A stretch of DNA of 44,627 nt from assembly GCF_003675875.1 (NCBI RefSeq), contig NZ_RCDI01000009.1:1-44627 (forward strand). The letters are read 5' to 3'. Under the pieces are notes generated by a model. It made no database searches and had not been told where the DNA came from. It was given only the letters and a program-made list of their open reading frames with translations. The translations under genes were made by a program, and so were the position numbers. Source of the stretch: Halostella limicola. Its GTDB lineage: Archaea > Halobacteriota > Halobacteria > Halobacteriales > Natronoarchaeaceae. Positions 1 to 44,627 of the stretch are shown piece after piece. The first letter of the stretch is position 1. Every line of letters starts with the position of its first letter.

Positions 1-56
1 TCAGCGAGCTCACCGTCGTCGTTCTTTTCCGCTCTCGAAAGGTCTCGGTTGGACAT
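1..56 (-). CDS. Duplicate 5' end of spike-like gene (partial)
   Basis: These are the first 56 bases, including the ATG at 54-56, of the gene that is complete at 43072-44556. It is present twice only because of the circular overlap and should be counted once. The ATG follows the 325-aa gene stop by 16 bases. A good Shine-Dalgarno sequence (GGAGG on the minus strand, within 67-72) sits in that gap, which supports co-transcription across the junction. Confidence 0.9.
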   Translation of the reverse strand, partial: MSNRDLSRAEKNDDGELA

Positions 57-127
57 GTACTGAAAACCTCCGTTAAATCTGGGTCGTCCGCTGCGTGTCG
101 TCGATCGCCTCTGCCGCCCGCCCGACG
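1..127. repeat. Terminal direct repeat, left copy (circular overlap)
   Basis: All 127 bases are identical to 44501-44627. An exact repeat at the extreme ends is the usual sign of a circular molecule written linearly with assembly overlap. The repeat cuts through two genes: the start of the spike-like gene (minus, 1-56) and the end of the 325-aa gene. True direct terminal repeats of a linear virus are the alternative but are less likely, because the reading frames continue cleanly across the junction. Confidence 0.95.
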
Positions 128-1050
128 TTGACTCGCACCGTCACGATCTGCGTCGCGGGCGCGTCCTCGCCCGGCGCGTAGACGAGCGCGCCGTCCGCGT
201 TCACGAAGTACTGGCCGACTGCGTCTTCGGCCTCGTCGCGGTGCGGGATGCTCGTCCCGCCGATCTCCATGATCGCGTCGTTGCCGCCGTGGTCCCGTAG
301 CGGGTCTACCACGACGGCCGAGCGCGACAGTTCGACCGTCTCGCCGACCGCGTACTCGCTGGCGGGCTGCTCGAGCTCGAACTCGTGTTCGTGCTCGAAG
401 TCCGCGAACAGCGCTTTCGCCCACGCCGTCCGGGACGCATGGTCCTCGCTATGCAGCGAGACCGTGCCGACGGTGTCCGGCGGGATGACCACCGACCCAC
501 TGTCGGCGTGGAACTCGTCGAGACGGGCGCCGTCGACGGTGATGAACATCTCCTGTGTGATGGGGAGTACGTCCGTCACCACGTCGGCGATCTCCACCTT
601 GACCCCGCCGTCGTTCTGAAACAGGTCGAACTCGGCCACGTCGAGAACGGGCGTGTTCTCGGCCCGTGCCGCGCCGCCGAGTGCGGCAGCGCCACCGAGC
701 GCGGCGCCCATCCGGAGCACGTCGCGCCGGGAGATGGGTTCGTCGGCGTGCTCCAGATCCTCGCTGTCGAGATGCCGGGCGCTGCCGACGACGCCCGCGC
801 CGAGTGCAAACGGCCAGAGGTTGTCGAAGTCGAACCAGCCGTCGCCCGTCAGCGGGAACGCCAGCCGTTCGAGGCCGATGGTGCCGCCCGGCGCGGGTTC
901 GAGCGCGAGCGGGCCGAGGTAGAGTCGCCGGTCGGTCTGGCGGACCGGGCCGACGACGTCGAGTTGCACGTCCTCGCCCGCGACGCCGATGTCGCGGTCG
1001 CCCTCCAGGTGGAAGAGGGTGTTGCGGACGGTCTGGTAGCTACGGGTCAT
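73..1050 (-). CDS. Exported or membrane-anchored protein with an internal Tat-like motif, 325 aa
   Basis: Not recognised. About 105 residues precede a twin-arginine motif (SRRDVLRMG, residues about 107-115), followed by an Ala/Gly-rich hydrophobic stretch and an Ala-Arg-Ala cleavage-like site near residue 130. There is no in-frame ATG between residue 1 and the Met inside the Tat motif, so either the Tat segment is internal (a membrane anchor after a cytoplasmic domain) or a non-ATG start is used. A weak hydrophobic stretch at residues 85-95 precedes it. The C-terminal 190 residues are acidic and look beta-rich. The ATG overlaps the stop of a 28-codon gene. It is the last gene before the spike-like gene across the circular junction and is probably a surface component of the same apparatus. 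Confidence 0.75.
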   Translation of the reverse strand: MTRSYQTVRNTLFHLEGDRDIGVAGEDVQLDVVGPVRQTDRRLYLGPLALEPAPGGTIGLERLAFPLTGDGWFDFDNLWPFALGAGVVGSARHLDSEDLEHADEPISRRDVLRMGAALGGAAALGGAARAENTPVLDVAEFDLFQNDGGVKVEIADVVTDVLPITQEMFITVDGARLDEFHADSGSVVIPPDTVGTVSLHSEDHASRTAWAKALFADFEHEHEFELEQPASEYAVGETVELSRSAVVVDPLRDHGGNDAIMEIGGTSIPHRDEAEDAVGQYFVNADGALVYAPGEDAPATQIVTVRVNVGRAAEAIDDTQRTTQI

Positions 1051-1133
1051 TGTGCGGTAGAACGGGGAAATCGGTCATCGAGTCGATGCGGTCGCGGTCG
1101 AAGATCGGGCGGCGGGTCCGGTGGTGGCCTCAT
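1047..1133 (-). CDS. Tiny proline/arginine-rich ORF, 28 aa
   Basis: A 28-codon ORF that exactly fills the gap between two operon genes. Its ATG overlaps the stop of the 252-aa gene and its TGA overlaps the ATG of the 325-aa gene, both as ATGA. The product begins MRPPPDPPPD and is rich in Pro and Arg, unlike the acidic neighbours. The double overlap suggests translational coupling. It may serve mainly to carry ribosomes to the next gene. No family recognised. Confidence 0.45.
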   Translation of the reverse strand: MRPPPDPPPDLRPRPHRLDDRFPRSTAQ

Positions 1134-1888
1134 AGATCCCTCGCTACGTCCCCGGCACCGCCGAGGTTGAGCGTCTGGTAGACGCCTTTCAGTTGCGCGT
1201 CGGTCGTATCCTCCGCCCACCACATTCCGCGTTCGCGTGCCGCCCACGGGTCTTCGACGGCGTCCTCAGAACTCTTCGCATACACGTCGTTCTCGTACCA
1301 CGCTTTCCGCGCATCCAGCCACGACTCGACGCCGTCGAGGAACTCACTCGGGAGCGCGCCGTCGCCCTCGCTCTCTGGGTTGAAATGGTGGTGCGTCGGG
1401 TCGACCGCCAGATTCGCGTGCTGGCCGTCCGTAAGGTTCGCGTCGGCGGCGGCCAACTCGTCCGCGTAGTGGTGTCCGGACGAGAAGACCACCGAGTCGA
1501 GTGTGCCGTCTTTGACGAACGCGATGAACGGTTCATGGTCCTTGAGGTGCGCGTCCGCGGCGCCGAACCACGCCCCGTCGAGTCCCAGCCACTCCTGCCA
1601 CGCTGAGGATTGGGCCGGGTACTTCATCCAGTAATAGTACGCGTCGGTCTCGTACTCGTCACTCTCGGCCCGCCAGCCGTAGATGTCCTGCATCTCCTGC
1701 CGCGTCGAGTAGGACGCGTGGAGCGCCGGCTGCCACTCTGCCAGTTCCGCCGGGTCGTCCGAGACGGTGTGAATGTGGCTGGGTCGCTCCGGCGGTTCGG
1801 CCGCCGCGGCCGTCGACGAGAGGCCGACGACGGCGGCGATACCCGCACCTGTCGCTCGGAGGAACTGGCGACGCGTACTCGTTGTCAT
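1130..1888 (-). CDS. Tat-exported His-rich protein, 252 aa
   Basis: Starts with a canonical Tat signal (TRRQFLRATG, then a hydrophobic Ala/Val/Gly run ending in AAAAE near residue 30). The ATG at 1888 was chosen over an upstream in-frame ATG because it puts the twin arginines at residues 6-7 and lies 4 bases after the subtilase stop. The mature part is aromatic- and His-rich, with HTH, DHEP, GHH and a THHHF cluster that could bind metal. It follows the subtilase directly, so it may be its substrate, partner or inhibitor, but no family is recognised. Exported in folded form, outside the membrane. Confidence 0.8.
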   Translation of the reverse strand: MTTSTRRQFLRATGAGIAAVVGLSSTAAAAEPPERPSHIHTVSDDPAELAEWQPALHASYSTRQEMQDIYGWRAESDEYETDAYYYWMKYPAQSSAWQEWLGLDGAWFGAADAHLKDHEPFIAFVKDGTLDSVVFSSGHHYADELAAADANLTDGQHANLAVDPTHHHFNPESEGDGALPSEFLDGVESWLDARKAWYENDVYAKSSEDAVEDPWAARERGMWWAEDTTDAQLKGVYQTLNLGGAGDVARDL

Positions 1889-1892
1889 GGTT

Positions 1893-3440
1893 CTAGAAGA
1901 GGTACCGTGTGGCGAGGCCACCCTGTGCGTTCGACAGCGCTCGAAACTCCGCGTCACGGGCCTGGGCATCGGCGTTCATCGCCTCGGCCTGCGTCTGGTC
2001 CGGTTCGGTCTCGTTGATCGCGGCGTCGACGTCGAGGAGCCCGTGTTTCATTTCAGCTTCGGCGATCTTCGGCGCCGGGCGCGCGTACGTGCGTAAACGG
2101 TCGTAGATGTCGGCCGGCGCGAGGCCACCCGTCGCGCCCTGGAGGAGCGCGGCCGCGGCGGCCACGTCCGGTGCGGCCATCGACGTCCCCGATTTGACCT
2201 TCTTGCCGTCGGGCGTCATCGCCTCTACTTCCATCCCGGGCGCGCCGATGTCAGGCCGGGTACCGCTCGTGTTCCCACCCGAGTCGTCAAGCGTTCCGGG
2301 GTCGGGGCCAGTGTTCGCAAAGTAGGCGACCTTCCGCTTGGTCTCGTCGACCGTCGCCGTCGTCGCCGTCACGCCCAGCGCGTCGTCGGCGTCGCTCGGT
2401 GAGGCGGTCCAAATAGTGCCGAAGCGGTCGTTGCCCACCGCGACGAACACCGGGATACCGGCCTCGACGACGGCCGCGACGGCGTCCGCGATCGCCTGGG
2501 AGAACAGCGGACTCCCGAGGCTCATGCAGACCGCGTCGGGCGTCACGTTGAGCGTCAGCAGGTACTCCAGCGCGCCGACAATGTCGTCGGTGCTTCCGCT
2601 TCCGTCATCGTCGAGCGCTCGGAGAGCGAGAATGTCGGCCGCGGGGAGGAACCCGTCGTACGTCGAGTCCGACGCATTCGCCGCCATCTGCGACGTGACG
2701 AACGTCCCGTGTCCTGCGCCGTCCGAGAGCACTGAGAGGCCGCCCTCTGCGACCGTCGTGTTGCTGATGTGGTCCTTGCTCTGGTCGAGGATGCGGGTGT
2801 TGCCGCTCCCGTCTTCGAACACGGCGCCAGCGTTCAGGCCGGAGTCGATGACGCCGATAGTCAGCGTGCTCGTGTCGACACCGTGGCCGGTGGCGTACGA
2901 CGCCTCGCGGACCTGCTGCATCGGGGAGACTGTCGCGTCCTCGTTGAATGCGACGCCCGACGAGGACGGCACGCCGGCATCGAGTTGCCCGCTGGCCTTC
3001 GTCACTGTGCGCTGGGTGCGGGAGAGGCCGAAGTCCCACGCCGACGAGTCGTCGAGGGCGCCGAGCGGGTCCGGCAGTGACGCGACGATGTTGAGATCGA
3101 CCATCGACACGTAGCTCTTGTGCGCGAGGCCGGAGCCAAACCGACCACCTGTCACGTGCGGGCGCGGGGCGACGACCGTCATCATGTCGAGCTGGGAGTG
3201 CTCGCTCAGGATGCGTCGGTCCTCGTTGTCGTCGACCCACGTTCGGACCGAGTCGGCGCTGTCCGCGTCGTGTTTGACGACCCACGACGGGATCCCGTCG
3301 TCGAACATCTTGAGTTCGTCCGGCGAGGTCGTCGCGAGCGTCGTGAGGGCGCTGCTCCCGAAGAGGTTGCCCCCAAGGAACGGCACGGCCGCGGCGGCCG
3401 GGACAGCCTGGAGGAAGTCCCGGCGCGTCGGGTCCGTCAT
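1893..3440 (-). CDS. Tat-secreted subtilisin-like serine protease (S8, halolysin-like), 515 aa
   Basis: A Tat signal is at the N-terminus (TRRDFLQAVP, hydrophobic to about residue 28). The catalytic triad is clear: Asp199 in GVIDSG, His244 in GHGTFV and Ser420 in SGTSMAAP, with oxyanion Asn337 in AVGND. Residues 30-180 form a propeptide-like region. The family consists of secreted endopeptidases; halophilic members fold before export through Tat. Its start overlaps the stop of the 1247-aa gene (ATGA). Position inside the surface-protein operon suggests processing of element-encoded surface proteins or opening of the recipient S-layer; that role is inferred. Confidence 0.93.
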   Translation of the reverse strand: MTDPTRRDFLQAVPAAAAVPFLGGNLFGSSALTTLATTSPDELKMFDDGIPSWVVKHDADSADSVRTWVDDNEDRRILSEHSQLDMMTVVAPRPHVTGGRFGSGLAHKSYVSMVDLNIVASLPDPLGALDDSSAWDFGLSRTQRTVTKASGQLDAGVPSSSGVAFNEDATVSPMQQVREASYATGHGVDTSTLTIGVIDSGLNAGAVFEDGSGNTRILDQSKDHISNTTVAEGGLSVLSDGAGHGTFVTSQMAANASDSTYDGFLPAADILALRALDDDGSGSTDDIVGALEYLLTLNVTPDAVCMSLGSPLFSQAIADAVAAVVEAGIPVFVAVGNDRFGTIWTASPSDADDALGVTATTATVDETKRKVAYFANTGPDPGTLDDSGGNTSGTRPDIGAPGMEVEAMTPDGKKVKSGTSMAAPDVAAAAALLQGATGGLAPADIYDRLRTYARPAPKIAEAEMKHGLLDVDAAINETEPDQTQAEAMNADAQARDAEFRALSNAQGGLATRYLF

Positions 3441-6400
3441 GCTGCCACCCCCGTCGTCGGCGAGGTTGTGGCGACGGTGTTCTGCGGTTCGGCGGCCGGT
3501 GCCGTGAGGCCGGTCGTGACGACCTCGGTCGGCAGGCCACCGAAGAGGTCGAAGATGAAGTCGACGATCATGAACGGGTTGATGTCCGGGAGCGTGCGGT
3601 CCATCCAGTGACGGGCGCGGTCGTAGTAGCCGGGGTCGCGCGTGATCTCCACGACCGCGACGCCTTGCGCGTTCGTGCGCGTCTGGATGACGTGTTTGTT
3701 GTCGCCACGTTCGTCGACGGCACCATACTGGGTCGTTCCGTCGTGGGTGAACGCGTTGTCGTTGACCCAGAGCAAGGCCGAGTCCTCGAATGTCTCCGTG
3801 TGGATCTCGACGGCCATGTGCGACCGGACGGTCTCGCGGTCCTCACCGCGGAGGACGCGGACCTCTATCTCGTCGGTACCGCTCTGCATCACGCTCTGTG
3901 GTTCAACAACGACCTTCCCGGGTGCGTTTTCGCCGCCGGGGATGACGCCGGACACCGTGAGACGATCGCCGTTCTCCTCAACACGTGCGGAACGGAGACC
4001 TTCACCGGCGAGTGCGTGGGTGCCGCTCGGTCCGCGCCGGGCGCGGATGGTCGGCGGCTGGCTCGTCGAGGACTCCTCGGCACGGAGGCTGAAGGTTTCG
4101 ACGAACGGGTCACCGCCCTGATTGCTATACTGTGCGCGCACGAAGTGCGAGCCCTGACTCTCAGGGGTGAAGCTCACGCGGCCGTTGTCGCGGATGGTCG
4201 CGTTGACTACCGTGCCGTCGGGTGCGTAGACGTCGACCGCCTCTATCTGCCCGTAGCCAGTGCCCGATTCGGCGCGGAGCTGGAACGTGACGCGCTCGTC
4301 GACGCCGGGCCGGAGCGTGTTCACGTCGATAGCGTTGAGGTTGGGCACGTCGCCGCTAAACTGCGGGTTGACGATGCGTGCCGTCTCCTCGCCGACACCG
4401 TCCTCGCTGGCGGCGCGAACACGAACGTTCGCGACCGCGGCGTCAGTGGTTTCGATGGGGAACTCGTTTATCTCGACGGACTGGGAGCCGACGAGGCCGC
4501 CGTCTGAGAGTTCCCAGTACTCGTCGGGCATCTGTTGGACCGTCCCGTTACTCCACACGATTTCGACGGCGACGTTCTCCTCGTCGACGCCGTCGGGGAC
4601 CGGGAACGACCCGGAGATCGTCGAGAGCGACTCGTTGACCTCTTCGACGCTCGTCTCGGCGTCGCCCATATCGATGCGGTTGGCCTGGAACGACGCCGAC
4701 TGCATCTTGTCGATCTGCGTGCGGAGTTCCTCATTGGAGAGTTCGCTCGGCTCCGGGACTTCCTCGTAGCCGGTCTCGTTGAGGTAGTACTCCAGTGCTG
4801 GCGGGTAGCCCTCGACGAGTGAGCGAGAGTTGTTGTAGAGGCTCACCAACTGCGCGCGCGTGACGTTTTCGAGGCGCTGCTCGTACTGGGCCTCCAGGTC
4901 CGCGATCGTCTCGTTGAGTCGGAGGTTTTGCGCCCACTCCAGTAGGTCGGCGTAACTACTCATGTTCAGGTTCGGCACTTCCGGCGACTTGATCGTCTTC
5001 ACAGTCACGTTCTGCGCGGGCGGGTTCGCGCGGTCCGGTTCGGGGCTGGGCAAGATAAACGACCCGTTGTAGTCGCCCTCGGCCGCGTCGCGAAGCGTAT
5101 CCATCGACACGTTCTCCGTGTTCTGAAGGACTTCGCCGTCGACGCGGTATGCCTGCATCTGGACCGTGACGACGTTGTCCGGGACATCAACCGAGAACGA
5201 CCCATTTTCGTCGGTTGTCGTGGTACGCCGCACGACCTCGTCGTTGTTGACCATCGTCCGAACGCGGTCGGCGCGGTCGGTCAGTTGCTCGTGTTCGTCG
5301 CGGAGGTCCTGCTCGATGCGGTTTGCGAGCTCGTCAGCGTCGCCGTGGACGAACGTGTAGCCCTGTTCCGGGGCGCCCTCAGGATATACTCGGTAGACGC
5401 CCGACGGGAGTTGCGTGCGGACGCCGTGGTGTTCCTGTTGGTTTACTTGGTTGCCAGTTCTTGCGACAACCTCTGATTCGTAGGTCTGTCTGTTCGTCAC
5501 TTCGCCAGACGGGCTCAGTTGCTCAACGACAATCGACTGTTGCTCAGGCGTGCCCGGGAACGAGTTAATGACCGGGTTCCCCACGAGCTCTCTGTCAGTC
5601 GCGTCCCAGACCGAGATGATTACCGGCTGTTCGGACGACGTTTGGAGTTTCGGGTCATCTATCTGGTCGGTGGTGAGTGCGTTCTGGAGGTCGTACTCTC
5701 GCCCCCAGTCGTCAGCTTCGTGGACGAGTAGGTAGGTACCCGACTGGTGTTCCTCAAGGTCGTACGACTCGTTCCACGAGTTCGGCAGTGGATTTTCGAG
5801 GTCGTCGAGGAGATCGTCGGCCTGTTGTTCGAGCGATTCGGCGTCGCTCGTGTTGAGCGCCGGTTCTGCGACGCCCCACACTTCGACGGTCGTGTTCGCC
5901 GGAACGGGGTCGCCGTTCTGGTCGATTACTTGACCCCCAATAGCGACACTAGTTGGGCCGGCATCACCGATATGTCCAAACGTAGCATCCTCAATTCTGG
6001 AACCCTCACTACTCGCCTCGCCCCCAGTATCAATAGAGTGGAAATATCCTTCACCATCACCCACCATCACGGACCCATCAACAACCGTTGGGTCACTCCT
6101 CATCAGTGTCGATGTTGTCGAGTACGTCCACGCTTGAGACCCGCTCGAATCGACTGCGTAGACATCCCCATCATTTGCTGCGAAATAGATATTATCACCA
6201 GCCACCGTCGGGCTAGTGAAAATGTTGTCAGTTGGGTTTGTAAACTCCCAATTGACGGAGCCAGTATCCTCGTCGAGCGCAGCTAATCGGGATGATGAGC
6301 CATTATACGTCGTTACGTAAACGGCGCCGTTATGCACGGTGGGAGCTGTTCTGACTTCGCCGAGGTCTGCTGTATTTGACCACACCACGGAACCATCGCT

Positions 6401-7180
6401 GGCATTGAGTGACGTCACTCCCTCACTCGTTGAGTCTGACGTGCTGTAAGAGCCAGCAAAGACAGTTCCATTAACGACAGTCAATTCCCGGGCTATTGGC
6501 CCGATGCTAGTTGACCATTCTTCACTGCCAGTCGCCGCATCAATACCATACACATTGCCGTCGCCAGTCCCTACGTAGATAGTGCCGTTTTGAACAGTCG
6601 GGTTATAGACCGTCCCCCCAGGCGTCGTGAATGCCCATTCTTGGTCTCCACTAGTAGCGTTTACTGCATATAGGGTCTGATCAGAGCTACCAGCATACAC
6701 TGTTCCGTTATGGTAAACCGCCGAGCCACCGATTACATCTGACGGAGACGTGAACTCCCATTCTTCAACACCCGTATCTGCATTCAGGGCGAGCAACGAA
6801 TCATTATGAGTTCCAACATAGACAGTTCCCCCAGCTACATGAGGGGTTGAAAACGACATATTACCAATAGAGTAAGTCCACTTCGTCGACCCATTTTCAG
6901 TGTATACGGCGTGGACAGTTCCATCAGAGAAACTATTGTCATTCACTGAGGTGAAATAGGCAACCCCATCCACGATCGTCGGAGCGGACCGTATTGATGC
7001 TGAGTCACCTGAGGATTGGGATGCATTATGTGTCCATTCTTCGTCCCCAGCAGCTACTACTGCTGTCGTATCTGTACTTGCTGTCGCGGGAAGGCTAACA
7101 AATGGACCGATGATGCTCCCCACGAGCAATACTGCCAACACTGCGGAACGGATTTGATTCTGGTTTTGTTTGGTCATCAT
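3437..7180 (-). CDS. Large secreted protein with eight-blade PQQ-type beta-propeller, 1247 aa
   Basis: Sec signal peptide at residues 1-35, ending near ATAST. Residues about 45-395 contain eight propeller blades of the form AlxAxTGxxxWxF (for example ALNADTGVEEWEF). A carboxypeptidase-regulatory/Ig-like stretch follows (GGQVIDQNGDPVPANTTVEV, about 415-435), then long helical or coiled parts (about 600-660 and 730-850), more Ig-like segments, and a hydrophobic stretch near 1190-1215 that may anchor it. Many NxT/S sequons. PQQ-type repeats here are probably structural or adhesive rather than an enzyme. The propeller-coding DNA (about 5940-7140) is visibly more AT-rich than the rest, suggesting an exchanged head domain. 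Candidate major spike or adhesin of the particle or transfer apparatus. Confidence 0.85.
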   Translation of the reverse strand: MMTKQNQNQIRSAVLAVLLVGSIIGPFVSLPATASTDTTAVVAAGDEEWTHNASQSSGDSASIRSAPTIVDGVAYFTSVNDNSFSDGTVHAVYTENGSTKWTYSIGNMSFSTPHVAGGTVYVGTHNDSLLALNADTGVEEWEFTSPSDVIGGSAVYHNGTVYAGSSDQTLYAVNATSGDQEWAFTTPGGTVYNPTVQNGTIYVGTGDGNVYGIDAATGSEEWSTSIGPIARELTVVNGTVFAGSYSTSDSTSEGVTSLNASDGSVVWSNTADLGEVRTAPTVHNGAVYVTTYNGSSSRLAALDEDTGSVNWEFTNPTDNIFTSPTVAGDNIYFAANDGDVYAVDSSGSQAWTYSTTSTLMRSDPTVVDGSVMVGDGEGYFHSIDTGGEASSEGSRIEDATFGHIGDAGPTSVAIGGQVIDQNGDPVPANTTVEVWGVAEPALNTSDAESLEQQADDLLDDLENPLPNSWNESYDLEEHQSGTYLLVHEADDWGREYDLQNALTTDQIDDPKLQTSSEQPVIISVWDATDRELVGNPVINSFPGTPEQQSIVVEQLSPSGEVTNRQTYESEVVARTGNQVNQQEHHGVRTQLPSGVYRVYPEGAPEQGYTFVHGDADELANRIEQDLRDEHEQLTDRADRVRTMVNNDEVVRRTTTTDENGSFSVDVPDNVVTVQMQAYRVDGEVLQNTENVSMDTLRDAAEGDYNGSFILPSPEPDRANPPAQNVTVKTIKSPEVPNLNMSSYADLLEWAQNLRLNETIADLEAQYEQRLENVTRAQLVSLYNNSRSLVEGYPPALEYYLNETGYEEVPEPSELSNEELRTQIDKMQSASFQANRIDMGDAETSVEEVNESLSTISGSFPVPDGVDEENVAVEIVWSNGTVQQMPDEYWELSDGGLVGSQSVEINEFPIETTDAAVANVRVRAASEDGVGEETARIVNPQFSGDVPNLNAIDVNTLRPGVDERVTFQLRAESGTGYGQIEAVDVYAPDGTVVNATIRDNGRVSFTPESQGSHFVRAQYSNQGGDPFVETFSLRAEESSTSQPPTIRARRGPSGTHALAGEGLRSARVEENGDRLTVSGVIPGGENAPGKVVVEPQSVMQSGTDEIEVRVLRGEDRETVRSHMAVEIHTETFEDSALLWVNDNAFTHDGTTQYGAVDERGDNKHVIQTRTNAQGVAVVEITRDPGYYDRARHWMDRTLPDINPFMIVDFIFDLFGGLPTEVVTTGLTAPAAEPQNTVATTSPTTGVAA

Positions 7181-7194
7181 AAATGATCTTTTGA

Positions 7195-7689
7195 TTATTG
7201 GTTATCAGAGGTCGTTGCGTATCGGCGGAGTGTGTCGGCATCGCGCCTCGATAGAAGAACAGCTGAAAGAAGCCCAGTAATCACAGAGCCCGCAAGAAGT
7301 GTTTGCAAAACAGTGTCTACTGGGGCAGTAAATACAACTACTCCAGCCAGGTTCTCTTCGGTTGCATGGGGTGCGCCAGCCGCCTGATCAGGGACAACTT
7401 CTGCGTCACCTTTCGTGACGTATCCATCAGCCGTGTCTGCGAAAATTCGGTGTTGAATGTATTTACTCTCTGTTTTGAAAATGACTACATCACCGACATC
7501 CGGCTGAATATCCACATATACCGACGCTTGAGGTTCATCGTGTCCCATGCTCGGACCGGTCTGAGTCGTCACGCCCATCGGCAACGCCGTGCTCGGAGAG
7601 AGCGCGGCGATTAGGACTCCTCCGACGGCAGCGAACAGGAGTATGACTGCCACCAGCAGTTGCTGGGCGCGGGATGCGTCCTCAAACAT
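7195..7689 (-). CDS. Signal peptidase I (S26B, archaeal type), 164 aa
   Basis: N-terminal membrane segment (residues 9-30) followed by the type I signal-peptidase signature: Ser47 in GPSMGH (nucleophile), His80 in QHRI, and Asp95 in KGDAEV with Asp101 nearby. This is the Ser-His-Asp arrangement of archaeal and ER enzymes. A second hydrophobic helix lies at 127-147. It removes Sec signal peptides outside the membrane. It lies 14 bases upstream of the 1247-aa Sec-secreted protein, so it is probably dedicated to the element's own precursors. Short for a haloarchaeal housekeeping enzyme. Confidence 0.9.
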   Translation of the reverse strand: MFEDASRAQQLLVAVILLFAAVGGVLIAALSPSTALPMGVTTQTGPSMGHDEPQASVYVDIQPDVGDVVIFKTESKYIQHRIFADTADGYVTKGDAEVVPDQAAGAPHATEENLAGVVVFTAPVDTVLQTLLAGSVITGLLSAVLLSRRDADTLRRYATTSDNQ

Positions 7690-7708
7690 CGGTTGAAAAT
7701 CTCCGTTG

Positions 7709-8461
7709 TTACTCCGCGCTCAGGTAGACCCGTCTCAGGATCTCCGTGAGCACGTCCTGGTCGGACTGGTCTTGCTTGCTCTTCAATCGCTTCGCCACGT
7801 CGAACCACTCGTCGATTCGCTCACTCCGGAACGACTTCTCTTCCTTCGCGTTGTCGAGGACGATCCCGACAACCTCAAAGAACTTCTCAGGCTCCATGTC
7901 ATCGAACGCGACCCCGCCAATGTAGCCGTGCTCGTCGTCGTATCGTTTTCGGTAGCGGTATTGACCGTACTCAAAGAGCCCGAAATCCCCGTCCTCGTAG
8001 AGTTTGCCGAGGTGAAGTTCAGGGTCAGTTAGTTCGACTTCGCAGCGTTCGTGGTGCATCGCCGTGGGATCATGGTCGACGATAAGTTCGGTTTCCTCTT
8101 CGTCGCGGAAGAGCCATGCCCAAAGCGGTGCATCGCCACGGTCTGGTGGAGCTCGTTTTGCCGTCTTCGAGTGTTTCGTTGTGACCTGCCTAAGGATCTG
8201 GTGAGCCTTCCACCGGGCGATCTCGTACGCGCTCGTACAGGGCTGAACCGACTGCGATTCGTCTCGCATTCCACGAACGAACTCGCGGATCTCCCGCTCG
8301 CTCATTGCGTCGGTGGGAACGTTCCACGTCGTATCCGCTTCGATTAGGCGCTCGCACTCGTCGGTAGTGAGCTCCGAGACCTCCTTGTCACGGAGGTCAT
8401 CGACGGTAGACTCACCCCACCAGTTATCGCGGGCACCGAGGGCTTGATGGCTCTGACTCAT
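7709..8461 (-). CDS. Acidic cytoplasmic protein of unknown function, 250 aa
   Basis: First gene of the exported-protein block. The start at 8461 (MSQSHQALG) was preferred over an ATG 19 codons upstream, because the upstream extension is hydrophobic and low-complexity. There is no signal peptide or membrane helix. Residues about 15-60 (WWGESTVDDL, VSELTTDECERLIEAD) look helical and the middle carries an RWKAHQILRQ basic patch. No family recognised. Being first and cytoplasmic, it could regulate or chaperone the products of the block. Confidence 0.75.
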   Translation of the reverse strand: MSQSHQALGARDNWWGESTVDDLRDKEVSELTTDECERLIEADTTWNVPTDAMSEREIREFVRGMRDESQSVQPCTSAYEIARWKAHQILRQVTTKHSKTAKRAPPDRGDAPLWAWLFRDEEETELIVDHDPTAMHHERCEVELTDPELHLGKLYEDGDFGLFEYGQYRYRKRYDDEHGYIGGVAFDDMEPEKFFEVVGIVLDNAKEEKSFRSERIDEWFDVAKRLKSKQDQSDQDVLTEILRRVYLSAE

Positions 8462-8750
8462 GGTTTCGTTGGGGAGAGAAACAGCTACTGCCCATACAGC
8501 CGTGAGGCAGTTGGCCACCGTGAGGCGTTGCGCCCGTCGCGGGCGTATCCAGCATAAACGCAGCGCTGGGCCAACTCCGGCCAGGGATATGTAAACACAC
8601 TAGAGCCAGTTAAGTAAAGGTTTCGGGTGCTAAGTACTCTCTAATACTGGAAACCAGTTGAATCAGTTTGAAGCAAGTTTGTAGTAGATTTGACTCTGTC
8701 TCGGGGGAAAGACCCACATTGATGGACACTGCGTTAGATGATACTCGCGC
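8462..8750. promoter_or_regulatory. Divergent intergenic region, 8462-8750
   Basis: 289 bases between divergent genes. On the minus strand there is a possible TATA-like box (TTTACTTAA, plus 8611-8619). It also holds a CGCCCG/CGGGCG hairpin near 8532-8546 and a dyad ACTGG-AAA-CCAGT near 8646-8658, followed by GTTTGAAGCAAGTTTG near 8668, a short direct repeat. It presumably promotes the surface-protein operon one way and the small RHH gene the other way. The exact transcription starts cannot be fixed by eye. Confidence 0.4.
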
Positions 8751-8939
8751 ATGTCGACGGACCAGTCAGAAGGAGAAAAAGACCAGAAGAGTATCACGCT
8801 TGAGATGGAGACGATAGAGCAACTTCGAGAAGCACATCCCCACGCGCTTGACGACTCCGAACGTATCCGCCGGGCGATCGCGGACTCAATCGATCTACAG
8901 ACTGCTAAGTCGTTCCAGATTACTCGCCGCGACGAATAG
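8751..8939 (+). CDS. Small ribbon-helix-helix-like protein, 62 aa
   Basis: After an acidic start, SITLEMETIEQLREAHP followed by DSERIRRAIADSI matches the beta-strand/helix/helix pattern of CopG/Arc ribbon-helix-helix DNA-binding proteins. Such proteins usually dimerise and repress nearby promoters. It diverges from the exported-protein operon and could control that 289-base region. No catalytic residues. Family assignment is from pattern only. Confidence 0.65.
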   Translation: MSTDQSEGEKDQKSITLEMETIEQLREAHPHALDDSERIRRAIADSIDLQTAKSFQITRRDE

Positions 8940-9023
8940 GAGCCCCCGGAGGCCGGTGCCCATCGGAACCCCGGGACAACAATCTGACCGACGATTTTCG
9001 AGACTATAAAGCCGCCGGTGGTG

Positions 9024-9347
9024 CTACCGCGGCGCCTTCCACTCCAGCACGTCGACTTTGGTGACCATCATCCAGGCCTGCTGGCCCGACAGCACGACGG
9101 CCAGCTCCGCTTCGGCGAGCGCGACGCCTTCGCCGTCGCGACGGTCGACCTCGAGCTCCGCCGGCGCGCAGTGCGGGCCGAACACCCGCTCGATGTCCCA
9201 GCCGCCGGTGCGCGTCCGCGCGATCACGGTGACCGGCGCGCCCTCGTGGAAGCGACCGTCGCACCCGACGCAGTGAACGGACTCGCCGACGTCGACGCGG
9301 GTGCCGGTCAAAGCTGTCGCCACGTCAACGCGAAACCGAGGAGTCAT
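9024..9347 (-). CDS. Small Cys/His protein with zinc-ribbon look, 107 aa
   Basis: The start at 9347 overlaps the stop of the upstream 91-aa gene (ATGA), so the pair is coupled; an upstream in-frame start would lie inside that gene. Residues 33-70 carry HCVGC...FH and later PHCAP, a likely metal site. The remainder is beta-rich. Haloarchaeal plasmids often carry such proteins; I cannot name a function. Confidence 0.7.
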   Translation of the reverse strand: MTPRFRVDVATALTGTRVDVGESVHCVGCDGRFHEGAPVTVIARTRTGGWDIERVFGPHCAPAELEVDRRDGEGVALAEAELAVVLSGQQAWMMVTKVDVLEWKAPR

Positions 9348-9619
9348 CGGAGCGCCTCCTCGGCCGCGAAGTCGGTCAGGTCGATAAGCCGGAGGTCGAC
9401 CCAACCACGACGCTCGGCGACGTAGCGCGCCCACGTCGTGAGGTCCTCGACGTGGTGCTTGTACTCACGCGTGCCCGCGGGCGTGATGACCGTGACAGTG
9501 CGGGCGGCGCGGTCGTAGTGGTGGGAATCGCCGTCGGCGTCGACGCCGAGGAAGTTGTGCTTCGGTCCGCTGAGGATCCGAGAGCCGGTACCGTTTTGTG
9601 AGTCGTGGGTCGTACTCAT
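9344..9619 (-). CDS. Small haloarchaeal hypothetical protein, 91 aa
   Basis: The start at 9619 (MSTTHDSQNG) places the gene after the regulatory interval. The pattern NFLGVDADGDSHHYD, a VTVITPAG strand, and EYKHHVEDLTTWARYVAERR looks like a compact beta-plus-helix DNA-binding or adaptor protein. A longer reading frame extends upstream through the promoter region and past the divergent gene and is not credible. Coupled to the 107-aa gene. Confidence 0.7.
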   Translation of the reverse strand: MSTTHDSQNGTGSRILSGPKHNFLGVDADGDSHHYDRAARTVTVITPAGTREYKHHVEDLTTWARYVAERRGWVDLRLIDLTDFAAEEALR

Positions 9620-9724
9620 TGTTGCTTCCGTGGGAAGCAGCGGGTCGGTGTCTGAAGCACCGGCCCGAGAGATTTTCCCGAGCATCCCCGCGCTTCCTAC
9701 CAGATCCATGTATCGCCAGCCCCT

Positions 9725-9777
9725 TATAGCTAACGTATTGTAAGCTATAGTACGTTGCATACTCTCGTAAGCTATAT
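9725..9777. promoter_or_regulatory. Operator cluster with AGCTATA half-sites
   Basis: A perfect inverted repeat TATAGCT (9725-9731) / AGCTATA (9743-9749), followed by a third half-site as a direct repeat: GTAAGCTATA recurs 27 bases downstream. It sits immediately upstream of the winged-helix gene at 9803 and between it and the divergent 9619 gene. It is probably bound by that winged-helix protein for autoregulation; the binding is inferred. Confidence 0.6.
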
Positions 9778-9802
9778 ATCCCAGTCGAAATACTGTTAGG
9801 AC

Positions 9803-10045
9803 ATGGCCGTTCATCAACCGGCAGTGACGCTCGAACCAGACCAACTCAACAAGACAGACCGTCGGCTTCTGGAACTCCTTCGCGAAGGCCGAGTGACGCC
9901 GCAGTACGTCGCGGGGGAGCTGGATATCTCGCGACCGTACGCGAGCGAGCGGTTGACCCGGTTCATGGAACACGAAGCCGTCGAGAAGATAGCGCCCGGG
10001 CTGTACGAGCTCGTCGACGACCCGGAGGAAGACGATGCAGAGTGA
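9803..10045 (+). CDS. Winged-helix repressor, 80 aa
   Basis: Residues 15-70 form a winged-helix pattern: LNKTDRRLLELLREGRVTP, then YVAGELDISRPYASERLTRF (recognition helix) and a wing ending GLYEL. This resembles haloarchaeal phiH1-repressor-type proteins. The upstream AGCTATA dyad is the likely operator. The tail is acidic. Its stop overlaps the next ORF by 11 bases. Confidence 0.8.
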   Translation: MAVHQPAVTLEPDQLNKTDRRLLELLREGRVTPQYVAGELDISRPYASERLTRFMEHEAVEKIAPGLYELVDDPEEDDAE

Positions 10046-10262
10046 GCGTCGGGAGCGCTCGCCAGACGTCGAGTGTCGGGAAGACGCCCTCGCGAGCATC
10101 CGCGACGCGATCGCGTCGGTCCAAGATGTCCCGGCCGCCGCGCTCGACGAGGAGAAACACGCGATGCTCCGGTCGGCCGCGGAGGACCTCGGCAGCCTGG
10201 AGCGTGCGCTGACGAACGAGGTTTCGCAGAAGCGCAATACCAGTCCGGAACGCCCTCGATAG
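10035..10262 (+). CDS. Small helical protein, 75 aa
   Basis: Overlaps the winged-helix gene by 11 bases, so it is probably translated with it. The sequence is charged and predicted mostly helical (DALASIRDAIASVQDV, HAMLRSAAEDLGSLERAL). No family recognised; possibly a partner of the repressor. Confidence 0.6.
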   Translation: MQSERRERSPDVECREDALASIRDAIASVQDVPAAALDEEKHAMLRSAAEDLGSLERALTNEVSQKRNTSPERPR

Positions 10263-10266
10263 GCGC

Positions 10267-10566
10267 TTATCCGTGGTTCTCCTCGTACGTCTCCGCGTAC
10301 GCCCTCCAGTTCTCGGTTAGCCGCTCGATCGCTTCCCCATAGCTCCAGTCGACATCCTTCTTGGGTTGATCCCGGCGGTGGAGCTGGTCGAAATGGGGCG
10401 AGTCGTGATCGGTATCCACACGAGCAATCTCGACGTTCTCCTCCGTGTCGGGATCCTCGTAGTAGACGTTCACGCAGAACTCGCCAGGATCGGGCTTATC
10501 GAAGTGGAATAAGTAGTATTCTCGGCCTCGATACGACGCCAACGCAAATGAATTCCCATTTGACAT
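10267..10566 (-). CDS. Putative TumE/DUF6516-like toxin, 99 aa
   Basis: The start at 10566 (MSNGNSFAL) is preferred over an upstream in-frame ATG. N-terminal strands (YYLFHFDKPDPGEFCVNVYY) and a C-terminal ENWRAYAETYEE helix, with a PHFDQLHRR motif between, resemble haloarchaeal TumE-family toxins, which pair with HTH antitoxins. Its divergent neighbour at 10712 resembles such an HTH partner and a perfect dyad lies between them. The divergent arrangement is unusual for toxin-antitoxin pairs. The toxin call is tentative. Confidence 0.5.
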   Translation of the reverse strand: MSNGNSFALASYRGREYYLFHFDKPDPGEFCVNVYYEDPDTEENVEIARVDTDHDSPHFDQLHRRDQPKKDVDWSYGEAIERLTENWRAYAETYEENHG

Positions 10567-10635
10567 AGTTCGATCGTGTCCTCGGTGAGCGCCTGGTATT
10601 GCGCTTACCACGCATAGACCCTGCATCTTTTTAAA

Positions 10636-10656
10636 TGTTGACCCCGTAAGTCAACA
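10636..10656. promoter_or_regulatory. Dyad operator between putative toxin and HTH gene
   Basis: Perfect inverted repeat TGTTGAC (10636-10642) / GTCAACA (10650-10656) with a 7-base spacer. It directly follows a TATA-like TTTTTAAAT (10627-10635). A leader hairpin GAGGGAA (10663-10669) / TTCCCTC (10685-10691) follows before the ATG at 10712. Likely the binding site of the 10712 HTH protein. Confidence 0.6.
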
Positions 10657-10711
10657 CGCGCGGAGGGAACCTACCCTCACCAAATTCCCTCTGGGCCGTG
10701 AGACCACAACT

Positions 10712-11089
10712 ATGGATCCCGAAATACAGCGACGGATGCAGTTCTCGCGCCGGCTTGAAGAGGGCGGCATCGACAATGCCCTCATCCTCCGGCGTGAGAC
10801 CGCAGAGAGAGTGCTGACGGAGAAGCGTATGGAACTACTGGAGGCTATCGCCACCAGTTCAATCGAGTCGAAGCGGGACCTCGCGCGGACGGTCGATCGT
10901 GACATCAGTATCGTCAGTCGGGACCTCGACGTCCTGTTCGAGGCTTCCGTCATCGAATACGAGGAGGGCGGTGGCCGGCAGCGGCCGGTGCTAAAGCACG
11001 CGAACGTCCTCGTTGAGCCTGTCGTATTCGAGGGCGAAGTCGCGGGGAGTGGCGAATCCGAACCTACGGAAGAAGCCGTCGCTCCGTAA
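10712..11089 (+). CDS. MarR-like HTH protein of the HVO_A0114 type, putative antitoxin/repressor, 125 aa
   Basis: Residues 28-95 show a winged helix: ERVLTEKRMELLEAIATS, SKRDLARTVDRDISIVSRDL (recognition) and a wing IEYEEGGGRQRPV. This order matches haloarchaeal HVO_A0114-type putative DNA-binding proteins, some of which act with TumE-like toxins. The C-terminal tail is acidic and disordered. A dyad operator lies just upstream. Function as antitoxin is inferred. Confidence 0.7.
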   Translation: MDPEIQRRMQFSRRLEEGGIDNALILRRETAERVLTEKRMELLEAIATSSIESKRDLARTVDRDISIVSRDLDVLFEASVIEYEEGGGRQRPVLKHANVLVEPVVFEGEVAGSGESEPTEEAVAP

Positions 11090-11185
11090 CGACTTTCAGA
11101 TTTACTTTCGGGGCTGCTTCCAAGAGACGGGAGTGCCGACTCTGTCGGTCCGAAAATCGGACACCGAGAAAAACCGCGGTGCTGG

Positions 11186-11470
11186 TTAGAAGTACGCGCC
11201 GCAGGACGGACAGGACACGCCGTCGCGGAAGTGAGCGATCCAGCGGCCGCCCTTGAACCCGAAGTACGCGCCGAGGACTCCGAGCGGTAGGGTGGCCGCG
11301 ATCCCGGCACCCATTGTCGCGAGGCCCACCATTCCTCCGACAATGAACCCGAAGAATAGCGAGGCTAGCGCGGCGAGGGCTAATGCAAAGATTAGGCTAT
11401 TTTCCGGACCGTCCGGGCTCACTACTTCATTGCATGATTCGCATTTCACGTCGTAATCGGTGAGATCCAT
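11186..11470 (-). CDS. Small membrane protein with split zinc ribbon, 94 aa
   Basis: CESC at residues 10-13 and CPSC near residues 88-91 flank two Gly/Ala-rich transmembrane segments (about 27-50 and 53-72). Both metal-binding halves would sit on the same side of the membrane and could form one zinc site. No function recognised. A membrane-surface sensor or immunity-type role is possible but unsupported. Confidence 0.7.
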   Translation of the reverse strand: MDLTDYDVKCESCNEVVSPDGPENSLIFALALAALASLFFGFIVGGMVGLATMGAGIAATLPLGVLGAYFGFKGGRWIAHFRDGVSCPSCGAYF

Positions 11471-11504
11471 ACAGGTCCGACCGTCTCATGCCATCCTTAT
11501 TATA

Positions 11505-11855
11505 CTAGGCTTCTGACGCTTTTTGAACGAACTCCTCAGGAGAACAGTCGGTGTATTTGCCTTCGTACTGCCCGTGGCAGCTCGGGCAGAGTGTGATGAG
11601 ATTTGAGAGATCGTTCATGTCACGCCATTCCGAATCGTCGAAGCGAGAACGCGGAGTGATGTGATGGACCGATGGTTCCCGGCCGAGTTCCGTCTCATGT
11701 GAACCACAAATTCGGCAGGTTCTAGAATCGCGTTCGAGGCACTTTCGCCGTTGTCGTGACCAGTTCGGTCCATAGCCTTTCGCAGAGTAGGGTGAATCCA
11801 GGCCGACGGACTTGTAGACTGATGCTACCAAAAGCTTGGTCAAAGTATGCGTCAT
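11505..11855 (-). CDS. HNH endonuclease, 116 aa
   Basis: Contains the HNH fold: zinc pairs C47xxC50 (CRICG) and C90xxC93 (CPSCH), catalytic His in VHHITPRSRF (64-65), and Asn in NDLSNLITLC. Such small enzymes nick or cut DNA; in mobile elements they act in homing, defence or packaging. A TATA-like box (minus strand TATTATAT, 11881-11888) lies about 26-33 bases before the ATG, which suggests a leaderless or very short-leader mRNA. It stands alone, without a large terminase subunit nearby. Confidence 0.88.
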   Translation of the reverse strand: MTHTLTKLLVASVYKSVGLDSPYSAKGYGPNWSRQRRKCLERDSRTCRICGSHETELGREPSVHHITPRSRFDDSEWRDMNDLSNLITLCPSCHGQYEGKYTDCSPEEFVQKASEA

Positions 11856-11892
11856 ATCACGGCGCTAGCGCACTGCTCCGATATAATACTGA

Positions 11893-12162
11893 TTACGAAC
11901 TAAGAATGTCTTCTATCTCGTCAATTTCGTCATTAGTGAGTTCGCCCTGGAGGCGGCGATCGCCCTTCTCCGTGATCTGGTAGAGGCTTGCTTGCTCATC
12001 CGCATACTCGACGAGACCCGCGTCGTGGAGCTTCCGAATCCGCTTGCGGACGGTATCGGCCTTGTAATCGATGTTGGCAGCGATGACTTTGGGCGTCGAC
12101 ACTAACGGTTCCTCCGACCCGTTATTCAAGAACTCAAGAATATGGTCGGCGGAGCCGCTCAT
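11893..12162 (-). CDS. PhiH1-type winged-helix repressor, 89 aa
   Basis: ADHILEFLNNG, PKVIAANIDYKADTVRKRIRKLHDAGLVEY and YQITEKGDRRLQGEL match the haloarchaeal phiH1 repressor-like winged helix. The ATG at 12162 follows a GAGGGTGG stretch and gives the usual family start; an ATG at 12186 is the alternative. On the minus strand GATAAAATC (near 12233) could be its TATA box. The upstream ATTGATT cluster is the likely operator region. Confidence 0.8.
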   Translation of the reverse strand: MSGSADHILEFLNNGSEEPLVSTPKVIAANIDYKADTVRKRIRKLHDAGLVEYADEQASLYQITEKGDRRLQGELTNDEIDEIEDILSS

Positions 12163-12234
12163 GCCGGCCACCCTCTGTCGTCGCATTTCGTCCGTAGTTC
12201 GGACATTGGTGTGTTAACTGTCGTGGTGTGATTT

Positions 12235-12376
12235 TATCAATCCTTAGGGTCGCGGTACGCCACCCACAGTACCATTGATTGGAGTACGTTCGTGAGTAGC
12301 ATTGATTGTAGTCCCCGAATGAATTGATTAACTTCCGTTTTCTAGCGGTTGCCAATCATTAGTACTATGGATTAGA
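12235..12376. repeat. Cluster of ATTGATT-type repeats
   Basis: Copies of ATTGATT occur at 12274, 12301 and 12323. Reverse-complement relatives ATCAATC (about 12237) and CAATCAT (about 12353), and a GGATTAG (about 12368), extend the set. The first copy lies in a GTAC...GTAC bracket and the last two bracket a TAGTACTA palindrome. They sit upstream of the 11893-12162 repressor. They are either repressor operators or iteron-like repeats at the edge of the putative origin. Confidence 0.5.
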
Positions 12377-12773
12377 GTTAAGTAGGTGCGTTGATACATG
12401 GGTTACATAGATGCCACTCGTCGTGAATCCCGTCCGGAAAACGAATGCCGGACCGCGGGTCCAGCGCGGTCGCGGCGTGTGGCGTCTATGCACCAAAAAG
12501 CACCGTTAACGCCATGATGTACTCCCACACCCATCGGAATAAAGCTACTCCCCAGATGACTAGGGGTGTCGCTGACCGACAGGTGTGGATGCGTGGCGTT
12601 TTCGGAAACTCTTCGGAATCGCAAATTCCGGGTGGTAAGCAGTCCTTACTCCACGAAACCGACGAATGCTCCGAACTCCGGAAACTCCGGAAAGACCCCC
12701 ATTCGATTAAAGTAGCACCGTATCGTCACGTCAAGTACGGAAACGCTCGCGAGCGGTTCCCGAGGATTGACGT

Positions 12774-12829
12774 CGCGCTGTATAGGCAGCGCGGAACAAG
12801 CTCGATCAACGCAACCCAGCGAAGTCCCA
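12774..12829 (+). ncRNA. Candidate structured RNA, copy 1 (TATAGG hairpin plus conserved tail)
   Basis: Stem CGCGCTG (12774-12780), loop TATAGG (12781-12786), stem CAGCGCG (12787-12793). Then AAGCTCG (12798-12804) and CAACCCAGCGAAG (12812-12824), followed by CCC and an ATG at 12829. The same loop, the same AAGCTCG and the same 13-base tail recur at 16349-16429, again ending just before an ATG. Repetition in two intergenic regions argues for a functional RNA or DNA element; strand is assumed from the downstream ATG. Confidence 0.5.
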
Positions 12830-12859
12830 TGAATGAGAACATCAGCGATTGAATGGACG

Positions 12860-12879
12860 CGGGCGTCGCAAGACGCCCG
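12860..12879. other. 8-bp hairpin with GCAA tetraloop
   Basis: Perfect stem CGGGCGTC / GACGCCCG closed by a GCAA (GNRA) tetraloop, which is very stable if transcribed. It lies between the copy-1 structured element and the dyad operator at 12918. It could end transcripts coming from upstream or form part of origin structure. There is no following T-run. Confidence 0.6.
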
Positions 12880-12917
12880 TCTGACGAATGTTCATCCGCT
12901 TGCTAGAACCTTTATTA

Positions 12918-12941
12918 CCCGTTGGTTCGATTACCAGCGGT
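12918..12941. promoter_or_regulatory. Dyad operator O1, before the coiled-coil/MCM genes
   Basis: CCCGTTGGT (12918-12926), 6-base spacer, ACCAGCGGT (12933-12941). It matches the two operators at 16233 and 16268 in half-site and in spacer length. A TATA-like TTTATTA (12911-12917) lies immediately upstream, so bound protein would block transcription towards 13120. The likely binder is the winged-helix protein encoded at 15981-16217. Confidence 0.65.
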
Positions 12942-12965
12942 GTAAGGAGAAGTCACTAACCACGC

Positions 12966-13096
12966 GAGAAACCGAGGATGGTAGGACACTCTCGGTTTCT
13001 CTCCGGAGCGAATTAAGCGTTTCCCCGCAGAGCGGCATCTCTGCGCACGGAAACGCCGGGCCGGACGCTGTCCTCGCGCAGCGGCGACTTCGCGAG
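12966..13096 (+). promoter_or_regulatory. Three consecutive strong stem-loops in the leader of the MCM operon
   Basis: Stem 1: GAGAAACCGAG (12966-12976) pairs with CTCGGTTTCTC (12991-13001). Stem 2 is two-tiered: GCGTTTCC (13017-13024) with GGAAACGC (13049-13056), and CGCAGAG (13026-13032) with CTCTGCG (13039-13045). Stem 3: CTCGCG (13073-13078) with CGCGAG (13091-13096). Together they occupy most of the roughly 180 bases between operator O1 and the ATG at 13120. They are either a regulatory RNA leader or origin secondary structure. Confidence 0.55.
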
Positions 13097-13119
13097 TCCA
13101 AACAGTCGTCAATCCACGC

Positions 13120-13710
13120 ATGAGTCAGGAAGACAGCAACACCCGAGACGAGGAAGAGATCCAGACGCTCCGTGCGCGTGTCAGGAAAGTCGAGGACTAC
13201 TCGAAGGAGTACCTCAAGTCCCGCGTCGACACGCTCGAAGACGAGAACCAGATGCTTCGGAAAGAGCTTGAGCATCTGCGCGCCGAGCTCGAGGAGACGA
13301 AGCAGGAGATCGAGGCGTTCACTGGCCCCAGCGGCGGCCGGTCGCCCCCGGAGAAACGGGCGGCCGACCTGAAGCACGCACTCATCCGCGCTGCGGAAGA
13401 GGCGAGCAACGCGTCCGTGAACAAGGCCGGTGCGAAGAAGCACTACCGTGACGCCTGGGAGTCACTGGCCGAAGCGGGCCACACGGACCTCAACAAACCC
13501 GACGTCTACGACGCCATGGAGGACGCCGCAGAAGCCGAGGGGTTCTTCCTTGGACAGAAGTCGTGTGACGGTCGGAAGATCAAGGCGGTCGGCGTGAAAC
13601 TCGACGAGTTACCGGCCCACGAACGCGGTAGAGATTCTACTACTGACGGAGAGGAGGCGAACCTCCAGAACCCCCAAACTTCCGCCGTGACTGAACCCGA
13701 AACCAACTAA
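13120..13710 (+). CDS. Coiled-coil, possible winged-helix protein upstream of MCM, 196 aa
   Basis: Residues 12-68 are a heptad coiled coil (EEEIQTLRARVRKVEDYSKE onwards). Residues 80-165 are a helical domain (KRAADLKHALIRAAEEASN, GAKKHYRDAWESLAEAGH, DVYDAMEDAAEAEGFFLG) reminiscent of a DNA-binding winged helix, followed by a disordered acidic tail. First gene after the hairpin-rich region and upstream of MCM, so an origin-binding, helicase-loading or regulatory role is plausible but unproven. No family name recognised. Confidence 0.75.
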   Translation: MSQEDSNTRDEEEIQTLRARVRKVEDYSKEYLKSRVDTLEDENQMLRKELEHLRAELEETKQEIEAFTGPSGGRSPPEKRAADLKHALIRAAEEASNASVNKAGAKKHYRDAWESLAEAGHTDLNKPDVYDAMEDAAEAEGFFLGQKSCDGRKIKAVGVKLDELPAHERGRDSTTDGEEANLQNPQTSAVTEPETN

Positions 13711-13726
13711 CCCACAATATCACACC

Positions 13727-13864
13727 ATGCCCCCCACTGTAAGCAACACTCCACTACTCGCAAGTACAGATTTAGAAAGCGTGCTCAGCGTGCTGTGTAG
13801 CGGCTCTACCCGGCGGTTGGGTAGTAGTAGAAAGTCTACTGGCGTCTCGGGAGGTGGCGAGTGA
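13727..13864 (+). CDS. Possible small ORF overlapping the MCM start, 45 aa
   Basis: An ATG at 13727 opens a 45-codon frame whose TGA (13862-13864) overlaps the MCM ATG. It begins MPPTVSNTP and includes LESVLSVLCSGSTRRLG, which looks like the first helix of a haloarchaeal winged-helix protein but is cut short. Ser-rich and not acidic. It may be a degenerate HTH or a coupling ORF for the helicase. The MCM Shine-Dalgarno lies inside it. Confidence 0.35.
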   Translation: MPPTVSNTPLLASTDLESVLSVLCSGSTRRLGSSRKSTGVSGGGE

Positions 13865-15984
13865 TGGCGGCCTCTCTGGAGGACCTCGACTACCAGGAGC
13901 AGGACTACGTGGACGAGTTTACCGCGTTCATCCGCGACTACTACGACAACCGCGATGGGTCCGGGGAGAACCGTCTCGGCGAGCTCGTCGAGAAGTACCC
14001 CAGCGAGAAGTCGTCGCTCCACATCGAGTGGATGGACCTCTACCGCTACGACAGCGAGATGGCGATAGATGTCCTCGACGACCCCGAGACCCTCGACTAC
14101 GCGGAGATCGCGCTCCGCAACTACGACCTTCCGGTCGACATCGAACTCAACGCGGACGTGCGTATAGATGGTCTCGACCGCGTCCCCGACAGCGTTCAGT
14201 GCGACGTGGGGGACCAGATCCACCGTGAAGGGAAGTTCGCCGCGATCGAGGGCCAAGTGAACCGTGTCGGTTCCAAGGTCGGCTTCATCGAGGAAGCGGC
14301 GTTCGAGTGCCAGCGCTGCGGGACGATGACGCGCATCCCGCAGTCTCTCGGCGACTTTCAGGAACCGTACGAGTGCAAGGGCTGCGAACGAGAGGGTCCG
14401 TTCCAACTCAACTGGGACCAGTCCCACACGACTCACGCCCAGCGCGCCCGTCTCCAGCTCCCGCCGGAGAAGACGGCCGGCGGCCAGACCTCTTCAGAGA
14501 TAGAGATCTGGCTGAAGGGCGACCTCGTGAACCGCTACACCGAGGACCAGTACCGGATCACTCCTGGCGACCGCGTCTCGGCGATGTGTCACCTGGAGAA
14601 GTACGTTCCCGACGACGCCGATGACGGTACGTACGACGTCCGCGCGAAGGCGAACAACATCCAGAAGCAGGAAACCGACCTTGAAGATCTCGACATCACC
14701 GACGAAGACCTCGAACGCATCAGGGAGATCGCGAACAACAACCCGCACCAGACGCTCGTCAACTCGTTCAAACCGTCTCACCACGGCGACGAGTCGGTGA
14801 AGGAAGCGCTCGTGCTCCAGTTGTTCGGCGGTGTCGAGAAGCACACACCGGACGGCGCCCGCATCCGTTCGGAACCGCACATCCTCGTCGTCGGTGACCC
14901 TGCGATGGGGAAGTCCGACCTCCTTCAGTACGCGACGAAGATCGTTCCCCGCTCCGTCTACACTGTCGGGAACAGTTCGACGGGCGCGGGCCTCACGTGC
15001 GCGGCCGTGCAGGACGACTTCGGCGATGGCGGCTGGACGCTCGAAGGCGGCGCGCTCGTGAAGGCCAACGGCGGCCTCTGCGCGATCGACGAGTTCGACA
15101 AGATGGATGAATCGGACCGTACGGGGATGAACGAGGCCATGTCGAACGGCCAAATTTCGCCTTCGAAGGCGGACATCTCGAACGTCCAACTTCCGGCGAA
15201 GACGACTGTCCTCGCAGCGGCGAACCCCGACTACGGTCGCTTCGACCCGTACGAGTCAATCGGCGAGCAGATCGACCTCGACCCGACGCTCATCTCTCGA
15301 TTCGACCTCATCCTGACGATGCAGGACAAGCCCGACCGGGACGAGGACGAGGAGCTGGCCGAGAGCGTTCTCAGTCTTAACCAGGACTCCATCGACATCA
15401 AACGAGATGACAAGCCGGCGGGGGACACCGACATCGATCCGGAAGTCCCGCCCGAACTGATGCGCAAGTACATCGCGTACGCGCGTCAGGAGATCGAACC
15501 GCGCATCAGCGATGCCGCCAAGGAGCGAATCAAGGAGTTCTACGTGCCGCTTCGCGAGAAGGGCATGGACGAGGACAAGCCTATCCCCGTGACGGCGCGG
15601 AAGCTCTTCGCGATCGTCCGTCTTGCCGAGGCCAGCGCGAAGATGCGTCTCTCCGATACGGTCACCGTCGACGACGCCGAGCGCGTTATCGGCGTCGTCC
15701 GTGACTCGCTCAAGGACGTGGGCGTCGACCCCGAAACCGGCGAGTTCGACGCCGACGTGGTCGAAACTGGATCCTCGAAATCCCAGAGCGACCGCGTCAA
15801 AACTGTCGATAAGGTCATAGACATGCTAGAGGAAGAGAACGATAAGGGCGCCCCTGTCGACGAAGTCATTAAAATCTGCGTTGAGAAGGGATTCACGGAA
15901 CACCGGGTCAAAAAGACGATCGAAAACCGCAAGCAGGAGGGAGAATATTACCACCCCCGTGATGGATATCTGCGACTAACTTAG
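13864..15984 (+). CDS. mcm: MCM replicative DNA helicase, 706 aa
   Basis: Archaeal MCM: N-terminal OB/zinc domain with Cys149, 152, 171, 174 (CQRCG...CKGC); AAA+ Walker A GDPAMGKS (344-351); Walker B AIDEFD (Asp409-Glu410); sensor 1 Asn454 in AAANPDYG; arginine finger Arg479 in ISRFD; C-terminal winged helix (about 630-706). It forms a hexamer that unwinds DNA 3' to 5' at forks. The ATG at 13864 is chosen because GGAGGTG (13850-13856) is 7 bases upstream; a GTG at 13861 is the alternative. It probably drives the element's own replication, since no other Rep-type initiator is visible. The stop overlaps the convergent regulator gene. Confidence 0.96.
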   Translation: MAASLEDLDYQEQDYVDEFTAFIRDYYDNRDGSGENRLGELVEKYPSEKSSLHIEWMDLYRYDSEMAIDVLDDPETLDYAEIALRNYDLPVDIELNADVRIDGLDRVPDSVQCDVGDQIHREGKFAAIEGQVNRVGSKVGFIEEAAFECQRCGTMTRIPQSLGDFQEPYECKGCEREGPFQLNWDQSHTTHAQRARLQLPPEKTAGGQTSSEIEIWLKGDLVNRYTEDQYRITPGDRVSAMCHLEKYVPDDADDGTYDVRAKANNIQKQETDLEDLDITDEDLERIREIANNNPHQTLVNSFKPSHHGDESVKEALVLQLFGGVEKHTPDGARIRSEPHILVVGDPAMGKSDLLQYATKIVPRSVYTVGNSSTGAGLTCAAVQDDFGDGGWTLEGGALVKANGGLCAIDEFDKMDESDRTGMNEAMSNGQISPSKADISNVQLPAKTTVLAAANPDYGRFDPYESIGEQIDLDPTLISRFDLILTMQDKPDRDEDEELAESVLSLNQDSIDIKRDDKPAGDTDIDPEVPPELMRKYIAYARQEIEPRISDAAKERIKEFYVPLREKGMDEDKPIPVTARKLFAIVRLAEASAKMRLSDTVTVDDAERVIGVVRDSLKDVGVDPETGEFDADVVETGSSKSQSDRVKTVDKVIDMLEEENDKGAPVDEVIKICVEKGFTEHRVKKTIENRKQEGEYYHPRDGYLRLT

Positions 15985-16217
15985 TCGACGAGCTTCCAGA
16001 CGTTCATATTCCCCATATCGACTTTCTCAACCACGTCGGCCTCTTCGAGTTCCTTCAGACGACGATCGGCGAGGCTCTGGGAACACCCGACGCGTTCCCA
16101 GATGGCCTTCGTCGCGGGCACGTCGAGCTCGCGAATCGCGTCGAGGAACTCCTCGTCAGAGTACTTCTGGGCAAACCGGTTGTTGTCGGCCCGTGGTTGA
16201 CGATCCGGTGAAGACAC
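15981..16217 (-). CDS. Winged-helix regulator, probable autorepressor, 78 aa
   Basis: SDEEFLDAIRELDVPATKAIWERVGCSQSLADRRLKELEEADVVEKV is a winged-helix pattern of the phiH1/MarR-like type. The start GTG at 16217 is preferred: the TATTATTA inside operator O2 (16242-16248) lies about 25-31 bases upstream, which fits leaderless transcription. A TTG frame from 16265 would place both O2 half-sites in coding sequence. It is the natural candidate to bind O1, O2 and O3 and so coordinate the MCM operon, itself and the 16441 array. Confidence 0.75.
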   Translation of the reverse strand: MSSPDRQPRADNNRFAQKYSDEEFLDAIRELDVPATKAIWERVGCSQSLADRRLKELEEADVVEKVDMGNMNVWKLVD

Positions 16218-16232
16218 ATGCTGACTAATGCG

Positions 16233-16256
16233 CCCGCTGGTAATAATACCAACGGG
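16233..16256. promoter_or_regulatory. Dyad operator O2 over the regulator's TATA box
   Basis: CCCGCTGGT (16233-16241), AATAAT spacer, ACCAACGGG (16248-16256). The AT-rich spacer reads TTATTA on the minus strand and probably is the TATA box of the 15981-16217 gene, so binding would give tight autorepression. Same half-sites and 6-base spacing as O1 and O3. Confidence 0.7.
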
Positions 16257-16267
16257 ATTGTTCAACC

Positions 16268-16291
16268 CCCGTTGGTTTCTTTACCAACGGG
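16268..16291. promoter_or_regulatory. Dyad operator O3 facing the 16441 gene array
   Basis: Perfect 9-bp dyad CCCGTTGGT (16268-16276) / ACCAACGGG (16283-16291) with a 6-base spacer, 35 bp from O2. It lies upstream of the plus-strand array starting at 16441 and can control it. It is followed by a small GTAC-TAA-GTAC dyad near 16294-16304. Confidence 0.7.
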
Positions 16292-16328
16292 AAGTACTAA
16301 GTACCCGGACACATAACGTAGTGAGTAA

Positions 16329-16430
16329 GAGCGCCCGACGGACGGCTGTATAGGCAGTCTGCGTCAGAAGGCATCGGTGTATAGGCACCGATGCGAGTGG
16401 CGCTCGAAAAAGCTCGCAACCCAGCGAAGC
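16329..16430 (+). ncRNA. Candidate structured RNA, copy 2 (two TATAGG hairpins and conserved tail)
   Basis: Outer stem GAGCGCC (16329-16335) / GGCGCTC (16399-16405) encloses two hairpins with the same TATAGG loop: one weak (CTG/CAG core, loop 16349-16354) and one perfect 9-bp stem, GCATCGGTG (16371-16379) / CACCGATGC (16386-16394). Next come AAGCTCG (16410-16416) and CAACCCAGCGAAG (16417-16429), as in copy 1. It ends 11 bases before the ATG at 16441, so it may act as a 5' leader on the array. Three-way-junction fold is inferred. Confidence 0.55.
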
Positions 16431-16440
16431 CCCAAGCGCC

Positions 16441-17007
16441 ATGAAAGCCTACACGACACCCAGTAAAAAATCCGACGGTAGTACCGCAAACCTTTCAAGT
16501 AGCTGCGATACCTGCGGCGCCGACGCCCGCAGGTTCGGCCGCAACGGCCGGATCGACGTCGAGTGCCCCAACTGCGGCGTCATCGACACGACCGCCGACA
16601 AGCAGATCGTCGCGGACGGCGGCGTTCCGCAGTCGGTCTCCATCCTCGAACACATCCGCGACACGGGGGGCCGCTCCGACACGCTCCAGCGCTTCGCCGC
16701 GGGCGAGCTCGTCCGCGACGAACTGACCACGCGAGACGTGACGCGCCCGGTCGAACTCGCGATGGGCGACCTCTGCATCACCGTCGAGTACCCCGGAAAG
16801 ACGGAGTACGTCTGGCCGACTGAAGTCGGCTGGGTCGCTCACACCGTCCACCACGATCGCCAGACCGACTGGGGGCCGATTCCGCTGTCGCTCGACGAGG
16901 TCGAACGCCGCGTTCACTCACTCGGCCACACGCTGACGATTCGGGCCACGTCGACGGTCTCCTTCGACCGCCCCGACGCCGCACTCTCCCAGGGGGTGCG
17001 TGCCTGA
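16441..17007 (+). CDS. Zinc-ribbon protein opening the small-gene array, 188 aa
   Basis: A zinc ribbon at residues 22-46 (CDTCG...CPNCG) is followed by an HTH-like helical part (SILEHIRDTGGRSDTLQRFA) and a beta-rich C-terminus containing LCITVEYPGKTEYVW. No known family recognised. It follows the TATAGG structured element directly and its stop overlaps the next ATG. Cytoplasmic; possibly a nucleic-acid-binding regulator. Confidence 0.78.
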   Translation: MKAYTTPSKKSDGSTANLSSSCDTCGADARRFGRNGRIDVECPNCGVIDTTADKQIVADGGVPQSVSILEHIRDTGGRSDTLQRFAAGELVRDELTTRDVTRPVELAMGDLCITVEYPGKTEYVWPTEVGWVAHTVHHDRQTDWGPIPLSLDEVERRVHSLGHTLTIRATSTVSFDRPDAALSQGVRA

Positions 17008-17180
17008 TGCCCCAGTGCGAGAACTGCGACGGCTACGTCACGGAGCGGTTCGTCCGCGTCTTCGGCGACAACGAGGGCCGCGTGTTCGGCTGTCTCGACT
17101 GCATCGGCGCGACGGCCGTGAAGAACGGCGCGGCACTGCCGTTCCGCGACGCCCGCACGCACCTCGGGGGTGCGGACTGA
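17007..17180 (+). CDS. Small zinc-ribbon protein, 57 aa
   Basis: CENC at residues 4-7 and CLDC at about 29-32 form a treble-clef or ribbon zinc site. The ATG overlaps the previous stop (TGATG), and its own stop overlaps the following ATG the same way. Function unknown. Confidence 0.7.
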   Translation: MPQCENCDGYVTERFVRVFGDNEGRVFGCLDCIGATAVKNGAALPFRDARTHLGGAD

Positions 17181-17593
17181 TGGCGACCACCCAGACGACC
17201 GACCTCGTCGTCCGCGGCGACCGGACGTTCCGGAACGCCCGCCGCGTCCATCGCGACGCGATCGACGTCGGCGAGTACGAGAACACCGCCAGCGACGAGG
17301 AGCGCTTCTACCTCGTCGAACTCCACGAGACGGACGTTCAGCAGCGCCACGCCGACTGGGAGACCGAGTACGTCGCGATCTACGCCAGCGCCGACGGCGG
17401 CCGCGCCGTCCGCGAACACGTCGCGCCCGAGGACCCGCTCCCGCACGCGATCGCCGTGCCCGTCGGCGAGGGCACCGTGCTCGACGCGCAGACGACGCGA
17501 CGCTACCACGGCATCGTCGCGACCGCGCACGAAAACGACGGCTGGCGAGTCCGGGAGACCATCACCAACCTCGTCCGGGAGGTCCTCCGATGA
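17180..17593 (+). CDS. Hypothetical acidic protein, 137 aa
   Basis: Begins MATTQTTDLVVRGDRTFRN. Beta-rich in the first two thirds (RFYLVELHETDVQ, EYVAIYASADGG), then a helical end (RETITNLVREVLR). No motif recognised. Overlapped with both neighbours, so part of one translational unit. Confidence 0.7.
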   Translation: MATTQTTDLVVRGDRTFRNARRVHRDAIDVGEYENTASDEERFYLVELHETDVQQRHADWETEYVAIYASADGGRAVREHVAPEDPLPHAIAVPVGEGTVLDAQTTRRYHGIVATAHENDGWRVRETITNLVREVLR

Positions 17594-17775
17594 CGACGCC
17601 GGGCCAAATCGCCTTCGCGTCGGCGCTGGCGGTTGGTTCTATCGCCTTCGCGGGCGTGACCATCTGGAGTACGCGGACGATCGGCGCGACGATGACGCTG
17701 TCAGTGGTGACGGTCGCCGCGATGATCGTGCAGTTCGTCGTCGCGAGCGCCGCCGACGAGGTGACTCAGGCGTGA
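17590..17775 (+). CDS. Small two-helix membrane protein, 61 aa
   Basis: Two hydrophobic helices (about residues 5-25 and 32-54) separated by a short TRTIGAT loop, with almost no soluble part. Start overlaps the previous stop (ATGA). Unknown role; small membrane proteins of this size in mobile elements can be holin-like or exclusion proteins, but nothing here decides. Confidence 0.65.
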   Translation: MTTPGQIAFASALAVGSIAFAGVTIWSTRTIGATMTLSVVTVAAMIVQFVVASAADEVTQA

Positions 17776-17876
17776 CCGAGGAGAACCTGGAGCGCTGCCC
17801 GCAGTGCAACCGGATCGTCAACGTCACGGTCACGACGACCTGCCCGCAGTGCGGCACCGAGGTGAGTGTCCGATGA
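17772..17876 (+). CDS. Mini zinc-ribbon protein, 34 aa, GTG start
   Basis: GTG at 17772 overlaps the previous TGA, and the TGA at 17874-17876 overlaps the next ATG. The peptide is essentially one rubredoxin-like ribbon: CPQC, twelve residues, CPQC. Two perfect CxxC knuckles make chance unlikely. Confidence 0.7.
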   Translation: MTEENLERCPQCNRIVNVTVTTTCPQCGTEVSVR

Positions 17877-18088
17877 GCACTACGCAGCAGACACTCGCGA
17901 CGTTCGGCCCGGAGACCGACGACGCGGCCGAACTCATCGACATCCCGGACGCGGTCGCCGAGTGGGCCGCGAACTACGCGGACCCGGAGAACCCTTGCGG
18001 CAAGTGCGGCTACGACGTGCCGCCGTCGCGACTCGGGAGCCACCTCGGCGACTGCCCCGGATGGACCTGGGAGGGCTACGACGCATGA
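17873..18088 (+). CDS. Small Cys/His protein, 71 aa
   Basis: Acidic N-terminal half, then PCGKCGYDVPPSRLGSHLGD and CPG: a CxxC...HxxxC pattern like a C2HC zinc finger. Overlapped with both neighbours (ATGA). Unknown function, possibly nucleic-acid or protein binding. Confidence 0.7.
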   Translation: MSTTQQTLATFGPETDDAAELIDIPDAVAEWAANYADPENPCGKCGYDVPPSRLGSHLGDCPGWTWEGYDA

Positions 18089-18390
18089 GCTCGCACTCCC
18101 GCTCTGTCAACTCGGAAACCCGCGAACGCGTCACGGTCCGCATCTCCAAGGAGCGTCTCGACGCGCTCGACGAGCTGGTCGAGGCGGGCGTCTACCCGAA
18201 CCGGAGCGAGGCGTCCGCGCCGGCGTCGCCGAGGTGGTCGACGATGCTTGAGGTCGTCGCGTTCGGCGTGCTGGCGATGCTCAACGGCCCGGCCGCGCTC
18301 GGGGTGCTGCTGGTCCTCGCCATCGGCATCGGCGCGATCTTCGCGCTGCTGGGCGTGCTCGTGTTTGTCCGGTCGCTGTCACGAGCGTAA
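18085..18390 (+). CDS. Ribbon-helix-helix start fused to membrane segments, 101 aa
   Basis: Residues 14-46 (RERVTVRISKERLDALDEL, then VEAGVYPNRSEA) are a textbook CopG-like RHH beginning. The expected second helix is replaced by SAPASPRWST and then two hydrophobic helices (about 55-72 and 74-97). The junction suggests an in-frame fusion by deletion between an RHH gene and a small membrane-protein gene; an internal ATG at 18244 could start the membrane part alone. Confidence 0.65.
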   Translation: MSSHSRSVNSETRERVTVRISKERLDALDELVEAGVYPNRSEASAPASPRWSTMLEVVAFGVLAMLNGPAALGVLLVLAIGIGAIFALLGVLVFVRSLSRA

Positions 18391-18413
18391 ACAAGTCGAT
18401 AGAGGTGCGGTCT

Positions 18414-18459
18414 GGCCCGTCGCACGGTGCTTCGCGGGGTTCGAACCCCCGGACGGGTC
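18414..18459 (+). ncRNA. tRNA-like T-arm/acceptor minihelix 1
   Basis: GGCCCGTC (18414-18421) pairs with GACGGGTC (18452-18459) over 8 bp including one wobble. A T-arm CGGGG (18435-18439), loop TTCGAAC, CCCCG (18447-18451) abuts the 3' acceptor strand directly, as in tRNA. A 13-base linker replaces the D and anticodon arms. Not a functional tRNA. It could be a tRNA mimic, a tRNA 3'-end attachment-site remnant, or partly a DNA palindrome, since GGGGTTCGAACCCC is self-complementary. Confidence 0.45.
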
Positions 18460-18539
18460 GTTGACGCGAGGTCGGCGTTCGGTACACCGGCACGGCGAAA
18501 ACGCCCTCTGCCGAAGAACTCCCGCCTCCGCGTCTGTGT

Positions 18540-18567
18540 CCTCGGCGCGGTTCAAGTCCGCGCGAGG
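18540..18567 (+). ncRNA. T-loop hairpin 2
   Basis: Stem GCGCGG (18545-18550), loop TTCAAGT (18551-18557), stem CCGCGC (18558-18563), extended by CCTC (18540-18543) / GAGG (18564-18567) with one bulged G. The loop fits the tRNA T-loop consensus TTCRANN. It lies in the same 217-base untranslated interval as minihelix 1, before the gene at 18608. No D or anticodon arm can be drawn. Confidence 0.4.
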
Positions 18568-18607
18568 TCGCCTGCGACGACTGTCCGAGAACCACCGGAT
18601 CAACAAT

Positions 18608-19021
18608 ATGACAACGAAAATCGCACCACACGGACCGAGCGGATTCGACCACGTTGACGTACTCGAACAGGCTGAAGAAAATGACGAACTCTACGTTGAG
18701 TTCGACTTCCCCGACGAAGACGGCATTTACGGCGTCGAGGCGACTGTCGAGAACGTCGACGAATCGACCGACGAAGACGAACAGACCCGCGAGATAAAGA
18801 TCAGCCTCAACGCGAACCACACGCGGTTCCACCAGCTGATCCTCTGGGTTCACTCCTCGACGTTCGGTTCGCGCAACCACATCATCGACAAGATCGACGT
18901 AATGGAGAACGGCGACCCCGACTGGGAGACGCGCGAGCTTGGCGACTTCCACACCGCTGAAATCGAACGGACGAACGAGGACTCTGATGTGACCGAGAAC
19001 AGCACGGAGGAAGACGAATGA
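18608..19021 (+). CDS. Acidic hypothetical protein, 137 aa
   Basis: Begins MTTKIAPHGPSGFDH. Alternating strands (ELYVEFDFPDEDGIYGVEATV, REIKISLNANHTRFHQLILW) suggest a beta-sandwich-like small protein with a strongly acidic tail. Starts after the 217-base interval with T-loop hairpins and overlaps the next gene. Unrecognised. Confidence 0.7.
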   Translation: MTTKIAPHGPSGFDHVDVLEQAEENDELYVEFDFPDEDGIYGVEATVENVDESTDEDEQTREIKISLNANHTRFHQLILWVHSSTFGSRNHIIDKIDVMENGDPDWETRELGDFHTAEIERTNEDSDVTENSTEEDE

Positions 19022-19158
19022 GTTGGCAGGTCCGCGTCACGCTGAAAGGGATCGACTGCTACAGTGTCACGGCCAACTCCCGGCCGGAGGCAGACGCGCT
19101 AAAAGCACAACTGGAGAGTTCAGAAGACGTCTCCAGCGCCGAGGTGGTCCGTGCATGA
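19018..19158 (+). CDS. Small hypothetical protein, 46 aa
   Basis: MSWQVRVTLKGIDCYSV followed by a helix (SRPEADALKAQLESSEDV) and AEVVRA: a compact beta-alpha-beta fold. Overlaps its neighbours at both ends by ATGA, which supports it as a real gene despite its size. Confidence 0.65.
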   Translation: MSWQVRVTLKGIDCYSVTANSRPEADALKAQLESSEDVSSAEVVRA

Positions 19159-19340
19159 GCGTTCAAAGCCTCCCCAGCGACTGGCCGGAGATGTTCGACC
19201 TCGACGGCCCCAGTTGCGAGCACACGTACCACTGGGACCCCGCGGTCCAGTGCTACTACTGCATCTGGTGCGAGCACGAGCTTGAGGAGCCGCCGGAGAA
19301 CCAGGGCGTGTCTGTTACCGACGGAGGGAGCGACGCATGA
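19155..19340 (+). CDS. Cys-rich small protein, paralogue A, 61 aa
   Basis: CEHTYHWDP, then CYYCIWCEHELEEPPENQG: four cysteines plus histidines form a probable zinc site. Nearly identical in protein and DNA to the gene at 19753-19938, so the pair arose by recent tandem duplication around the 139-aa gene. Function unknown. Confidence 0.75.
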   Translation: MSVQSLPSDWPEMFDLDGPSCEHTYHWDPAVQCYYCIWCEHELEEPPENQGVSVTDGGSDA

Positions 19341-19756
19341 GTGGTACTGAGCGTCTACCTCCGTACGCGGAGCCCATCGACAAGGACGATGAGTGTCGAT
19401 GGGTCCGCTGCACCGTCTGCGGCAACGAGGCTCCGAACCTCTCGTTGTTAGAGCACGACTGCATCTACTCGAACGACCTCGTTGCCGATGGTGGAACAGA
19501 GATCACCAGTACTGAGCAGAGCGGTGTGGAGGCCTACGAGGAGAAGATGGACGAACTCTGGGAAGGGCTGCTCCAAGCGTACACTGCTGGATACAAGAAG
19601 GCCATGCGCGACTTCGAGGTGACGGACGAGATAGAGAAGTACGAAGACTCAGAGTTCATCAAAGACTCGCACTACCACTACTGGGACGGTCGTACACTGC
19701 CGCTTGAATTCTGGCTTCGAGAACAGTTCGATGTCAACGACGGGGGTGAACCATGA
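19337..19756 (+). CDS. Zinc-ribbon hypothetical protein, 139 aa
   Basis: N-terminal CRWVRCTVCG with LLEHDC gives a Cys4/Cys3His site; the rest is helical and acidic (YEEKMDELWEGLLQAYTAG). Sandwiched between two near-identical 61-aa paralogues, so it lies within the duplicated unit. Unrecognised. Confidence 0.7.
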   Translation: MSGTERLPPYAEPIDKDDECRWVRCTVCGNEAPNLSLLEHDCIYSNDLVADGGTEITSTEQSGVEAYEEKMDELWEGLLQAYTAGYKKAMRDFEVTDEIEKYEDSEFIKDSHYHYWDGRTLPLEFWLREQFDVNDGGEP

Positions 19757-19938
19757 GCGCGGATACGCTTCCCAGCAACTGGCCCGAGATTTTCGACCTC
19801 GAAGGCCCCAGTTGCGAGCACACGTACCACTGGGACCCCGCGATTCAGTGCTACTACTGCATCTGGTGTGAGCACGAGCTCGAGGAGCCGCCGGAGAACC
19901 AGGGCGTGTCTGTTATCGATGGAGGGAGCGACGCATGA
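19753..19938 (+). CDS. Cys-rich small protein, paralogue B, 61 aa
   Basis: Same length and same cysteine pattern as 19155-19340, differing at only a few residues (for example SDWPEMFDLDG versus SNWPEIFDLEG). Retention of two intact copies suggests dosage value or very recent duplication. Confidence 0.75.
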   Translation: MSADTLPSNWPEIFDLEGPSCEHTYHWDPAIQCYYCIWCEHELEEPPENQGVSVIDGGSDA

Positions 19939-20129
19939 CCGATACAGAACGTTTCGAGCTTCAACTGTGGGACCTGGCCCCGGAACGGTGGCTGACGCCG
20001 GAAAACCGGGCATCCCACCGGGTAACCGATGCGAAAATCGTCGGCGACCCTGGCAACGAGGAACTCGTTGTCGAAGTCGAGCGGTATCGGGAGGAAGAGG
20101 CTCCTAAGAACGCTGGGTTAGAAGAATGA
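19935..20129 (+). CDS. Small hypothetical protein, 64 aa
   Basis: MTDTERFELQLWDLAPERWLT and then strands (DAKIVGDPG, EELVVEVERY). No cysteines. Coupled by ATGA overlap to both neighbours. Unrecognised. Confidence 0.65.
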   Translation: MTDTERFELQLWDLAPERWLTPENRASHRVTDAKIVGDPGNEELVVEVERYREEEAPKNAGLEE

Positions 20130-20422
20130 ACGCGAACGAACCTCAACACGACGAGTACCGCTTTGTCACCGCCTGTAAGGAGTGCGGGGTAACCGACGAT
20201 CAATGGCGGACCGCGGAGGAAGTGAGCTCGGAGATCCCCACCGACCCCGAGAAGACGCCCGCGTATCAGCACTACGACCGCACGGGGCACACTGTCGTCG
20301 AAGTCAACTACACGATCGCACCCTACGACGTTCAGAAGATGCTCGACGACGGCAGCAAAGAGGCGCTCGACTTCGAGCGTATCGCCGAAGCCGTGTCCGG
20401 GAACGACGGGGACGAAGAATGA
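20126..20422 (+). CDS. Small Cys-pair protein, 98 aa
   Basis: CKECGVTD near residue 17 gives a half zinc knuckle; HYDRTGHTVVEVNYTI may supply His ligands. The C-terminal helix is acidic. Coupled to its neighbours by ATGA overlaps. Unknown function. Confidence 0.65.
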   Translation: MNANEPQHDEYRFVTACKECGVTDDQWRTAEEVSSEIPTDPEKTPAYQHYDRTGHTVVEVNYTIAPYDVQKMLDDGSKEALDFERIAEAVSGNDGDEE

Positions 20423-20709
20423 ACGCCGACTGGCCCGATGCCATGCACGGCTACGAAAAGACGGACAACCACATCCCCGGCGTTACCTACACCGACCCGA
20501 TGACGGTCGAGGAGTCCAACACGCCCCGGCGCGCGATCGCCGTCAGAGCCCGCCGCGGCGAGTCGGGCTTTCGAGTCGGGTGCAGGGACGAGGTGTCCGA
20601 CGACATTCGCGTCGTCGTCGCGGAGACCGCCGACGAAGCGAAGGAGGCGATCACGGACTGGATGAACGAACACCCCTGCGGACAGCAGACAATAGCTGGT
20701 TTCGCATGA
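20419..20709 (+). CDS. Hypothetical protein, 96 aa
   Basis: MNADWPDAMHGYEK, a basic strand segment (RRAIAVRARRGESGFRVG) and a helix (TADEAKEAITDWMNEHP). Beta-alpha arrangement; no family recognised. Overlapped with neighbours. Confidence 0.65.
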   Translation: MNADWPDAMHGYEKTDNHIPGVTYTDPMTVEESNTPRRAIAVRARRGESGFRVGCRDEVSDDIRVVVAETADEAKEAITDWMNEHPCGQQTIAGFA

Positions 20710-21200
20710 GTCCGAGTCAGGAAGACCCCGACGAACTCGAGGAAGACCTAACCGACAGTGTTCGTAATGACCTCAAGGACAAGGAGCCCTCGGATGAGAA
20801 GAAGAAGGAGTTACTCGAGGAACACCGGCACCACCTCGTCCGAAAGACGACCTCTCAACTGTCGATGGAACCCGACGTAATGCAGGGCGTGGAGGCGGTA
20901 GCAACCGCGGAGGTGCCGGATATGTTCTGCTTCACGTGTAACGAGTGGGTAGGGCTCTCCGGCGTCGATCTACGTGGTAAGCCGCGGTCCAAAGCCGATG
21001 CGTATTATCTCGGCGGACCGCCGCAGGATATACTCGAGGAAAAGAACACGGTCCGCGAGCAGATCGGGGAGCTGGCCGAGCGGATCTATACTCGAGTAGA
21101 CCGCGTCGACGATGCCGACGAGGCGTTCGAGTTCGTCGCCGACGAGATAGAACAGATCCGGGATGATCTCGAGGAAACTGGGGAGGCGACTTCGACATGA
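20706..21200 (+). CDS. Charged helical protein with a CxxC, 164 aa
   Basis: Long charged N-terminal helices (DELEEDLTDSVRNDLKD, EKKKELLEEHRHHLVRK), a FCFTCNEW motif near residue 77-84, and a C-terminal coiled helix (VREQIGELAERIYTRVDRV). Lies immediately before the methyltransferase. May bind nucleic acid or protein; unrecognised. Confidence 0.65.
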   Translation: MSPSQEDPDELEEDLTDSVRNDLKDKEPSDEKKKELLEEHRHHLVRKTTSQLSMEPDVMQGVEAVATAEVPDMFCFTCNEWVGLSGVDLRGKPRSKADAYYLGGPPQDILEEKNTVREQIGELAERIYTRVDRVDDADEAFEFVADEIEQIRDDLEETGEATST

Positions 21201-21229
21201 CTGGCCCCACCAAGGAATCGGACCTATGA
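21197..21229 (+). CDS. Ten-codon coupling ORF before the methyltransferase
   Basis: The ATG overlaps the previous stop and its TGA overlaps the methyltransferase ATG at 21226 (ATGA). Product MTGPTKESDL. Too short for a domain; it probably passes ribosomes from the 164-aa gene to the methyltransferase. Chance is possible. Confidence 0.25.
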   Translation: MTGPTKESDL

Positions 21230-21948
21230 ACATAGTTCACGGCGACGCTTTCGAGCAGCTCGCCGATCTCCCCGACGACCATGCGCACGCGGCCGTCGTT
21301 GACTACCCGTGGGAGTTTGAGATTCAGACCGGAGAAGGAAAGTCGGAGATTCGCAACCGGGAAGGTCGCGGCCTCAAGTCAGGGTGTCGAGAACCGGACC
21401 ACGATAACCGAATGTTCGACATGGCGACCGACGAGCGGTTCCCCGAACTACTCGCCGAACTTGCCCGTGTACTGGTCGACGGGGCGTGGTTGATTTGCAT
21501 GGCCGACGACCGCTTTCAGGGTGTGGTGCGAGATGCTATGAAGGACTCCGACGACTGGGTCTTTCGGCGCAACTGGGCGTGGACACCCGAGAATATGGGA
21601 ATGGGTTGCTACGGCCGTGTCAACCACTACCCGATGCCAGTTGCGACTCTCGGTGAGACGGACCGCTACGTACAGGACCGTGGAACGTTATTCTGCGTTC
21701 CGAACGGCCGTGACGTTGATTACCCGACGGGGAAACCCGCAGACCTGTACCGACGAGTTCTCGCCCCGCCCGTGATCGAGGACGGCGAGCGACTTCTTGA
21801 ACCGTTTTGTGGGTCGGCTCCCGGCGCGGCCGTCGCCGCCGAGCGCAACCTCGACTATTGGGGTTGCGACGTCGACGTCGACGCACTCGAACGGGCACGG
21901 ACCCACCAACAGCAGGATCGACTACCGAACTACGCAGAAGGCGACTAA
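21226..21948 (+). CDS. Orphan amino-DNA methyltransferase, 240 aa
   Basis: Catalytic motif IV DYPW (26-29), where DPPY is more common, and the SAM-binding FCGSAPG (194-200) preceded by GKPADLYRRVLAPP. Motif IV before motif I fits the beta-type order of N6-adenine or N4-cytosine DNA methyltransferases. A Cys/His-bearing insert at 40-65 may recognise the target. No restriction enzyme lies beside it, so it probably protects the element from host restriction or regulates by methylation. The tyrosine in DYPW is unusual enough to check activity. Confidence 0.82.
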   Translation: MNIVHGDAFEQLADLPDDHAHAAVVDYPWEFEIQTGEGKSEIRNREGRGLKSGCREPDHDNRMFDMATDERFPELLAELARVLVDGAWLICMADDRFQGVVRDAMKDSDDWVFRRNWAWTPENMGMGCYGRVNHYPMPVATLGETDRYVQDRGTLFCVPNGRDVDYPTGKPADLYRRVLAPPVIEDGERLLEPFCGSAPGAAVAAERNLDYWGCDVDVDALERARTHQQQDRLPNYAEGD

Positions 21949-21956
21949 AGAAAGGC

Positions 21957-22127
21957 ATGACACGTGAATTTCGATACAACCCCGTTTGGTGCAACGACTG
22001 TGAGGAGCTGGTAGCATTGACTCACGAGACAGACGACGTACAACCGAGACGTTTCGAGTGCAACTGTACTGCGCGCTCGCCAGCATCGGCCTTCCCTAAC
22101 TCTTGGAGTAGCCGCGAACGGCAGTGA
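21957..22127 (+). CDS. Small zinc-knuckle protein, 56 aa
   Basis: CNDC near residue 12 and a CNC pair near residue 35, with His between: a probable metal site. Basic for this element (MTREFRYNPVW). The ATG at 21957 follows GAAAGG. Unknown function. Confidence 0.65.
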   Translation: MTREFRYNPVWCNDCEELVALTHETDDVQPRRFECNCTARSPASAFPNSWSSRERQ

Positions 22128-22134
22128 GATAGAC

Positions 22135-22734
22135 ATGAACCAGAACACACGACAACACGACCTAAGCGGAGTTCGACCCTCACCGGGACCGTTCACCTAC
22201 CCGATGGAGGAGATGCACCGGGAGCGCGTTCGCCAGCTCTGGCACGCACGCTTCGGCGGCGAAGACGAGTTCACCGAGGGGTGGATTAACGACGCGCTCG
22301 ACGACGATCGTCCCGAAATGTGCTACGTCGCCGCGGACGGCGGCAACGTAGTCGGCTTCGGCCTCGCGACGGTGTGTTACCCCGACTACGCCGAGGACTA
22401 CATCGGCCTCGACGTGCCGGAGTTCGACCCGTGGGACCCGACCGGTATCCTCCACATGTCCGCTGTCGAGAAGTCGCGGACCGGTGAAGGGATCGGGACG
22501 GACCTGATGGACAGCCGACTTCAGTATCTCCAGATACAGGACTGCGGCGGCGTCATGGGGATCGCGTGGCACCGGGACGATGCTCCCGACAGTCGGGCGC
22601 TGTTCGAGAAGTTCGGTTTCGACCAACTCGCGACGTTCAAGAACTACTACTCCCGTACGCACGGGCGGCCGAACTGTCCGGCCTGTACCGGCGAGTGCGA
22701 GTGTACGGCGAGCGTGTACGCGCGGGAACTCTGA
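22135..22734 (+). CDS. GNAT-family N-acetyltransferase with Cys-rich tail, 199 aa
   Basis: GNAT fold: strand MCYVAADGGNVVGFGLA, then the acetyl-CoA loop in VEKSRTGEGIGTDLMDSRL and the C-terminal DSRALFEKFGF motif. It transfers acetyl from acetyl-CoA to an amine; substrate unknown. The tail CPACTGECECT adds a likely zinc knuckle, which could bind a protein or nucleic-acid substrate. Within the array, so a host-modifying role is possible. Confidence 0.85.
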   Translation: MNQNTRQHDLSGVRPSPGPFTYPMEEMHRERVRQLWHARFGGEDEFTEGWINDALDDDRPEMCYVAADGGNVVGFGLATVCYPDYAEDYIGLDVPEFDPWDPTGILHMSAVEKSRTGEGIGTDLMDSRLQYLQIQDCGGVMGIAWHRDDAPDSRALFEKFGFDQLATFKNYYSRTHGRPNCPACTGECECTASVYAREL

Positions 22735-22750
22735 TTAGAGTGAGATAGAC

Positions 22751-23047
22751 ATGAGCAACTATCGAGAATCCACGTATTCAGACGGAGACAGCCTTGACGA
22801 GTTCCGCTTCGAGCCGGGAGACAAGTTCGTTCGGCATCCGCACTACCGTGATCCGGTGGACGACCCCAACCCGACCGAGTGGGCGGTCACGAAACGGCGG
22901 TACGTCTACACCGTCGACTACCTCCCCGACCGGGACGGAACACCCGGGCCAGAGGATCACCGCGAATACGAGCTCGTGAGCGAGGACTTTGAGCGGACGA
23001 CCATGACCGAGGCGGAACTCCTGACCGAGTGGAACTCGGCCGAGTAA
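22751..23047 (+). CDS. Hypothetical protein, 98 aa
   Basis: FEPGDKFVRHPHYRDP...EWAVTKRRYVYTVDYLPD...REYELVSEDFERTTMTEAELL looks like a small SH3-like or beta-barrel fold with a C-terminal helix. No family named. Preceded by GTGAGATAGAC like the GNAT gene, a shared leader context (GAGATAGACATGA before both starts). Confidence 0.65.
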   Translation: MSNYRESTYSDGDSLDEFRFEPGDKFVRHPHYRDPVDDPNPTEWAVTKRRYVYTVDYLPDRDGTPGPEDHREYELVSEDFERTTMTEAELLTEWNSAE

Positions 23048-23048
23048 A

Positions 23049-23279
23049 ATGAGCTGCAACAAACACCGAGAACGAGTCCACGACGATTCTCCGCGCGGAG
23101 AACACTACCCCGACGACCGAACAGAACTCGCCTACGTGTACGACGGCCTGTCGTTACGTGCGATCGTCTTCGACGAGCGCGAAGTCGAGCGCTACCGCGA
23201 GGAAACGACTTTCACCGTGTCACTCACGCCGGCAGGTGAGTGCCAGATCGAGGGGAACTGCCGCGACCAACAAGAGTGA
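23049..23279 (+). CDS. Small acidic protein, 76 aa
   Basis: MSCNKHRERVHDDS followed by strands (ELAYVYDGLSLRAIVFDE, TTFTVSLTPAGEC). Three cysteines and several His could bind metal. Separated by one base from the previous stop. Unrecognised. Confidence 0.6.
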   Translation: MSCNKHRERVHDDSPRGEHYPDDRTELAYVYDGLSLRAIVFDEREVERYREETTFTVSLTPAGECQIEGNCRDQQE

Positions 23280-23289
23280 GGAACCAGTC

Positions 23290-23448
23290 ATGAGCAAGAA
23301 AGAGAACTGCCCCGGATGCGGGGAACATGGTAGCATCGACGGCCGTATGGTGGACATGACCGACAAACGACTTCCTGTGTTGGTCTACAACTGTCCTTTC
23401 GAGAGTTGTCGTGTGAAGGAGTTTTTCGTCACGGAGGACAGCGAATGA
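23290..23448 (+). CDS. Small zinc-ribbon protein, 52 aa
   Basis: CPGCGEHGS and CPFESCR give a C2-C2 ribbon with strand VLVYN. Stop overlaps the next start. One of several single-ribbon proteins in this array. Confidence 0.7.
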   Translation: MSKKENCPGCGEHGSIDGRMVDMTDKRLPVLVYNCPFESCRVKEFFVTEDSE

Positions 23449-23828
23449 GCGGATTAGCCGCGGTGGTGCGGGATATGAATCCAAACAACCTGCTCGCCAT
23501 CCCCGAGATTAGCCGGACTCCCAAGCGGGCGATCCCGGTCGTCGTGTTCTTCCACGCGATCGCGGACCTCGTCACCGCCTACTGGATGATGGACACGCGA
23601 GGGACCGCCGTCGAGGGCAACCCTCTGACTGTCGCGGTCTACAACCACGGTCCGGAGGTGTACGCGCTGTTCATCGTCTTCGCCGTGGCTCTTCTCGGTG
23701 GTCTGTTCTGGCGGTGGAGACACGACCTCTGGAGCAACGAGTGGACGCCCGTCCTCGTCGAGCTATTCCTTATCGCTGGTATCGCCATGACGCTCGGGAA
23801 CGCGATAACCGCACTGGGATACTTCTGA
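23445..23828 (+). CDS. Three-helix membrane protein, 127 aa
   Basis: Hydrophobic segments at about 27-46 (AIPVVVFFHAIADLVTAYWM), 71-90 (VYALFIVFAVALLGG) and 104-126 (VLVELFLIAGIAMTLG). It resembles small DUF5658-like haloarchaeal membrane proteins in layout; that assignment is loose. Coupled to the 52-aa gene by ATGA. Confidence 0.7.
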   Translation: MSGLAAVVRDMNPNNLLAIPEISRTPKRAIPVVVFFHAIADLVTAYWMMDTRGTAVEGNPLTVAVYNHGPEVYALFIVFAVALLGGLFWRWRHDLWSNEWTPVLVELFLIAGIAMTLGNAITALGYF

Positions 23829-23844
23829 CCGCTTTGACTGACAA

Positions 23845-23943
23845 ATGAGCCAAGCAGTCCTAATTGTGGGCGCCTTCTGGTTCGGCCTGTTGGCCTATTG
23901 CGCGATGCATGATGTTCTCTCGTCACTCGTCAATTCAGACTGA
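23845..23943 (+). CDS. Single-span membrane peptide, 32 aa
   Basis: MSQAVLIVGAFWFGLLAYC is one hydrophobic helix, then a short polar tail ending in SD. Sixteen bases after the previous stop. Small size keeps confidence moderate. Confidence 0.5.
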   Translation: MSQAVLIVGAFWFGLLAYCAMHDVLSSLVNSD

Positions 23944-23946
23944 CGG

Positions 23947-24012
23947 ATGAAACCCCATCCGGAGTTCTGCCTCGACTTCTCTTGTGGTGTGATAACATGC
24001 ACCCAAAATTAA
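23947..24012 (+). CDS. Possible 21-aa Cys peptide
   Basis: Frame from ATG 23947 to TAA 24010-24012 with three cysteines (EFCLDFSCGVITC). No Shine-Dalgarno. Listed only because it fills most of the gap between two genes and shares the Cys-rich character of the array. Confidence 0.2.
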   Translation: MKPHPEFCLDFSCGVITCTQN

Positions 24013-24037
24013 GCAGTCTCAACACGATACAGAGTCC

Positions 24038-24364
24038 ATGACGGACGATAAGACACTCAAGGCGAAAATCGAAACGGCCGAATTAGACGGCTGGAAGGTG
24101 GCTGAGAAAAAGGAACACACTGCCGTAGTGAAGAAGCGGTCTCTGGGATCGCTCAAGTGGCATTTCGTCTTCTTGGTGTTCACTTTGGGAATTGGAAATA
24201 TCTTGTACGCTCTTTACCGACTGATCCGACCGAAAAAGATGGTCCTGCATGGTGCGCCACAGGAAGAGATGAAAAAGGAGGCTATGAAGGCCAAGCGGGA
24301 ACAGCAGAAGGAAGCAGCGAAGAATACCCGAGAGACGATGCGTACGCTGCGGAAGTTCTTCTAA
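24038..24364 (+). CDS. Membrane protein with basic cytoplasmic tail, 108 aa
   Basis: N-terminal soluble part (DGWKVAEKKEHTAVVKKRS), a membrane hairpin at about 40-62 (WHFVFLVFTLGIGNILYALY), then a Lys/Arg/Gln-rich helix (about 80-108). Unusually basic for this proteome. AAAATTAAG at 24005-24013 is a possible TATA box. Function unknown. Confidence 0.7.
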   Translation: MTDDKTLKAKIETAELDGWKVAEKKEHTAVVKKRSLGSLKWHFVFLVFTLGIGNILYALYRLIRPKKMVLHGAPQEEMKKEAMKAKREQQKEAAKNTRETMRTLRKFF

Positions 24365-24372
24365 ACTGACTT

Positions 24373-24573
24373 CTACGACAGATACTCTTCGCTGAACTCG
24401 ATCCCGATAGCTGCGCCCGGCCATGAATCTGGCAGGTATTCTTCTCCGAACGCCCCGAAAACCATCGCTACAATAGGGTTCTCGACATTACCGCGGCAGT
24501 TGATTTGATTGATAACTCCCGATACCGTGTCTCTCTGGGTCTCTTCCATCGCGATACCTCGTAAGTCAACCAT
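24373..24573 (-). CDS. Small hypothetical protein, 66 aa (58 aa from the inner ATG)
   Basis: Minus-strand gene inside the plus-strand array. Two starts are possible: ATG 24573, about 30 bases after a TATA-like GTTTTACC (leaderless), or ATG 24549, six bases after GAGGT. Product includes NQINCRGNVENPIVAMVFGA; no motif recognised. Could be a false ORF. Confidence 0.45.
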   Translation of the reverse strand: MVDLRGIAMEETQRDTVSGVINQINCRGNVENPIVAMVFGAFGEEYLPDSWPGAAIGIEFSEEYLS

Positions 24574-24668
24574 GTATATTCTGATATGGGGTCTTGACGG
24601 TAAAACGCTGTCTCCAATTAGTTTAGGTATACCTCTACAACTAAGTAACCGCGCGACACGTCGCCTGT

Positions 24669-24911
24669 ATGCGCCAGACGAAGACGCTTTGTTCTCGATG
24701 CGGCGCCGCGACTATTGACGAGAGCGGCGACTGGGTTCGGCTGACCCCAGAGGATTCCCTGGAGACGTTCAATCGAAGCTTCGATGCCTTCGACCTCTGC
24801 GACGACTGTCTCGACTCGTTCTGGGTGTGGTTTCTTCACTCCCGCTTGGACGATCACGAGCTCGAAGCGTTTCGGGCCGCAGAGGGCTTGGGCGAGTATG
24901 CAGAGGAGTAG
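24669..24911 (+). CDS. Zinc-ribbon protein, 80 aa
   Basis: CSRCG (8-12) and CDDC (about 44-47) with RLTPEDSLETFNRSF between, then a helical acidic tail. Stands alone between a minus-strand gene and the 25009 promoter. Confidence 0.7.
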   Translation: MRQTKTLCSRCGAATIDESGDWVRLTPEDSLETFNRSFDAFDLCDDCLDSFWVWFLHSRLDDHELEAFRAAEGLGEYAEE

Positions 24912-24959
24912 TTGCGGGAAGTTTCGGACACCGCGCTTCAGACCTTCTCTCGGACATAT

Positions 24960-25008
24960 ACGTGAAACACCCGTGAACATTATACATAACACTCACGTAA
25001 CTAATATC
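24960..25008 (+). promoter_or_regulatory. Promoter with ACGTGA/TCACGT dyad for the 25009 gene
   Basis: TATTATACATA-like box at 24979-24986 (ATTATACAT) lies about 26 bases before the ATG at 25009, so the mRNA is probably leaderless. It is framed by ACGTGA (24960-24965) and TCACGT (24993-24998), a wide dyad that could be an operator. Confidence 0.5.
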
Positions 25009-25503
25009 ATGGTTAGCGAGGACAGAATCGAGGAAGAGGGCCTGACGACCGAAGATGTACTCAAGTACGAAACGGTCGAACCGCAGGAAGGTGTCGAGTG
25101 GCTCCCCGAGTGGGACGACCATCCCGAGGAGCGGCCCGGAGAGAACACCAGAATCGAGGACGACACGCTAATCTGGGAGAAAGAAGGGTTCGAGGCCCGA
25201 CTCACCCACATCGAACCGACGAAGTGGCGCGCAGTCGTTGACGTCCCGCCAGAGTACGGCGAGACGTACGCGCGGGAGATCGACGTGAAGTGCAAGCCCA
25301 TCCCGGAGCATGGGTTCGTCGAGTCAGCGGACACGGAGGACTACGAGCTCCAGCAGGCGACGCTGGTTCTGTCCGAGAACTTCCAGCCCATCCGCGAGGT
25401 GAACCGCTTCATCGAGAAGCTCATTGAGGACACGGAGGGGTTCAAAGAGTTCCAAGAGGACCTGGAGAACAAACTCGCCGCCGCTCGCGAAAACGAGGAG
25501 TAG
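25009..25503 (+). CDS. Acidic hypothetical protein, 164 aa
   Basis: Begins MVSEDRIEEEGL. Beta-rich middle (EARLTHIEPTKWRAVVDVPP) and a C-terminal helical region (REVNRFIEKLIEDTEGFKEF). No family recognised. First gene of a three-gene set with the winged-helix gene 25508 and the zinc-ribbon gene 25800. Confidence 0.72.
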   Translation: MVSEDRIEEEGLTTEDVLKYETVEPQEGVEWLPEWDDHPEERPGENTRIEDDTLIWEKEGFEARLTHIEPTKWRAVVDVPPEYGETYAREIDVKCKPIPEHGFVESADTEDYELQQATLVLSENFQPIREVNRFIEKLIEDTEGFKEFQEDLENKLAAARENEE

Positions 25504-25507
25504 CAGC

Positions 25508-25813
25508 ATGTCCGACACCGCGCCTACGGCCGCGCCACAATCTACCGACGTGGGGGCTGGTCCGTCCGTCGAGGATGACGGTACTGTCCGCGATCGCGTG
25601 TGGGACGCGACGCTCGACCTCGTGAGCCGGCGGCCGCTCCCCTTCCAGGCGTGGCGTATTCGAAAGCGGGCGAAGCTCGACGACGAGAACGACCGGACGA
25701 TCCGGCGGACCCTCTCCGTGATGGCCGACGCCGGCTGGCTGGTGCACGAGGACAATTCGAAGTGGTGGTACCCCGGACCGAAAGCGAAGGAACGCTTCGA
25801 TGAGTACGACTGA
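25508..25813 (+). CDS. Winged-helix DNA-binding protein, 101 aa
   Basis: After a disordered start, RDRVWDATLDLVSRRPLPFQ, AWRIRKRAKLDDENDRTIRRTL and MADAGWLVHEDNSKWWYPG give three helices and a wing. It is likely a transcription regulator. Four bases after the previous stop; overlaps the next gene by 14 bases. Confidence 0.72.
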   Translation: MSDTAPTAAPQSTDVGAGPSVEDDGTVRDRVWDATLDLVSRRPLPFQAWRIRKRAKLDDENDRTIRRTLSVMADAGWLVHEDNSKWWYPGPKAKERFDEYD

Positions 25814-25949
25814 ACGCGTGCAGCGGGATACGTGTACTCGGTGCGGGAGTTCGATGAAGCACCTCGGAAAATCCGAACCAGCCCGGAACGGCCACCACGC
25901 CTCTGTCTTCCACTGTTCTACTTGCGACCGCCGCGTCCTTCGCGGCTAG
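25800..25949 (+). CDS. Small zinc-ribbon protein, 49 aa
   Basis: CTRCGSSM and CSTCDRR pairs form a ribbon with intervening strand HASVFH; begins MSTTERVQRD. Overlaps the 3' end of the winged-helix gene. Last gene of the plus-strand array. Confidence 0.65.
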   Translation: MSTTERVQRDTCTRCGSSMKHLGKSEPARNGHHASVFHCSTCDRRVLRG

Positions 25950-25975
25950 CGGAGAATCAGGGAAAATCGGACGCT

Positions 25976-26365
25976 TCAGTAATCGAGTTCTTCGAGCATC
26001 TCCGCCAGCTCGTCGGCGTCGGCTTCGTCAACGCGCTCCAGTCCGTACTCTATGACCAGCGGGTAGTAGTGCCGGTTCTTCTCGAACCCGTCCTCGAACG
26101 CCCGCTCGTAAGTCGCCTTGACGGAGTTGAAGACGAGACCGAGTTCTTTCTTCTGCCCTGGCGGGAGGTAGACGTACACTCCTTCGTGTTCGTCCTTCAC
26201 AGACTGTTCGTCCGTCTCGTCTGGTTCGGACTGTTCTGACTGTTCTGCTTGTTCGGATGGTTGTGACGTTTGTGATGGTTCGGACTGTTGGTCTTCCCTA
26301 TCTGGTTCGGATTGTTCTGATTCCTGCCGGCGCCGGCGCATCCGCTGGGCGCGATCGTCGGTCAT
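25976..26365 (-). CDS. ParA-partner protein (ParB/centromere-binding type, inferred), 129 aa
   Basis: Basic start (RAQRMRRRRQE), then a Gln/Ser/Glu low-complexity linker (about 15-58), then a folded C-terminus (GVYVYLPPGQKKELGLVFNS, KATYERAFEDGFEKNRHYYP). The start overlaps the ParA stop (ATGA), the usual position of a partition partner. No ParB N-terminal or HTH signature is visible, so the assignment rests on position. The linker is coded by imperfect GTTCGGACT repeats. Confidence 0.7.
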   Translation of the reverse strand: MTDDRAQRMRRRRQESEQSEPDREDQQSEPSQTSQPSEQAEQSEQSEPDETDEQSVKDEHEGVYVYLPPGQKKELGLVFNSVKATYERAFEDGFEKNRHYYPLVIEYGLERVDEADADELAEMLEELDY

Positions 26366-27171
26366 GCAGTCACCTCGGCAAGCCCGAATTGCTCATCAAG
26401 CGACGCGGCGATCTCCTCGAAGGTGGTGAGCTGGTCGCACTCCGGTTCGACCTCGAACAGCGACGCCCCTTCGTCGAGCGAGCGCTGAATCGCGGCCCGC
26501 TCCCGAATCTCCCACACCGGAACGTCAGGATAGGCTTCGTTGATCCACTCCACCATCTCTTTGGCCTGCTTCTTCCGCACGTCGATGCGGTTCGTGACGA
26601 CGCCGACCTCGCGGATGCTCAATTCCTCGTCCTTGTAGTCGCCTTCGAGCATGGCTATGTGATCGTGGAGGAGTTCGAACGCGCGCTTGCTTGTCGTCTC
26701 GGCGAGTGCGGGAATGAGCACGTTCCGCGTCGCGTACAGTGCATTGTCGACGAGGTCGCCAAGGTTCGGCGGACAGTCGACCAGGACGTAATCGTACTCG
26801 TCCTCGACGCCGTCGAGTGCCAGCGATAGTTGCTCGGCGCCACGGCGGGAGAGCGTGAGTTCGCGCTCGGCTTGGGTCATGTCGATGTTCGACGGCACAA
26901 CGTCGATCCCCATCTCTGGGTGCGTGCGCATGATGTTCGTGATCTCGTCGCGCTTCTCGGGTTTCGTCAGGACGTCGAACAGCGACGGCGGCTGTTCGTC
27001 GTACGCATCCATCATCCCCAGATTCTCCGTTGCGTTGCCCTGCGGGTCGAGGTCAACGAAGAGGACATCATGACCGCGATCGGCAATAGCACCGGCGACG
27101 TTGACGGCAACAGTCGTTTTTCCGACGCCGCCCTTCTGGTTCGTCACAGCCAGTTTTGCAGGTTCTGCCAT
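26362..27171 (-). CDS. parA: ParA/Soj-type partition ATPase, 269 aa
   Basis: Deviant Walker A KGGVGKTT (13-20) with signature Lys13, Walker A-prime FVDLDPQGN (38-46) and Walker B VLVDCPPNLG. Full length for plasmid ParA. It forms ATP-dependent gradients on the nucleoid to distribute plasmid copies. The upstream dyad-like TGGTTTGAC/TATACCA just before the start may be its operator or the parS site. Confidence 0.95.
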   Translation of the reverse strand: MAEPAKLAVTNQKGGVGKTTVAVNVAGAIADRGHDVLFVDLDPQGNATENLGMMDAYDEQPPSLFDVLTKPEKRDEITNIMRTHPEMGIDVVPSNIDMTQAERELTLSRRGAEQLSLALDGVEDEYDYVLVDCPPNLGDLVDNALYATRNVLIPALAETTSKRAFELLHDHIAMLEGDYKDEELSIREVGVVTNRIDVRKKQAKEMVEWINEAYPDVPVWEIRERAAIQRSLDEGASLFEVEPECDQLTTFEEIAASLDEQFGLAEVTA

Positions 27172-27233
27172 ACAAACTGGTTTGACTATACCAACCGTAA
27201 AAACTCTACTGGATAGTTAGGATATCTCGTCTC
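27172..27233. promoter_or_regulatory. Candidate parA operator or centromere
   Basis: CTGGTTTGACTATACCAACC at about 27178-27197 is an imperfect dyad (TGGT...ACCA) directly abutting the parA start. On the minus strand GTTTTTACGG follows at about -27, a weak TATA-like box. A parS site is expected near parA; this is the only dyad seen there. Confidence 0.4.
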
Positions 27234-27632
27234 TTACAGGCGGTGCAGAGCGATACCGTGTTCTTCCTCCGCGGCGTCTTCGATCTCCGCGACCCACTCC
27301 TGCGGGAGGCCGTCGCGCTGGTCGTCGAGGATGCGTAGCCACCGCTTCTTCACCTCATCGCCGAGCTCGTTGAGGTACTCGGGACCAACCGGTTCGTAGT
27401 CGGGCGGCTCCTCGTCGGGCATCACGGGCTCCGAAATCCCGAGTCCGTAGTACGCCATCGCACGGTGCATATACTGCTTCACCGTGCCTTTCGAGGAGTT
27501 CATCTTCTTCGCGATCCCGCCGTAACTGTAGCCCAACTCGCTCCACGCGACGGCCTCCGCTTCCGACCGGCGAAGTTCGGTTATACGGGCGAGGTAACTG
27601 GTCCGACGTGTTGTGAATCGGTCTTCATCCAT
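27234..27632 (-). CDS. LuxR/sigma-like HTH protein, 132 aa
   Basis: Residues 20-65 (ELRRSEAEAVAWSELGYSYG, then GIAKKMNSSKGTVKQYMHRA) are a tetrahelical HTH like LuxR or sigma region 4. The C-terminal half is acidic and helical. Upstream of parA in the same orientation, so it may regulate the partition genes. Confidence 0.75.
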   Translation of the reverse strand: MDEDRFTTRRTSYLARITELRRSEAEAVAWSELGYSYGGIAKKMNSSKGTVKQYMHRAMAYYGLGISEPVMPDEEPPDYEPVGPEYLNELGDEVKKRWLRILDDQRDGLPQEWVAEIEDAAEEEHGIALHRL

Positions 27633-27746
27633 ATGCAGATGGGTGCCACGGCAGCGAGTAAAACCTTCGGAGAGCGCGGTGAAACTAATCCTCGTCGCCT
27701 CCGAGAAGAAGATTGTTCTGGCGTGTGATCCAAGTTGAATAACGAA

Positions 27747-28064
27747 TCAGAAGCCGAGCTTGTCGGCGGCCCACTCCTCGCCAGCCTGTGACTGCATCTC
27801 TTCTCCGTTGTTGAAGTCCGTGTGCTCGTCGACGTAGTCGTTGAACTCATCGTCGGGGATGGCTTCTAAGTCTTCTTCAGAGTCGATGGTCCACGGACTC
27901 GACTCAAAGAACTCCTCGATCGTGCCGAAGTCAGTATGCCGCTGCATGAAATCAGGCGTGAAGAGTTCCTCCAGAGTCAACTCGTGCTCGCCGTCTAAAT
28001 CTTCAGCGGCGTCCTGTAATTCTTCTAGATCGTCTTGGAGTTCGTCTAAGCCGTTGATCTCCAT
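27747..28064 (-). CDS. Acidic helical protein, 105 aa
   Basis: Start at 28064 (MEINGLDELQDDLEELQDAA) preferred over an upstream frame start in the promoter. Charged coiled N-terminus, then LFTPDFMQRHTDFGTIEEFF and EWAADKLGF. This pattern recurs in prophages and plasmids of bacteria and archaea as a protein of unknown function. Confidence 0.72.
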   Translation of the reverse strand: MEINGLDELQDDLEELQDAAEDLDGEHELTLEELFTPDFMQRHTDFGTIEEFFESSPWTIDSEEDLEAIPDDEFNDYVDEHTDFNNGEEMQSQAGEEWAADKLGF

Positions 28065-28127
28065 ACCCCAACTATAGGATGAATACGTAAAAAGTTCTCG
28101 CAAATTTCCATATAGCGGGATATACTT

Positions 28128-28161
28128 TATAGAGGGCTATATTAGCCGTCTACCCTCTATA
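28128..28161. promoter_or_regulatory. Inverted repeat upstream of the integrase; candidate operator or attP arm
   Basis: TATAGAGGG (28128-28136) and CCCTCTATA (28153-28161) form a perfect 9-bp dyad with a 16-base spacer that itself contains CTATATTAGCC. A related GCTCTA appears twice at 28185-28198. Located between the 28064 start and the integrase. Either integrase core/arm sites or a regulator site. Confidence 0.5.
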
Positions 28162-28232
28162 GAGCGCCTGAAACGTGTGAATTAGCTCTATTGGCTCTAC
28201 TTTCGTTTAATCCAATAGCCGAAACCAGACTT

Positions 28233-29342
28233 ATGGGGGTCGACGCTGTAGGGGAAGCACGGAAGATGGAACCAGAACCTGACGGGGCTAATCCCGGGGG
28301 TTACACCCTCGAAGACGCACTCCAACGACGCCTCACTACCATCGAGAGCGGCACCTACGCGAATAGCCTCGCGACGGCCGTCGCAGACTTCCGCGATCGC
28401 GTCGTCGGGCACACCGGGTTTCCGATGTATGATGTTGACGAGGATCAATGTCGCGAGTACGCGCACGCGCTCCACGAGGCCGTCCGTGAGGACGAGCTCG
28501 CCGCGTCGACGACCCGCACCTACTACGCGAACTTCCGGGCGTTCCTCTCCTGGTGCGTACGCGACGGCATCATCGACGCGAACCCGGCCGAGCGGAACCG
28601 GGCGACGGACCCACTCCCCAAGACCGAGGACGACGTTGACCGCCAGTTCTGGGATCCACTGGTTCGCCAACGGTTCCTGCGGTACATGGACGGGCAGGTC
28701 GACCGGACGCTCGACGATAAGACCGACCACGATCGACTCCAGATAATGCGGGACCGCGCCCTCGCGTACGTCATCGGACTCTCCGGAGTCCGCGGTGCGG
28801 AGATCCTCCGCGATCCAGACGACGAGCGACGCGAGGGCCTGCGGTGGTCTGATGTCGACCTTGACCGCGGGATACTGGAGGTCCTTGGAAAGAGCCGGGA
28901 GCGAGAGACGGCCCAACTCCCGACGCCCGCGGCCGAACGCCTCGAACGGTACCGCGACCAGCTCGAGCCGGAGGATGACTGGCCGGTGTTCCCGACGCTC
29001 CACCCCAGCACGCTCGCCCAGCAGTTGGACGTGCCCGGCGAGGACGATCGCGTCGACGAGGCCCGGGAGCGAGGGCTGTCACTCCCCGCGATGTCCATCC
29101 AGGCTGGCCGGAAAGCAGTACGAAAACACTCCGAAGCGGCCGGTCTTCCGCCCGGAGACGACGAGTATCTAAAACTCCACGGCGCACGCCGCGGTCTCGG
29201 CGACGAGCTGTATCGGGAAAAGGCCGAACTCGCGCAGGAAGTCCTCCGACACAAGAGCGTCGAGACGACGCACAAGGCCTACTCCGACGAGCGGACCGCG
29301 CAGATCCGGGAGGACGTCGAGGACGTGCTCGGGTTAGACTAG
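28233..29342 (+). CDS. int: Tyrosine recombinase (SNJ2-type integrase), 369 aa
   Basis: N-terminal SAM-like arm (about 25-125), then a catalytic domain with Arg187 (GVRGAE), Lys220 (LGKSRE), His316xxArg319 (HGAR), His340 (LRHKS) and nucleophile Tyr350 (HKAYSDE). This is the full R-K-HxxR-H-Y set of an active enzyme. The ATG at 28233 is chosen because TTTAA (28206-28210) lies about 25 bases upstream, fitting leaderless transcription; ATG 28266 is an alternative. It integrates or excises the circle at a host site. The small membrane ORF downstream fits this integrase neighbourhood. Confidence 0.92.
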   Translation: MGVDAVGEARKMEPEPDGANPGGYTLEDALQRRLTTIESGTYANSLATAVADFRDRVVGHTGFPMYDVDEDQCREYAHALHEAVREDELAASTTRTYYANFRAFLSWCVRDGIIDANPAERNRATDPLPKTEDDVDRQFWDPLVRQRFLRYMDGQVDRTLDDKTDHDRLQIMRDRALAYVIGLSGVRGAEILRDPDDERREGLRWSDVDLDRGILEVLGKSRERETAQLPTPAAERLERYRDQLEPEDDWPVFPTLHPSTLAQQLDVPGEDDRVDEARERGLSLPAMSIQAGRKAVRKHSEAAGLPPGDDEYLKLHGARRGLGDELYREKAELAQEVLRHKSVETTHKAYSDERTAQIREDVEDVLGLD

Positions 29343-29376
29343 AGTTTTACATATATTGGATACATATACGGAATAT

Positions 29377-29490
29377 ATGGATGAAGACATCGGGGCCATC
29401 ATTCTGTTCGTGGTGTTCCTCTTCTTAGCCGGTGGGATACTCTTAGGAACGGCTACGGACGCGTTTGAGATCCTGAGCTCCTACTGGTGA
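29377..29490 (+). CDS. Single-span membrane peptide downstream of integrase, 37 aa
   Basis: MDEDIGAIILFVVFLFLAGG is one clear hydrophobic helix with an acidic N-terminus and a short DAFEILSSYW tail. It is 34 bases after the integrase stop, in an AT-rich stretch with repeated ATAT-containing motifs that could be promoter or attachment DNA. Confidence 0.55.
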   Translation: MDEDIGAIILFVVFLFLAGGILLGTATDAFEILSSYW

Positions 29491-29511
29491 CTGCTGCTCT
29501 TAAGCTATCAG

Positions 29512-29949
29512 TCACGCCTCTGGCGGACTCATACCGAGCTTATCCATTATCCACCCGGCCGCCCGGTTGATTGGTCCGGTCTCAATTCTCCGCCGTTTCT
29601 TCGTCGTGATGTCGTCAGTCGAGGCGCCTGCCAGTGACGCGATCTCTGAGAGTTCGTCGATCGCCTGTTCTGGGGATTCGGCGTTGGTCTCGAAAACGAT
29701 GTAGATGTCTCCCTGGTCCGCGACGTCGAGGGCCACCTCCTCGGATAGTAGGTCTGGCCAGTCCGAGCTCAGGGGGAGCGAGGCGACGTTGAAAAATCGG
29801 CCGTGATCGAAGTCAACGAACTCGACGCTGAACGTGAACTCCCCGGTATCGAACTCTGTGAGCGCGTCGTCGGTTTTCTCCGGGCCGAGAACTTCGGCGT
29901 ACAGTTCGGTGAGTGATGCGTCTTCGTCGGATGAATCGTTGGTGAACAT
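29512..29949 (-). CDS. Acidic hypothetical protein, 145 aa
   Basis: Strands FTFSVEFVDFDHGRFFNVAS and IYIVFETNAESPEQAIDELSE, then a basic patch (TTKKRRRIETGP) and a C-terminal helix GWIMDKLGM. No family recognised. Convergent with the integrase region and downstream of the ATPase gene on the same strand. Confidence 0.68.
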   Translation of the reverse strand: MFTNDSSDEDASLTELYAEVLGPEKTDDALTEFDTGEFTFSVEFVDFDHGRFFNVASLPLSSDWPDLLSEEVALDVADQGDIYIVFETNAESPEQAIDELSEIASLAGASTDDITTKKRRRIETGPINRAAGWIMDKLGMSPPEA

Positions 29950-30204
29950 GGTTGCGGATGGAATCTGTGATTAGTCACGCACGCACGCGACGATCGTCGT
30001 CCTCGAGCTCCTCTGCCCGCAGCTCGCCCCGCTCACAGAGAAAATCTGACCTCTCTGTTCCAACTCTGACTATCTTCACGCGCGCGTTCTTCTAGTTACT
30101 ATGCGCCTACGCGGCGCGCAGCAGGCAGCGTGCAAAATCAACACGAAACCGCCACACGGCGCAGTGATGGTGTTCTGAACGCCTTTCTTCAGCCCCCGTG
30201 CAAT
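29950..30204. other. 255-base interval without a gene
   Basis: No credible frame. It contains GCACGCACGCACGCGACGATCGTCGTCC, best described as short CACG repeats followed by a GACGATCGTC palindrome near 29989-29999, and a GC-rich CTACGCGGCGCGCAGCAGGCAGCG stretch, given here only as a description. It separates the end of the transfer block from the 145-aa gene and may hold the latter's promoter. Confidence 0.3.
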
Positions 30205-32676
30205 TCAGAGCACCTCCTCAACACCGTCCCAGTCGGCCTTGATAGCCTTCTCCCCGATGGAGGTGAGCTTGAACACTCCATTTTCCTTCTCGACACAGTG
30301 GCCAAGCTTCCGAGGATCGTTGATGTACTTGTACACCGTCCGCTCCGCGACGACGTCGGTCGCCTCTGCAATATCACCACCGCTGGTGAGCGTCCCGGAT
30401 TCATCGCGATGAATCTCTTCGAGAATCCAGATGTAGTTATCGCGGCGCTCGGTATCCTCGTTGATCCAGTGACTGACCGCCTTCGGTATCCCGAACTCCT
30501 GCATGACGCGCTTCCGTTTCTTCTCGTCGGCTTCAGACGATGCGAGGAACGAAAGCCGCCGTTCGGCGTTGTCCTCGACGCGGCGTAGCGACAGGTCGCT
30601 CGGGATATCGTGTTCGCGACGACGCTCCAGCGCTGCGTCTATCACCTCGTCGTCGACAGTGTCGCCCGCGTTGACCGGGCGCGCGTCGCCGGGAAGATCG
30701 CTGGGGAAGAGGTGCCACTGCCCCAACTCTGGCGTGACCTCGCTTTCAGTATCCAGCTCGTACACGGTCCCCGAGAGAACGTCTATCCAAAGGTCGCGGT
30801 CGCCGTGTTTCTTGAGCCACCCATCTCCGTGGTACTGCCGGACACGAGCGCCCCATGACTTGCCGTAGCGGTCCCGCCAGTGTTCGTCGCCGGAACCGAG
30901 ACCGCATCGTGCCCCGCGCCACTGTATCGGGTAGTCCTTCCGACCGTCGTTCAGCAGCATTCCCCACCCGGTACTGAAGCTCTGGAGTTGCTCCTTCTGG
31001 TCGTGGCTGAAGTTAAACGAGTCGTCGAGCGTCTTTATCTCCTCTGCGCCCAACTTCAGCAGGATCTTGATGGGCATGTTCGTCCGGACTGCCTTGGACA
31101 CCTCGTTCAGCTTCTGTGTCGATCCGATGAGCATCACTCGCCTCGATCCGCCCTGCTGGGCGATGTCGTAGAGCGTGTTCCGTAGCGCCTTAATCTGCTT
31201 CCGGTAGTCGGTCTGACCGAGCTTCGACGGTGCGAGGTTGTCGATCTCCCTACTCTCCAGTGCCGCCCGCGGAAGCCGCGGGTGCTCGTCCCGGATACGG
31301 AAGATGAACCGGTACCAGAGCGTCTGAACAAGGTACTTGAGTCCCTCGTTCCGGTCCTTCAGGAAGTTACAGTTGAGGACAGCCACGCGGTCCTTCTTGA
31401 ACTCCTCAACGAGGTCCAAGTTGGTCTCCGCACCAGTGTCCTCGATAAGCCCCTCGCCGGCGAGCATCATCAACGCGTCCGCGCAGTCCTCCAGCAACGC
31501 GTCTTCGTCCATCTGGTAGTGTATCTCCCGGATCTCCCCCTCTGATGCCTCGACCTCTTCAGCGTCGGCGAGGATCTTGTTCCCGTCCTCGTCCTCCCGG
31601 AACTCGTCGTCGGCGATCTCCTCGACGGTGATGGTGGCTTCGACCTCTTCCGCGTACGTCTTGAGCTTCGAGACGAGGTCCTCGACTTCACCAGTCGTTT
31701 GTTGAACCTCGTTGAGCGCCTTCCCGACGCGGCGCATCGTGTTCTGGTCGTTCGTCGTGACGCCGGCGAGGTGGAGGATTAGCTTCGGCGTCAGGTCGTC
31801 GATGCCGATGGTAAACCGCTCGTAGTTGGACGGGAGTACCTCGGGAACGCCGCTGGTTGCCGGGACGTACACGACGGTCTCGTAGCCTTTCGGCCCCTGG
31901 CCGAACTCCTCCAGATTCTCCTTGATCCCCTCGTCGTCCGACGGCGTCGCGATCATCGGCGTCTCGTTCCGGCCGTCGTCGTAGCAGGAGAACCACTTGT
32001 ACGGGTGCTCATCCTTGAGGTTCCCACAGATGCTGGCGATCGTGGAGTCCTTCCCCTGACGGGGCAACGCCACGACGAGGATATGCTCGCAGTCCTCGTG
32101 GCTGATGACGGGCGCGACGTCGTCGGGGGACTGCGCCTGGTCGGCGCGCATCCGCTTGCGGCCGATGGGCGTGATGTCGCCCTGCTTCGAGGACGCACCG
32201 CCCGGGAGGTCCAACTGCTGGAGCGTCACGGGTGCGTATGGCGTGGTGTCACGGATCGAGCTGAGGTAGCCCAGCTCGATAGCGAGACGAACCTGCGTCT
32301 CGAACTCGTTGCCTGCGTCTGGCGGTGTCTCTCCCCGATCGCGGATGTCCATCTGCTTCTGAAACGCGAGTTTCGTCTCTCTGTCGACCACGTCGAGGCC
32401 GTCCGTCGACGGGGAGAGAACGTCGGAAATGTCGGGGTGGTCGCGCAGGTGCCAGTGGATTGCGGTGAGGAGGTAGTCGATCGGGAGCGGCGAGTCCCCG
32501 GCGAGTGAGTTCCGGGCCGCGGAGATAAGCGCCCGGACCGTTGCCTCGTGTTCGGTCCGTTGTTCGTCTGCCTGCTGTTGGATCCCCGCGTTCGTAATAC
32601 TCCGCAGTGCGGCCTGTACCTCTTCCTCGTCCGTCGGCTGGATGTCGTGGTATGGATTCGTCTCTGGAGTGCTCAT
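30205..32676 (-). CDS. Large P-loop ATPase (HerA/TraG-like DNA translocase, inferred) with winged-helix tail, 823 aa
   Basis: Residues 198-213 (HILVVALPRQGKDSTI) are a P-loop in which GKDS replaces the usual GKT/GKS, after a strand. Downstream VAVLNCNFL and RVMLIGSTQKLNEVS resemble Walker B-like and sensor strands, with SREIDNLAP between. The C-terminal 90 residues are a winged helix (GDIAEATDVVAERTVYKYIND). Overall size and order suggest a HerA/FtsK/TraG-family pump with DNA-contacting tail. It is last in a long run of membrane-protein genes and is the likely motor of transfer or packaging. Divergent enough that the family call needs a profile search. Confidence 0.68.
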   Translation of the reverse strand: MSTPETNPYHDIQPTDEEEVQAALRSITNAGIQQQADEQRTEHEATVRALISAARNSLAGDSPLPIDYLLTAIHWHLRDHPDISDVLSPSTDGLDVVDRETKLAFQKQMDIRDRGETPPDAGNEFETQVRLAIELGYLSSIRDTTPYAPVTLQQLDLPGGASSKQGDITPIGRKRMRADQAQSPDDVAPVISHEDCEHILVVALPRQGKDSTIASICGNLKDEHPYKWFSCYDDGRNETPMIATPSDDEGIKENLEEFGQGPKGYETVVYVPATSGVPEVLPSNYERFTIGIDDLTPKLILHLAGVTTNDQNTMRRVGKALNEVQQTTGEVEDLVSKLKTYAEEVEATITVEEIADDEFREDEDGNKILADAEEVEASEGEIREIHYQMDEDALLEDCADALMMLAGEGLIEDTGAETNLDLVEEFKKDRVAVLNCNFLKDRNEGLKYLVQTLWYRFIFRIRDEHPRLPRAALESREIDNLAPSKLGQTDYRKQIKALRNTLYDIAQQGGSRRVMLIGSTQKLNEVSKAVRTNMPIKILLKLGAEEIKTLDDSFNFSHDQKEQLQSFSTGWGMLLNDGRKDYPIQWRGARCGLGSGDEHWRDRYGKSWGARVRQYHGDGWLKKHGDRDLWIDVLSGTVYELDTESEVTPELGQWHLFPSDLPGDARPVNAGDTVDDEVIDAALERRREHDIPSDLSLRRVEDNAERRLSFLASSEADEKKRKRVMQEFGIPKAVSHWINEDTERRDNYIWILEEIHRDESGTLTSGGDIAEATDVVAERTVYKYINDPRKLGHCVEKENGVFKLTSIGEKAIKADWDGVEEVL

Positions 32677-32697
32677 AGTATGAAAAACGGGCAGTGG

Positions 32698-34416
32698 TTA
32701 GTCTGCGGTCGTCGACGGCGTCGAACCGGGCGCGCTCGGCAACTCCGGCCGGTCCGGCATCATCTCGTAGGCGTCCCGCGGGACGTTGACGCCGCGGAGG
32801 TCCTCCGTGGGGTCAACCTCGGGGAGCTGGAAGATCGGTTCGCCGTGCGCGCCCATGAACCGTTCCGAGAACCGGGACTGCATCTGACTCATCTCGGGGA
32901 GCCGGCGCTTCGACGCGGGGTAGACGAGTGTCAGTTCCACTTCCTCTCCGGACGCCGTCTCGGTCATGAGCGTCGTCTCGGCGAGCGAGTGTTCGTCCTC
33001 GACCATCGCCCGGTACCGCTCCCGGACCAGCGCCGGGTCGTGGCCGAGGTTCCTGCCGAACTTCGTGTCGGACGCGTTCGTGATGACCTCGTACGCCAAC
33101 TTGCTCTTCGTGACTATCTCGTCCGGTGAGCCTTTCACCGTCTTCGAGATCTCCCGGTTGATCGAGGGGATCTCAATGTTCTCCAGGTGTCCCGGGAGGT
33201 TGGGCTTCATCTGCTTGAGGTTCCGGGCGTACTGCTCCATCACGGACGGGCTGACTTCCTCGCCCTGCGTGGTCATCTCCCAGAGTCGCTGGGAGAACTC
33301 GTCGATGAACTCCTCGCGGTCGTACGACGCGTACGAGCGCCCGGCCGCGCGACCCATGTAGCAGGTCACGTCCGGCGTCTCGACAGTCTTCACCAGCGCC
33401 ATCTGTGCGTCCCAGTACTCCGCTGCCGACGGCTCGCGGTGTCGCTTGATACGGCGCGAACGGAGCCGTGAGAGGGTGTAGAACGTCCCCAGTGCAAGAA
33501 GCGGGCCAGTGCCGAAGAGGATGACCGCGGCGGTCGCAGGCCCTATCCAGATGCCGGTGTACACGAACTGGAGTCCGACGGCGATAGCGTAAGGAAGCCC
33601 CAGCCGCCACATGAGGGCGCCACTCTCGAAGGCGGCGGAGAGGTGGAGCGTGAACTGCTTCAGTTCTTCAGCGAGAGCGACCTTCCACGGGACGTTCTCC
33701 GTAGCCTCTTCACTGCTGTCGTCGTCTGCCTCTGCCGTTTCCGGCGAGTGCTCGGTGCCTTGGAACGACGGTTCTGCATCTTCGAGCCGATCCGCAAGGC
33801 GCTCGGCGCCGGTCGCGGCGGCAGTGAACGCCCCTTCGCTGAAGTCGGAGTCAGGAAGCGCTGCAGGGTCCGCTTCACCGTCGCCAGCCTCGGAGACCGA
33901 CCGGTAGTCGATACCCTCTGCGTCGTGTGACTGCCCGTCAAGTGCTTTGTCGAGATAGTCCGCGATCTCCGACTGTGCCATCTCGCTCGTCACGATGACG
34001 GGGTGCATGTGGTCGCTCGACCGCATCTCGTCGGAGAGTTGCTTCACCGACGTGGTCAGCCATCCCGTCATGTTCGCCGCTTGCCGGGCCGCCCAGCTCC
34101 GGCGAAGGCCGATGTACCGGTGGTAGAGGACGACCGACACGACCGGCGGGAGCCACCAACTCTTCAGGATGCCGACGAGCGTCTTGAAGAACCAGTACGA
34201 GGAACCGCTGCTACTGACGTTCTGTGTCGCAACCGTCCATACTCCATAGGTCACAACCGTGATGAAGACGAACAGGACCACCTTCGCGATACGTGACGGC
34301 GCCGAACGCGGGTCGCCGAACACCTTTCGGAGGACGTACTCCACCTTCGACGACCGGCCGACCTGGTCGGCCACGTGATCGTCGGCCTCGGTATCGTCGT
34401 AGTTATCGAGCGACAT
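32698..34416 (-). CDS. Four-span membrane protein of the transfer block, 572 aa
   Basis: Hydrophobic helices at about 43-62 and 74-98, and a second pair at about 275-320 (LGLPYAIAVGLQFVYTGIW, AAVILFGTGPLLALGTFYTL). Between and after them lie long acidic soluble regions that would face the cytoplasm. Immediately upstream of the ATPase (21-base gap), so it may couple the motor to the membrane. No sequence family recognised. Confidence 0.75.
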   Translation of the reverse strand: MSLDNYDDTEADDHVADQVGRSSKVEYVLRKVFGDPRSAPSRIAKVVLFVFITVVTYGVWTVATQNVSSSGSSYWFFKTLVGILKSWWLPPVVSVVLYHRYIGLRRSWAARQAANMTGWLTTSVKQLSDEMRSSDHMHPVIVTSEMAQSEIADYLDKALDGQSHDAEGIDYRSVSEAGDGEADPAALPDSDFSEGAFTAAATGAERLADRLEDAEPSFQGTEHSPETAEADDDSSEEATENVPWKVALAEELKQFTLHLSAAFESGALMWRLGLPYAIAVGLQFVYTGIWIGPATAAVILFGTGPLLALGTFYTLSRLRSRRIKRHREPSAAEYWDAQMALVKTVETPDVTCYMGRAAGRSYASYDREEFIDEFSQRLWEMTTQGEEVSPSVMEQYARNLKQMKPNLPGHLENIEIPSINREISKTVKGSPDEIVTKSKLAYEVITNASDTKFGRNLGHDPALVRERYRAMVEDEHSLAETTLMTETASGEEVELTLVYPASKRRLPEMSQMQSRFSERFMGAHGEPIFQLPEVDPTEDLRGVNVPRDAYEMMPDRPELPSAPGSTPSTTAD

Positions 34417-34418
34417 GG

Positions 34419-35834
34419 TTAGTCACCTCCAGTCGGCGTTCCGCGACCGGTTCCCGACGGCGACGGGCGTTCAGACCGGCTCGTCGTCGGGATAGCGGCC
34501 TCTTCGCCAGTTCGGGTGCGGTTGAGTTCTTCAATCAGTTCTTCGACGCGCATCCGGGTCTTGCGGACCTCATTGCCCCGCTTGTACTCCTTCTCGGCCA
34601 CACGGAGCGCTCGTTCGATGTTCGACAGTGCCGTCGCGGCGTTGAGCCGCGGGTCGACGAGCAGTGGGCGGAGCCACGTTTCGTCGCGGAGCGTCCGGTG
34701 CGTGACCGGGTCGACCTGCATTAGCTGCTCAACGCCGTGGTGTGCGTACACGATGTTGCCGTCCTCGTCATACAGGATGTCGCCGTCTTCGTCCTTCGCG
34801 ACGATGCCCTTGCACGCTATCTCTACCATGTCGTCGACCGTCTCGATGCCCATCTCCGATCGCCAGTAGCGGGCGGCGTTCGTCCCGATCTCCGCGATAT
34901 CCGAAATCTTGTGCTGGGCGGCCGCCTTCCGAGACCGCTCGTAGTCCTGCCGGGCTGCCTCCCGCTGGAGTTTGGATATCGGCATCGAGAGTTGCTGGAG
35001 CGTGAGGATCCACCCGTACTTGCGGCTCCAGTAGATGCTGATGATCGCGATGATCCCGATGACTTCCACCCACTGGAGTGGGTTCATCACCTGCGCGATC
35101 TTCAGTCCGACGTACTGGGAGATGCGGTTACTCCAGAAGTTCTCGAACAGTTGCGCTTTCTCTTCGGTGTCCTGTATCCACTCCTTCGTGTCTTCCGGGG
35201 TATCGCCGTATCCTGCGGCCGACGCGGCCGACGACGTGTAGTCGATAATCGGCTTCCACGCGGGGTTGATGTCGGTCGACGCCGAGACCGCCGTGTCGGT
35301 GGCGTACAGGTCGACCGTCTTCTGGGAGTCGTCCGGGAAGAAGAGCTCGAGCTCGTAGAAGCTCGTCGTGTTACGCGGGGCCGCGTCGTCCGCGTACGAA
35401 ACCCGGACCACGCTCCCGTCGCCCACCACGTCAGCCGAGGCTTTCTCTTGCGGGATGCGTGCTGCCTCGACCGGGTGTGACAGGCTGAAGGTTGCGAAGC
35501 CGCCGCTGGTGTTGAACGACTCGTCGGGTTGGTCTATCTGGACGTCGACGTAGTCCTCGTCGGGCATGTCCGGTGTGATCCGGACCTGCGAGGCGTCTGT
35601 AGGCCCGGTCTGGTTGCTCTCACCCCCGGACTCGGTCTCGTTTTCCTGCACCGCCGGTGCCGGTGCCCACCCTCCGCTGCTGGGAGTGGTGGACTCGGGT
35701 GTAGGCGCCGTTGCCGCGGCCGCGGACGCAGGGACGAGCGCGCTCGCGAGGACGAGCACAATCGCGATAGTGGCGAAGGTCAGTCTCCGGCGGCTGCCGG
35801 ACGCGGTGCTGTCGGTGCGTAGTTGCTGTAGCAT
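34419..35834 (-). CDS. Secreted/membrane-anchored transfer-block protein, 471 aa
   Basis: Sec signal (hydrophobic 20-40, ending SAAAATA). A Thr/Pro/Ser-rich linker (42-80) with N-sequons leads to a beta-rich outer domain (82-185), a membrane helix (about 254-270, VEVIGIIAIISIYW), and a basic helical cytoplasmic part with an RTRMRVEELIEELNRTRTG end. Two bases from the next gene, so co-translated. A bitopic scaffold with domains on both sides of the membrane. Unrecognised. Confidence 0.78.
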   Translation of the reverse strand: MLQQLRTDSTASGSRRRLTFATIAIVLVLASALVPASAAAATAPTPESTTPSSGGWAPAPAVQENETESGGESNQTGPTDASQVRITPDMPDEDYVDVQIDQPDESFNTSGGFATFSLSHPVEAARIPQEKASADVVGDGSVVRVSYADDAAPRNTTSFYELELFFPDDSQKTVDLYATDTAVSASTDINPAWKPIIDYTSSAASAAGYGDTPEDTKEWIQDTEEKAQLFENFWSNRISQYVGLKIAQVMNPLQWVEVIGIIAIISIYWSRKYGWILTLQQLSMPISKLQREAARQDYERSRKAAAQHKISDIAEIGTNAARYWRSEMGIETVDDMVEIACKGIVAKDEDGDILYDEDGNIVYAHHGVEQLMQVDPVTHRTLRDETWLRPLLVDPRLNAATALSNIERALRVAEKEYKRGNEVRKTRMRVEELIEELNRTRTGEEAAIPTTSRSERPSPSGTGRGTPTGGD

Positions 35835-35849
35835 CAGTGTGGTCTCCTG

Positions 35850-36983
35850 TTAGTCAGAGGTGGTCGCGCTGGTCCCGTTGCTGTCGGGCGACTGATTCGG
35901 CCACGGCTGCATCCCCGTACCCGACGCTTTGCCGTTCCGTTCGGCAACTTCCTCGGGATCCATGTCCATCAACTGGTCGGCCTGTTGGGACGACATGCCG
36001 GTCATGAGCGGGAGGAACATCGCCATCCACGAGCGCTGGCGCTGGCTCTGGAAGTACTCCTGGTTCTCCAGCATCTCCTCGTACTCCCGAACCTGATTAC
36101 TGAGGACTGCGTTCAGGCGCCGCTCGTGCTTCAGGTCCGACTCCAGCTCCTCCTTGTCCTTGTGGAGCTGGTCAATCTCCGACGTCGACTTCCGGTCGGA
36201 CGGGACGAACCGGTAGTCGTAGTTCTGGTTCGGGTCGTCGACGGTCTTGCGCTGTTTGGTGTGGACGGTGATCTTGTCACGGTCGCCCTCGACGGTCGTC
36301 GACTCGTCGCTGATGGGGATACGGACGATCGCCCGGTCCGTGGCGAGGCGGTAGTCACGGCCGCGGAGTTCCGCCTCGTCAGCGTTGAACTTCCGCCGCC
36401 AGAAGATACCGAGTACGCGCTTCTTGTGGAACAGCGGCGCTTCGAGCGCGACCGTCTCGTTCTTGTCGTCGTCGTAGATCGGACGCATCAGCGCCTTCTC
36501 GCAGTACATCGTCTCCTCTTCGGTCCCGTTCTTGGACTCATGGATCACACTGAGTTCGGTCGCCTTGCTCTCCTGGCGGCGGTAGACGAACGCCCCGCCC
36601 CACATGAGGACGAGTCCGAACATGATGACCGAGAGTTCTTCGAGGAACGCCGTATCCCCGGGACTCCCCGTCTTCGCGTACGTCCACGCGGCGTAAGTGA
36701 ACAGACCAACCGAAAGGGTCGCCGCGAGGAAGAACAACTTCGCGGTCGGCGTCCACCGCTTCGGCCACTTCCGAAGCCCGATAGACTCGTTCCTGATGTC
36801 GGGTTCGGCGTCCTCCCGAAGCCGTTGTTCAGTGTCGTTCTGGCTCGACGCGTCGCCGCGGCGCCATGCGAAGATCTTGCCGCCCAGCCAGATGCAGGCG
36901 ACCACGCCGAGGATGATCGCGACGGCGAAGAGGAGTGTCTGTGTGATGCCGCCTGAGAAGAGGGCGAGTGGCGTGTAGTTCAT
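35850..36983 (-). CDS. Membrane protein with long coiled coil, 377 aa
   Basis: Helices at about 12-32, 82-100 and 125-145. A cytoplasmic beta-rich domain follows (about 160-260) and then a coiled coil (about 265-320, EIDQLHKDKEELESDLKHER onward). C-terminus MTGMSSQQADQLMDMDPEEV. Start overlaps the stop of the 246-aa gene by one base. Probably an inner-membrane structural component with a coiled-coil arm for the ATPase or DNA; inferred. Confidence 0.75.
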   Translation of the reverse strand: MNYTPLALFSGGITQTLLFAVAIILGVVACIWLGGKIFAWRRGDASSQNDTEQRLREDAEPDIRNESIGLRKWPKRWTPTAKLFFLAATLSVGLFTYAAWTYAKTGSPGDTAFLEELSVIMFGLVLMWGGAFVYRRQESKATELSVIHESKNGTEEETMYCEKALMRPIYDDDKNETVALEAPLFHKKRVLGIFWRRKFNADEAELRGRDYRLATDRAIVRIPISDESTTVEGDRDKITVHTKQRKTVDDPNQNYDYRFVPSDRKSTSEIDQLHKDKEELESDLKHERRLNAVLSNQVREYEEMLENQEYFQSQRQRSWMAMFLPLMTGMSSQQADQLMDMDPEEVAERNGKASGTGMQPWPNQSPDSNGTSATTSD

Positions 36984-37723
36984 CAGTATCTCCCTCCAGA
37001 GTCGTCTTCGTCCTCGTCGTCGCTGGTGACGGCTTCAGTGGCCGCCTGAACCATCTTGGCCTGTTCGGGCGGCGGTGTCGTACTCACACCGCTACTTGCT
37101 GTCGTCGTGATGCCGTCGCCTTCGAGGTCTTCCTCGGTAAGCCCGAACTCGGAGAGGTCGATATCGAGTTCCTCCATCGTCTCGGGGTCGAGGTCGAGTT
37201 GAGTCGCTTCACTGGTCGAGGTGTTCGCGACCGCACGCCGGTAGAGTTCTTGCCCCTTGGCGAGGAACTGCCGCTCACCTTCGTCGTACTCCGTGAGCGT
37301 CTGGCGGAGAATGTGGCACTCGTGCTGGTTCGCAACGTCGTACAGCTCCGAGACGAGTTGGTCGCCTTCGTACTGCTCCATCAGGCGCTCGATAGTGTCC
37401 GTGACGGGCTTGCGCGTGAGTACGGGGCACTGAACGCCGTAGTTCGGGCAGCCTTCGCACGCGTCGGGGAACGCTTCCTCTGGTGTGTCCACGCCGCGGT
37501 GCGGGTACATCTTGTGCTTCGGGTCTTTCTGGAGTTCGGCGAGGCTCTGCTTGACCAGCGTCCGGACGCTCCCGTCGTGGTGCGTCGCCGTCTGTTCGAG
37601 GAAGAGGCTGATCTCCCACCACAGTTGGGAGTCGTCCTCGACGTGGTCGTGTCGACGTCGTAACTCCGAGCGGAGCTCGTCGAGTTCGGTCCGTTTGGGG
37701 CTTTGGTCGGATTGGGTACTCAT
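36983..37723 (-). CDS. Cytoplasmic four-cysteine protein, 246 aa
   Basis: Start 37723 (MSTQSDQSPK) overlaps the stop of the 90-aa gene (ATGA); an upstream frame start is rejected. Cys89xxCys92x6Cys99 (ACEGCPNYGVQCP) with Cys136 (HECHIL) could hold zinc or an iron-sulfur cluster. Mostly helical and acidic; no signal peptide. A soluble partner among membrane proteins, perhaps a coupling or DNA-processing factor. Not recognised. Confidence 0.75.
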   Translation of the reverse strand: MSTQSDQSPKRTELDELRSELRRRHDHVEDDSQLWWEISLFLEQTATHHDGSVRTLVKQSLAELQKDPKHKMYPHRGVDTPEEAFPDACEGCPNYGVQCPVLTRKPVTDTIERLMEQYEGDQLVSELYDVANQHECHILRQTLTEYDEGERQFLAKGQELYRRAVANTSTSEATQLDLDPETMEELDIDLSEFGLTEEDLEGDGITTTASSGVSTTPPPEQAKMVQAATEAVTSDDEDEDDSGGRY

Positions 37724-37992
37724 GGGTTTTCGGTGTTGGTGAGAAGGTCGGTTCGCGAGTCGATGCTGGCAAGCGGCCACGGGAGGTCGTGCGGGTCCGG
37801 TGGGTCGATAACCATCGTCTCCGCTGGCAGTTCTCCCTCTGGCCAGAGAACGACTACTGGGTAGTCTTCGAGGACGCGCTGGCGGACTGTATCGCCCGGG
37901 TCGAACGGGAGATCGTCGGCGAGGTCGCTGGGGAAGTAGACCTGCGTCGTGTTCCTGACCGGGTTTGCACGGCCCTCACCGAAGGAGTCCAT
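37720..37992 (-). CDS. Small protein, possible AbrB-like fold, 90 aa
   Basis: TTQVYFPSDLADDLPFDPGD with TVRQRVLEDYPVVVLWPEG resembles the swapped-hairpin AbrB/MazE pattern (strand, Pro-Ser, Leu...GD, strand). A GGAGG Shine-Dalgarno lies 8 bases before the ATG at 37992. It follows a regulated interval with a perfect palindrome, so it may be a local regulator at the head of a sub-operon. Confidence 0.6.
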   Translation of the reverse strand: MDSFGEGRANPVRNTTQVYFPSDLADDLPFDPGDTVRQRVLEDYPVVVLWPEGELPAETMVIDPPDPHDLPWPLASIDSRTDLLTNTENP

Positions 37993-38047
37993 CGTGGCCC
38001 CTCCGGGTGCGGTACCTGTCTGGTGTGAACGTACATTGCTTGGTCAT
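37976..38047 (-). CDS. Possible 23-aa upstream ORF
   Basis: ATG at 38045-38047 opens 23 codons (MTKQCTFTPDRYRTR...) that overlap the 90-aa gene start in another frame. It would lie about 9 bases into the transcript predicted from the TTTAAAC box at 38079-38085. It could regulate translation of the next gene, or be chance. Confidence 0.25.
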   Translation of the reverse strand: MTKQCTFTPDRYRTRRGHDGLLR

Positions 38048-38059
38048 GTGACTGGTTTC

Positions 38060-38085
38060 GTTGAAACTGTTTCAACCGTTTAAAC
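38060..38085. promoter_or_regulatory. Internal promoter with perfect palindrome
   Basis: GTTGAAAC (38060-38067), one base, GTTTCAAC (38069-38076) is a perfect 8-bp dyad. A GTTTAAAC (38078-38085) next to it is a good TATA box for minus-strand transcription towards 37992. The dyad would sit just downstream of the TATA box, an effective repressor position. Confidence 0.6.
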
Positions 38086-38111
38086 GCAGTTTGAGAAACG
38101 AACGAGCCGGA

Positions 38112-38429
38112 TTAGTCGCGGACCCACCACGGATCCCAACCTCCGACTCGGCGGCGGACGGACGACCCTTGCCCTTCGTAATTCTCGCGGGCGTGCGAGG
38201 AGTTCTTCAGGACGAAGCTGAAGAATATCGCACCCATCACCATCCCGATCGCGTAGAAGCCCTGCGCGATCGTGATGAGCGCCCCGATGAACCAGAGGAA
38301 CGCCATGAGTGCCCGCCAGATGCCGTCGAGGAAGCCCACTTCGGCGGAGCGACGTGTGAACAGCCAGTAACCGCCGACCATCGAGAGGAGAACAGCAGCC
38401 GGGAAGAGGACCCAATCAGAGGCCATCAT
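38112..38429 (-). CDS. Small membrane protein, 105 aa
   Basis: Three hydrophobic stretches (about 5-24, 37-56, 58-75), then a basic tail (HARENYEGQ...RRRVGGWDPWWVRD). Start overlaps the previous stop (ATGA). The chain of small membrane proteins here (38112-40406) resembles the membrane-channel part of a secretion apparatus in layout, without recognisable homology. Confidence 0.75.
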   Translation of the reverse strand: MMASDWVLFPAAVLLSMVGGYWLFTRRSAEVGFLDGIWRALMAFLWFIGALITIAQGFYAIGMVMGAIFFSFVLKNSSHARENYEGQGSSVRRRVGGWDPWWVRD

Positions 38430-38644
38430 CGGCTACCCTCCTGTTCCTCACGGCGCTTTCGGTCTGACCACCGGCCGTGGCTGGCGTTCAGTACGTAATC
38501 GCGGACGAACGGGCCGGCGAGTGCAACAAACACGATGATGGTGGCGAGGAACGCGGCGAGGAAGAACCCGCCAGGGTTGAGTAGGCTCACGAGGACGATG
38601 AACCCCGCGAGACCGTACGCGAACCACTGTAGTATGCTTGCCAT
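38426..38644 (-). CDS. Small two-span membrane protein, 72 aa
   Basis: Helices at about 6-22 and 26-46 (FFLAAFLATIIVFVALAG), then a basic tail DRKRREEQEGSR. This layout is like VirB2/VirB3-sized proteins of type IV secretion, but the similarity is only size and topology. Overlaps neighbours at both ends. Confidence 0.72.
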   Translation of the reverse strand: MASILQWFAYGLAGFIVLVSLLNPGGFFLAAFLATIIVFVALAGPFVRDYVLNASHGRWSDRKRREEQEGSR

Positions 38645-39945
38645 TATCGATCCCTCCCGAGTACTGCGCCAGTTGCTGGTAGTGCTGCGAGCTGTCCCAT
38701 GGGTTCGATCTGCCCGAAGATGTTGAGGTTCTTCAGGTCGGCCAGCGAGCTCCGGAGCGACTGAACGTCGTACTTGAACTTGTCTACCGGGCTGGGGTTG
38801 GCCGTGAACTTGACCTCCGCGTCGCGGTCGTTGAAGACGAACTGGACCTTCCCGTCAAGTTCCCGGACGAACACGGCGTCGTCCGCTTCCTGATTAACGG
38901 GGCGCCAGGGACCGTCCTCTGACGTTCGGTAGACCGCGCGCCACTCGTCGATAGAGCGATTCATCGACTCGTTCTCTAACGGAATCGTCACGTAGCTGCC
39001 GTTAGTTTCGGGCGCGGCGAACTGGTACTCTCGTTGTTCGAGTTCCTCGTCGCCACTGAGGGGATTGAGGCTACTAAGACGGTCAACGATGCCCTCGGCC
39101 TGTCGCTTTTGTTCGTCTCGCCACGACGGGACGATGACCGTCGGCTTGCTCGGGGCGAACGTGGCCTCAGAGTTCGCCGGGAGCGTGAACGTGATCTCCG
39201 TGTATGTCTCCTGCGTGTCGAAGTTGGTCACGTCGTGCCACGCTGCTGTCGTCGTGCCGTTCATGCTCTCCACGTCGCCGCGTTCAGTCGCGGGCATCAT
39301 CTCGTCGGAGATGCGGACCGTCACGTTGACGCAGTAGCCGTTCGGGTTCTCCGCTTCGATCCGGTAGAACGCGTCACTCTCGGAGACGATGACGCGGGTG
39401 TTCGACTCCGTTGAGGTGGCCTCGCCGGTGTCGTTGAACTCCGCGATCGTCGAGTTGTCCCGGAACGCGTCGTGGACGACTTCCGTCGAGCAGTCCGCCG
39501 CTGCGGGTGAACTACCGGCCGCGGCGTTGCCGACGCCCATCGTCCCGACGACGAGCGAAGTCACCACAAGCGTGAGGACGAGTAGCGTCCCGATTGAAGT
39601 CGATCCGCGCCGGTCACGGTGCGGGAGGCAACTGTCCCAGAGCGACTTGAGCCACTTCGCGCTGTCGGAGCCCCAAAGGGCTTGGCCGACGTGTTTGAGT
39701 CGCTCGACGTCGACGACCGACACGACCCAGACGAACAGGACGACACCAGCGAGCGGCGCGATGTACGTCCCTCCCGACGCCGCAAGGGAAATGAGGAAGA
39801 GGGCAACCAGCAGGAATATGGCCGACGTGAGGACGAAGAACAGCAGGTACTCGCCCTGGTGCCACAGTTCCCGCGGGTTCAGGTTCGAGATGCGCCGGCG
39901 CGCCGCGCCAGCTCGCTTCCGTCCGAACCTATCTCGTTGGGTCAT
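38644..39945 (-). CDS. Membrane protein with large outer domain, 433 aa
   Basis: Basic cytoplasmic start (RKRAGAARRRISNL), two helices (about 33-75), a third at about 114-136 (TLLVLTLVVTSLVVGTMGVG), then a roughly 290-residue outer domain rich in NxT/S sequons and beta strands. Two cysteines (near 151 and 207) could pair outside. The C-terminus is amphipathic. Likely a surface-exposed part of the apparatus. Unrecognised. Confidence 0.76.
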   Translation of the reverse strand: MTQRDRFGRKRAGAARRRISNLNPRELWHQGEYLLFFVLTSAIFLLVALFLISLAASGGTYIAPLAGVVLFVWVVSVVDVERLKHVGQALWGSDSAKWLKSLWDSCLPHRDRRGSTSIGTLLVLTLVVTSLVVGTMGVGNAAAGSSPAAADCSTEVVHDAFRDNSTIAEFNDTGEATSTESNTRVIVSESDAFYRIEAENPNGYCVNVTVRISDEMMPATERGDVESMNGTTTAAWHDVTNFDTQETYTEITFTLPANSEATFAPSKPTVIVPSWRDEQKRQAEGIVDRLSSLNPLSGDEELEQREYQFAAPETNGSYVTIPLENESMNRSIDEWRAVYRTSEDGPWRPVNQEADDAVFVRELDGKVQFVFNDRDAEVKFTANPSPVDKFKYDVQSLRSSLADLKNLNIFGQIEPMGQLAALPATGAVLGRDR

Positions 39946-40406
39946 TCGTCATCCCTCCGCCGAACGTCGAACTTCCCGGACGGCATCCCGAACGACGGCA
40001 TCGAAATGTCCGGGGTGAGCCACTTCCACGCTCGGTCGCCGTCGTCGGACCATCGGGAGACCCCAATGAACAGGAAGATCGACCAGAACAGGACAAACCC
40101 GACAGTCACCAACCCTGTGAATAGGGAGGTCCCGATCGACCAGAGGATCATGATGATGGCGCCAGTGACCTGGTCGTCTGGGTCCTCTGCTGACAGGGCG
40201 TTATTGGCGGCCTCGACGGTCACACTGTAGAACCAGTTCCCGATCTCCGCCGTGAGGGTGCCCTCCCGGGCGTAGTCCTTCGCGCCAGAGGCAATCTGCT
40301 TGATATCCTTCAGAGCCGCCTTGGTGGCCGCCATGATGAACTTGGGGAAGACTGCTATATCGCGTGGCATTCGGCGGATTTTCTCGCCGGGTGAGCGTCC
40401 TCCCAT
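39942..40406 (-). CDS. Membrane protein, 154 aa
   Basis: Start 40406 (MGGRSPGEKIRRMPRD) lies 2 bases after the previous stop; an upstream frame start would overlap that gene. Amphipathic basic N-terminus, hydrophobic hairpin at about 80-112 (VTGAIIMILWSIGTSLF, VTVGFVLFWSIFLFIG), polar tail. Stop overlaps the 433-aa gene start (ATGA). Confidence 0.74.
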   Translation of the reverse strand: MGGRSPGEKIRRMPRDIAVFPKFIMAATKAALKDIKQIASGAKDYAREGTLTAEIGNWFYSVTVEAANNALSAEDPDDQVTGAIIMILWSIGTSLFTGLVTVGFVLFWSIFLFIGVSRWSDDGDRAWKWLTPDISMPSFGMPSGKFDVRRRDDE

Positions 40407-40408
40407 GG

Positions 40409-40591
40409 TTACCTCCAGAACATCAGCATGTCTTTCAGCCGCCCCATCCATCCCTGAACGTGCCACTTCCGGCGCCGGAGCATCGTCTGGAAGCGGTTCT
40501 CGTGGGCCTGCTTCCCCGCGTCGCGTTTCTTTCGTGGATCGTACAGGCGGCCGTTCCGGTCCCGTTTGCGCCGTCTATCCTTGTGCGTCAT
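40409..40591 (-). CDS. Highly basic small protein, 60 aa
   Basis: MTHKDRRRKRDRNGR, DPRKKRDAGK and LRRRKWHVQG: over a third Lys/Arg, the opposite of the acidic proteome. The start overlaps the 253-aa gene by 17 bases. Such basicity suggests DNA binding or compaction, or membrane-surface binding, in the transfer or packaging process. Confidence 0.7.
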   Translation of the reverse strand: MTHKDRRRKRDRNGRLYDPRKKRDAGKQAHENRFQTMLRRRKWHVQGWMGRLKDMLMFWR

Positions 40592-41336
40592 TGCGGAGTT
40601 CCTCCTGAGTTTGGTCGAGCCAGATGGTCGAGCGGATGTCACACCGTTCAGCGTTCGCGAGGCTTTCCGCACCGCAGTACTGCCCGATGAGTTCAGCCTG
40701 ATACGACTGGTCGAGAGACTCGTCGTTCGCCATGCGGTCAGCGATGTCTCCGACGAGGTCGTCGGCATTCTTCGCCCCCTCGCCCTCGACTACCCAGGTG
40801 TGGTCGATGCTGCGGTTGGTTTCGTTCCACTCGCTCTCGTTCAGCGCCTGGAGAGAGGTGAGCGTGTTCGGATCCGTCGACTCGTTGAGCTCGCCGACGA
40901 CGTAGACCGTCTGCGGTTCAGAGTCATCGTGCGCGATGATGACCTCGTGGACGTCGTAGCCGGTCGTGACTTCCACCGAGTCGCGAGCGTTTATCTCCTG
41001 CTCGTAAGTCGACGCGTTCCCGTTGACCGCCTGCTTGAAGGCGACCGCCCGGTCCGCGTTGGTAGTGTCGTCGTTGCCCAGCACGTTGCCGACCTGCGAC
41101 TGTATCCGGGCGATTTGGCCTCTGACGCTGGAGTAGATGATGTCGATGCTTTCGCTCACCGACGACGGGATGATCCCGCTGTCCGTCTCGTTGGAGTCGC
41201 TACTCGACAGGAACCCGTCGATGGGGTCCGAATCGTTCGTGCTATCCTGAGCCGCCGCGACGCCGACGCCGCTCGGTAGGAGTGCGCCGACGAGTAAGAC
41301 GGCGGTCAGGACGGTGATGAATTGCTTGAGTTTCAT
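40575..41336 (-). CDS. Secreted protein of the transfer block, 253 aa
   Basis: Start 41336 (MKLKQFITVLTAVLL) gives a Sec signal peptide cleaved near AAAQD (residue 29). Upstream codons from a GTG at 41408 run through a hairpin and spoil the signal. The mature part is acidic with several N-sequons and two cysteines near the end (QYCGAES, AERCDIR) that could form a disulfide. Unrecognised. Confidence 0.75.
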   Translation of the reverse strand: MKLKQFITVLTAVLLVGALLPSGVGVAAAQDSTNDSDPIDGFLSSSDSNETDSGIIPSSVSESIDIIYSSVRGQIARIQSQVGNVLGNDDTTNADRAVAFKQAVNGNASTYEQEINARDSVEVTTGYDVHEVIIAHDDSEPQTVYVVGELNESTDPNTLTSLQALNESEWNETNRSIDHTWVVEGEGAKNADDLVGDIADRMANDESLDQSYQAELIGQYCGAESLANAERCDIRSTIWLDQTQEELRNDAQG

Positions 41337-41402
41337 GTGTACTGCGGGGTCGGAGTTGGTCAGTCGCTCTTCGCAGACGCCGATGTTATCCCGGCGTCGG
41401 AT

Positions 41403-41442
41403 GCTCACCAGCGGAGTCGAACCGCTGTATGCCTGCGTGAGT
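41403..41442 (-). ncRNA. tRNA-like T-arm/acceptor minihelix 3
   Basis: On the minus strand ACTCAC (41442-41437) pairs with GTGAGC (41408-41403). After a 9-base linker come CAGCGG (41427-41422), loop TTCGACT, and CCGCTG (41414-41409), which abuts the acceptor strand directly. Same architecture as minihelix 1 at 18414-18459. It lies in the 132-base gap between two operon genes, where it may serve as a processing or regulatory element. Confidence 0.42.
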
Positions 41443-41468
41443 ACGTCGAAAGAAGTCGTCGGGTGGCG

Positions 41469-41801
41469 TTAGTCTGCCAGCGCGGGGGAGATCTCCCCAT
41501 CGCCCGCTGGCGTGGACCGGGCGACGGTCGTCATGTACTCCTCGGCGGCCGCAACTGCTTCGGAGTACGAGGTTGGTCGCTCGACGAACTCCTCGTCGCC
41601 GTCGATCGTGGTCGTCGTGACTGCCCAGCGTCGGCAGCCAAGGTCGACCGGCCAGAGTTTCACCTCGTCGCCACCGTAGCCGTCGCCGCGTCCCTTCCAG
41701 CGTTCGAGCCGGAGGGAGCGGTTGGTTCTGTACCACTGCCCGTCGGGGTCCGGAACGCCGGTCCCGCGCCGGAGGTCCGCGAGACGCCTGAAGAGCGTCA
41801 T
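41469..41801 (-). CDS. Small soluble protein, 110 aa
   Basis: Basic first half (FRRLADLRRGTGVPDPDGQW, RLERWKGRG), strands (VKLWPVDLGCRRWAVTTTT), and an acidic helical end (SYSEAVAAAEEYMTTVAR). No signal peptide. Four bases after the glycoprotein gene. Possibly a cytoplasmic partner of it. Unrecognised. Confidence 0.68.
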   Translation of the reverse strand: MTLFRRLADLRRGTGVPDPDGQWYRTNRSLRLERWKGRGDGYGGDEVKLWPVDLGCRRWAVTTTTIDGDEEFVERPTSYSEAVAAAEEYMTTVARSTPAGDGEISPALAD

Positions 41802-41805
41802 CGCG

Positions 41806-42861
41806 TTACACCCCCGCCGCGCGGGTGGCCTCGAAGTTGTTGATGCTCAGTGCGTCGAAGAGGCCGTCGACGGGCATCAGGCTCATCGGGCTGATGAGCG
41901 AGATGCCGTAGACGTCGAAGGCCTGGCTGAAGCTGGCGCCACCGGTGAGGTCCACGTCGACGGAGTCAGTCGCGCCGTGGTTCATGATCTGCACCGCGGA
42001 AGAGCCACCGAGGTCCTCGGTGTAGACAGCGTACGTGTCGCTGGTGTTCGCCGAGTCCGGGGCTTCCTCGTAGTAGACCGGGACGGCCTCGCCGTCGACC
42101 ATCGCGGTCGCGGTCCAGATGCGGTCACCCGCTTCGGCGCTGGAGCCAGCAACCGGGAGCGGGTTCGTATCGTCGACAGAGTCCGAGAAGTCCTGTGCGA
42201 CACTACCGTTACCCAGCGCCATCACGACCGTCGTGTTCTCGGTGACGTTCTTCGTCGTCGAGAGGTCGGTGTAGTCCTCAGCGTGGGCGTACGGCAGCGA
42301 GACGTTGACACCGAATGCGCCGAAGGACTCGCCCTCGCTCAGGTCGACGATGTTGCCAGCGTCGACGTCCGAGGCGCTGACGTACTCGACGGCGTAGGAG
42401 TCGTCAGTCTCGACGTAGGCCGTGAATGAGGTGTTGTCGGGGCTGGAGACGTTGGTGTTGTTGTACGCCGTGACCTCGATCGTGACGTTGTCGTTGATGC
42501 CGCGTTCGAGGTCGGCGAGTTCACCGTGGTTGACGGAGACGTTGAAGTGCCCGTCGTTGTCGGTGCTGTTCCACATCACCGTCTCGGGCGTCGAGTTCGC
42601 GTAGACGAGGTCGCCCGTGCCGTTGTGGGCGATCTCTACTTTCGACTCGTTGGAGTCCGCCTGGTACTGCACGACTGTCGCCTGCGAGGCGTTCGCGGTG
42701 AAGTTGGTGATGGTGCTACCCGTCTGGAGCTCGGTCGTCGTGGTTGTGTCGTCCGTCGCGCTCGTGTCGATGGTCGGCGCGGCGGCCATCGCGCCACCGC
42801 TGATGACCGACAGCGCCAGTGCGACTGCGAGCACGCTGCTAATCGCTTTTCGAGAGTTCAT
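41806..42861 (-). CDS. Abundantly glycosylatable secreted protein, candidate major particle/surface protein, 351 aa
   Basis: Sec signal at residues 1-27 (AISSVLAVALALSVISGGAM, AAA). The mature chain carries about 16 NxS/T sequons, is Thr/Asp/Val-rich and beta-structured, and ends with a moderately hydrophobic stretch (VYGISLISPMSLMPVDGL). No S-layer C-terminal PGF-type signal. First full gene after the 210-base gap, upstream of the membrane-protein series, the position expected for a major pilin- or coat-like product. Function inferred. Confidence 0.75.
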   Translation of the reverse strand: MNSRKAISSVLAVALALSVISGGAMAAAPTIDTSATDDTTTTTELQTGSTITNFTANASQATVVQYQADSNESKVEIAHNGTGDLVYANSTPETVMWNSTDNDGHFNVSVNHGELADLERGINDNVTIEVTAYNNTNVSSPDNTSFTAYVETDDSYAVEYVSASDVDAGNIVDLSEGESFGAFGVNVSLPYAHAEDYTDLSTTKNVTENTTVVMALGNGSVAQDFSDSVDDTNPLPVAGSSAEAGDRIWTATAMVDGEAVPVYYEEAPDSANTSDTYAVYTEDLGGSSAVQIMNHGATDSVDVDLTGGASFSQAFDVYGISLISPMSLMPVDGLFDALSINNFEATRAAGV

Positions 42862-42974
42862 TGAGTTGTTGAAGGATGCGGTTGGTTAGTGGGCTGTACG
42901 TGCGCGGGGTCGGGAAGGGGAGGCGGAGGCACTCCTCCTCCGCTCCACCGTAGGTCTGATTGTTGGTAGGTCAT
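42858..42974 (-). CDS. Possible 38-aa leader ORF
   Basis: ATG at 42974 follows GGAG on the minus strand and its TGA overlaps the glycoprotein ATG as ATGA. Product starts MTYQQSDLRW and includes a Gly/Pro-rich run. Because the glycoprotein start has no own Shine-Dalgarno, this ORF may supply ribosomes by coupling. Confidence 0.4.
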   Translation of the reverse strand: MTYQQSDLRWSGGGVPPPPLPDPAHVQPTNQPHPSTTQ

Positions 42975-43071
42975 GGATGGGTCTCCTCGAGCTCGATGTC
43001 TGGTAATGAGAATCTTTCAGTCTCTACGCGAGTGAATCAGCCGATACGTCTACACACAGAACTGCCCACTC
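42862..43071. promoter_or_regulatory. Interval between spike gene and glycoprotein gene
   Basis: 210 bases. Contains GGGGAGGCGGAGGCACTC followed by CCTCCTCCGCTCC (42916-42947), an imperfect GC-rich stem-loop, and the 38-aa ORF. It is the only sizeable break in the 22.8-kb minus-strand block, so it likely ends the first transcript and starts the second. No clear TATA box is seen. Confidence 0.4.
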
Positions 43072-44556
43072 CTACTCGTTTGCTCGTTGAACCTCAAACA
43101 CGGTTCTCCCCTCGTTCACTTCGCCGTTGTTTGCCTTCGCAACGACAGTAAGCACCTGCCCTTCGAGGAGATACACTGATTGATTGATGGTAAGTGACTG
43201 TCGGTGATTTTGGCTCCCACTGAGATCATTCTCCGAGAACCGAACTTCGGATCCGTCGCGGTGGAGAGTGGCGTATATCTGATGGTCTGATGTTTGCCCT
43301 GTGAATTGCAGTGTGGCGTCGACATCGTACCAGCCCGTTGTGGGGGCAACGTAGCCATTATCTGGCTCTGAGAAAGCCCGCTCGAAGTCAGGAGCAACCG
43401 TGTCGAACGTCACCGTCTGCTCACTCCCGTCCATCGTTTGCGCTCCAAGTGAACTGCTCTTGAATATCCGAGCGTATGCTGACTTCGTAGCCGTTGGAAC
43501 CGCGACCCCCAGTGACCAATCATGATTCTCGTCCTTTCCGTCAACAATCGCCATCGGCTCGCCGCCCCAGTCGCCCGCAAGAATGTCCATATGGTGCATC
43601 CCCGTCCGACGCCACGTACTCTCAATGAGTGAGTTGTCACCTCGAAGAATTGGGGACGTGTCCACCTCGGACCAACTAAACGACGACGTAGAGAGGTCAG
43701 TAATGCGGAACCAACGGACTTGCGTATTCGTCTGGTCCTCGATTGGCAATTCGATATGGTGAGGGTAGACGTGAGCACGGCCAGCGCCACCTTCCTCCGT
43801 CGAATCTGCCCCAATAGGGCTGTTGGCGTGTTCTGTCCACGATCGTCCCGTGATACTACGTCCTTCATCAGCGTACCACAGGGTTGCTTGGCCGTTCGTC
43901 GTCGTGATTAGATACCAACGGCCTTCCCACCAGATAGGCGTCGGGTCGCTGTTGGCCGCCCCTGTGAGAATCGTCTCTTGTAGCGTCGGAGACGGCGTTG
44001 AATCGAACCCGTCGAACGTGTATATCTGGACGCCATTGCCCGAGTGTGACGGGAGTAGATACCACTGGTCGTCGATTTTTCGAAACAGTGAGTAGGAGTA
44101 ATTGACCCCATCGGCTTGCCCGTCGAGGACCGTCCCAGATTGATAGGACAGGGAATCGGGAGAGGGGCCTTTCCAGTAGCCGATATTCTGAGAGTAGCTC
44201 CCGTCGCCGTCGTCGTCATGCTTGATTTCGGCCAGGAGATGGATCGTCCCGTCGACTGCCCGCCAGAACGGGTCTGCAATGAATCTGACGTTGTTGAGGT
44301 CGGTTACGTCCGACGCAGACACAACAGGATTCGAGAGTTGCGGGTGTTCCTTCCACGCTGGCGAGCCACCGAACTCCCCACTCATCACGTCGTGGGGGTT
44401 GTTTTGCGAGAGGTCCGCCCGTGCGCTTCGCGTGGTGCGTGCTTGCTCTGTATGTAACGATTCGGTTTCGGACGGTGGGAGCTGATACCGCTCGTCTGAT
44501 TCAGCGAGCTCACCGTCGTCGTTCTTTTCCGCTCTCGAAAGGTCTCGGTTGGACAT
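43072..44556 (-). CDS. Spike-like protein: beta-propeller plus C1q/TNF-like jelly roll, 494 aa
   Basis: Residues 1-65 are hydrophilic with no signal peptide. Residues about 75-365 repeat a five-blade-propeller pattern (RFIADPFWRAVDGTIHLLAE, SYSLFRKIDDQWYLLPSHSG, DPTPIWWEGRWYLITTT), as in GH43/GINT1-type carbohydrate-binding propellers; the usual hydrolase acids are not evident. Residues about 380-494 have a C1q/TNF-like trimer domain: GYVAPTTGWYDVDATLQFTG, IYATLHRDGSEV, VYLLEGQVLTVVA. This two-part build resembles phage receptor-binding proteins. Its DNA is more AT-rich than neighbours, suggesting acquisition. Starts across the junction after a GGAGG Shine-Dalgarno. Confidence 0.8.
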   Translation of the reverse strand: MSNRDLSRAEKNDDGELAESDERYQLPPSETESLHTEQARTTRSARADLSQNNPHDVMSGEFGGSPAWKEHPQLSNPVVSASDVTDLNNVRFIADPFWRAVDGTIHLLAEIKHDDDGDGSYSQNIGYWKGPSPDSLSYQSGTVLDGQADGVNYSYSLFRKIDDQWYLLPSHSGNGVQIYTFDGFDSTPSPTLQETILTGAANSDPTPIWWEGRWYLITTTNGQATLWYADEGRSITGRSWTEHANSPIGADSTEEGGAGRAHVYPHHIELPIEDQTNTQVRWFRITDLSTSSFSWSEVDTSPILRGDNSLIESTWRRTGMHHMDILAGDWGGEPMAIVDGKDENHDWSLGVAVPTATKSAYARIFKSSSLGAQTMDGSEQTVTFDTVAPDFERAFSEPDNGYVAPTTGWYDVDATLQFTGQTSDHQIYATLHRDGSEVRFSENDLSGSQNHRQSLTINQSVYLLEGQVLTVVAKANNGEVNEGRTVFEVQRANE

Positions 44557-44627
44557 GTACTGAAAACCTCCGTTAAATCTGGGTCGTCCGCTGCGTGTCG
44601 TCGATCGCCTCTGCCGCCCGCCCGACG
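44501..44627. repeat. Terminal direct repeat, right copy (circular overlap)
   Basis: Identical to 1-127. After removal of one copy the circle is 44,500 bp. Minus-strand bases 44573-44627 duplicate the 3' end of the 325-aa gene, whose full copy lies at 73-1050. Confidence 0.95.

Follow-up and report, generated by a model that had tools for sequence, protein, structure and literature searches.

For mobile elements of archaea, very few repressor–operator pairs are known, namely those of phiH and phiCh1. In phiH, the genes follow the order repR, repH, imm and T1 operon, and the transcription starts of imm (LX3), T1 and T4 have been mapped. T1 is an early lytic transcript, the region neighbouring it confers immunity, and transcription of imm has been recorded as constitutive. 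The phiH replication operon is held by RepR; this protein and Rep of phiCh1 are winged-helix repressors whose target is a divergent early promoter ahead of the replication genes (PMC4284463). A further point of comparison is the plasmid pR1SE of Halorubrum lacusprofundi, which spreads in vesicles encoded by itself, and MCM is the commonest replication gene of such plasmids (20 of 41; PMC10818511).

Our analysis concerns a control block in the window, by which we mean the whole stretch of DNA analysed (44,627 nucleotides, from Halostella limicola). Read from left to right, the block consists of a RepR-like gene (minus strand), genes for a coiled-coil protein and an MCM helicase (plus), the gene of a 78-aa protein (minus), and an array of small genes (plus). 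These orientations equal those of repR, repH, imm and the T1 operon in phiH. The features are as follows.

11893 to 12186, minus strand: RepR-like second winged-helix regulator, PHROG 2440, as is the phiCh1 repressor Rep (ORF48); counterpart of phiH RepR
12918 to 12941: O1, putative operator dyad, 7 of 9 arm pairs, directly after CCTTTATTA, the likely TATA of the replication operon
13120 to 13710, plus strand: coiled-coil protein, first gene after O1; a homologue precedes MCM in pHALXA03
13864 to 15984, plus strand: MCM helicase, convergent with the 78-aa gene
15981 to 16217, minus strand: 78-aa winged-helix regulator, homologue of phiH Imm and phiCh1 ORF55, PHROG 18890, with a presumed GTG start
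16233 to 16256: O2, putative operator dyad, 8 of 9 arm pairs, over the likely TATA of the 78-aa winged-helix gene
16268 to 16291: O3, putative operator dyad, 9 of 9 arm pairs, directly beside the likely BRE/TATA (GGGAAGTACTAAGT) of the small-gene array
16441 to 17007, plus strand: first gene of the small-gene array, divergent from the 78-aa gene

The two ends of the contig share 127 bases (1–127 and 44501–44627), so the window closes into a 44,500-base circle. Nine of its proteins match pR1SE in collinear order, an 823-aa protein shares 48% identity with its pR1SE counterpart over almost the full length, and the conserved structural gene clusters of pR1SE-like vesicle plasmids (apHPV) are present. 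Because the element is pR1SE-like, it need not be a lysogenic virus. It differs from pR1SE and the apHPVs as they have been described, in a paper that makes no mention of a repressor or helix-turn-helix regulator (PMC10818511). The control block is of interest as one common to vesicle-plasmid-like elements and tailed viruses. The window also encodes a tyrosine integrase and, at 3437–7180 on the minus strand, a 1247-aa protein with PQQ-type beta-propeller repeats that matches a pR1SE protein.

The sequence-only reading had described one dyad in three places, always with a 6-base spacer, and had proposed a scan for more copies. The pattern CCCGYTGGT-N6-ACCARCGG indeed matches exactly at 12918, 16233 and 16268, and no further exact site exists on the circle or in the rest of the 4.1-Mb genome (4,117,014 bases scanned), in which the reversed control pattern has no match. 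When up to 3 mismatches were allowed, the window gave 6 strand-matches, which are the three sites on both strands, compared with a mean of 0.61 and a maximum of 4 in shuffles. Window half-sites at 26055 (minus) and 34961 (plus) both lack the partner arm. The promoter context given by that reading also agrees with the likely promoters that we deduced from sequence at all three sites. O2, which reads CCCGTTGGTATTATTACCAGCGGG on the minus strand, appears to cover the TATA of the winged-helix gene, and its centre lies 27 bases before the GTG at 16217. O3 starts 35 bases after the start of O2 and faces the array at 16441, with its centre about 45 bases before the predicted array start and just upstream of the likely BRE. 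O1 is immediately preceded by CCTTTATTA, which probably serves as the TATA before the MCM genes.

We consider it probable (roughly 0.75) that O1–O3 are operators of an Imm-type 78-aa repressor that represses its own gene and silences the array and the replication operon. The 78-aa protein would bind each dyad as a dimer, with one recognition helix per CCCGYTGGT half-site. At O2 it would cover its own TATA, resulting in autorepression; bound to O3, it would abut the array BRE; and from O1, downstream of the TATA but ahead of the replication-operon start, it would block the MCM promoter. With both early operons shut, the element would remain quiet, and incoming elements of equal specificity would be excluded. 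Binding, dimerisation, repression, immunity and any inducing signal are what we infer for the window.

Given their positions after and on a TATA, respectively, O1 and O2 would almost have to act by blocking; for O3, both blocking and activation are possible. The haloarchaeal regulator OxsR activates from a site just upstream of the BRE (PMC9426492), so O3 may not repress. By its described features, OxsR (TrmB-like) resembles the window regulator in its single winged-helix domain, its semipalindromic site near the BRE/TATA and a conserved cysteine; it differs in being a chromosomal redox regulator, and its site differs from the window dyads (PMC9426492). The 78-aa protein might accordingly repress itself and the replication operon through O2 and O1 and yet activate the array from O3, in a bistable system with mutual reinforcement of array and regulator. 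O3 lies in a position like that from which OxsR activates, and in relatives one dyad lies between the two BREs, which speaks for such activation. We nevertheless regard it as unlikely, since T1 of phiH is an early lytic transcript beside a region that gives immunity, and repression of the array fits this better.

The 78-aa protein is predicted to fold as a winged helix with the recognition helix at residues 47–59 and the wing at 63–76 (pLDDT about 90 from residue 21 on; three rows from plasmid records were left out of the alignment used). A fold search returned generic winged-helix matches, none of them at E 0.001, the best Pfam matches fell under the curated cut-off, and NCBIfam gave no match. 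Against PHROG, the protein matched 18890 (2e-8) and, weakly, 2440 (5e-5), and the neighbouring regulator at 11893–12186 matched 2440 at 2.6e-20. Cys45, which immediately precedes the recognition helix, is almost invariant in the 78-aa family and absent in phiH Imm; by analogy with OxsR, a redox role for this residue is possible. Before the RepR-like gene, three 18-bp direct repeats of the AGTACCATTGATTGGAGT type (12268, 12295 and 12361; 0.01 expected) occupy 12268–12378 and are possible candidate sites for the RepR-like regulator.

A check on co-conservation in relatives had also been proposed, and it favoured the regulator. From the upstream regions of 47 homologues, we derived a rule: a dyad of 22–25 bases, CC-N18..21-GG, with at least 7 of 9 paired arm bases, within −115 to −15 of the regulator gene, whose start codon is a prediction for many relatives. 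The regulator has its own dyad by this rule in 30 of 44 family loci (shuffles: mean 0.8, maximum 5), as do 12 of 499 upstream regions (2.4%) of other genes in the same loci. Since the rule was derived from this first set, it was tested on 34 loci outside the set, 21 of which carry such a dyad (1.2 in shuffles; 5.4% of random segments). About one third of the family members are without a dyad by the rule. Paired dyads like O2 and O3 recur in other family loci at distances of 28–36 bases. Thus, one sequence rule finds candidate operators for dozens of small regulators.

The dyads also covary with the recognition helix. In the first set, half-site similarity correlated with recognition-helix similarity with a Mantel r of 0.68, or 0.63 with the similarity of the rest of the protein removed. 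The coefficient was 0.51 with both sets pooled (n = 51), 0.36 with the large SYxLAY group removed, and 0.28 (partial 0.26) with one locus per distinct helix; these are similarity correlations in which descent is unmodelled, rather than a phylogenetic model, and p was 0.0002 in each test, the floor of 5000 permutations. Two loci of the second set agree with the pairing of helix and dyad in the first: L117 (helix SYDLAYR) carries CCGTTCAAT, and L112 (helix DRRTAYL) carries CCATTAGTC. The corresponding helix residues of the window protein are SQSLADR. The dyad tied to helix SYDLAYR may be CCGTTCAA-N6-TTGAACGG. Because related regulators have their own dyads in this position and the dyads covary with the helix, the 78-aa protein is the likely ligand of the window dyads. 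This link between operator sequence and recognition helix could allow a sequence-based prediction of immunity groups in archaea.

This covariation also bears on whether another factor, either the RepR-like protein (11893–12186) or a host protein, binds the dyads, their closeness to the 78-aa gene being incidental. A winged-helix regulator of the phiCh1 Rep family does adjoin the same operon. However, even between distant loci the dyad sequence changes along with the recognition helix of the 78-aa-type protein encoded next to it, the RepR-like gene has the candidate repeats of its own described above, and most dyad-bearing loci are without a RepR-like homologue in the stretch searched. We therefore judge binding by another factor to be improbable.

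With the 78-aa protein as query, no match was obtained in a viral-contig close-relative search or in tblastn of phages; a query with the family consensus (a typed consensus) found proteins of phiH, phiCh1, ChaoS9 and NVIV1. The family HMM matched phiH imm at 40.8 bits (E 1e-14) and phiCh1 ORF55 at 39.3 bits (E 1e-13), E-values that come from tiny searches of 1–4 sequences. As in the window, phiH Imm and phiCh1 ORF55 are homologous small winged-helix proteins encoded convergently with a replication gene and divergently from an early array, with a dyad of equal rule and place. Their dyads are of the CCCTCGACG..CGTCGATGG type, with centres about 44–46 bases upstream. That of phiH imm, CCCTCGACGCCTGTCGTCGATGG, pairs at 8 of 9 positions and is centred 45.5 bases upstream, between the imm start and the mapped T1 start, a position before T1 that parallels the position of O3 ahead of the array BRE; that of phiCh1 ORF55 is nearly identical. 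A candidate operator can thus be proposed for phiH Imm, whose gene is annotated as a probable immunity protein. Constitutive transcription of phiH imm gives no support for strong autorepression in phiH. Upstream of NVIV1 ORF20, phiCh1 ORF38 and the ChaoS9 protein, no CC..GG dyad with at least 7 of 9 pairs was found.

The systems also differ. The phiH and phiCh1 Imm proteins belong to PHROG 20952 and the window protein to 18890; 10 of 36 family members also match 20952, and the window protein matches 18890 and 2440 only. The replication protein is RepH in phiH and MCM in the window. Compared with the phiH immunity (L) region, the window has two dyads beside the regulator and a third at the replication operon. 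The window shares with phiCh1 and phiH a Rep/RepR homologue (11893–12186); in contrast, the 78-aa protein, with its weak match to 2440, probably lies outside the Rep family, and the MCM operon of the window also bears O1, which matches the sites of the other regulator. SNJ1 ORF4 is likewise a small regulator, acting in the lysis–lysogeny switch of a haloarchaeal virus, but it belongs to the MazE superfamily rather than to the winged-helix proteins (PMC12642351). The block had been called a lysogeny-like or copy-control switch. The homology of the regulator and the immunity-region layout of phiH and phiCh1 indicate that lysogeny-like is the right kind; copy-number control and switch behaviour we infer for the window system.

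The three-place operator had been taken to link the replication genes, the repressor and the array. All three sites stand in the window, whereas the link to the replication genes did not extend to relatives: in the plasmids L016, L017 and L019, which have the same MCM/regulator order as the window, no counterpart of O1 was found with each plasmid's own half-sites. A distal site before the replication genes is therefore not supported as a general feature. The Imm-type protein would have gained O1 in the window, tying both early operons to one regulator. In a group of loci with the SYDLAYR helix (L062, L067, L073, L076 and L083), weaker copies of a CCRTTCAA dyad lie about 2.2–2.7 kb upstream of the regulator, one in L067 at 3.6 kb, suggesting that this group has a distal site too. 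That the dyads are replication iterons, serving copy control by handcuffing rather than promoter control, is very improbable: they flank the MCM operon of an element that must control its copy number, but each of the three lies on a promoter element, dyads in most relatives are confined to the regulator promoter, and many dyads belong to loci that have no MCM match.

A second kind of shared signal occurs both in the array leader and ahead of the replication operon.

12775 to 12829, plus strand: second copy of the bipartite motif, preceding the O1 promoter; loop X as in the leader, in a hairpin at 12775–12792; Y 12810–12829
16322 to 16440, plus strand: structured array leader in the order A, hairpin with loop X, M, motif Y, A', AUG; A 16329–16335, hairpin with loop X (UAUAGG) 16371–16394, M 16399–16405, Y 16415–16434, A' 16435–16440

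Plasmid relatives of the window share this arrangement of the leader. Strand M can pair with A or with A', which touches the AUG. These pairings track each other across 13 elements: in a test on leaders picked by eye, the summed helix lengths were 106 and 83, compared with 90 and 69 when partners were swapped between elements (0 of 500 permutations for each pairing). An Rfam search of the leaders gave sub-threshold chance matches only. Y is duplicated on the same strand 2.6–4.5 kb away, before the replication operon, and the bipartite motif is present in nine relatives. By inspection, loop X of the replication-operon copy equals that of the leader in the window (UAUAGG), L016 (AUGGCG), L018 (UUGAGG), L020 (GUGGGA), L057 (CUGCCA) and L064 (CUGGAA). 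We considered the second copy as part of a conserved small protein and rejected this, as the reading frame, judged by eye, is not the same in all elements and is interrupted in L087.

X and Y differ between elements and agree within each, and a trans-acting factor that recognises them would place the two operons under joint control; the array leader could fold in two ways, leaving the AUG free or covered. We tentatively propose, with somewhat less than even confidence, that viruses and vesicle plasmids of this type in haloarchaea have an element-specific immunity code in two layers, consisting of an Imm-type repressor and its dyad at the DNA level and the shared X/Y motif on both early operons at the RNA level. 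T1 of phiH undergoes processing, and an antisense RNA begins at its start codon. An RNA layer of this kind also seems to be present in phiCh1, with a duplicated Y before ORF49, and in part in phiH, where the ORF49 homologue is preceded by partial copies.

Follow-up and report, generated by a model that had tools for sequence, protein, structure and literature searches.

A long minus-strand gene block on a small contig of Halostella limicola raises the question of whether it encodes a DNA-transfer, plasmid-vesicle or virus-like system, and whether that system is undescribed, as the first-pass annotation had suggested. The window analyzed is contig NZ_RCDI01000009.1 over 44,627 nucleotides. Comparison of the terminal sequences revealed an exact 127-bp overlap between the contig ends, so the contig represents one complete closed circle of 44,500 bp and the block does cross the junction. 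The block extends over about 22.8 kb, from 8518 to 1 and then from 44556 to 30205, nearly all on the minus strand, and every component listed for it previously was found. Ten of its proteins contain hydrophobic segments, and three carry Tat motifs, including a subtilase (73-1050, 1130-1969 and 1893-3440). A Pfam scan of the block returned almost no domain matches besides the protease and a propeller, which makes it look undescribed. Considering that the same set of genes, identically ordered, is found on over 20 further replicons of haloarchaea, the block is not a chance arrangement. Within its own genome, neither a second copy of the core nor a long near-identical stretch indicative of host DNA capture was found; the longest match, at 68% identity, lies over MCM-gene DNA. 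A search of PLSDB, from which entries closest to this genome may be left out, gave no near-identical plasmid, no strong 25-bp direct repeats of an origin lie beside the core, and a DNA search of 391 genomes gave no obvious CRISPR spacer-like match to the plasmid among the matches listed. The plasmid is compact, at 44.5 kb, with little foreign cargo.

The block belongs to a family that has already been named, apHPV, set out in Lücking et al. 2023 (PMC10818511) and comprising 41 published members, so the designation as undescribed was wrong. The suggestion of pR1SE as the nearest precedent held, since the genes are homologous and agree in their order and boundaries. The definition of an apHPV asks for five or more of the search proteins ORF6, 8, 17, 21, 23 and 24 (PMC10818511), and homologues of all six were present (BLASTP to pR1SE, E 9e-21 to 8e-86). 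ORF7 and ORF25 were also found by BLASTP and ORF9 by profile (leave-one-out E 7e-42), and thus homologues of the whole pR1SE core (ORF6, 7, 8, 9, 17 and 21-25) are present in unchanged order. Profiles for the core proteins were built from relatives rather than taken from the HMMs of PMC10818511, and the locus counts given below are from profile searches of 23 apHPV loci; ORF9, ORF22 and the small genes still matched when the tested locus was left out of its own profile. The layout comprises cluster 1 (ORF6-9), a variable region and cluster 2 (ORF17-25), as in the family definition, and two additional genes separate ORF8 from ORF9. The host is of the class Halobacteria, likewise in line with that definition. 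Published apHPV sizes start at 44 kbp (PMC10818511). Among 391 Halobacteria genomes sampled, 7% carry the ATPase. Beyond that class, sampling at the phylum level yielded a single match of 84 residues (E 2e-4) in a 79%-complete genome, which we took as noise. We consider it highly probable that the plasmid is a complete apHPV of the pR1SE family, working most likely as pR1SE does; as an example of that family it is good, though not without precedent.

Cluster 1, on the minus strand throughout, encodes exported proteins and candidate coat proteins. It is preceded by g7709 (7709-8518), a homologue of the gene directly before pR1SE ORF6 (10 of 23 loci, leave-one-out E 9e-39), and by an accessory gene for an archaeal signal peptidase I-like protein (7195-7689), which matched TIGR02228 at E 2e-8, yet under the curated cut-off, and has a relative in 4/23 loci, some on the opposite strand. 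ORF6 (3437-7180) is a 1247-residue secreted beta-propeller of clear PQQ type (PQQ_2, E 2e-40) and a candidate vesicle coat, with 27% identity to pR1SE ORF6 across about 1,130 residues (E 8e-86; 19/23 loci). ORF7 (1893-3440) is a Tat-exported subtilisin-like protease (Peptidase_S8, E 4e-29) that is 37% identical to its pR1SE counterpart and present in 22/23 loci. The Tat-exported ORF8 (1130-1969; 31% identity to pR1SE ORF8, E 1e-23; 21/23 loci), whose true start probably lies near 1888, has a fold described as NEP1-like (PMC10818511). ORF9 (41806-42861; 22/23 loci) is a Sec-exported surface protein that is heavily N-glycosylatable, in agreement with the glycoprotein proposed earlier. Sequon counts are highest in ORF6 (25) and ORF9 (16), the two proteins named as predicted glycosylated in pR1SE (PMC10384203). 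The AlphaFold model of ORF9 is poor overall (pLDDT 67) and contains an Ig-like domain at residues 37-154. Its fold matched no viral model at E <= 0.001 and only generic Ig-like sandwiches in the PDB (Z under 8), none an informative structural relative, which gives no basis for either claiming or excluding kinship with spike or capsid proteins.

Beyond ORF9, also on the minus strand, lie the published 'flexible region' and cluster 2. Homologues were identified for ORF13 (40575-41408), a secreted or membrane protein (22/23 loci, leave-one-out E 4e-43); ORF14 (39942-40466), a small membrane protein (19/23, 7e-33); ORF19 (38112-38429), a small membrane protein with three hydrophobic segments (21/23, 3e-19); and ORF20 (37720-37992), a small acidic protein (21/23, 4e-22). 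These four genes, although part of the 'flexible region', are conserved and collinear in 19-22 of the 23 loci, which goes beyond PMC10818511, and the set of nearly always kept genes rises to about 14 from the previous nine or ten, showing deletion priorities. The basic protein noted earlier (40409-40768, pI 12), present in 12/23 loci, probably has an internal true start. ORF17 (38644-39945) is a membrane-anchored ectodomain protein (33% identity to pR1SE ORF17, E 1e-36) which, unlike that of pR1SE, is fused to additional N-terminal membrane segments. ORF21 (36983-37780) is soluble (30%, E 9e-21), ORF23 (34419-35834) has a secreted N-terminal domain, one membrane helix and a cytoplasmic tail (29%, E 1e-37), and ORF24 (32698-34416) is a membrane protein with a large cytoplasmic region (25%, E 9e-28). 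The membrane protein ORF22 (35850-36983, leave-one-out E 1e-89) is perhaps the tenth core gene missing from Table 1 of PMC10818511. ORF17 and ORF21-24 each occur in 22/23 loci.

Variable genes in the 23 loci concentrate in two slots on either side of ORF9, a further point beyond PMC10818511. Here the ORF8/ORF9 slot contains two minus-strand genes. One (73-1050) encodes a protein with a Tat-like segment and has same-slot homologues in four loci (L010, L061, L068 and L076). The other (43072-44556) has no counterpart in the 23 apHPV loci and encodes a propeller-like protein, a candidate surface ligand. The first-pass annotation had counted it as a second propeller besides ORF6; while ORF6 is clear, this assignment draws on the sequence pattern and relatives, the protein having no Pfam match and an empty PDB sequence search. 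Its residues ~64-360 form the propeller-like region and are related to other haloarchaeal proteins, and a separate C-terminal part follows. Directly after ORF9 lies a small variable gene (41469-41801, minus strand) with two weak same-position matches (E 0.01). We tentatively suggest, as a possibility rather than an expectation, that apHPVs might combine about 14 fixed vesicle and packaging genes, with the ORF25 winged helix picking the plasmid, and an exchangeable slot beside ORF9 that sets host range. The slot might supply lineage-specific adhesins or enzymes, here the propeller-like protein, by analogy with viral receptor-binding proteins. The ORF8/ORF9 slot is a concrete candidate for host choice.

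ORF25 (30205-32676, minus strand) is a HerA/VirB4-class ATPase that is 48% identical to pR1SE ORF25 over 98% of its length. Its AlphaFold model (pLDDT 82) ends in a C-terminal winged helix (742-813), consistent with the DNA-binding tail noted before, to which HTH_11 matched weakly (E 0.005). Structural matches of the model were HerA (4d2i, Z 27.4), VirB4 (4ag5, Z 22.9), TrwB (1e9s, Z 19.8) and STIV2 B204 (4kft, Z 16.8), so that HerA is nearer than VirB4; the common core fold spans ORF25 residues ~143-616. The earlier statement that classical VirB hallmarks are lacking stands by sequence, but the ATPase has its fold in common with HerA, VirB4, TrwB and a viral packaging ATPase. In sequence, ORF25 scarcely matches these ATPases (HerA, E 0.24). 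Unlike these four ATPases, it has a P-loop of ALPRxGKDST with Asp at the usual Ser/Thr position, and an N-terminal helical part and the winged helix of its own. ORF25 is likely a packaging motor whose winged helix could choose the DNA, and the model renders plasmid choice and loading testable. ORF25 was absent from the proteins found in pR1SE vesicles (PMC10818511), so even for pR1SE the packaging role is a deduction.

The likeness of ORF25 to VirB4 and TrwB also suits a contact-dependent, conjugation-like transfer, in which ORF25 would be a VirB4/VirD4-type motor, ORF17-24 a membrane channel and the vesicles a by-product. ORF23 has been reported to resemble secretion or pilus proteins (PMC10818511), and the similarly laid out pT26-2 plasmids, with a VirB4/B204-like ATPase, may code for a DNA secretion system of unknown kind (PMC6972569). 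However, relatives are typed as non-mobilizable, no relaxase was found by Pfam among the 20 non-core proteins scanned, and pR1SE moves without cell contact (PMC10818511), which leaves this explanation improbable. Outside the block, we identified an MCM helicase (13861-15984, plus strand; Pfam MCM E 4e-76; NF040949 E 7e-178, below cut-off), likely the replication protein of the plasmid, a ParA-type partition ATPase (26362-27171, minus strand; AAA_31 E 2e-41) and a tyrosine integrase (28191-29342, plus strand; Phage_integrase E 5e-9). The replication and partition genes speak against a true virus, for example a pleolipovirus-like one with unrecognised structural proteins. As far as tested, the noted lack of phage head-tail hallmarks was borne out: no homologue of the ATPase occurs in 50,697 phage records or IMG/VR, and ten block proteins gave no structural PHROG matches. 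Even though the pR1SE life cycle is chronic and virus-like (PMC10384203) and some archaeal virus genomes are packaged by B204-type ATPases, a virus is very unlikely. That the block is just a secretion or surface-layer island on an ordinary plasmid, as its wealth of secreted and membrane proteins might suggest, is hardly credible, since a conserved translocase motor sits in a compact block whose synteny is kept across many independent plasmids, and in view of the vesicle transfer of pR1SE (PMC10818511).

For the preferred reading, an apHPV working as pR1SE does, the most likely course is as follows. Through the host Sec and Tat routes, the propeller ORF6, the protease ORF7, ORF8 and the glycoprotein ORF9 would reach the cell membrane or the exterior and there shape and coat a budding vesicle, with ORF7 trimming coat proteins. 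Where the vesicle buds, the membrane proteins ORF17, 19 and 22-24 would assemble into a portal and recruit the ORF25 motor, probably a hexamer. This motor would bind plasmid DNA, perhaps via its winged helix, and pump the DNA inside. After release, the plasmid vesicles would fuse with or enter plasmid-free cells, and MCM, ParA and the integrase would provide replication, partition and occasional integration. We infer the portal, coat and DNA-choice roles; what is shown directly for the present plasmid is which genes it has, how they are ordered, their homology and the predicted fold of the ATPase. Infection of new cells through plasmid-encoded membrane vesicles containing the plasmid and its proteins was shown only for pR1SE (PMC10818511, PMC10384203), the present plasmid being known from its genes. 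As the core proteins are mostly 25-37% identical to those of pR1SE (48% for ORF25), function may have drifted.

Plasmid vesicles stand between plasmids and viruses, and bench study has so far covered only pR1SE. In the pT26-2 family of Thermococcales, genes for membrane and secreted proteins are likewise grouped together with one for a VirB4/B204-like ATPase, and the family shows no direct sequence conservation with pR1SE (PMC6972569). With the apHPV founder pR1SE (Halorubrum lacusprofundi R1S1, KX687704), the present plasmid has ORF6-9, 17 and 21-25 as well as ORF13, 14, 19 and 20 in common and collinear, at 25-48% protein identity, and both are circular and carry an integrase gene outside this set. 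In contrast to pR1SE, it has MCM and ParA instead of RepH/Orc1, carries its own propeller-like and Tat-like proteins in the ORF8/ORF9 slot, and is without large near-identical host DNA. The apHPVs of Natrialbaceae and others (pHTUR05, pHALXA03, Natronosalvus halobius CP099999 and Halomontanus rarus CP119801) have the same core in the same order, and several plasmids of this type also carry MCM-type proteins, an integrase and ParA. While an MCM-annotated gene directly follows ORF25 in several relatives, the present plasmid has its full-length MCM at a distance from ORF25, and the ORF8/ORF9 slot of other apHPVs contains different genes, in pHALXA03 for example one for an FG-GAP repeat protein.

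The first 127 bases of the window are identical to its last 127, so the contig, one of nine in a haloarchaeal genome of 4.12 Mb, closes into a 44,500-bp circle. The first-pass annotation had observed the minus-strand gene block correctly, and the identical ends confirm its proposal that the block continues over the contig junction, running from 8518 down through base 1 and on to 30205 (22.8 kb). A genome search found the core genes to be single-copy. The non-core part of the plasmid encodes an MCM helicase, ParA, a tyrosine integrase, a GNAT protein, an HNH protein, regulators and a DNA methyltransferase-like protein (21163-21948, plus strand), which also matches the MADS defence component mad2 (E 1e-12) and is possibly a defence or anti-restriction gene carried as cargo. 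A search against its own genome found no near-identical host DNA as cargo in the plasmid, which is therefore a compact member of the apHPVs, the haloarchaeal pR1SE-like plasmids. A signal peptidase I-like protein (7195-7689, minus strand) adjoins ORF6 and has a relative in only 4 of 23 apHPV loci.

Using tblastn, the ATPase ORF25 (30205-32676) matched 14 haloarchaeal plasmids, with 80% or more of the query covered in each, among them pR1SE (NZ_KX687704; 48% identity over 98%). According to Erdmann et al. in 2017, pR1SE reportedly moves in vesicles containing plasmid-encoded proteins. ORFs were numbered in pR1SE gene order, counting inward from both core ends, and direct BLASTP against pR1SE gave E values of 8e-86 for ORF6 (3437-7180), 1e-64 for ORF7 (1893-3440), 1e-23 for ORF8 (1130-1969), 1e-36 for ORF17 (38644-39945), 9e-21 for ORF21 (36983-37780), 3e-5 for ORF22 (35850-36983), 1e-37 for ORF23 (34419-35834), 9e-28 for ORF24 (32698-34416) and 0 for ORF25, all minus-strand; detecting homology of ORF9 (41806-42861, minus strand) and the small genes required profiles. 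By BLASTP and profile homology and by gene order, pR1SE, earlier named as nearest precedent, represents the actual family. The system is thus a known one, contrary to the suggestion that it might be undescribed: Lücking et al. (2023) report 40 further pR1SE-like plasmids, name them apHPVs and give ORF6-9, 17, 21, 23, 24 and 25 as core (PMC10818511).

Searching every six-frame ORF of the 23 loci with an iterated HMM for each window protein located ORF25 in 23, ORF7, 9, 17 and 21-24 in 22 each, ORF8 in 21 and ORF6 in 19, several loci ending before a whole ORF6. Most counts of 22 arise because the sequence of one locus (L067) came from the wrong side of its ATPase. With each member removed from its own profile, ORF9 (window E 7e-42) and ORF22 were still the best match of their locus in 23/23. 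One plasmid (G383:C5, locus L066) carries the ATPase twice, and its gene order (positions 1124-7448 of L066) is ORF7-ORF8-ORF6-ORF9 versus the published ORF6-7-8-9.

The stretch between ORF9 and ORF17 is termed flexible, with genes seldom common to members, in PMC10818511. Here, ORF13 (40575-41408) was collinear in 22/23 loci and ORF14 (39942-40466) in 19/23, and within cluster 2 (ORF17-25) ORF19 (38112-38429) and ORF20 (37720-37992) were each collinear in 21/23; leave-one-out recovery was 22/23, 20/20, 21/21 and 22/22, respectively. Since the window supplied the seeds of these profiles and the loci searched also supplied their further members, independent support comes from position, which played no part in the search. 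Judged from sequence, the conserved apHPV gene set appears larger than the published core. ORF20 to ORF24 are contiguous in nearly all loci, and between-core genes concentrate in two slots, ORF8/ORF9 (>600 nt in 10/21 loci) and ORF9/ORF13 (>600 nt in 8/22).

The window's ORF8/ORF9 slot holds two genes. The first (73-1050) has a Tat-like segment and homologues in the same slot of four loci. For the second (43072-44556), a putative propeller from its sequence pattern, none of the 23 loci has a homologue; proteins similar to its residues ~64-360 occur in 42/292 Halobacteria genomes and some bacterial plasmids, in one of which the match touches a glycosyltransferase gene. Elsewhere, the slot of L014 encodes an FG-GAP repeat protein and that of L063 a calcineurin-like phosphatase, and Pfam gave no match for most of the slot proteins scanned. 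Slot proteins might serve in host recognition. The AlphaFold model of ORF9 is only fair (pLDDT 67), with residues 37-154 forming an Ig-like sandwich, and a fold search gave no informative structural match. ORF9 carries 16 sequons, in agreement with the predicted glycosylation of ORF6 and ORF9 and the dependence of pR1SE vesicle stability on host N-glycosylation (PMC10384203).

Among 391 evenly drawn Halobacteria genomes, the ATPase occurred in 27 (7%), in 17 of 86 genera, and 12 named loci were taken from genome contigs; neither 50,697 phage records nor IMG/VR contained it. Cluster-2-like stretches (ORF22 to ORF24) lie away from any ATPase match in G031:C12:37658-37932, a genome congeneric with the window's host, and G239:C11:33451-36504, and are perhaps remnants or partial apHPVs. 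In G120:C3:56582-58219, a second ATPase copy with one in-frame stop beside an intact copy is possibly a decayed or duplicated apHPV.

The AlphaFold model of ORF25 was built from 24 homologues (mean pLDDT 82). In structural comparisons HerA ranked first in Foldseek (E 6e-14), and VIA-align gave Z 27.4 for Sulfolobus HerA (330 residues, 4.1 Å), 22.9 for VirB4, 19.8 for TrwB and 16.8 for the STIV2 packaging ATPase B204. In the P-loop ALPRxGKDST (residues 203-212, window 32041-32070), G208, K209 and D210 are invariant in 24/24 homologues; therefore, Asp occupies the usual Ser/Thr place. Residues 742-813 are modeled as helix-helix-helix-strand-strand-helix, a winged-helix pattern and candidate DNA-binding part, and several homologues have weak HTH family matches. 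We did not find this P-loop or the winged-helix region described in the accessible text of PMC10818511, which also reports that pR1SE moves in vesicles containing the core proteins except ORF25. What is established for the window plasmid is its anatomy, namely which genes it has and in what order, where export signals and glycosylation sequons lie, and that a motor fold is predicted. ORF25 would probably load the plasmid, ORF17-24 may form a portal and, most tentatively, the winged helix might select the DNA. The likeness to HerA, VirB4, TrwB and B204 agrees with the pR1SE ORF25 analysis in PMC10818511. The present plasmid is a compact member of that known family, either new or already tabulated in that paper, and its analysis yields a more precise map of the core and, for ORF25, a motor hypothesis that can be tested.

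Follow-up and report, generated by a model that had tools for sequence, protein, structure and literature searches.

The replicon and its gene order

The window, by which is meant the whole stretch of 44,627 nucleotides analysed here, is an entire contig whose two ends share an exact overlap of 127 bp. These identical termini indicate a complete circular replicon of about 44,500 bp, and with the circle closed the gene for a spike-like protein at 43072..44556 (hereafter the spike) lies at no truncated end and is preceded by the gene at 73..1050. Apart from the spike gene, the following features were recognized.

1..127, no strand: terminal repeat, identical to 44501-44627, of the circular replicon
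73..1050, minus strand: putative Tat carrier of type B, 325 aa, with an N-domain of ~100 aa, an SRR Tat signal at aa 107-109 and an outer domain
1130..1969, minus strand: ORF8 (NPP1/NLP-like in the literature) with a Tat signal
1893..3440, minus strand: ORF7, an S8 subtilase with a Tat-like N-terminus (Pfam PF00082, E=3.7e-29)
3437..7180, minus strand: ORF6, 1247 aa, with a PQQ-type propeller at its N-terminus (Pfam PF13360; match to pR1SE ORF6, 4e-69)
30205..32676, minus strand: ORF25, a VirB4/HerA-like ATPase, 48% identical to that of pR1SE
41806..42861, minus strand: ORF9-position protein, 351 aa, Sec-like, assigned from position, size, signal and homologues in that position

The 823-aa ORF25 ATPase matched 14 haloarchaeal plasmids in a PLSDB search, and its identity to the pR1SE protein (NZ_KX687704) extends over 98% of the length. 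ORF6 and ORF7 also match pR1SE (9e-69 for the latter). The cluster 1 order ORF6, 7, 8, 9 is kept, with the carrier and spike genes inserted between ORF8 and ORF9, and cluster 2 with its ORF25 ATPase is present as well. An MCM helicase, a ParA-type ATPase and an integrase are further encoded. Judged by gene order and homology, the window is an apHPV and a relative of pR1SE. The apHPVs have been grouped with pR1SE, a plasmid of haloarchaea that itself encodes the membrane vesicles in which it spreads (Lucking et al., 2023, PMC10818511).

The 325-aa protein was itself considered as a candidate for ORF9 and was dropped, homologues placing the 351-aa protein in that position. The PQQ-type propeller of ORF6 (3437-7180) makes it a second propeller protein in the operon of the spike. 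Duplication within this plasmid type was also observed: the plasmid G101:C5 (130,675 bp) bears the apHPV core ATPase twice, with equal score and with the neighbouring genes doubled too.

The spike-like protein

The spike gene and its parts were located as follows.

43072..44556, minus strand: signal-less spike-like protein of 494 aa, an open reading frame from ATG
44567..44571, minus strand: Shine-Dalgarno sequence GGAGG, 10 nt before the spike ATG and right after the TAA of the carrier
44383..44556, minus strand: N-terminal ~58 aa, of low model confidence and without the N-terminal tag of other type-B partners
43474..44382, minus strand: predicted five-bladed propeller, aa ~59-361, a divergent relative of PF24793 GINT1_N and the GH43/GH130 fold, from homology and modelling
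43075..43461, minus strand: C1q/TNF-type jelly roll within aa 366-494, from profile and fold matches

The carrier stop codon lies 16 nt upstream of the spike ATG, across the contig join. Signal calls throughout this study follow simple hydropathy rules and not SignalP; by these rules the spike has neither a twin-arginine motif with a hydrophobic stretch nor a hydrophobic N-terminal stretch, in agreement with the original prediction of a protein devoid of Sec and Tat signals. The predicted contrast with its neighbours was also found, as ORF6 and ORF9 are Sec-like and ORF7, ORF8 and the carrier have Tat signals, that of the carrier being matched by Pfam TAT_signal (E=4.5e-5). The GC3 of the spike gene is 0.63, compared with 0.81-0.90 in ORF8, the carrier and ORF9. 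Searches of the spike sequence against phage sequences and against the PDB gave no match.

A five-bladed propeller of GH43/GH130 type is confidently modelled over aa ~66-358, the larger part of the protein. In the AlphaFold2 model, built with 52 relatives, pLDDT is mostly 80-95 over aa 70-350 and very low over the N-terminal ~58 aa. Among solved structures the model comes closest to five-bladed GH130 mannoside phosphorylases and to enzymes of GH62 and GH43 (Z 24.4, rmsd 2.8, 263 residues), in VIA-align lists that, here and for the C-terminus below, re-examine Foldseek hits only, so that a family absent from them proves nothing. When searched alone, the whole spike matched no Pfam family at an E-value of 1 or below. 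Its homologues do belong to PF24793, and the propeller is accordingly called a divergent relative of GINT1_N: all eight scanned relatives match this family, among the homologues being L005 (blastp E=3e-32 to the spike), which matches PF24793 at 2.8e-37. Matches to the spike at E of 0.001 or less were found in 66 of the 392 genomes of its order, its own included, nearly all of them to the propeller.

The spike retains 48 of the 90 positions that are conserved in at least 75% of the 52 relatives. Residues D95, E110, D204, H243, H321 and D339 of the propeller are kept, and the near-invariant H152, P156, Q273, Y276, G277 and the Glu following P169 are absent. Glycosidases and phosphorylases have the fold modelled here, and an enzyme activity of the spike is putative. 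Some relatives of the propeller carry H_lectin or LamG domains, and of four relatives with listed surroundings (L036-L039), three (L037-L039) sit among sugar- or envelope-type genes as judged by eye.

For the C-terminus, a profile built from three haloarchaeal sequences (the window, L034 and a Tat protein in L035) matched C1QL2 among PDB chains at E=0.0022. With phage relatives added, the profile reached C1QL1 at 4e-6; these relatives supply much of that C1q signal, and the weaker value from the haloarchaeal profile is therefore the fairer number. Pfam C1q is matched by five of the seven aligned C-termini, the window sequence not being among them, and the spike C-terminus has no Pfam C1q match of its own. 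Modelled alone with seven sequences, the domain, at aa ~376-494 of the spike, had a pLDDT of 67.8; the model matched TNF/C1q proteins with Z 10.7-12.5, a cyanophage short tail fibre (8ke9) with Z 11.1 and a chain of a cyanophage portal-tail complex (9k09) with Z 11. The Foldseek check of the single-chain models thus found both a five-bladed propeller and a TNF/C1q-type jelly roll, the two parts that had been anticipated from the sequence. The C-terminal profile matched 13 of 382 genomes, its own included, and a C1q scan of viral contigs gave no match.

Two further haloarchaeal proteins share parts of this architecture. In the chromosome-like contig of G170 (L280, about 10862-11690) a broken relative has propeller and C1q pieces in the order of the window, adjoining sulfatase-, flippase- and glycan-like genes identified by eye. 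A chromosomal protein (L034, 7248-8723) has a similar C1q-type end on a different, repeat-like body.

The slot between ORF8 and ORF9

Fifty stretches, pR1SE included, were collected from genomes with the ATPase (27 of 391 in the class) and from matches to ORF8 or the carrier. ORF8 and ORF9 were both readable in 40 of them, G188 being kept with its ORF8 located by tblastn. The ten dropped for want of a readable ORF8 or ORF9 were G433, G046, G284, G288, G428, G101C1, G334, G331, G017 and G258. Related plasmids are not independent and two of the 40 stretches look like repeats (G101a/b; G251/G251C3b), hence counts are given here and no P value.

The distance from ORF8 to ORF9 is 13-167 nt, that is, with the slot empty, in 24 of the 40 stretches (112 nt in pR1SE) and exceeds 1 kb in the other 16. 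Eleven of these long gaps (11/40 overall) contain a carrier. Six of the carriers, of type B, are arranged as in the window, with an N-domain of ~100 aa followed by the Tat motif (aa 99-130) and an outer domain (window, G218b, G228, G245, G391 and G199C4). The other five, of type A, are ORF8 paralogues with the Tat motif near the start (G188, G199, G239, G287 and G320). No mutual phmmer match between the two types is among the matches listed. A scan of viral contigs with the carrier gave no match, and searches of carrier profiles against the PDB returned nothing useful, the lone match below 0.01 covering the signal region. One host was observed to have two apHPV-type plasmids (C3 and C4 of G199) whose carriers differ, the one being of type A and the other of type B.

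All 11 carriers have a Tat signal, and each is followed, after 0-16 nt, by the start of a gene whose product has no signal by the hydropathy rules. A signal was called in 98 of 104 ORF6, ORF7 and ORF8 proteins (23/26, 37/39 and 38/39, respectively), compared with 259 of 454 unlabelled coding-like ORFs. The ORF9 profile drifted (80 matches in 50 stretches), and for ORF9 the signal counts are accordingly given no weight. The layout was repeated in plasmids held out from the survey. A PLSDB search with the window carrier gave four plasmids, two of them outside the set of 11, and in both of these, CP050018 (Haloarcula sp. JP-L23) and CP031299 (Natrinema thermotolerans), a gene for a signal-less protein starts 2 nt after the carrier. 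The arrangement of a carrier followed within 0-16 nt by a signal-less gene is therefore seen in 13 of 13 elements.

The remaining five long gaps comprise rearrangements (G101a/b), small genes (G249), a methyltransferase-like gene (G363) and, in G192 (L182), a 674-aa protein with glycosyltransferase-like genes recognized by eye and no carrier. The carrier-less slot spikes, which are this 674-aa protein and that of G331, bear an RR motif of their own (Tat-like in G192), which fits a need for export.

Contents of the slot

The slot genes encode a variety of proteins, some with domains of the attachment type. Phage tail families were matched by the first partners in G218b and G228, with E-values down to 2e-13, and the G228 protein also matches 420 phage records, several of them annotated as minor tail protein. 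These tail-fibre-like proteins in the same slot of other such plasmids accord with the likeness to phage attachment proteins noted originally. LamG occurs in four slot genes (two in G199, one each in G245 and G320), an FG-GAP propeller in the G287 slot, a WD40 propeller in that of G199C4 and a calcineurin-like phosphoesterase in that of G199; the window contributes its propeller and C1q-type domain. Library support for attachment-type domains was thus obtained in eight of the 13 slots. The proteins of G188, G239 and G391 had no library support, being LamG- or beta-helix-like by eye only, and for the contents of CP050018 and CP031299 Pfam gave nothing and PHROGs a single weak match, to a family of unknown function.

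The GC3 of the first partner is below that of ORF9 of the same element in 11 of 11 cases, which would be expected if such genes are replaceable. The G218b and G391 slots hold, behind their spike genes, a tyrosine recombinase (PF00589; L074 15549-16316, E 1e-14, and L108 13610-14296, 1e-12), a possible means of module exchange. Five other type-B partners have a common N-terminal tag. Whether the spike shares it was also considered, and this was rejected (bits -2.2, with 1647 of 2000 shuffles scoring as high).

Proposed mechanism and alternative explanations

Tail fibres of tailed viruses need no signals because they are assembled in the cytoplasm. The attachment protein of a budding vesicle must sit outside. 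Since the Tat pathway transports proteins in the folded state, it could let a pre-folded propeller through. We propose, with roughly even confidence for and against, that the spike gene at present fills an accessory slot for receptor-binding proteins in cluster 1, the vesicle-structure operon, and that its product is exported folded by Tat hitchhiking. The spike would fold in the cytoplasm, as phage tail fibres do, and bind the Tat-signal carrier translated just before it; the Tat translocase would then ferry the folded spike out on the signal of the carrier. Once exported, probably as single copies, three spikes would be held together by their C1q-type domains; a trimer assembled beforehand (~160 kDa) may exceed the size that Tat can move, which makes trimerisation after export the likelier order. 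The propeller would then bind a glycan on the surface of the next host cell, cutting of that glycan being less likely. Emptying and refilling of the slot between plasmids would set which cells a vesicle attaches to. Since pR1SE spreads although its own slot is empty, a spike cannot be indispensable.

Several observations count against this proposal. The spike lacks the N-terminal tag, five of the 13 slots are without domain support, and other genes, such as the methyltransferase-like one, occupy some gaps. Infection by pR1SE is, according to the available text of one report, independent of host N-glycans (PMC10384203), and the propeller relatives in polysaccharide gene clusters may be enzymes. 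An alternative is a cytosolic sugar-active enzyme, whose propeller would edit the surface glycans or nucleotide sugars of the donor itself and so protect or mark the plasmid-bearing cell. Working inside, such an enzyme would need no signal; its nearest propeller relatives belong to PF24793 and several of them lie in polysaccharide-type clusters, GH130/GH43 enzymes share the fold, the family-invariant D95, E110, D204 and D339 are kept, and the gaps of G192 and G363 hold genes that by eye are glycosyltransferase- or methyltransferase-like. The C1q-type C-terminus, the position behind a Tat carrier in a vesicle-structure operon, the tail-fibre or lectin proteins at the same position elsewhere and the loss of near-invariant residues all speak against it, and we regard it as unlikely. 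The spike gene might also be recent cargo with no role in the vesicle, given that apHPVs pick up host or virus DNA. Carriage of host DNA by apHPVs is known (PMC10818511, in the text available), and both the low GC3 of the gene and the broken relative of like domain order among glycan-type genes in G170 would fit. A single insertion point used in 11 elements, always behind one or other Tat carrier and within 16 nt of it, counts against casual uptake, as do slot contents that lean to attachment domains and held-out plasmids that repeat the layout; mere cargo is accordingly thought improbable.

The missing signal had originally been taken to imply assembly from inside or release by lysis. This part of the prediction was not supported, since with a Tat-signal protein encoded just upstream in 13 of 13 elements co-export is the simpler explanation. 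A spike incorporated into particles within the cytoplasm and set free by lysis would resemble a tail fibre, which likewise assembles without a signal, and some slot proteins do resemble tail fibres; a scan of 10 window proteins against PHROGs gave no match to tail or capsid families, as had been predicted for tail genes, and lysis appears very unlikely. Least probable of all is a spike in the lumen or on the inner face of the vesicle, for instance one binding the plasmid or its cargo. The absence of a signal would suit such a location, and against it stand an architecture of propeller and C1q-type domain suited to extracellular ligands and a Pfam scan of the spike that found no nucleic-acid-binding family.

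Under the proposal of an exchangeable slot served by Tat carriers, the RR motif of the carrier is predicted to be needed for export of its partner, and the tail-fibre, lectin and propeller genes become named candidates for the recognition of recipient cells by vesicles. For this step the 2023 survey, in the text available, could only suggest ORF17 (PMC10818511). A wider and more tentative reading, possible rather than probable, is that haloarchaeal vesicle plasmids have a dedicated, exchangeable host-range slot, from which phage-type attachment proteins, some derived from tailed viruses, are displayed on the membrane vesicle by two unrelated Tat carriers via hitchhiking, a route not known to have been described for virus-type spikes. 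If true, tailed viruses and vesicle plasmids would be linked by common attachment proteins, Tat hitchhiking would be extended to archaea and to surface adhesins, and apHPVs would be infectious plasmids with virus-like receptor switching.

Comparison with known systems

The window resembles pR1SE and the other apHPVs in its ORF6-9 and ORF17-25 clusters, its ORF25 ATPase and its circular plasmid form (Lucking et al., 2023, PMC10818511). In the available text of that survey, cluster 1 is syntenic and diversity is placed between ORF9 and ORF17, whereas the window differs by an insert between ORF8 and ORF9. pR1SE itself has neither the carrier nor the spike, and the window has both. A slot of this content between ORF8 and ORF9 is absent from the main text of the survey, in which the words tail, spike, adhesin and Tat have 0 occurrences (PMC10818511); nor was one described in the titles and abstract openings of the literature on apHPV/pR1SE vesicles, on haloarchaeal tail fibres and Tat, and on host recognition.

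The PF24793 GINT1_N propellers of haloarchaea, cyanobacteria and others share with the spike a common fold, an ADP motif and ~30% identity over ~290 aa. Unlike the spike, these relatives are found in other locations, several in glycan-type gene sets, and a C1q end is missing from all eight that were scanned. A C1q/TNF-type jelly roll on an attachment protein is found in phage short tail fibres (8ke9, 9k09) and also in eCIS fibres (PMC12923769, in the text available), as in the spike, which differs in being encoded on a plasmid where neither a tail nor a contractile apparatus was recognised.

In Escherichia coli, export of proteins without a signal by Tat hitchhiking on a partner is documented (PMC4273604). 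In the hitchhiker pairs HybO/HybC and PaoABC, only one of the subunits encoded together in an operon has the signal, as is the case for the carrier and the spike. Those known pairs are bacterial redox enzymes, whereas the spike would be a candidate attachment protein in an archaeon.
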